Translations under genes and position numbers: made by a program | In this document: in pieces, positions 1-22,245 of the stretch | Position numbering within the stretch: the first letter of the stretch is position 1 | Layout of the letters: each line of letters begins with the position of its first letter | The notes under the pieces: generated by a model | The model's database searches: none | The model's input: only the letters and a program-made list of their open reading frames with translations | Told to the model about the DNA's origin: nothing | Virus record (IMG/VR): IMGVR_UViG_3300045996_000284 | Coordinates: 1-22,245 of that record | Reading direction: 5' to 3' (one strand) | DNA length: 22,245 bases | Origin: a virus

Positions 1-65
1 CGGCCCGCGAGATCGCGTTCGCCGTCTCGAAAGAACGTGAGGCTTTTCAATTCGTCTTTGGTCAC
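1..65 (-). CDS. Start of an unknown gene, cut by the left edge
   Basis: A reading frame opens with GTG at 65 and overlaps the TGA of the preceding gene (64-62) as GTGA, the same coupling used elsewhere in this operon. Only 21 codons lie inside the window. They begin MTKDELKSLTFFRDGERDLA and are polar and charged, with no hydrophobic stretch, so unlike the five genes upstream this product has no signal peptide. The function cannot be told from this fragment. I chose the frame because of the stop/start overlap and because it stays open to the edge; the start and frame are inferences. Confidence 0.5.
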   Translation of the reverse strand, partial: MTKDELKSLTFFRDGERDLAG

Positions 66-505
66 TTCACACACTCCACAATGCGTTTTAGTCCCGTGCC
101 GGTGGTTTTGAGCGACGTACAGGCCAGCCCCGTGATCTCGATCCGGTTGGCATCCAGGGGCTTCACCGAGAGATTGCCGCTGGTCGTAGGTACCAACTTG
201 ATCAACGCCCCTTCGATACTCGTGAGCCGTTCCAGCACTTCGTTCCCGTTCACGTCCAGGCCGAAATGCACGACGTTACTCGGGACTCCCAGATAGACCA
301 CCCGGAAATAGCCGAAATCCCCCGGCGTCAGTTTGTACGGCACTTCAGCCGAGATGGTCGTGACGAAGGTGAACGGGCCGGCTTCTGTGTCAGCCCGCTC
401 GAGGTTGATATTTCCCGTGCGCGGGGCATCCCAAAACAGGGATGCGGCCGACGCGAAGGTGGCCGAGTACCAGAAGATCGCCACCAGTGCGAAGGTCCGT
501 GTCAT
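62..505 (-). CDS. Exported small beta protein, fibronectin-III-like (last of five signal-peptide genes)
   Basis: 147 residues. Residues 1-20 form a Sec signal peptide (MTRTF, a hydrophobic core, then ASA before the predicted cut). The mature part begins with a pattern typical of fibronectin-III-like beta sandwiches: an early W-D-A-P around residue 25, a 'GPFTFV' strand, then 'YFRVVYLG' before 'SNVVHF'. The second half (about 80-147) is another small beta-rich region with the only two mature cysteines (LAC and VEC), which could form a disulfide bond. The start overlaps the stop of the beta-helix gene as TGATG, so the two are probably translationally coupled. The fibronectin-like call rests on pattern only. 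It could be a small adhesin or an accessory to the large exported protein upstream; no enzymatic motif is seen. Confidence 0.8.
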   Translation of the reverse strand: MTRTFALVAIFWYSATFASAASLFWDAPRTGNINLERADTEAGPFTFVTTISAEVPYKLTPGDFGYFRVVYLGVPSNVVHFGLDVNGNEVLERLTSIEGALIKLVPTTSGNLSVKPLDANRIEITGLACTSLKTTGTGLKRIVECVK

Positions 506-2610
506 CAGAATCCTCCCCCTCCCCCAGCGGCTTGCACGGTCGCTCGGGGGGTCACGGTGTAGGTATCAATCGCGGTGCCATCGGATTTGTAGAGGCGAAA
601 ATCGTTGGTATCGCCGTCGACGGCATCCGTATCCCACGCGAGGCAATACTCGAGTTCCGTTTTCGACGCAGGGCTATCATCGAGATCCACGCTCGGGATG
701 GCGTTACTGGTGAGCACAAGGAGCCCCGGCACAAACGTCCCGCTGGTCGACAACTGATCCGTCGTGGCCGTTTGGTTCGCGGGCACGTCGGTGTCCACGT
801 CGGTCCCGCAAAACTTTACGTTGGCCGAGCCGAACGTATCCGGGACGACGCCGTAGGCCCCACCGTTATGACTGACATAGAGGAAAAATCCGGTGGGCGG
901 GGCATCGGCCGTGCTATTCGTCAAGGCAAGCCGCAGCCGCGCTTTCGCCCCCGGCATCGGCTTAATCGGCAGATTTTCCGTGGACCCTCCCGCCGTTCGG
1001 AGCATGACCGGATCGGCTTCGGTGCCACGGTACCCGTGCCACTCATACGCGGCCTGGAGGAACAAATAGGTGGAGGCAGCGCCCACGTTGTTCGTGCACG
1101 ATTGCTGACTGATCGTGCCCCGGTAGGGCTGATTGAGGCTGTTGCCGATCAAGTCACTGGCCGTGAGATCCCCTTGCCCGCCCGCCGTGTAGGTCACGTC
1201 GATGGCGTTGCCGTTCACAATCGCGTTCGTCAACGCCAAGTCCACACGATTGTCTCCCGTGCGAGTGGTGGCCGTGACCGCGTTAGCCGCGCCGGCTTTG
1301 CGAGTCGTAAACCCTCCAGTATCCGCGTTGCTCGAGGGGAGCAGCGGTGGACTGACATTGTTCTCAAATGAGACGCGCATGACTGAGGCATCCCCGTTTT
1401 CCACCACACAACTCGAAAACTCAGCCATTTCAAACGGGCCGATGTCAGGGGCGCTTCCGTTTTTGGCAAAGCCGCCCGCCACCGTCGTCCCCACATTGAG
1501 GCATGAGCCTCCCGCCTTGTGCGTGAAGTCACTGGTGGAGGTGGTGCAATCAGTGATGGCCGCAATGGTGATCTTGCTCGAGCCGCAGGTTTCTCCTGCA
1601 GTACAGGCGTTGTGCGTGTTGGCCGTGGCCGTGCCACCCCCTGAAGAGGTGTCAAGGAAAATCTCGGTGCCCCCGTTGGCGATTACGATGTTGTTCTGAA
1701 TTGTCGCACTCGTTCCAGCCCCGAACAGCCCCATGTGGATGCCGTGTTGCGAGTTGTTGTAAATTATGTTGTGGACGATTTTCGGCCGAATACACCCGGT
1801 GCCCCCTTCGGGGTAGCCGCACTTAATGGCGTTCAGACTGTTCCCGGCAAAAATGTTCCGATAGACTTGATCATCGTTGCCGTCGAGGGTGATCGCGTCC
1901 GCGTTGTTGATGAAACGATTGCGCCGGATGATGCACCGATCAGCGTTGTCAGATCCGCTTCGATAGCACTGGACCGCGTTGCCACCCCGGTTGTCGTGAA
2001 AGTACGAATACTCGATGATCGCGTCATCACCTTTTTGATAGATGGCGTGTTTCTGGTTCGTGCTCGCACTGCCGAGATTGTCAAATTCGCTCTCGGTCAC
2101 ATACAGGTGGTCGCAGAGGTTTTGGACCCCATCTTGTTGATAGTTGGTGATCCGCACGCGCCGAAAGGTGAGATGGTGGCAGACGGGGCTCAACCCCATC
2201 CCGATTCCGTCGTTCGCGGCATTGCTCCCGTTGACCGTGAAGTCCCGAAATTCGACGTAGGAAAACGTGAGATTGCCGAAATACATGAACCCGCCAGAGG
2301 CCGTGATGGTGGTCGAACTCATCCCGTCACCTTCCACAACGGTCGGGGCGCCTTCCGTTCCGTTTTTCGCGGTGGTGAGGTTGAACTGGCTGGCTGTCAA
2401 GTTGCCGGTAATGTGGATCGTATCGCCCCCGGTAATGCAGTTATTCCACACATAGGCCACGGTCGTCGCATAGGCGCCTGGGTCCGCATCGCCGTCAATC
2501 GAGGCACACGATGGCGAGGCCGTGCCGGTCGACTTGACCCAGTATTTGGTCGCGTGAGCGGGGGCTGCCAGAAGGAGGATCGTCAGCGCGCAGAAGAGGC
2601 GTAGCATCAT
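505..2610 (-). CDS. Exported parallel beta-helix protein with SwmB-like domain (putative adhesin or depolymerase)
   Basis: 701 residues. Residues 1-20 are a Sec signal peptide ending AHA. Residues about 100-330 are a right-handed parallel beta-helix: short repeats rich in N, G and aliphatic residues, such as 'IIEYSYFHDNRGGNAVQC' and 'IIRRNRFINNADAITLDGN'. The helix closes with 'SAPDIGPFE' (387-395), an ending common in secreted bacterial beta-helix proteins. Residues about 400-505 resemble a SwmB-type repeat ('VDLALTNAIVNGNAIDVTYT' followed by 'LIGNS'). Residues 510-695 form a further beta domain with 'TELEYCLAWDTDAVDGDT', and the protein ends in five glycines and F. The mature part has 16 cysteines. 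Beta-helix phage proteins are often tailspikes or polysaccharide depolymerases, but a signal peptide is not expected on a virion spike. No catalytic residues can be assigned. The start overlaps the upstream stop by ATGA. Confidence 0.85.
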   Translation of the reverse strand: MMLRLFCALTILLLAAPAHATKYWVKSTGTASPSCASIDGDADPGAYATTVAYVWNNCITGGDTIHITGNLTASQFNLTTAKNGTEGAPTVVEGDGMSSTTITASGGFMYFGNLTFSYVEFRDFTVNGSNAANDGIGMGLSPVCHHLTFRRVRITNYQQDGVQNLCDHLYVTESEFDNLGSASTNQKHAIYQKGDDAIIEYSYFHDNRGGNAVQCYRSGSDNADRCIIRRNRFINNADAITLDGNDDQVYRNIFAGNSLNAIKCGYPEGGTGCIRPKIVHNIIYNNSQHGIHMGLFGAGTSATIQNNIVIANGGTEIFLDTSSGGGTATANTHNACTAGETCGSSKITIAAITDCTTSTSDFTHKAGGSCLNVGTTVAGGFAKNGSAPDIGPFEMAEFSSCVVENGDASVMRVSFENNVSPPLLPSSNADTGGFTTRKAGAANAVTATTRTGDNRVDLALTNAIVNGNAIDVTYTAGGQGDLTASDLIGNSLNQPYRGTISQQSCTNNVGAASTYLFLQAAYEWHGYRGTEADPVMLRTAGGSTENLPIKPMPGAKARLRLALTNSTADAPPTGFFLYVSHNGGAYGVVPDTFGSANVKFCGTDVDTDVPANQTATTDQLSTSGTFVPGLLVLTSNAIPSVDLDDSPASKTELEYCLAWDTDAVDGDTNDFRLYKSDGTAIDTYTVTPRATVQAAGGGGGF

Positions 2611-3338
2611 TTCAACACCATAGGGTAAGAGGGTTTTCTGCCACCGCTCGCGTTCAACGGGATGATCACATGCCAGAAGTTTCGTGACGTACTGTCCCAG
2701 GTGGGGGCAAACGGAGAAACGGTCCCTGTCGTCAGCGTGCCGTCACAATCACCGTTGCAACTCGTGGAATTCCGAACCCGCGCCGTCTCATTCGCGCCCT
2801 TCGCATAGTTCGGCCAGGTGGTGGCCGTGAAGAGGTAGGCGACTGCGAGCCCGTTGCTGCCCAGGGTAAAGGCGAGTGAATCGCCCGCCACTGTCGCCGT
2901 GCTTTCCGTCTCGGCAATGTTCGCCAGGGTGACAGGGTTGGAGGTGTCCACGCCGCTAAAGGAGCAAATCATGATGTCGGCGGTGCCGTTGCTACTGGTC
3001 GCCGTCACGCGCAACGTCTTATTGCCGACTGTGGGATTGGCGAGGCCAAACACCCGTCCGTAGATGTTGCCCACCCCGCCGTTATCGGCTAAGGCGGTCA
3101 TGGCTTGCGGGGTGCCGGTTTGGTCCCAGGACGCGCCCGTGAAGTTGGTGCCGGCGAGGTTGTCATCCCCGCCCGCAAACACCACGAGGTAATTCGCCCC
3201 GGCTGCGACCGTATGCGCGGCCGTGTCGCAGTTCGTGCAGGATGCGGGCTCGGCGTTCGTACACGCATCGAGGGCCACTGCCGCCCACGCGGAGAGCGGG
3301 GAGAGAAACAGTCCGAGTGCGAGAAGTAGTGTACGCAT
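2607..3338 (-). CDS. Exported beta-sandwich protein of unknown function
   Basis: 243 residues with a signal peptide (1-19, ending AWA). The mature part contains 'ASWDQTG', then 'GRVFGLANPTVGNKTLRV', and later 'CSFSGVDTSNPV'. This order of motifs (W near the start, G-L-x-N-P, alternating strand, then F-S-G-V-D) recurs in secreted beta-sandwich proteins of environmental bacteria and some phages. That statement is from memory of the pattern, not a search. Six cysteines remain after cleavage, three of them close together in 'DACTNAEPASCTNC'. The start is joined to the preceding stop as TAATG and the stop overlaps the next ATG as ATGA, so it belongs to the exported cassette. It could be an adhesin or a subunit of a surface appendage. 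No enzyme motif is seen. Confidence 0.8.
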   Translation of the reverse strand: MRTLLLALGLFLSPLSAWAAVALDACTNAEPASCTNCDTAAHTVAAGANYLVVFAGGDDNLAGTNFTGASWDQTGTPQAMTALADNGGVGNIYGRVFGLANPTVGNKTLRVTATSSNGTADIMICSFSGVDTSNPVTLANIAETESTATVAGDSLAFTLGSNGLAVAYLFTATTWPNYAKGANETARVRNSTSCNGDCDGTLTTGTVSPFAPTWDSTSRNFWHVIIPLNASGGRKPSYPMVLK

Positions 3339-4546
3339 TAGTTACTCACGCTCCCTTTGCTATATTTCATGGTGACGCCTAAGACTTTGGCGTTGGCGGC
3401 GTTGGCTGAGAAATTGGCCGCATCGACGACATAGCGCCATTGCAACCACGCTTCAGCCGCACACGTCCCGTTCGGGGTGACGGCCGCAGTGGTCGCTTCC
3501 TCGATTTCATGCGCGGTGGTGATCGAGACATCTGCGGCCACCGCGGTTCCGTACGTCGAGTTAATGACGTCGGTCGTGCCCGCGCGTCGACACTGGGCCG
3601 AGAAGTCCCCCGCGAAGGTGATCGATTCCGTGGTCGCATGGTAGAGACTGAGCGTGAAGGTCACAGTGCCCAAGTCCCAACTCTTCGGCATTCTGATCTT
3701 CCCGCTGAAGATCGAAGATCCGCTGTCCGCACAGGAAAACGCCCATGTTTTTTCAGCTGAGTTCAAGGCTTGTTCAGTCGGAGCACCGCAATTCGTCCCG
3801 TCTACGGCGATGGCCCCGGCATCCCAGTACGCGACTTCCACCGGCTTCGTGGCCGAACACGTATAGGTCCATGCCGCATTCGGAGAGGCGGCGTCCGGGT
3901 CAATGCGGAGGATCCAGCAATCGTTCTCCTCATCGTAGAAGCCACCCGTGAAATTCGTGAGAATGAGTTGTCGGACGTCCGACGCGGTGCAGGGCCGCAG
4001 TTGCAGCCCTGTCGTCGCATCTTCGTAAATACACCATTTCAACGTCCCGCCGATTTTGACCGCACTGGCGAGGGACGTGGCGTTATCGGTTTCCGCGCCC
4101 GTCGCAATCACTTGATCGAGGGTCGGGGTGGCCCCGCCCCCACTGCCCCCGCCGCCAAAGATGGCGGTGGTCGCGCGGCCGGTCACGGTCACCGTGCAGG
4201 AGGAACACGCCGAGATCACCATCCGGACGATCTGGTAGCCGGCGATATTGCATTGCACTTGAGCGGAGGACGAGACACTGACGACGGCGGTCGTGTCATC
4301 AGAGGGCACGCACAGCTTGTCGACGAACGTCGTGCCGTTCTGCGACACCCGAAAGGTGACTGTCGCCGTGTTGGTAATCGCCACGGTCACCGCAAGGGTG
4401 GTGTATTTATCCACCACCAAATCCGTCCCGTCCCCATCAACGGTCACGGCCGAGTGAAACGTATGGGTCACAAAGCGCGCATCTTCCGCGAAGACAGGCG
4501 GGGCCAACGCCATCAGCAACACAAACAGCCCGAGTAATTTTTTCAT
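3338..4546 (-). CDS. Exported fibre-like protein
   Basis: 402 residues. Residues 1-20 are a clear signal peptide (MKKLL, hydrophobic core, VFA before the cut). Residues 21-128 are a threonine- and valine-rich beta domain with two cysteine pairs, ending in 'CSSCTVTVTG'. A glycine linker (FGGGGSGGGA, about 132-141) leads to a region resembling phage fibre or neck-fibre proteins: 'ATSLASAVKIGGTLKWCIYE' followed by 'LQLRPC'. The C-terminal part ends 'NAKVLGVTMKYSKGSVSN', a style of ending I associate with phage appendage proteins. The mature chain has 12 cysteines. It starts 24 bases after the preceding stop with an excellent ribosome binding site (AGGAGG, five bases before ATG). I infer an exported, disulfide-bonded fibre or adhesin; its partner is unknown. 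Confidence 0.82.
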   Translation of the reverse strand: MKKLLGLFVLLMALAPPVFAEDARFVTHTFHSAVTVDGDGTDLVVDKYTTLAVTVAITNTATVTFRVSQNGTTFVDKLCVPSDDTTAVVSVSSSAQVQCNIAGYQIVRMVISACSSCTVTVTGRATTAIFGGGGSGGGATPTLDQVIATGAETDNATSLASAVKIGGTLKWCIYEDATTGLQLRPCTASDVRQLILTNFTGGFYDEENDCWILRIDPDAASPNAAWTYTCSATKPVEVAYWDAGAIAVDGTNCGAPTEQALNSAEKTWAFSCADSGSSIFSGKIRMPKSWDLGTVTFTLSLYHATTESITFAGDFSAQCRRAGTTDVINSTYGTAVAADVSITTAHEIEEATTAAVTPNGTCAAEAWLQWRYVVDAANFSANAANAKVLGVTMKYSKGSVSN

Positions 4547-4551
4547 CCGTC

Positions 4552-4557
4552 CCTCCT
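4552..4557 (-). promoter_or_regulatory. Strong ribosome binding site of the 402-residue exported protein
   Basis: The minus strand reads AGGAGG five bases before the ATG at 4546. It is one of the best Shine-Dalgarno matches in the window and the only one inside the exported cassette that is not embedded in a coding overlap, so this gene may be the strongest translation entry point of the cassette. The same AACCAGGAGG string precedes the gene starting at 16541. Confidence 0.75.
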
Positions 4558-4570
4558 GGTTAAAAACTTC

Positions 4571-5029
4571 CTACCGTCGACACTCCGTAAACGCGGGATC
4601 CGTACTGAGATAGCCCGCCACCCACACGTTCATGTTTTGCGGCTCGTCACTGGCGTTTGATAGTGCCCCGTCCAGCCGCGACCCTGGCGGAAGAATGAAC
4701 GGGACGGTCGTGTGGATGGATGGGGCTTGCTCCGTCACCGTGATGACCCCCCACAACATGAGGTAGCTGTTTCGATGCGTGCCCCCGTTAAAAATGTTTT
4801 TTGAGGCAAAGTGGAAATCGGTCAGCCCCAGCCAATGCCCTTCTGGGACGAGGTACGGGAAGCTGTACCCGTAATTCGCGTACATGGGCTGGTAGGTCAG
4901 CGGGGTCTGGAATTGTTGTGTCCACGGCGGAACCGGCGCCACGTTCGCGGTGAATTGCACCAAGTGGCACGCGGCATGGGCGCCGGCCGGCAGCACGAAC
5001 ACAAGGGCGAGAAGGATCGAACGAATCAT
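4571..5029 (-). CDS. Exported small beta protein (first of five signal-peptide genes)
   Basis: 152 residues when started at the ATG at 5029, one base after the tail-fibre stop (TAA 5033-5031). An in-frame start at 5074 would add 15 residues overlapping the fibre gene and would bury the signal peptide, so I reject it. Residues 1-19 (MIRSILLALVFVLPAGAHA) are a signal peptide with A-H-A at the cut. The mature part is aromatic and beta-rich ('YANYGYSFPYLVPEGHW', 'YLMLWGVITVT', 'VPFILPPGSRL', 'VWVAGYL'), consistent with a jelly-roll or similar sandwich. Only two cysteines remain, at mature residue 2 and near the C terminus, well placed for a bond joining the ends. A lipoprotein alternative (H-A-A-C) is possible but the -3 position is poor. 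Confidence 0.8.
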   Translation of the reverse strand: MIRSILLALVFVLPAGAHAACHLVQFTANVAPVPPWTQQFQTPLTYQPMYANYGYSFPYLVPEGHWLGLTDFHFASKNIFNGGTHRNSYLMLWGVITVTEQAPSIHTTVPFILPPGSRLDGALSNASDEPQNMNVWVAGYLSTDPAFTECRR

Positions 5030-5030
5030 G

Positions 5031-6326
5031 TTACCTCTCATACGAAATGTTGACACTCCCTGCATCGAACGCATCAGTCCCGTTCACGGTAGTAATCCGT
5101 ACCCGGTCAAGCACCGCTGATAACGCTTTCACTCCCGCTGTCGCAATCAAGCTGGCCGAATTCGAGAGCCCGATGTTCCCGTGCGCGGCCCACAAAAACG
5201 TCGCCGCGTTCATGAGCGTCAACACGATGGCCCCGTGCAGGATGTTTGCTGCCGCTGCCGAGTTGATCCCAAAACCGGTTGTGAAATTCGAGACGGCCAC
5301 CGCCGATCCGTCGTCTAAGGCCGTGGACGACCCTAAATAGCCAGTCGGTTCAATGCCCCCGACATCTCCGATTTGGATGAGCGGTTTACTGGTGCCGTTG
5401 GTCGACACCCCGGAGAACATGATCGTGATGCGTTTCACATCGGCCGGGATGCTGGTGAAGTCGATCGCCACGCCCGAGGTGGACGCTTGTAAGGTGCCAA
5501 TCTTTTTCGCGCCGACGTTCTCAGGTTTGACTTTCTTCGCGGTCGATGCGCTGGCATCATAGGTCATGAGAAAATCCGCAGCCGGATCCGGGGTGGTGTC
5601 CTCCGTTAGCGCGTTCGTCCCTTGGCCGAGGATTTCTACGACGGTCGTCCTCCCGCCCGTGTCTTGATCCACGTCCCGGTAGGGGATTTGATCACCGCTC
5701 GCCAACGCCGCCCCGTGGTCACTCAACCCAGCTCCGACCAACGTGTTGACGAACGTGTCGCCATCCGGATCGTCCAGGAGCGTTTCAGTAAACGCGGTGG
5801 TAATAGAGGTATCCGTGGGCGCACCCAGGACGGTCGGTTGCCCATCTGAATCGAACCCGAGATATTTGCTCGCCCGATCCACCGCCATCGGCAGATCATC
5901 CATCTCGTCCACGTCCCAGTCCGGGGCTCGGAGCGAGCGGTTGATCCGATCATTCGCGCGCTGCGCCAAAAATGTTTGGTAATCGAGCGCGGCTTCCACT
6001 TCTTCGACGGGGAGGCTGTCATCTTCCACCAGATCCAGTTCTTGGACGAACGAAGGTTCGCGGAAGACCACCATCGTGATCGTGCTCGCCCAGGCGCCGT
6101 CCACGATCGTGATCGTGCCGCCGTTGGGGTAATGGCCCCGGTCATCCTCTGTGCCACTCCACGTCCAGCCCGAGGTGATCGCGAGACTCGTCTCTTCCCC
6201 CGTCGCCGTGACCACGGAGACGACATCCAGATCGTCCGTGCTATGGATCGGCCAGGGCACCGCAATCGTGTCCGTGCTCCCGTTGCCGACTTGGGTGATC
6301 CGACAATCTTCGTTTGAGATGGTCAT
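5031..6326 (-). CDS. Tail fibre with T7-type N-terminal anchor
   Basis: 431 residues, no signal peptide. The N-terminal 140 residues follow the T7 tail-fibre anchor pattern: 'RITQVGNGSTDTIAVPWPI' at the start, a beta stretch with 'YPNGGTITIVDGAW', then 'REPSFVQELDLVEDD', 'LPVEEVEAALDYQTFLAQRA' and 'RINRSLRAPD'. This domain attaches fibres to the tail nozzle. The middle (about 150-270) is acidic and probably a shaft. The last 150 residues form a separate beta domain ending 'AFDAGSVNISYER', a common end of phage fibre tips. The protein has one cysteine, in sharp contrast to the exported proteins downstream. The start overlaps the ejection-protein stop as ATGA and has AAGGAGG seven bases before ATG. 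It probably recognises the host surface. Confidence 0.88.
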   Translation of the reverse strand: MTISNEDCRITQVGNGSTDTIAVPWPIHSTDDLDVVSVVTATGEETSLAITSGWTWSGTEDDRGHYPNGGTITIVDGAWASTITMVVFREPSFVQELDLVEDDSLPVEEVEAALDYQTFLAQRANDRINRSLRAPDWDVDEMDDLPMAVDRASKYLGFDSDGQPTVLGAPTDTSITTAFTETLLDDPDGDTFVNTLVGAGLSDHGAALASGDQIPYRDVDQDTGGRTTVVEILGQGTNALTEDTTPDPAADFLMTYDASASTAKKVKPENVGAKKIGTLQASTSGVAIDFTSIPADVKRITIMFSGVSTNGTSKPLIQIGDVGGIEPTGYLGSSTALDDGSAVAVSNFTTGFGINSAAAANILHGAIVLTLMNAATFLWAAHGNIGLSNSASLIATAGVKALSAVLDRVRITTVNGTDAFDAGSVNISYER

Positions 6327-9300
6327 TTCGTCGCCTCCTTGATCTGTCGAAGGGCGTCGTTCCCGGCTTGAGCCACCTCGATCATGCGGAAATACAGGGT
6401 GTCGATCAGTTGTCGTTTGTCATCGCGGGACATCTCCGGGTTCTTGTGGATCAACCGGATCATCTGAGAATGCTGGGTCAAGACTTCGCGCATATCGGCC
6501 AGATCCGCCATCGCTGCCGGATCAAAGGCCATCGCCCGTTGCACCGCGTCCGCATCCCCTTCTTTGGCCTTCGCCATCACCGTCTCGAACACCCTGTGGT
6601 GCGCGTAGTATTCGGTATAGAAACTTTGAATCGACTGAGCACTCGCGGACGGATAGCGCACGGCAAAGGCTTTGATGACCGGAAGATCGGCTAACGTGTT
6701 CGCTGGCAGCACGGGATCAGGCAGCGCCCCCGCTTCCCGTAAGGCTTTATCGGCTACCTGTAAGGCGTACATCCCCAGACCACCCGTCCACGCCCGAAGA
6801 TAATTCTCGAGCAACGCCGGGGTGGTGAGGGCTCTGGCAGTGCCACCGATCAGGGACTTCTCGTCTGAGATGGCCCGTTCGGTCATGCCGGGGAAGGCGC
6901 TGAACATCCTGCCAAGCGCCTTGGCTGCTTCAGTGGTGTATTCACTGTATTGATATTCCGGCAGGAGTTTTTCTGCACTAGCCGACACTAAGGGTGTGCC
7001 GGTAAAAAGAGAGCGGTTCGAAAATTGTTCGACCACCGGGGTCGCGACGTTCGGGACCATGTTCGGCAGAAACGCATCCATCAGCGCGTTCTCGAAATCC
7101 TTAAAGGCTTTGGGGTTATCGTTGAAAAACGCATCCAGCGATCGCTCGGGGAGCGTGCCAAAGATCAAGCCGATTTCGAACGGCTTCGGGATCCGGAAGA
7201 TGTGGTCCTTCGTCATCACGATCCAGAACAAGTCTTTCTGCCACTGCGGAACTTCTTTGTACCGAGGATCGTCGTGGTTCGCGTACCACAAGAGAATCGA
7301 GGGCAACGTAACGGCCGCGCCGATCTTGGCTGACGTCCCCACGGGGTTCTCGCCAAAGGCTCTGACAATGCGATCCACGCCTTGGATTTGAGCATTGAAG
7401 AATGCGCTGATCATATTCACGGCGCGAGTCTTGGCGCCGATGCGTGAGAAGTCGAGGGTCACTTCGCGGGAGGCCATTGCCCCCTCTTGCAACGCGCCTT
7501 TATCCACCCGATCGCCCACCACCCGCTTGAACTCGCCTAACCGGGTCGCGTTCTCGGTCAACTCGGAGACGATCCGCAGCATTTCCACCGGGGTCGTGAC
7601 GACGTTCCACGCCTTGTCCATCAGCCCGGTTTCTTTGGACAGATCGAAAATGTGTTGCTGCAAATACTGACGATCAACAGATACCATCGCCGCGTTTGCC
7701 CCGCCGGATTTCAGCCAGTTTCCGTAGGCTTCGTCTTTCTTCGCCAGGGACAGGGCCCCACGCACGAAATCGAAGATGGGGTAATACCCGCCTTTGGAGA
7801 GAATGAACGCGGACAACTGATCGCGAATGGAGTTGCGCGCGATGAAGTCGGGAGACAGGATCGACCCGGCTCGCAGCATCTTCGTCGGCACAGACAAGAC
7901 CTTCATCAGAATGTTCGCGGTTTCCACATCGGTCGCTTTGAACGCGGCTGCGACATCCGGATCCAGTTCCCACACCGAGCGTTTGCCATCGATCCACACC
8001 GCGATCTCGTTCGGTTTCAACGGTTCACGGAAGGTCCGGAAGATCGTGGCCGCTTCGTTGGGCAACCGAATGTCCAACTCGGGGATGTATTCGGTCTTTT
8101 CAATTTCCTTGACGATCTTCTCCACCGTGTGCTCGATCCGAGTCGTGCCCCCACCGGTTCCGCCTTTGTTCCCCTCGATCACTCGAGCCAACATCTGATC
8201 GGCTTCACCCTTGCTGAACCCGCGTGCGGAGAGGGCTTCCTTGACCCGATCGGTGACCATCCGGAGGGCTTTGGATTGTTGCTCGGGCGTCTCGCCCGCC
8301 CCGCCCGTATGCGTCGTGCTGGTGTGCTCTTTCGTTTTCGACTCAGTGACCGTGCGCGATTGCGCCTTGTGGATCGTCAAGAACTCATCGAACACCTTGC
8401 GAATTTCGTCTTCCTTGAGGTTGATCGGCCGTTGCTTGGGCGGTACCTTGACCGCAAACTCCTCGGGATGCCCCGACTTGTTCGCCATCTCGAGAAACGC
8501 TTTGCCCACGGCGTTCCTCTCGGCAATCGCGAGGTACGTGTACGTGTTCTTGATGATCGACTCGATCGGGTCCACGATCTGCCGCTGCGAGCCCTTAATG
8601 CCTTTAATCGGATTCTCCACCGACATCCCACGGCCAGGGCCGCGCGAAGCCTCTGGGTCCATGACCCGGAAAAACGGGACGTATTTTTTGTTCGCGTCAA
8701 GCATCGCCTCATACGTTTCGGAGGAGAGCATGCCCGCGTCTTTCAAATACTTCGTCAGCTTGTTTTGAAACTCGACCATTTCGGCGGCAACCTTGGCGTA
8801 TTTCCCTTTGCCTTCTTTCACCGCAGCGATCGCCGTCTCGGGGTCCACCCCACTCTCGATCCCTCGGCCGTGGAGTTCCACCGCACGATCGGCCACCATG
8901 TAGGCCCGCAGTCCATCGAGGTCTTGCTTGACCGGTTCCACGATCGCCTTCAACGACTTGCCGATGTTCTCGTAGGTCTTGAAATCAAACGGCGCGATCT
9001 CGAGAAAGTGATCGGCTTTGCCAAACGTCCCGCGCGCCGTGCGTGCGAGTTGATAGGGATCTTCCGACGTCTTCAGATCGACTTTGGATTCTTTGACCGC
9101 TTCCCGAATCGGGTTGAGATCATCGATCGTCTGGGTGTACAGCTTTTGCCACGTCAGCTTTTCGGGCTGGCTCTCACCCACGCTGATCTTCTTGGCGACT
9201 TCCTTGAGAGCCGTTCCCCCGTACGCCGTGGGGATTTCTACATTGTCTGAGGCGAGGTCTTGCGCGATCGTCGGGTCTTTCTGTATGTCCGACGCCACGT

Positions 9301-10129
9301 CTTCGGGCTTGACCCCTGTCTCGGCGTAGATGTTCCGGAGCTTCCCTGCGATCTTCCCGGCGCCTTTGACGAACCCTAGCGCGATCGCCGTGTCGACGAA
9401 ATCCTGGGGCTCGGGCATCTGCCCCTCGAGAGCTTTCCCTACGGTCACCATCGTGGTGACTTCACTGCCCAGCGTGAGCGCGTTCTTGACCGTCTGTGAG
9501 GGGATCGGCGCTGCGCCTACCGCTTTGCCCACTGCACCGGTCGCGGCTCCAGTGATCCACCCTTTGGCGGTATCAATGAACGCCCCGGAGAAGCGATCCC
9601 AGAAATCTTGCCACCCGTCGACTTCGCCCTTCTCGTATTTGTCCATGAGGATCTTCCGCATCCCGGCCGGCAGTGCGAATGCGCCCGCTGTTCCGGTGAT
9701 CGGGTTCGACCCACCCGCCATGAATCCACCCACCATTGCGGGCACATCCCCGGCGAGCCCTGCGACGTTCGCCGCGATCCGTGAGGCCATCGACGCATCT
9801 TCCGTAAGGGCGACATCCGGACCTTTGCCCCGTGTCACCAACCCCGTGACCGATTGCTGCCAGCCCGCTTTCCACGCCTCTTCAAGACTGGTGACCGGCT
9901 TCGGTTGCCCTGCCTCCCCCTCTGGGGCGGTCGCCTTCGTCAACGTCTCGTTGATGTGGTCTTTGACCGGCTTGTCGTCAAACGGGGGCTTGCCGAAATA
10001 GCTGTCCACCTCGCCCACGGAGAACCCGGCTTCCATGAGTTCTTTGCGACGGCCAACGGCCCAGTCTCCGACTTCTTGGTCAGAGAACCCAGCTTTCCTC
10101 AGTTGTTCGGCTTCCTGTACCCCGTTCAT
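6323..10129 (-). CDS. Large internal virion / DNA ejection protein (gp16-like position)
   Basis: 1268 residues, the largest gene of the window and in the place of T7 gene 16. The N terminus has two copies of an A-G-F-S-x-x-E-V helix-turn motif (residues about 13-42), followed by alanine/glycine-rich hydrophobic stretches near 110-200 that could insert into membrane. Residues about 475-530 ('VPFFRVMDPEASRGPGRG', 'KGSQRQIVDPIESIIKNTYT') and 745-800 ('MLRAGSILSPDFIARNSIRD') match what I remember of large polyvalent proteins with an LPD38-type domain. There is no cysteine in the chain. I do not see the lytic transglycosylase domain that T7 gp16 carries. The start overlaps the preceding stop as ATGA. 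Proteins of this class leave the capsid first and build a channel across the envelope. Confidence 0.82.
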   Translation of the reverse strand: MNGVQEAEQLRKAGFSDQEVGDWAVGRRKELMEAGFSVGEVDSYFGKPPFDDKPVKDHINETLTKATAPEGEAGQPKPVTSLEEAWKAGWQQSVTGLVTRGKGPDVALTEDASMASRIAANVAGLAGDVPAMVGGFMAGGSNPITGTAGAFALPAGMRKILMDKYEKGEVDGWQDFWDRFSGAFIDTAKGWITGAATGAVGKAVGAAPIPSQTVKNALTLGSEVTTMVTVGKALEGQMPEPQDFVDTAIALGFVKGAGKIAGKLRNIYAETGVKPEDVASDIQKDPTIAQDLASDNVEIPTAYGGTALKEVAKKISVGESQPEKLTWQKLYTQTIDDLNPIREAVKESKVDLKTSEDPYQLARTARGTFGKADHFLEIAPFDFKTYENIGKSLKAIVEPVKQDLDGLRAYMVADRAVELHGRGIESGVDPETAIAAVKEGKGKYAKVAAEMVEFQNKLTKYLKDAGMLSSETYEAMLDANKKYVPFFRVMDPEASRGPGRGMSVENPIKGIKGSQRQIVDPIESIIKNTYTYLAIAERNAVGKAFLEMANKSGHPEEFAVKVPPKQRPINLKEDEIRKVFDEFLTIHKAQSRTVTESKTKEHTSTTHTGGAGETPEQQSKALRMVTDRVKEALSARGFSKGEADQMLARVIEGNKGGTGGGTTRIEHTVEKIVKEIEKTEYIPELDIRLPNEAATIFRTFREPLKPNEIAVWIDGKRSVWELDPDVAAAFKATDVETANILMKVLSVPTKMLRAGSILSPDFIARNSIRDQLSAFILSKGGYYPIFDFVRGALSLAKKDEAYGNWLKSGGANAAMVSVDRQYLQQHIFDLSKETGLMDKAWNVVTTPVEMLRIVSELTENATRLGEFKRVVGDRVDKGALQEGAMASREVTLDFSRIGAKTRAVNMISAFFNAQIQGVDRIVRAFGENPVGTSAKIGAAVTLPSILLWYANHDDPRYKEVPQWQKDLFWIVMTKDHIFRIPKPFEIGLIFGTLPERSLDAFFNDNPKAFKDFENALMDAFLPNMVPNVATPVVEQFSNRSLFTGTPLVSASAEKLLPEYQYSEYTTEAAKALGRMFSAFPGMTERAISDEKSLIGGTARALTTPALLENYLRAWTGGLGMYALQVADKALREAGALPDPVLPANTLADLPVIKAFAVRYPSASAQSIQSFYTEYYAHHRVFETVMAKAKEGDADAVQRAMAFDPAAMADLADMREVLTQHSQMIRLIHKNPEMSRDDKRQLIDTLYFRMIEVAQAGNDALRQIKEATK

Positions 10130-11742
10130 TTACCCATCCGTTCCAAATACTGCGCGGGCGTCTCGCCTGGTTTCCGTTGCTTGTCGCTCGGCACGCCACC
10201 GGTCGCCGGTTCCACCTTGCTCGGGGCCGCGCGCAACGATTCTGAAAAATCTCGGATTGACTCGAGCATGTGCTTCTGAAAGGGCTTGATCCGCTCGGGC
10301 TTCCCGAGATAGTCGTTCGAGTTCGGGTCAAAGAGGCTGTACACATCCTTCCCCTCTTTGCGAAACTCCTCGATCTTGCGGTCGACCATCTGCCCGTACG
10401 CATACACATTCGCCGGCCCCGTGCGATCCATCTTCCCCATCATCGGGTTCGAATGATCCATCTGCGGGGTCATCGCGTGGATGAGCTTGTCTTTCGTCTG
10501 CCCCAGCTTTTGGCCTTCCGGGGTCCGGGCATCGTCGAATTCCTTAATGAGATTTTTGAAATCGGTGAACGTCAACTTCTGTTGATCGAACGCCTGATAG
10601 ATCGGCAGATTGTCCACGAGCTTTTCTCTCGAGCCATCTGGCGCGTGAATCCGGCGCACCAACTCGCGCATCGTCGACGGGTTCGTGTGGACCGGCTTGT
10701 ACGGATCTTCTTTGGCCCACGCATGGATCAGCGACAACAGCGTCTTGCTTTTATCGGGATCAAACGTATGCAGGTTCGACTCCAACACGTCGCCGGCCGT
10801 CAGCATCGGATTGTTCTTGGGGTCGTCCATGTGCGCCCCAAGTTTCTCGATCAACCCCACTTCGGACTCCCGAGCCGCACGTACACGGGCGCGATTCTCC
10901 TGTGCCTCAATCCGCGCGGCATCGGCTTCCAACGCCAGAATTTCCGTGCGGGCTTTGGACTTCAAATCGTCGAGCTTGTTCACCGGAATATCGCGAGCGA
11001 TCCACCCGTATTGCTGGTCTTGCGCCAACGCTGGGTCGTTCAGCACGTCCAGCATGACGTGGGGATGCTTTTTCACATGCCCCTCGGCTGCGGACCACGC
11101 CAGCTTTTCGGTCGCTTCCAACGCCAGTTTTTCCCGCTCAATGGCCGGGATCTTGCTGTACTTCCCATGCGGATCGCGCAAGATGCCGAGCACTTCATCT
11201 TTCCGGACTTCGTAGAACGCCGGATGGTTGTTCAAAAACCCGCCGACGCCATTGACCATTTCCGTGTGCGCGATTACGGCCGCTTTGCCCTGCAGATCCG
11301 AATCGGCCTTCAACGAGTGCTGAATCATCTCTGCAGAGAGACGTTCAGCCCCAGTGCGAAACGCTTGATTGCCCGCTTGGGTTGAGAAGCGTTGTTCGCC
11401 TTCCTGGTTGTAGCCGATGTTATCCAGCCGGCCTTTGATGACCCCTTGGAACGTCTCGGCCAACGGTGCATCACCCGGCTTCCACTTTTTATAGGCCGCG
11501 TCCAGTTCGGTACTGAGTTCGCTGGTCAACCGCAGCAATTCCGTCTGGGCGTCGGTCACTTCCTGCCGGGACTTATTCGCCAGCATGAACCGCTGAATCT
11601 GGCCGGCGTCGGAGCCCAGTTGTTGGACCGCGTTCCCGAGATTGACCATCCCCGTCCCACCGAAATCAGACGGGTTCGCCGTCCGACTGGGGAAGTCGCC
11701 TTGACTCGAAATCTGTTGTTCGTACCCTCGAATTCGTGGCAT
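10126..11742 (-). CDS. Internal virion protein (gp15-like)
   Basis: 538 residues when started at ATG 11742 (MPRIRGYEQQISSQGDF), five bases after the previous stop. An upstream in-frame ATG at 11781 would add 13 residues overlapping that gene; the MPRI start looks like the usual opening of this family. The protein is almost entirely helical and charged, with long amphipathic stretches ('RSRQEV'-type segments near 50-80, 'EILALEADAARIEAQENRAR' near 270), and has no cysteine. Size, helical composition and place between the gp14-like and gp16-like genes match the middle component of the T7 ejection machinery, which forms a periplasmic tunnel. Sequence identity to T7 gp15 cannot be judged by eye. 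The stop overlaps the next start as ATGA. Confidence 0.75.
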   Translation of the reverse strand: MPRIRGYEQQISSQGDFPSRTANPSDFGGTGMVNLGNAVQQLGSDAGQIQRFMLANKSRQEVTDAQTELLRLTSELSTELDAAYKKWKPGDAPLAETFQGVIKGRLDNIGYNQEGEQRFSTQAGNQAFRTGAERLSAEMIQHSLKADSDLQGKAAVIAHTEMVNGVGGFLNNHPAFYEVRKDEVLGILRDPHGKYSKIPAIEREKLALEATEKLAWSAAEGHVKKHPHVMLDVLNDPALAQDQQYGWIARDIPVNKLDDLKSKARTEILALEADAARIEAQENRARVRAARESEVGLIEKLGAHMDDPKNNPMLTAGDVLESNLHTFDPDKSKTLLSLIHAWAKEDPYKPVHTNPSTMRELVRRIHAPDGSREKLVDNLPIYQAFDQQKLTFTDFKNLIKEFDDARTPEGQKLGQTKDKLIHAMTPQMDHSNPMMGKMDRTGPANVYAYGQMVDRKIEEFRKEGKDVYSLFDPNSNDYLGKPERIKPFQKHMLESIRDFSESLRAAPSKVEPATGGVPSDKQRKPGETPAQYLERMGK

Positions 11743-11746
11743 CGGT

Positions 11747-12259
11747 TTAGTCCAAGTTGTAGAGCGCCCCGCCGCTCCCATAGCTCTGCGTCAACGGACG
11801 CTGAGAGGCGGCATAGGTCGAGCCCGCCCGTCCTGCCCCAGTTAAGAGATACGACGCGGCGTTGAGCGGCCCTTGATCGCCCGCCACTTCTGCCCCGTGC
11901 CGGTTCAACATCGCGTCGTTGTAATAGCCGGTCGCTTTCAATTTGCCCCGGTAGTTGATCGTCGCCACATCCAGCGCCACTTGTGTTTCGCTTGCGCGTA
12001 AGACGTCCAAGGGACTGCCTTCATCCGTCGCCACCCCAGAAGCCCCATAGCCCGCAATCAACGAGCCAGCCGCACGCACGCCGTCACGGTGTACCCGCTC
12101 GGCATCAGCCTTGGCTTGATCCATCGACACGATCGCCGCGCGTTCGTTCATCCGGGCGTTGTACATGCCCGCTGCCTTGGCTGCATTCGCTTGCTGCATC
12201 GCGCCCACCGCACTTACGGCAGCACCCGCCAGCATCATGAAGCTAATTGGTTCAGCCAT
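11747..12259 (-). CDS. Internal virion protein (gp14-like)
   Basis: 170 residues. The first 30 residues are alanine-rich and hydrophobic (MAEPISFMMLAGAAVSAVGA), followed by a helical region and the segment 'GYGASGVATDEGSPLDVLRA', which I recognise as the signature of gp14-type internal virion proteins: an A-S-G-V turn, then G-S, then a long helix. The C terminus is glycine/serine-rich (SYGSGGALYNLD). There is no cysteine. In T7 the equivalent protein forms a pore in the outer membrane during DNA ejection. The start lies eight bases inside the end of the preceding gene, so translation is probably coupled. The N-terminal hydrophobic stretch could be mistaken for a signal peptide but lacks a basic start, and the family normally has it. 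Confidence 0.8.
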   Translation of the reverse strand: MAEPISFMMLAGAAVSAVGAMQQANAAKAAGMYNARMNERAAIVSMDQAKADAERVHRDGVRAAGSLIAGYGASGVATDEGSPLDVLRASETQVALDVATINYRGKLKATGYYNDAMLNRHGAEVAGDQGPLNAASYLLTGAGRAGSTYAASQRPLTQSYGSGGALYNLD

Positions 12260-12758
12260 TGGGTAACTCGATCCTCACCATCATCAGTTGCGTCGAGCCG
12301 TCCGGAGCGTACGCCAGCATGTTCGACTCATGGACAAACCCCAGGTGCATCGCCCACCGCACGGCTTCGGGATTGCGCCCATCGACCACGCACTCGAGAC
12401 GTGCCACCCGGTACCCGTCGATGAATTTCTTGACCGCTTTGTGAATCGTCTTTTTGTATTGCGCCATCAGCGGTGAGAGCATCGACCAGACTTGCGCGCG
12501 ACCGTCCCAGAATTTGCAGATGCCCGCACAGGCGATCACGTCTTTGCCAGCGAAGGCGGTAAAACAGGGCCCCGCATACATGAGCGACGAACCGTGTGAG
12601 CGCGTGAGCAAGTGCGCCACATGCTGTTGCGAGTCCTGCAAGGCGAGCCAGGTCAAATGCCACGGCTCGAACTTTACGATGTCTACCGGTCTTGGGTGAC
12701 CAGCGACGGCATGATCGCCACCACGGTCCCGGCCAACGGTTTGTTGAAACGCCAACAT
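12252..12758 (-). CDS. GNAT-like (gp13-like) small protein with uncertain start
   Basis: Up to 168 residues. From about residue 27 ('VDIVKFEPWHL') the layout is that of a GNAT acetyltransferase fold: a beta strand ('GPCFTAFAGKDVIACAGIC'), a helix ('KTIHKAVKKFIDG'), then 'RLECVVDGRNPEAVRWAMHL' and 'GFVHES', the V-x-x-x-N-x-x-A-x-x-x-x-x-x-G-F ending of that fold. Genes of this kind often sit between the nozzle and gp14-like genes of podoviruses, where they may be assembly factors rather than enzymes. The ATG at 12758 lies 76 bases inside the nozzle gene and has a GGAG about nine bases upstream. The conserved part begins right at the nozzle stop, where the frame offers no ATG, GTG or TTG (the next is a TTG at residue L of 'WHLTW'). 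Either the long overlap is real or the start is unusual. Confidence 0.7.
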   Translation of the reverse strand: MLAFQQTVGRDRGGDHAVAGHPRPVDIVKFEPWHLTWLALQDSQQHVAHLLTRSHGSSLMYAGPCFTAFAGKDVIACAGICKFWDGRAQVWSMLSPLMAQYKKTIHKAVKKFIDGYRVARLECVVDGRNPEAVRWAMHLGFVHESNMLAYAPDGSTQLMMVRIELPNG

Positions 12759-15034
12759 ACGCGGTTCTCCGTCGTGTAATTGCCTTCCCAGTGTGTCTCT
12801 TTGTCGCCTGTAAACAACGGCACAGGGGCGCTCGTCGGATCGCCGCCCGTCCGAAACGTCAACCGGTGTAATTTGTCAAAACTCGGACCAACTGACATCC
12901 CACCCGTGTCGTACAACCGAAACGTCATGCGGTTCGTCCGCTGCAGTTTCCCTTGCGCGGTGCCGGTCGCAGAGCCCGTATCCGAAATGAGCGTTTGACC
13001 ATCGCTGTTGTAGGTGTAGCCCACATGGACAACGGAGGCTTCCCGCTCGAGCGTAATTGATCCCGTCGCACTCACGACACAATCCGGATGGATCGCGCCG
13101 TCCGCTAAGACTTGCACCGTCTCGCCCTTTAAGTGGTACAGCCCCGTGATCGTGGTCGTCGCACTCCCGTCGTACGTCAGCCCGCAATCGAGAAAGAACT
13201 GATCGACGGGATCGTTGCCTTGCTCCCAGACGTCCACTAAAAATTCGATCGTGCGCGTCTCGAGGCCGTTGATCCACCGCTTCACCACCACCCAGAGTTC
13301 GTCATAGCTCCCATCGGACGACGGAATGACACACGCCGACTCCACCACCGGGTGAACGGTGTGCCCCGCGTTCGACCACCCGCCCAGTTCATGCCGCTGC
13401 CACCCGATCACTTTGTCGTCTTTGCTGAACACGCAACTCACGAGGATCCCGTCACGCCGAGGGGCCCAGACGATCGGGAGTTTTTTCTTTTGATAGGCCA
13501 GTTCGATCAACCCAGACGCGGCCACCGTGGACTCTCCTGCCTCTGGTTCTGCCGGATCGTAGTTGCCTTTGGTGATATGCTCGGCTAACACCGTCGCATC
13601 GGTCGACTGCAAGGTGTTCTCGTAGTACAGATAGTTCAGTTCGCGCACCCGCCGCTCGCCCTTTTCGATGTACAGCAACACCGGCCCCGCTTTGACCGGT
13701 TGTGTATCCGCGCTGCCCCAGTCGGAGGATTGACTCGCGTTCACGTTCGTCGGGGTGATGGCTTCTTTCAACGTCGACGCACTCACCAACCACTCCCCTT
13801 CGAACGTCCCGACCGCAATCCCGTTCGAGGTCGACTTCATCCACCGCACGGTTTGGACGTCATCGGAATTCAACCGGAAGGCCACGGCATGGCTGTCGGT
13901 AATGGTGCCATCTGTCGGGACAGTCGGCGCATGGTTGTCGTAATCGCCCACGCGCGAGCCGTCGATGCGTTCGGGCACGGCGGGGCAGCCCGCGCGATAC
14001 AGCCGATCGCCATAGAAGGTCGTACAGGCGGGATAGCCAGTCGTGTCGGAATACAGCCCTAACCGCCAAGTGGTTTTGGCATTCGTGTTGACCAACGTGT
14101 TGACGACCGTGACAGTTACCACGGTCGTACTCGTACGCCCGGTGATCTGGCAGTACCCCCACGCAGTGCCTTCCGCCATCCGGATCAACCGGCCGATGTC
14201 AGTCTCTTGAAACCCCGCCCCATCGTTGATATTGGTGACCGCGCTGGCGGTCAACGTGACCCCGGATCCAGTGGCCGCACTCGGCGTCAAGGTCGTGCCG
14301 GTGGGGGGCTCGGGGAGATAGGGCCCGTCGAGAAAGACGGTATCCGTCAACGTCCAACTGGAATCCGAGACGCGCCTGAGTTGCGCTTCGTGATAGTCGG
14401 GGTGGCTGATATACATGACGTCGGCCGACTGCGTGAACTTCATCTGAAACAAGTCGGTTTGGCTGTAGCTCGTCGCCAGCACATACACCCGCTTGGCCGA
14501 GCCCCCGCTCACATAGGTCGTATAGGTCGAACTGTTGACCGGATCGTTGTTCATATCCGTCAACTCGAACGTGTTGGCCCCGGCGTTCACGTTGTCGATC
14601 CGATAGCGCCGGCCGTTGACTTCCGTCATCCCGACGACGCCGCTAATATCGAGTTGGTCATCATTCGCCGGATCAGTCCCGGTATAGGTGACCACGGCGG
14701 GATTCGCTTTGGTGATCCCGGTGATCGTGAGCGTCAGATCGTAGACGGGCGCCCGATCCTTCTTGAAGCGGATCGCCCCGTGGCTGAACTCCAAGACAAA
14801 CGCCGAGACGGTGGAGTATTTGAACTTGACTAAACGTGTGGGGAGCGTGCGGGTCTTCGCTTCATCGCAGAAATAGAACCCCGGCCGGCGCGTCACCGGC
14901 CCTTGCAGAAATGGGAGATGATTCTTGAGGACACGACACGAAGACTTATAGCGGTCGAACGTGACTCGGCCCGCGAGCAAGCCCGAGACTTCTCCGGAGT
15001 TAAAGTTCTCTTGAATAGGCGAAGCCGAAGGCAC
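12683..15034 (-). CDS. Tail nozzle (tail tubular protein B, gp12-like)
   Basis: 783 residues, starting with GTG at 15034, six bases after GAGAGGTG, and three bases after the previous stop. The N terminus has the family signature: 'IQENFNSGEVSGLLAGRV', then 'FDRYKSSCRVLKNHLPF', then 'GPVTRRPGFYFC'. The rest is beta-rich, with 'TSYSQTDLFQMKFTQSADVMYISHPDY' (residues about 185-215) and 'TTFYGDRLYRAG' being typical conserved blocks of phage nozzle proteins. In T7 six copies form the lower part of the tail, to which the fibres attach. The length matches the family (about 700-850). The position directly after the adaptor gene supports the call. Confidence 0.88.
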   Translation of the reverse strand: MPSASPIQENFNSGEVSGLLAGRVTFDRYKSSCRVLKNHLPFLQGPVTRRPGFYFCDEAKTRTLPTRLVKFKYSTVSAFVLEFSHGAIRFKKDRAPVYDLTLTITGITKANPAVVTYTGTDPANDDQLDISGVVGMTEVNGRRYRIDNVNAGANTFELTDMNNDPVNSSTYTTYVSGGSAKRVYVLATSYSQTDLFQMKFTQSADVMYISHPDYHEAQLRRVSDSSWTLTDTVFLDGPYLPEPPTGTTLTPSAATGSGVTLTASAVTNINDGAGFQETDIGRLIRMAEGTAWGYCQITGRTSTTVVTVTVVNTLVNTNAKTTWRLGLYSDTTGYPACTTFYGDRLYRAGCPAVPERIDGSRVGDYDNHAPTVPTDGTITDSHAVAFRLNSDDVQTVRWMKSTSNGIAVGTFEGEWLVSASTLKEAITPTNVNASQSSDWGSADTQPVKAGPVLLYIEKGERRVRELNYLYYENTLQSTDATVLAEHITKGNYDPAEPEAGESTVAASGLIELAYQKKKLPIVWAPRRDGILVSCVFSKDDKVIGWQRHELGGWSNAGHTVHPVVESACVIPSSDGSYDELWVVVKRWINGLETRTIEFLVDVWEQGNDPVDQFFLDCGLTYDGSATTTITGLYHLKGETVQVLADGAIHPDCVVSATGSITLEREASVVHVGYTYNSDGQTLISDTGSATGTAQGKLQRTNRMTFRLYDTGGMSVGPSFDKLHRLTFRTGGDPTSAPVPLFTGDKETHWEGNYTTENRVCWRFNKPLAGTVVAIMPSLVTQDR

Positions 15035-15037
15035 TGC

Positions 15038-15655
15038 TCACCTCTCGCGCCACGTCTCGTCCACCAACTGCCCGGATTGCCGAGCCAGGATCCAGCTATC
15101 CACCGGCTCATGTTGCTGCGGCTGTTCAAAGGCGTTCATCTTGCGAGCCACGGCTCTCGCCCTGTCGTACATCCGTTCCAACGACTCTTTCTTCGTGTTC
15201 GATTGCGTGATCTCTTCGCAGCAATGCCACGCGATTTTGCACGCGAGCATTTCAATGAAGAGGGGATGATACTTCGTCGGATCTTCAATCAGCGCGTGAT
15301 AGACCAGTTCGATCTCGTCATCCTCGTTGGTGAGAATCGCGTTATAGCCTTCGTGCAATTCCACCGACCAGTCCAACGAGATGCGCGCGGGTTTCCGGAA
15401 GGTCAGACAATCAGGCGGCAGCACAAACGCATAGTCGTAATCGAAGGCGGGCGCCGTCGCGTGCGGCCCGAGGGAGGCCCGCTTTTTCGTGAAATTCCAC
15501 CGATGCGAGGCGAGTTCGATGCCCAACTGCAAGTCGTAACAGGCGTTAATCGACCGCGCGTTCGGATGATCCTGCGTCAACGAGGTGATGCGTTCAGCCC
15601 CGAGCTTTTGCAACGCCAGATTCGCGATTTTGGTTTTACTCACATCGAGCGACAT
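15038..15655 (-). CDS. Head-tail adaptor (tail tubular protein A, gp11-like)
   Basis: 205 residues. The opening 'KIANLALQKLGAERITSL' followed by 'HPNARSINACYD' and 'ELASHRWNFTKKRASL' is the hallmark of gp11-like proteins (asparagine-alanine-leucine helix, L-G, then W-N-F-x-x-x-R-A-x-L). A helical C-terminal half ('LFIEMLACKIAWHCCEEI', 'LERMYDRARAVARKMN') follows. In T7 twelve copies dock on the portal and form the gatekeeper ring above the nozzle. The ATG at 15655 follows GAGGTG with a four-base gap, and the ribosome binding site overlaps the stop of the glycosyltransferase gene. The next gene begins three bases after this stop. Confidence 0.88.
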   Translation of the reverse strand: MSLDVSKTKIANLALQKLGAERITSLTQDHPNARSINACYDLQLGIELASHRWNFTKKRASLGPHATAPAFDYDYAFVLPPDCLTFRKPARISLDWSVELHEGYNAILTNEDDEIELVYHALIEDPTKYHPLFIEMLACKIAWHCCEEITQSNTKKESLERMYDRARAVARKMNAFEQPQQHEPVDSWILARQSGQLVDETWRER

Positions 15656-15663
15656 CGATCACC

Positions 15664-16260
15664 TCAGTAGTGGTAATCCCCGATATGCTTCACCTCGAGC
15701 GTCGGCTCACACCACGTCTCAATCCCGACTTTGGCCGCTTGCTCAGAAAACCACCGGTCATCCGTCATCGAGAGCCGGCCGGTCGCATCCCACGTCATCC
15801 CGAACCACGGTTGCGGGATCTTCTTGAGGGCTTCGACCTTCACCAACATGCAGCCAAAGCCGATCGAGTGGCAGATAAACGGTTCGTTCGGCATCATGGC
15901 GGGGTTCGCAAACTCGATCATGCCGTGGTCCGTGAGCATCGTAACGACCGTCTGCAGCGGCATCTTTCGCATGTTGTACGCGGCCCCAATGATCCCCTTA
16001 TCGGCTTTCATTAAGGCGCCCAACGCCCCCGGAGGAATCGACATATCGTTGTCCAAGATCCACGCGTAGTCGCAGCCCGCTTCAACCGCTTGCGTACAGC
16101 CCAACCACCGGCCATGGCACCCGTAGGTACTCGGGATGTCAGCCATCAGAAATTGCACAGCACTCGAGAGGCTGAACATCTCGGACACCACATCCGGCAG
16201 CAACGATCCCTTGACCGTGCCGCCGTGCGGCAAGACCACCATGACGGTTCGAGGTGTCAC
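15664..16260 (-). CDS. Phage glycosyltransferase, GT-A-like, in the structural operon
   Basis: 198 residues when started at GTG 16260, which overlaps the preceding stop as GTGA; an ATG six codons further in (16242) is an alternative. The frame stays open to 16347 but that extension lies over the upstream gene and looks like frame shadow. The fold is read from 'RTVMVVLPHGG' (first beta strand), 'CTQAVEAGCDYAWILDNDMS' with D-N-D at residues 70-72 in the place of the metal- and nucleotide-sugar-binding DxD, 'HSIGFGCMLVKVEAL' (131-145, acceptor-side region), 'TDDRWFSEQAAKVGI' with D-D at 167-168 and a late histidine (H192). This matches family-2-type GT-A transferases acting in the cytoplasm. The sugar and acceptor are unknown; a virion protein is a reasonable guess. 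About 200 residues is short for the family. Confidence 0.78.
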   Translation of the reverse strand: MTPRTVMVVLPHGGTVKGSLLPDVVSEMFSLSSAVQFLMADIPSTYGCHGRWLGCTQAVEAGCDYAWILDNDMSIPPGALGALMKADKGIIGAAYNMRKMPLQTVVTMLTDHGMIEFANPAMMPNEPFICHSIGFGCMLVKVEALKKIPQPWFGMTWDATGRLSMTDDRWFSEQAAKVGIETWCEPTLEVKHIGDYHY

Positions 16261-16541
16261 GCTTTGACCGGGGCAGACTTCGTGAGTTTCACCATCGATT
16301 CGATCGTCAACTTGGCCGCGTCCTTCTGCCAGCCGTCGACCAACCACACTTTGTACGTCACCACCGCACCCTTCGGACCCGGTGTCGGGACGATCGCGTG
16401 CGTGTCATGCCACTCCACACCCGGAGCTTTCCGCAACAGCCGGCGCAACACCCCTTCTTTCTCGCGTTGCTCAAGATAAATTTGGTGCTCCCGTTCCAAC
16501 TGTTCTTTTGTCTTGCGGGCTCCGACGATTGCGTCTGCCAT
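16257..16541 (-). CDS. Unknown 94-residue phage protein
   Basis: 94 residues from ATG 16541, chosen because AGGAGG lies five bases upstream; a GTG at 16544 would be only two bases from that site. The N-terminal half is strongly charged and helical ('KTKEQLEREHQIYLEQREKE', 'VLRRLLRK'), likely a coiled coil. The second half is a short beta/alpha segment ('GAVVTYKVWLVDGWQ') with a lysine-rich end. I do not recognise the family. It is the first gene after the intrinsic terminator, and its stop overlaps the glycosyltransferase start, so the two are probably made together and may cooperate. Confidence 0.75.
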   Translation of the reverse strand: MADAIVGARKTKEQLEREHQIYLEQREKEGVLRRLLRKAPGVEWHDTHAIVPTPGPKGAVVTYKVWLVDGWQKDAAKLTIESMVKLTKSAPVKA

Positions 16542-16546
16542 CACAT

Positions 16547-16552
16547 CCTCCT
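16547..16552 (-). promoter_or_regulatory. Ribosome binding site that decides the start at 16541
   Basis: AGGAGG on the minus strand is five bases before ATG 16541 and only two before the in-frame GTG at 16544, so the ATG is the better start. It lies just after the T-run of the terminator at 16559-16595, so ribosome loading and termination are tightly adjacent. Confidence 0.7.
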
Positions 16553-16558
16553 GGTTAG

Positions 16559-16595
16559 AAAAAAGCCCGACCCCACGTCACCGTGAGATCGGGCC
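16559..16595 (-). terminator. Intrinsic (rho-independent) terminator at the end of the head module
   Basis: Read on the minus strand, GCCCGATCTCAC pairs with GTGGGGTCGGGC (12 pairs, two of them G-T) around a six-base loop GGTGAC, followed at once by seven T. It lies 20 bases after the stop of the 65-residue gene and 18 bases before the next ATG. It separates the head genes from the glycosyltransferase and tail genes and probably sets a higher transcript level for capsid genes. No promoter for the downstream genes is obvious in the 17 bases that remain, so they may depend on read-through. Confidence 0.88.
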
Positions 16596-16615
16596 CTGTT
16601 TGCACTGGCTCGCCA

Positions 16616-16813
16616 TTAGGCGATCGGAGAGGTTTCTTTGGTGATCAGGTAATTCAGAATCGCCTTCACACTACAAATCAACGACGCCTTGTTCTTCGAA
16701 TACACGGAATCCGAGATCCGTAATTCGATGGCTTCGGACGAAGTGGAAGACCCTTCCGTGACCTGGCTCACTTGCTGTTCTCCAAACACCACGCTGTAAA
16801 AACGATCTGCCAT
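16616..16813 (-). CDS. Small phage protein next to the decoration gene
   Basis: 65 residues from ATG 16813 (MADRFYSVVFGEQQ). An in-frame GTG at 16852 would add 13 residues, but those codons form a perfect hairpin and the AGAGGTG site serves the ATG, so I take the shorter form. The sequence has a beta start, 'GSSTSSEAIELRISDSV' and a helical end ('LICSVKAILNYLITKE'). Small proteins of this style are often found after the capsid and decoration genes of BPP-1-like podoviruses (recollection, not searched). The role is unknown; it may be a head completion or stabilising protein. Confidence 0.75.
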   Translation of the reverse strand: MADRFYSVVFGEQQVSQVTEGSSTSSEAIELRISDSVYSKNKASLICSVKAILNYLITKETSPIA

Positions 16814-16816
16814 GTT

Positions 16817-16823
16817 CACCTCT
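16817..16823 (-). promoter_or_regulatory. Ribosome binding site that decides the start at 16813
   Basis: AGAGGTG on the minus strand ends three bases before ATG 16813 (core GAGG about five bases away). It directly follows the 16827-16853 hairpin and favours the ATG over the GTG at 16852. Confidence 0.65.
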
Positions 16824-16826
16824 AGT

Positions 16827-16853
16827 AGTGGCTGCGTTTTTACCGCAGCCACT
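16827..16853 (-). other. Perfect 10-bp intergenic hairpin, not a terminator
   Basis: On the minus strand AGTGGCTGCG, a seven-base loop GTAAAAA and CGCAGCCACT form a fully paired stem between the decoration gene (stop at 16868) and the small gene starting at 16813. No T-run follows on either strand, so termination is unlikely. Possible roles are RNA stabilisation, a processing site, or control of the adjacent ribosome binding site. Confidence 0.7.
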
Positions 16854-16867
16854 GACAGGGTTGAGGG

Positions 16868-17380
16868 TTACTGAACGAAGTAGACTTTCACTTGGACGGC
16901 GCCGGTCCCGGTCGTGACGTCGGTTGTCACCACGGTCAAGGCCACGTCGTACATGCACTTCGGATCGGCCGAGGCGCCAACCGCTTCCCAGATCCTCTGG
17001 CTCTGCTTGGCGATGGTGTTCACCGTCGACTCTCCGATCACGCTCGCCAGCGCGACGGCCGAGGCGCAATCGATGGCTGACACGAAGAAATCTGCGTCTA
17101 CCACCGCGCCACCGTCTGCGTTCGTCCGATACAAGCCGAGATCGAATTTGCCGGCTGTCTGCGCCCCGCTCTGGAAATGCACATCCACCACGACGGCGCT
17201 CGACGGAATCTGTACCAGGCGGATCACTGAGGTGATGCTCAGTGAGGCCGTGACGGAGGCCAGATAGCCCACCGCACACTTGACCACTGCGCCTTCACCC
17301 AAACCGGGGTTATTCAGCACCCGAGGAGTGGCTTCCCGGTTCGTGATCGCCGTACTCTTCAGGGTAAGATCAACTGCCAT
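16868..17380 (-). CDS. Putative head decoration / cement protein
   Basis: 170 residues, alanine-, valine- and threonine-rich and almost wholly beta, with segments such as 'VIRLVQIPSSAVVVDVHF' (residues 52-69), 'GKFDLGLYRTNADGGAVVDA' (77-96) and 'YDVALTVVTTDVTTGTGAVQ' (143-162). The gene follows the major capsid gene by 45 bases, with AGAGGTG about six bases before ATG. Genes at this place in podovirus genomes usually encode a protein attached to the capsid surface, and the sandwich-like composition fits. This is position plus composition; the family is not proven. It could also be a head fibre. Confidence 0.65.
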   Translation of the reverse strand: MAVDLTLKSTAITNREATPRVLNNPGLGEGAVVKCAVGYLASVTASLSITSVIRLVQIPSSAVVVDVHFQSGAQTAGKFDLGLYRTNADGGAVVDADFFVSAIDCASAVALASVIGESTVNTIAKQSQRIWEAVGASADPKCMYDVALTVVTTDVTTGTGAVQVKVYFVQ

Positions 17381-17425
17381 TGGTGCACCTCTTCTGTCTT
17401 GACGTTAAGGGTTATGGTCTACGAT

Positions 17426-18322
17426 TTAGGCCCTGTAGCTCTCAATGTTGTAGACCTTGTTCTCTTCGATCCGTGTCGCGCCCACCGTCAAGTAGACGTA
17501 GGACTGATACGGTTCACCCTGCAGATCGTTCCGCTTGGAGATCGAGGTCGTCACGTCGTTCCAGATACCGAGGTGCATTCCGCTCTTGCACCACACGGGG
17601 ACGTCGACTTCGTTGGTACCGGCTGCGGCTGATTCGATCAACTCGCAGTGCACCATCTCGATGCCGAGGAAACGATTGACGCGGCCGTCCTTCAGTACGG
17701 GCTTATCCATCCCGTTGAAGTCGGACGAAATCACCTGCATTTCCGTCAAGAGGTTCGCTTCATCCTTGGCGGTGAGGCCGAGGTACACTTGTTCCATGTC
17801 GAAATCGACGAACTGTTGGCCCATGATCGACTTGACATCGAGCATCTTCTGGACGTTCAACCGGCTGTTGGCGCCACCGATCGCGACGTCAATTTCGTTG
17901 CCGGATGTGAAGGAGGTCGAGGTCGCACCCTGTTCGCCCGTCTTGGCGGTGCCGGTAAAGGCATCGATGATCACGCGATCGATCTTGCGACCGGCCGCGA
18001 ACACGGCGTTCTGGGTGTACTTGGATTCGGGATCGGTCAACAGACGGAGCTTGTCGAAGGTATCAATCAACTGCGGGAGATCGCTGTCAGAGGGGAACAC
18101 CCACCGACGATCGACCGACGCATCGACGCGGCCCATCGGATTGAACCGACCGGTCACATCCTGCATTTCGACGGAGCCCATCTGATCGACGGGAGACGCC
18201 TGTTTGCCGACATAGCGGCCTTCAGTCACCTTGTCACGCAGTTTGCTCCCCTTGATCTGGAGCAACAGCATGATGTTGGAACTGAAGCTGATAACGTAAT
18301 GGTTAGGGATATTGAGCGACAT
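17426..18322 (-). CDS. Major capsid protein
   Basis: 298 residues. The order portal, scaffold, then this protein, and its composition, identify it as the HK97-fold capsid subunit. Visible features are an N-terminal arm (1-60, 'KLRDKVTEGRYVGKQASPVD'), 'RRWVFPSDSDLPQLIDTFDK' near 73-92, 'FAAGRKIDRVIIDAFTG' near 109-125 (spine-helix region), and a C-terminal part with 'MHLGIWNDVTTSISKRND' that resembles capsid proteins of BPP-1-like podoviruses. It has only two cysteines. It has its own long leader with a candidate promoter and a hairpin (18323-18495), as expected for the most abundant product. The ribosome binding site is AGAGG, seven bases before ATG. Confidence 0.85.
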   Translation of the reverse strand: MSLNIPNHYVISFSSNIMLLLQIKGSKLRDKVTEGRYVGKQASPVDQMGSVEMQDVTGRFNPMGRVDASVDRRWVFPSDSDLPQLIDTFDKLRLLTDPESKYTQNAVFAAGRKIDRVIIDAFTGTAKTGEQGATSTSFTSGNEIDVAIGGANSRLNVQKMLDVKSIMGQQFVDFDMEQVYLGLTAKDEANLLTEMQVISSDFNGMDKPVLKDGRVNRFLGIEMVHCELIESAAAGTNEVDVPVWCKSGMHLGIWNDVTTSISKRNDLQGEPYQSYVYLTVGATRIEENKVYNIESYRA

Positions 18323-18362
18323 AGAAAGCCTCTTTCAGCAACCACAAAAGGGTTAATGACTA

Positions 18363-18391
18363 GGGCTTTCCTGTCGCCTGAGACAGGGCCC
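18363..18391 (-). other. Strong hairpin in the capsid gene leader
   Basis: On the minus strand GGGCCCTGTC and GACAGG-aaa-GCCC pair (ten pairs with a three-base bulge) around the loop TCAGGC. It lies in the untranslated leader about 40 bases before the capsid ATG. There is no T-run, so it is not an intrinsic terminator. It may stabilise the capsid mRNA 5' end or be a processing site. Confidence 0.6.
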
Positions 18392-18437
18392 GGTGACCGA
18401 CTGTTCGGCTCCGGTATGGAGTTCCCGAAGGGAAAAC

Positions 18438-18518
18438 TTGACTCTAGGTTACTCTCCTTAGTTTATCGTGTCAAGGGGATTTCCTAGTTGACATTTCAGA
18501 CAGTCAAATTTTGTTGAC
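18438..18518. repeat. Cluster of five TTGAC/GTCAA pentamers before the capsid gene
   Basis: TTGAC occurs on the plus strand at 18438-18442, 18488-18492 and 18514-18518, and on the minus strand (seen as GTCAA) at 18470-18474 and 18503-18507. The pair 18488/18503 forms an inverted repeat with a ten-base gap. The copy at 18470 is the -35 box of the candidate capsid promoter. The cluster straddles the end of the 67-residue gene (stop at 18496) and the start of the capsid leader. It may be a regulator-binding array or simply promoter-like sequence. Confidence 0.45.
18446..18474 (-). promoter_or_regulatory. Candidate sigma70 promoter for the capsid gene
   Basis: On the minus strand a perfect TTGACA (18474-18469) is followed by 17 bases and TAACCT (18451-18446). 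The -10 box matches only three of six positions, but these are the three best conserved (first T, second A, last T). It stands in the only gap over 100 bases in the window and 124 bases before the capsid start. Confidence 0.5.
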
Positions 18519-18699
18519 CGCCGACGATCGGGACGGTTTGCTGGGTCGCGTTCAACTGAGCCACCATTGACCCCACCTGGGCAAACTTGTCGGGGCCCAT
18601 CACTTTGATGATCGCGATAATCCACATGGCGAGATGCGCTTCCACGCGCTGCCCGTTAGGAAGGGTCAACCCCATCATCATGCCGAAATTGTTGTTCAT
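18496..18699 (-). CDS. Unknown 67-residue protein between scaffold and capsid genes
   Basis: 67 residues. The N terminus is methionine- and asparagine-rich (MNNNFGMMMGLTL), followed by a hydrophobic helix 'AHLAMWIIAIIKVMGP' (residues 22-37) that could be a membrane segment or a buried helix, then a polar tail rich in Q, V and N. The start overlaps the scaffold stop as ATGA, with GGGAG about ten bases upstream, so it is coupled to scaffold production. I do not recognise it. It might assist procapsid assembly. The capsid leader begins immediately after its stop. Confidence 0.65.
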   Translation of the reverse strand: MNNNFGMMMGLTLPNGQRVEAHLAMWIIAIIKVMGPDKFAQVGSMVAQLNATQQTVPIVGGQQNLTV

Positions 18700-19628
18700 A
18701 GCGCCATGCTCCCAGGATACGCGATTGCTTCCAACTGTCGGACCTTCTCGCGCGCTTGCTGACGGACTTGCGGATCCTGGCTTGAAAACATTTCCGCGTG
18801 CTCCCGGCTCGTCTGCAGTTCCTTCAGTGCTGCCTTGGCTTGATCCGCCGACATCCCCTTGAACCCGTTGCCGCCACTGGGCTTGAACCCGGCCGGCTTC
18901 GAATCCTCGAGCGCCACCTTGGACCCGATCTTGTGCAAGAGTTCCATCGTGCGCTTCGGGCCGAGTTCGTTCTTGAACGCATCAAGTTCCTTCTGGCCCA
19001 GATCCAACGCTTCAGCCGCGCGGTTGACCGACTCCAAGTTTTCCTCGTAGCTGTCTTTCCACGCGGTCTTGAGTTCCGCAATCTCGGCGGCATTGCGCGT
19101 TTCCGTCTTCTGCGTATGCGCCTCCTGCAGCCCTTTCACATGCGCGTTCCACTTCTCCGAGATCACGTTGACTTGATTCTGCGAGAGCCCCGCTTCGTGG
19201 AAAATCGGCTTGAACGCATTCGCCAGTTCACCCTTGTCACCCTCGGGCAACTTGATTTGGTAGTCGTTCGCCGTCTTCGGCCGGCCGAGCTTGTCGTACA
19301 CGGGGCCCCACTCTTTGGGATCCCCACTCTTCGGAATCTTGACCACCGAGTTCAGATCCCCGGTCAGCTTTTCCAGATTCCGATACGACGTAAACTGATC
19401 ATTCGGAGTCTTCCAACCACGTTCTTTTATTGTGACCAGGGCGTTATCGTCATACCCGATGGCTTTCCAGTGATTATCCCCCCAGGCTTGGCCCGCTTCC
19501 GGAAAGGAGACGCCGGAAGCTGGAGGAGTGCTGCCAGTAGCAGGAGGAGTCCCACCAGCGGGAGCACCACCAGCACCATCACCACCGGAAGGCACACCGT
19601 CTGGACTAAGGAATAGACCTCTTCGCAT
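18696..19628 (-). CDS. Capsid assembly scaffold protein
   Basis: 310 residues. The first 40 residues are a glycine/proline/alanine-rich flexible stretch ('GGDGAGGAPAGGTPPATG'); the rest is mainly helical and charged ('KTETRNAAEIAELKTAW', 'ESVNRAAEALDLGQKELDAF', 'ADQAKAALKELQTSREH'). A block near residues 55-130 ('WKTPNDQFTSYRNLEKLTG', then 'RPKTANDYQIKLPEG') is one I associate with podovirus scaffolds. The C terminus is basic and helical ('QQAREKVRQLEAIAYPG'), the part that in other phages touches the capsid subunit. It sits between the portal and capsid genes as expected. AAGGAG is eight bases before ATG 19628. Confidence 0.8.
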   Translation of the reverse strand: MRRGLFLSPDGVPSGGDGAGGAPAGGTPPATGSTPPASGVSFPEAGQAWGDNHWKAIGYDDNALVTIKERGWKTPNDQFTSYRNLEKLTGDLNSVVKIPKSGDPKEWGPVYDKLGRPKTANDYQIKLPEGDKGELANAFKPIFHEAGLSQNQVNVISEKWNAHVKGLQEAHTQKTETRNAAEIAELKTAWKDSYEENLESVNRAAEALDLGQKELDAFKNELGPKRTMELLHKIGSKVALEDSKPAGFKPSGGNGFKGMSADQAKAALKELQTSREHAEMFSSQDPQVRQQAREKVRQLEAIAYPGSMAL

Positions 19629-19631
19629 CGC

Positions 19632-19934
19632 TTACGCTCCTTGGTTGGGTGGGAGTTGCTTATTGCCATAGATGGCCCAGAGTTGATCGTCGCTTAATCG
19701 GAGATGATGCTGGATTCTCAACCACACCTCCCGGCGCCCCACGAGGACGTCCGAGAGCCGGGGATCTTCGAGATACGTTGACTCGTTCGCACGACAAAAT
19801 TTTGCCAGGTCTTCGAGGACCATACGGCCAGATTCCGTCTGGGGATCGAGGGCCCGGAGATAGGCCAGTTGGCGAAGTTTGAGAAAGCCACGGGCTTTTT
19901 CGTACCAGTTGACGACTGTCTCGGTAGCGGTCAC
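19632..19934 (-). CDS. Bbp19-like phage protein
   Basis: 100 residues from GTG 19934, which overlaps the portal stop as GTGA. The core 'VLEDLAKFCRANESTYLEDP' followed by 'VLVGRREVWLRIQHHLRLS' matches the Bbp19-like family first named from Bordetella phage BPP-1: L-x-x-L-A-x-F-C, then G-R-R-E-V-W-x-R-I. The protein is fully helical. Family members lie between the portal and scaffold genes of podoviruses and are of unknown role, perhaps in head assembly. Its stop is three bases before the scaffold ATG, and its last codons carry the scaffold's ribosome binding site. Confidence 0.82.
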   Translation of the reverse strand: MTATETVVNWYEKARGFLKLRQLAYLRALDPQTESGRMVLEDLAKFCRANESTYLEDPRLSDVLVGRREVWLRIQHHLRLSDDQLWAIYGNKQLPPNQGA

Positions 19935-21592
19935 TTGGGTTTGGGTAGCACGGTTTTAGCTAAGGCTGACGCGGCCGGCGCCATCTCTGCCATCTGCTGT
20001 TGCTGGGCGGCTTGCGCGCGTTGCTCCCGCTTCGCGGCGACTTTGGCTTCACTCGCCATCCACCGCGTCGGGACCGCTTGGATGTCGGCCAACTCGGGAA
20101 TCGCGACGTCCATATCGAACCGATCCAGTGGAGTCACATCGCCCGTCAGTTGCACATAGTTCGTGGTGTATTCCATCGTCCGCAAAAATCCCGCTGCATG
20201 TTCAGCCCTTGCCATTCGAGACAAGGGTGAGTCGTACCGCACCGTGTATTCCCCTTTGGCTTCGAGGAGAGCGGGGGGCATTGGTGGGACGAGTTTCTGT
20301 CTGACGAGAAGATCAATTTCACGATCGATCATTGGCCCAAGCGATTCACTTTGCTGACGTCCCATCGTCGGAGAGAGGAGGGCGCCTTTCTCTCGGGCGC
20401 GTTCAATGACCTCTGTGGCTGTCATTTGTGGCGATTCGACCAAAATTTGAAATAAGGTGACCAAAAACCAGTCGTTAATAACGTGTTGCTCAATAGCCAT
20501 GAGCTTGTCGCCAATGGCAATGTTTCCCGTGGGCAGCGTGTGGACTAAGGGTTTGCCATCGGCACTCACGCCACCGGGATTGATCGCGCCCGGACGCATG
20601 GAGAAGGTGTCGACGATCCCGTCATCATGCGCGAGGAGCACGGGATCCACTGTGCGGTGCCCTTGTTTCAGCACCGTCTTTTTCATTTCGTTGAGGGTCT
20701 TGATCGAGGGGAGCGCGAACATGGCAGGAGAACGGCCGTAAGTTTCTCCGGGTGTGGTGACGTACCGGGAAATTGAATACGGATTAGTATGGTAGCCCCC
20801 TTCTTCAACGGTACATTTTCCGGTAAGCGACACGTAACAGCTATAGAACTCCATCCCGTCGTAATCGAGCCGTTGAGGATCATAGCGGGCGGCATCACGC
20901 GGGGCCACTTTGTGAATAAACCAGTGCTCTTTCGTGTGCGCGTCGGGCTTTTGGCTTTCGGCAACGAACACCTCCGGGAGATTGTCGAGTCCGAATCGCT
21001 CGACCGCTTGCTCAGTGGTGAAGGGGAATCGACGATACACTCGGTCGATGATCCCCTGATGGTTCTCAAAGAAGTACATCTGCCCAAGGTGACAGGCCGC
21101 ATAGCGCAACCCTTTCTCGCCCTTCATCCCCTGCAACGCATCCGTGTAGATCGAGCCCGTGCCGAACGCGCCCAGCATCATGTAATCTTCGTGCTTTTGA
21201 CTGGCGAAGTTCGCTTTGGGGGCGTAGCGGTGACGGAAGAGGGCGCGCGTTAATTCATCGAACCAGAGCCGGGTCGCGCGATCTTTGAGGAGGTAATCGT
21301 CGCTCGGTACCGCTTGATGCCACGTCGAATTGCGGGGAGTAAGCATAGACTCCATAGCGGCAGCAAAACGAGTGAGAGCGAGAGCAGCAGTGGAATCGAC
21401 CATTTCATGCGTGTTCTGTTCTCCTTTGGTCAGCGAGGTTCTATTCTGCGCGCCGAAGTGGTTGGCGTAATTCGGGAGCACGCGAAGGGCGATCTGTTCC
21501 CAGTTGGCTTCCAAGTGCCCACGGATCCCGGCCGCAGACTCTTGTTCCTTGATCACCTTCAGTGCGTTTTCATCGGAATCTTTTTTCGGCAT
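19931..21592 (-). CDS. Portal protein (head-to-tail connector)
   Basis: 553 residues, the usual size for T7-like portals. The N-terminal part ('QIALRVLPNYANHF' near 32-45, 'EMVDSTAALALTRFAAAMES' near 62-81, 'MLTPRNSTWHQ', 'GAFGTGSIYTDAL' near 141-153) is the characteristic opening of the podovirus head-to-tail connector family. Later blocks are 'GRSPAMFALPSIKTLNEMKK' near 290-310 and 'MTATEVIERAREKGALLSP'. Twelve copies form the ring through which DNA is packaged and released. The C terminus is alanine/glutamine-rich. The start follows the 57-residue gene by one base. The terminase should lie to the right, outside the window. Confidence 0.92.
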   Translation of the reverse strand: MPKKDSDENALKVIKEQESAAGIRGHLEANWEQIALRVLPNYANHFGAQNRTSLTKGEQNTHEMVDSTAALALTRFAAAMESMLTPRNSTWHQAVPSDDYLLKDRATRLWFDELTRALFRHRYAPKANFASQKHEDYMMLGAFGTGSIYTDALQGMKGEKGLRYAACHLGQMYFFENHQGIIDRVYRRFPFTTEQAVERFGLDNLPEVFVAESQKPDAHTKEHWFIHKVAPRDAARYDPQRLDYDGMEFYSCYVSLTGKCTVEEGGYHTNPYSISRYVTTPGETYGRSPAMFALPSIKTLNEMKKTVLKQGHRTVDPVLLAHDDGIVDTFSMRPGAINPGGVSADGKPLVHTLPTGNIAIGDKLMAIEQHVINDWFLVTLFQILVESPQMTATEVIERAREKGALLSPTMGRQQSESLGPMIDREIDLLVRQKLVPPMPPALLEAKGEYTVRYDSPLSRMARAEHAAGFLRTMEYTTNYVQLTGDVTPLDRFDMDVAIPELADIQAVPTRWMASEAKVAAKREQRAQAAQQQQMAEMAPAASALAKTVLPKPK

Positions 21593-21593
21593 C

Positions 21594-21767
21594 TTACCGG
21601 TACCTATGCACCACCAGGGGCCATGACGTCAGCTTGTCCATCCCATCGGGCGCCGGATCACATCGACACTCGACCGTCAACGTGTGGTCGTCTTCATCGA
21701 TCTCGCCGTCATCGTCCACCGGGCATACATGAATCGCGGATCGCTTCTTGAAGATCGCCCATTTCAT
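21594..21767 (-). CDS. Small conserved-type protein just upstream of the portal
   Basis: 57 residues, found by reading the minus strand by eye. It runs from ATG at 21767 (MKWAIFKKRSAIHVCPVDDD) to TAA at 21596-21594, one base before the portal ATG. The middle is acidic ('GEIDEDDHTLTVECRC') with C-x-C, and the end is 'SWPLVVHRYR'. This looks like a small protein often found directly before podovirus portal genes: K-W start, I-H-V, an acidic D-D-D-G turn, C-x-C, and a final V-x-H. That comparison is from memory. The paired cysteines and a nearby third (residue 15) could bind a metal. The role is unknown. Confidence 0.72.
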   Translation of the reverse strand: MKWAIFKKRSAIHVCPVDDDGEIDEDDHTLTVECRCDPAPDGMDKLTSWPLVVHRYR

Positions 21768-21770
21768 CGT

Positions 21771-21845
21771 TCATGGGTGCCACAAACAGTTGCACACCAT
21801 CTGCGTGTACACCACCGCAACAACGATCCAAAACAAAGGCCACAT
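21771..21845 (-). CDS. Possible 24-residue membrane peptide
   Basis: A very short frame starts at ATG 21845, sharing bases with the preceding TGA as TGATG, and ends in TGA (21773-21771) three bases before the ATG of the 57-residue gene. It reads MWPLFWIVVAVVYTQMVCNC and four more residues. The first 13 residues are a compact hydrophobic stretch able to span or enter a membrane. The exact fit between two genes suggests it is translated and hands ribosomes to the next gene, which lacks a good site of its own. It may be a functional micropeptide or only a coupling device. Such a short frame can also arise by chance. Confidence 0.45.
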   Translation of the reverse strand: MWPLFWIVVAVVYTQMVCNCLWHP

Positions 21846-22054
21846 CACAATCCTGTCAAATACGTTTGCGCGTTGGCTTGCGCCGTGCGTTGCGCTTTGG
21901 GATCCGTCAAAAATGTAGAGGCACGTCCTTGACGTAGCCTCTCGTTTTTCATTGCGGCTTCGGTTTTCGCGGCCACGTCCGCATCATTGATCGTAGGCGC
22001 CACCGGAGCCGCCTGAGGAATCGACGGCATTTTAGGATTGAACATGGCAGCCAT
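21845..22054 (-). CDS. Small phage protein with R-x-G-R-A-S-T-x-L-T motif
   Basis: 69 residues. The N terminus is proline/alanine-rich (MFNPKMPSIPQAAPVAPTIN), followed by an acidic helix and 'RLRQGRASTFLTD' at residues 39-51. This layout (M-F-x-P-K-x-P, A-P-T-I-x-D, then R-x-G-R-A-S-T-x-L-T) is a recurring small protein of podoviruses, near the packaging and portal genes. Its function is not established. The start shares bases with the preceding stop (TAATG) and the stop shares bases with the next ATG (TGATG). Confidence 0.75.
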   Translation of the reverse strand: MAAMFNPKMPSIPQAAPVAPTINDADVAAKTEAAMKNERLRQGRASTFLTDPKAQRTAQANAQTYLTGL

Positions 22055-22245
22055 TACAGCGATGTCCCCGAGAGGGCAGTCGAAGATTCAGTAAGGTAGT
22101 CAGTCGCTCGGCGTTTACGCGCGCTGCCTCCAAGAGTCGCTGCAACGCGACCGGCTGATTCTCGGGCTCGTCCTCGAGCCTTCTCTTCGTCAAAGTCTTT
22201 GAAGAATTGTGCACGTTCTTCCTCCCGCTTTTTCTGCGCGTCTTG
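22054..22245 (-). CDS. C-terminal part of a small phage protein, cut by the right edge
   Basis: A frame open from the right edge to TAA (22056-22054) gives 63 residues: a charged helical start (QDAQKKREEERAQFFKDF), then 'ARGRARESAGRVATLGG', then 'ARKRRATDYLTES'. The last block resembles 'LRQGRASTFLTD' of the next gene, so the two may be related. I prefer this frame to an overlapping 60-codon frame (22032-22214) because it runs off the edge, ends exactly at the next start (TAATG) and carries the family-like motif. The beginning lies outside the window. Confidence 0.65.
   Translation of the reverse strand, partial: QDAQKKREEERAQFFKDFDEEKARGRARESAGRVAATLGGSARKRRATDYLTESSTALSGTSL

Follow-up and report, generated by a model that had tools for sequence, protein, structure and literature searches.

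The window, the whole stretch of 22,245 bases analysed here, is a linear fragment of a virus record and carries a late podovirus operon on its minus strand, in which portal-like, capsid-like and tail genes are accompanied by those for a tail fibre and a 1268-aa protein bearing LPD38. Directly 3' of the fibre gene lie five adjacent open reading frames, all on the minus strand (62-5029; Table 1), as the preliminary description had it; from the fibre onwards we call them e152, e402, e243, e701 and e147. That description also regarded the five as coupled to each other and to the fibre. This applies to most of the junctions, with a 1 nt gap between the fibre and e152 genes and overlaps of 1, 4 and 1 nt at the later junctions, but a gap of 24 nt separates e152 from e402. 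The start of a further gene overlaps the e147 stop, and its counterpart in an independent contig, L082, is the gene that follows e147 there and is itself followed by a holin-like gene. Given the fibre before e152 and this start overlapping the e147 stop, the block is complete at both ends. The MTKDEL gene has no Pfam family match, and we infer a lysis role for it from its position only.

Table 1. Coordinates of the tail fibre gene, the exported block and its parts in the window
Feature	Position	Strand	Evidence
Tail fibre, T7 gp17-type, 431 aa, without signal peptide	5031..6326	-	residues 1-137 match phrog_1640 and related tail families
e152, 152 aa, predicted exported small protein	4571..5029	-	signal peptide; tblastn matches to Pam5_19 and Pam3_26; 69% identity in L106
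e152 signal peptide, cut AHA/AC	4973..5029	-	rule-based call
e402, 402 aa, predicted exported; N half conserved, C third variable	3338..4546	-	signal peptide; L082 homologue 62%
e402 signal peptide, cut VFA/ED	4487..4546	-	rule-based call
XepA/YomS-like mature N-domain of e402, residues 21-125	4172..4486	-	NF047953 E 0.001, far below cut-off; YomS 6i5o E 0.2
e243, 243 aa, predicted exported, fast-diverging	2607..3338	-	signal peptide; L082 positional counterpart 22% identical
e243 signal peptide, cut AWA/AV	3282..3338	-	rule-based call
e701, 701 aa, predicted exported; N half variable, C half conserved	505..2610	-	signal peptide; L082 homologue
e701 signal peptide, cut AHA/TK	2551..2610	-	rule-based call
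e147, 147 aa, predicted exported, Fn3-like by pattern	62..505	-	signal peptide; 91% identical in L082
e147 signal peptide, cut ASA/AS	446..505	-	rule-based call
Next gene, start only (GTG; MTKDELKSLTFFRDGERDLAG...), truncated by window end	1..65	-	matches L082 14014-14502

Elsewhere in the operon, a gene at 12252-12758 matches the internal virion protein family phrog_308 and shares about 76 bases with the gene for tail protein B. Identity between the LPD38-position protein (6323-10129) and its L082 counterpart (L082:3980-7666) is only 25%, against 81% for tail protein B, which suggests that part of the LPD38-position gene may have been replaced between the two genomes.

Signal peptides were called by a rule combining a net positive n-region, a hydrophobic core of 8-15 residues and small residues at positions -3 and -1. 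By this rule, all five block proteins have a type I signal peptide, in agreement with the preliminary description, and the 17 other window genes tested have none; in each of the five, a basic N terminus leads into a hydrophobic core, with an A/V-x-A site near residue 19-20. Shuffled versions of the five proteins are still called at 2-5%. In related loci, the 613 genes of at least 140 aa include 10 that reach a score of 10 by the same rule, and seven of these 10 are found to the tail/lysis side of the LPD38 gene. The signals are kept in homologues, namely those of e402, e701 and e147 in L082 and those of e152 in an uncultivated phage (L106) and in phages Pam5 and Pam3. Judged by eye, the e243 counterpart of L082 and the e147 homologue of another contig, L084, each begin with a hydrophobic stretch and have a cut site; with no early positive charge, they go uncalled by the rule. 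The number of mature cysteines is even in all nine cassette proteins (2, 16, 6, 12 and 2 in the window; 14, 4, 16 and 2 in L082) and likewise in the e147 homologue of L084, as would be expected of exported proteins with disulfide bonds. In the same operon, the large internal virion proteins have no cysteines; other cytoplasmic window genes are cysteine-rich. Wrong start codons were set aside as an explanation, since homologues begin at the same signal, and an alternative e152 start four codons upstream also keeps it. An assembly artefact was set aside because the gene order is repeated in the independent contig L082. There is good support for export of the five consecutive late gene products, and we hold it very probable that all five block proteins are exported.

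The preliminary description had suggested a search of related contigs for the same cassette, and L082 carries four of the five genes (e402, e243, e701 and e147) in the same order. Tail protein B of the window shares 81% identity with its L082 counterpart; e147 lies above and e243 far below this value (Table 1). The two e402 proteins share approximately 70-90% identity over the first half and 20-42% over the last third, and the e701 proteins mostly 16-30% over the first half and 50-76% over the last half. A C-terminal stretch of e147 with two cysteines is conserved, also in L084. Such conserved carriers with fast-changing parts would fit surface-binding proteins, inside or outside the virion. 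Scans of viral contigs with e701 and e402 returned the L082 contig as the sole relative, and a scan with e147 matched the L082 contig and L084. Bacterial genomes scanned with e147 and with the fibre start of a further contig, L079, yielded no relatives, and no relatives of e701, e402, e243 or e147 were found among named phages at the limits used.

The mature parts had been described as resembling fibres and beta-helix or beta-sandwich adhesins, a likeness that is based on pattern only; Pfam gives just a sub-threshold SWM_repeat match among the five (e701, PF13753, E 7e-4). This SWM_repeat-like stretch lies in the conserved C half of e701. The N half is beta-helix-like by pattern only, and the simple beta-helix motif count of the protein, 3, is reached by 16 of 1000 shuffles, too weak to prove the fold. 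No enzyme family matches any of the five, and none of them matches the docking domain PF03906 or tail PHROGs, whereas the upstream fibre does match tail PHROGs. AlphaFold2 models built from two-sequence alignments had pLDDT values of 44 (e402) and 30 (e701) and are unusable.

Over residues 21-125, the sole NCBIfam match of e402 is PBSX XepA (NF047953; 18.2 bits, E 0.001, against a curated cut-off of 400 bits), which the L082 homologue matches too. The best PDB sequence match of this N-domain is the weak one to YomS (6i5o, E 0.2). Each of the two matches is weak, but the libraries are separate and both point to one family. The identification of e402 as XepA was rejected, its score being far from the curated cut-off. 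The XepA/YomS fold is a C2-like beta-sandwich in pentameric discs, to be set beside an e402 model of pLDDT 44 and a YomS match of E 0.2. XepA, of the Bacillus subtilis prophage PBSX, is exported beyond the membrane in phage development, belongs to the lysis system and is absent from mature particles (PMC6834076), and e402 may work like it.

For e152, tblastn identified homologues in two cultured phages, Pam5 (Pam5_19, E 3e-10) and Pam3 (Pam3_26, E 9e-11), which are unrelated phages isolated on one Pseudanabaena strain; Pam5 is a podovirus with a short tail and Pam3 a myovirus with a contractile one. Both proteins are homologous to e152 across the mature domain, each has a signal peptide and two mature cysteines, and both genes lie after the fibre or spike region. 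Pam3_26 follows the fibre and the fibre assembly protein and precedes the lytic enzyme and the holin, and Pam5_19 comes after the tail spike, with two genes separating it from the endolysin that follows. In L106, whose fibre is 52% identical to that of the window, the order is fibre, e152 homologue, M15_4 peptidase gene and holin-like gene, the peptidase gene overlapping the e152 homologue by 4 nt. The preliminary description held that exported fibre-like proteins are not expected in this position. The exported e152 homologues in the same slot, from fibre to endolysin or holin, in L106, Pam3 and Pam5 call for a correction of that statement, as does the published export of the non-virion protein XepA. 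Directly after the e152 homologue of Pam5, Pam5_20 (L104:8399-8728) is also predicted to have a signal peptide. Pam3_26 matched no PDB chain, and the Pam3 fibre gp24 is present as 7yfw and 7ypx; absence from solved Pam3 structures does not prove absence from virions, as flexible or sparse parts are not modelled. The Pam3 virion has already been analysed by mass spectrometry (PMC9608196). Considering that the e152-type protein is common to phages with different tails on one host, it more likely meets the host than the tail. This argument covers e152 only, because the other four proteins have no relatives in named phages.

Export signals were also predicted on fibres of related contigs. In L079, a T7-type fibre (11934-13502) above the cut-off of Pfam Phage_T7_tail (PF03906) has a textbook signal peptide and begins MRKFLLNAALIAAFLMATVSVYAPALA/TVTS, and in L002 a gp17-type fibre (14475-16928) has a basic-hydrophobic N-terminal extension behind a GGAGG site. 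The cut site of the L002 extension is weak, and this extension may be an uncleaved anchor. The usual docking-domain start codon is absent from both genes, and no further gp17-type fibre was found in either contig, both being fragments. Single-protein scans of viral contigs with the L002 and L079 fibre starts identified relatives that begin directly at the docking domain, without signals; the signals on these two fibres are thus additions.

Several further genes with predicted export signals or membrane spans were observed in these loci. In Podoviridae sp. ct8d5349 (MW202898), the gene directly behind the tail fibre encodes a fibre-repeat protein whose signal peptide is predicted from an internal start (L085:35733-38486). 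In L071, two fibre genes are shortly followed by one for a 646-aa protein (14999-16939) that has NosD-type beta-helix repeats and a signal peptide. L079 has a second predicted exported adhesin-like protein downstream of its likely lysis genes (16062-16805), and in L008 a 150-aa Fn3-like protein with a signal peptide comes directly after an endolysin-like gene (11962-12414). In L067, a multi-membrane-span protein, perhaps O-antigen-ligase-like, is encoded between the LPD38 gene and the tail fibre (12607-13662).

We regard the block, with a probability of roughly one half, as a late, exported, lysis-phase set of adhesin-like proteins directed at the envelope or slime, mostly not virion parts. 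The five products are predicted to leave the cytoplasm via the host Sec pathway, and their even cysteine numbers suggest that they would fold with disulfide bonds beyond the membrane. Co-translation with the fibre and the place before the lysis genes suggest that they would accumulate in the envelope late in infection, to be released with the virions at lysis. The conserved modules (e402 N half, e701 C half and e147) may link the members of the set or attach to a constant target, and the variable ones (e402 C third, e701 N half and e243) may bind or alter the host envelope, capsule or slime. The proteins would then act, like XepA, as exported lysis-phase accessories on the host envelope and surroundings rather than as virion parts.

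It is also conceivable, although unlikely, that the proteins are virion appendages that fold oxidatively in the periplasm and become attached to the particles only beyond the cytoplasm, while lysis is under way or afterwards. Joining after lysis had been put forward in the preliminary description. It is favoured by the L079 and L002 fibres, the only gp17-type fibres seen there, which bear a predicted signal together with a docking domain and lack the usual internal start. The signal-bearing fibre- or spike-like proteins adjoining the fibre in L085 and L071 also favour it, as does the resemblance of the combined conserved and variable modules to receptor-binding proteins. However, no recognised docking domain is present in any of the five, the docking-domain relatives of the L079 and L002 fibres have no signals, and the L002 extension may stay uncleaved. 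Moreover, e152 homologues occur in phages of one host that differ in tail type, contractile and short, and no solved Pam3 chain contains the Pam3 form. A broader proposal is that some podoviruses finish their virions outside the cytoplasm. Sec-exported fibre-type adhesins, including the L079 and perhaps the L002 tail fibre, would fold in the periplasm and be mounted at lysis, and the five-gene block would be the most elaborate form; we consider this doubtful.

Phage proteins acting at the cell surface against superinfection are established, and exported, adhesin-like proteins with fast-diverging modules could coat the infected cell or be shed as decoys, blocking receptors against other phages. 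Yet this is improbable here, as the late, fibre-coupled place beside the lysis genes would leave little time to protect the cell, and no outer-membrane barrel or convincing lipobox was noticed on inspection. Secreted enzymes, such as polysaccharide depolymerases clearing slime for the released virions, are suggested by the beta-helix-like look of the e701 N half and by the L071 counterpart, which is above the Pfam NosD cut-off. With no enzyme family match among the five and a weak e701 motif count, such a function is quite improbable, and the depolymerase activity suggested earlier found no direct support. It would be more surprising still if the hydrophobic starts were non-working signal peptides and the proteins stayed cytoplasmic. 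The predictor is rule-based only and calls some shuffled controls, but the signals stand five in a row, are kept in homologues of several phage groups and accompany even cysteine numbers.

Taken together, the interpretation in the preliminary description is partly supported. The usual view of tailed phages is that the whole assembly takes place in the cytoplasm and that little is exported apart from lysis and exclusion factors. A coupled, exported, disulfide-type and adhesin-like block at the junction of fibre and lysis genes points either to a lysis-phase secretome with targets in the envelope or surroundings or to assembly steps that take place beyond the cytoplasm; it appears that some phages produce secreted sticky proteins as a set shortly before the cell bursts. 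Pam3 gp26, as the e152 homologue, makes the question testable in a cultured system. Exported non-virion lysis-phase phage proteins are known, and what is new here is the coupled block of five; as the preliminary description had anticipated, no paper on such a block was found, nor any direct account of exported tail fibres, in a search that had most subscription journals outside its scope.

Among known systems, lambda Lom and similar exported proteins are encoded, like the block, beside tail-fibre genes. Lom is a single outer-membrane barrel of a temperate phage, unlike the block, a coupled set of soluble-looking beta-type proteins, and a Lom-type moron is an independent transcription unit, against which the tight coupling to the fibre speaks. 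The gene before the block encodes a T7 gp17-type fibre (PF03906), the type that bears added, predicted signal peptides in L079 and L002; such fibres have a docking domain, which the five proteins lack. Pam3_26 and Pam5_19 share with e152 the signal peptide, the two mature cysteines and the position between fibre or spike and lysis genes, but they are followed by no e402, e243, e701 or e147 and are annotated only as hypothetical proteins. XepA and YomS, of prophages PBSX and SPbeta, are late, grouped with lysis genes, exported and non-virion (PMC6834076), and they match the e402 N-domain weakly in sequence. They differ from the block in belonging to prophages of a Gram-positive host and in being one protein rather than five, and e402 differs from XepA in its second half, in bearing a Sec signal peptide and in having 12 to 16 mature cysteines.
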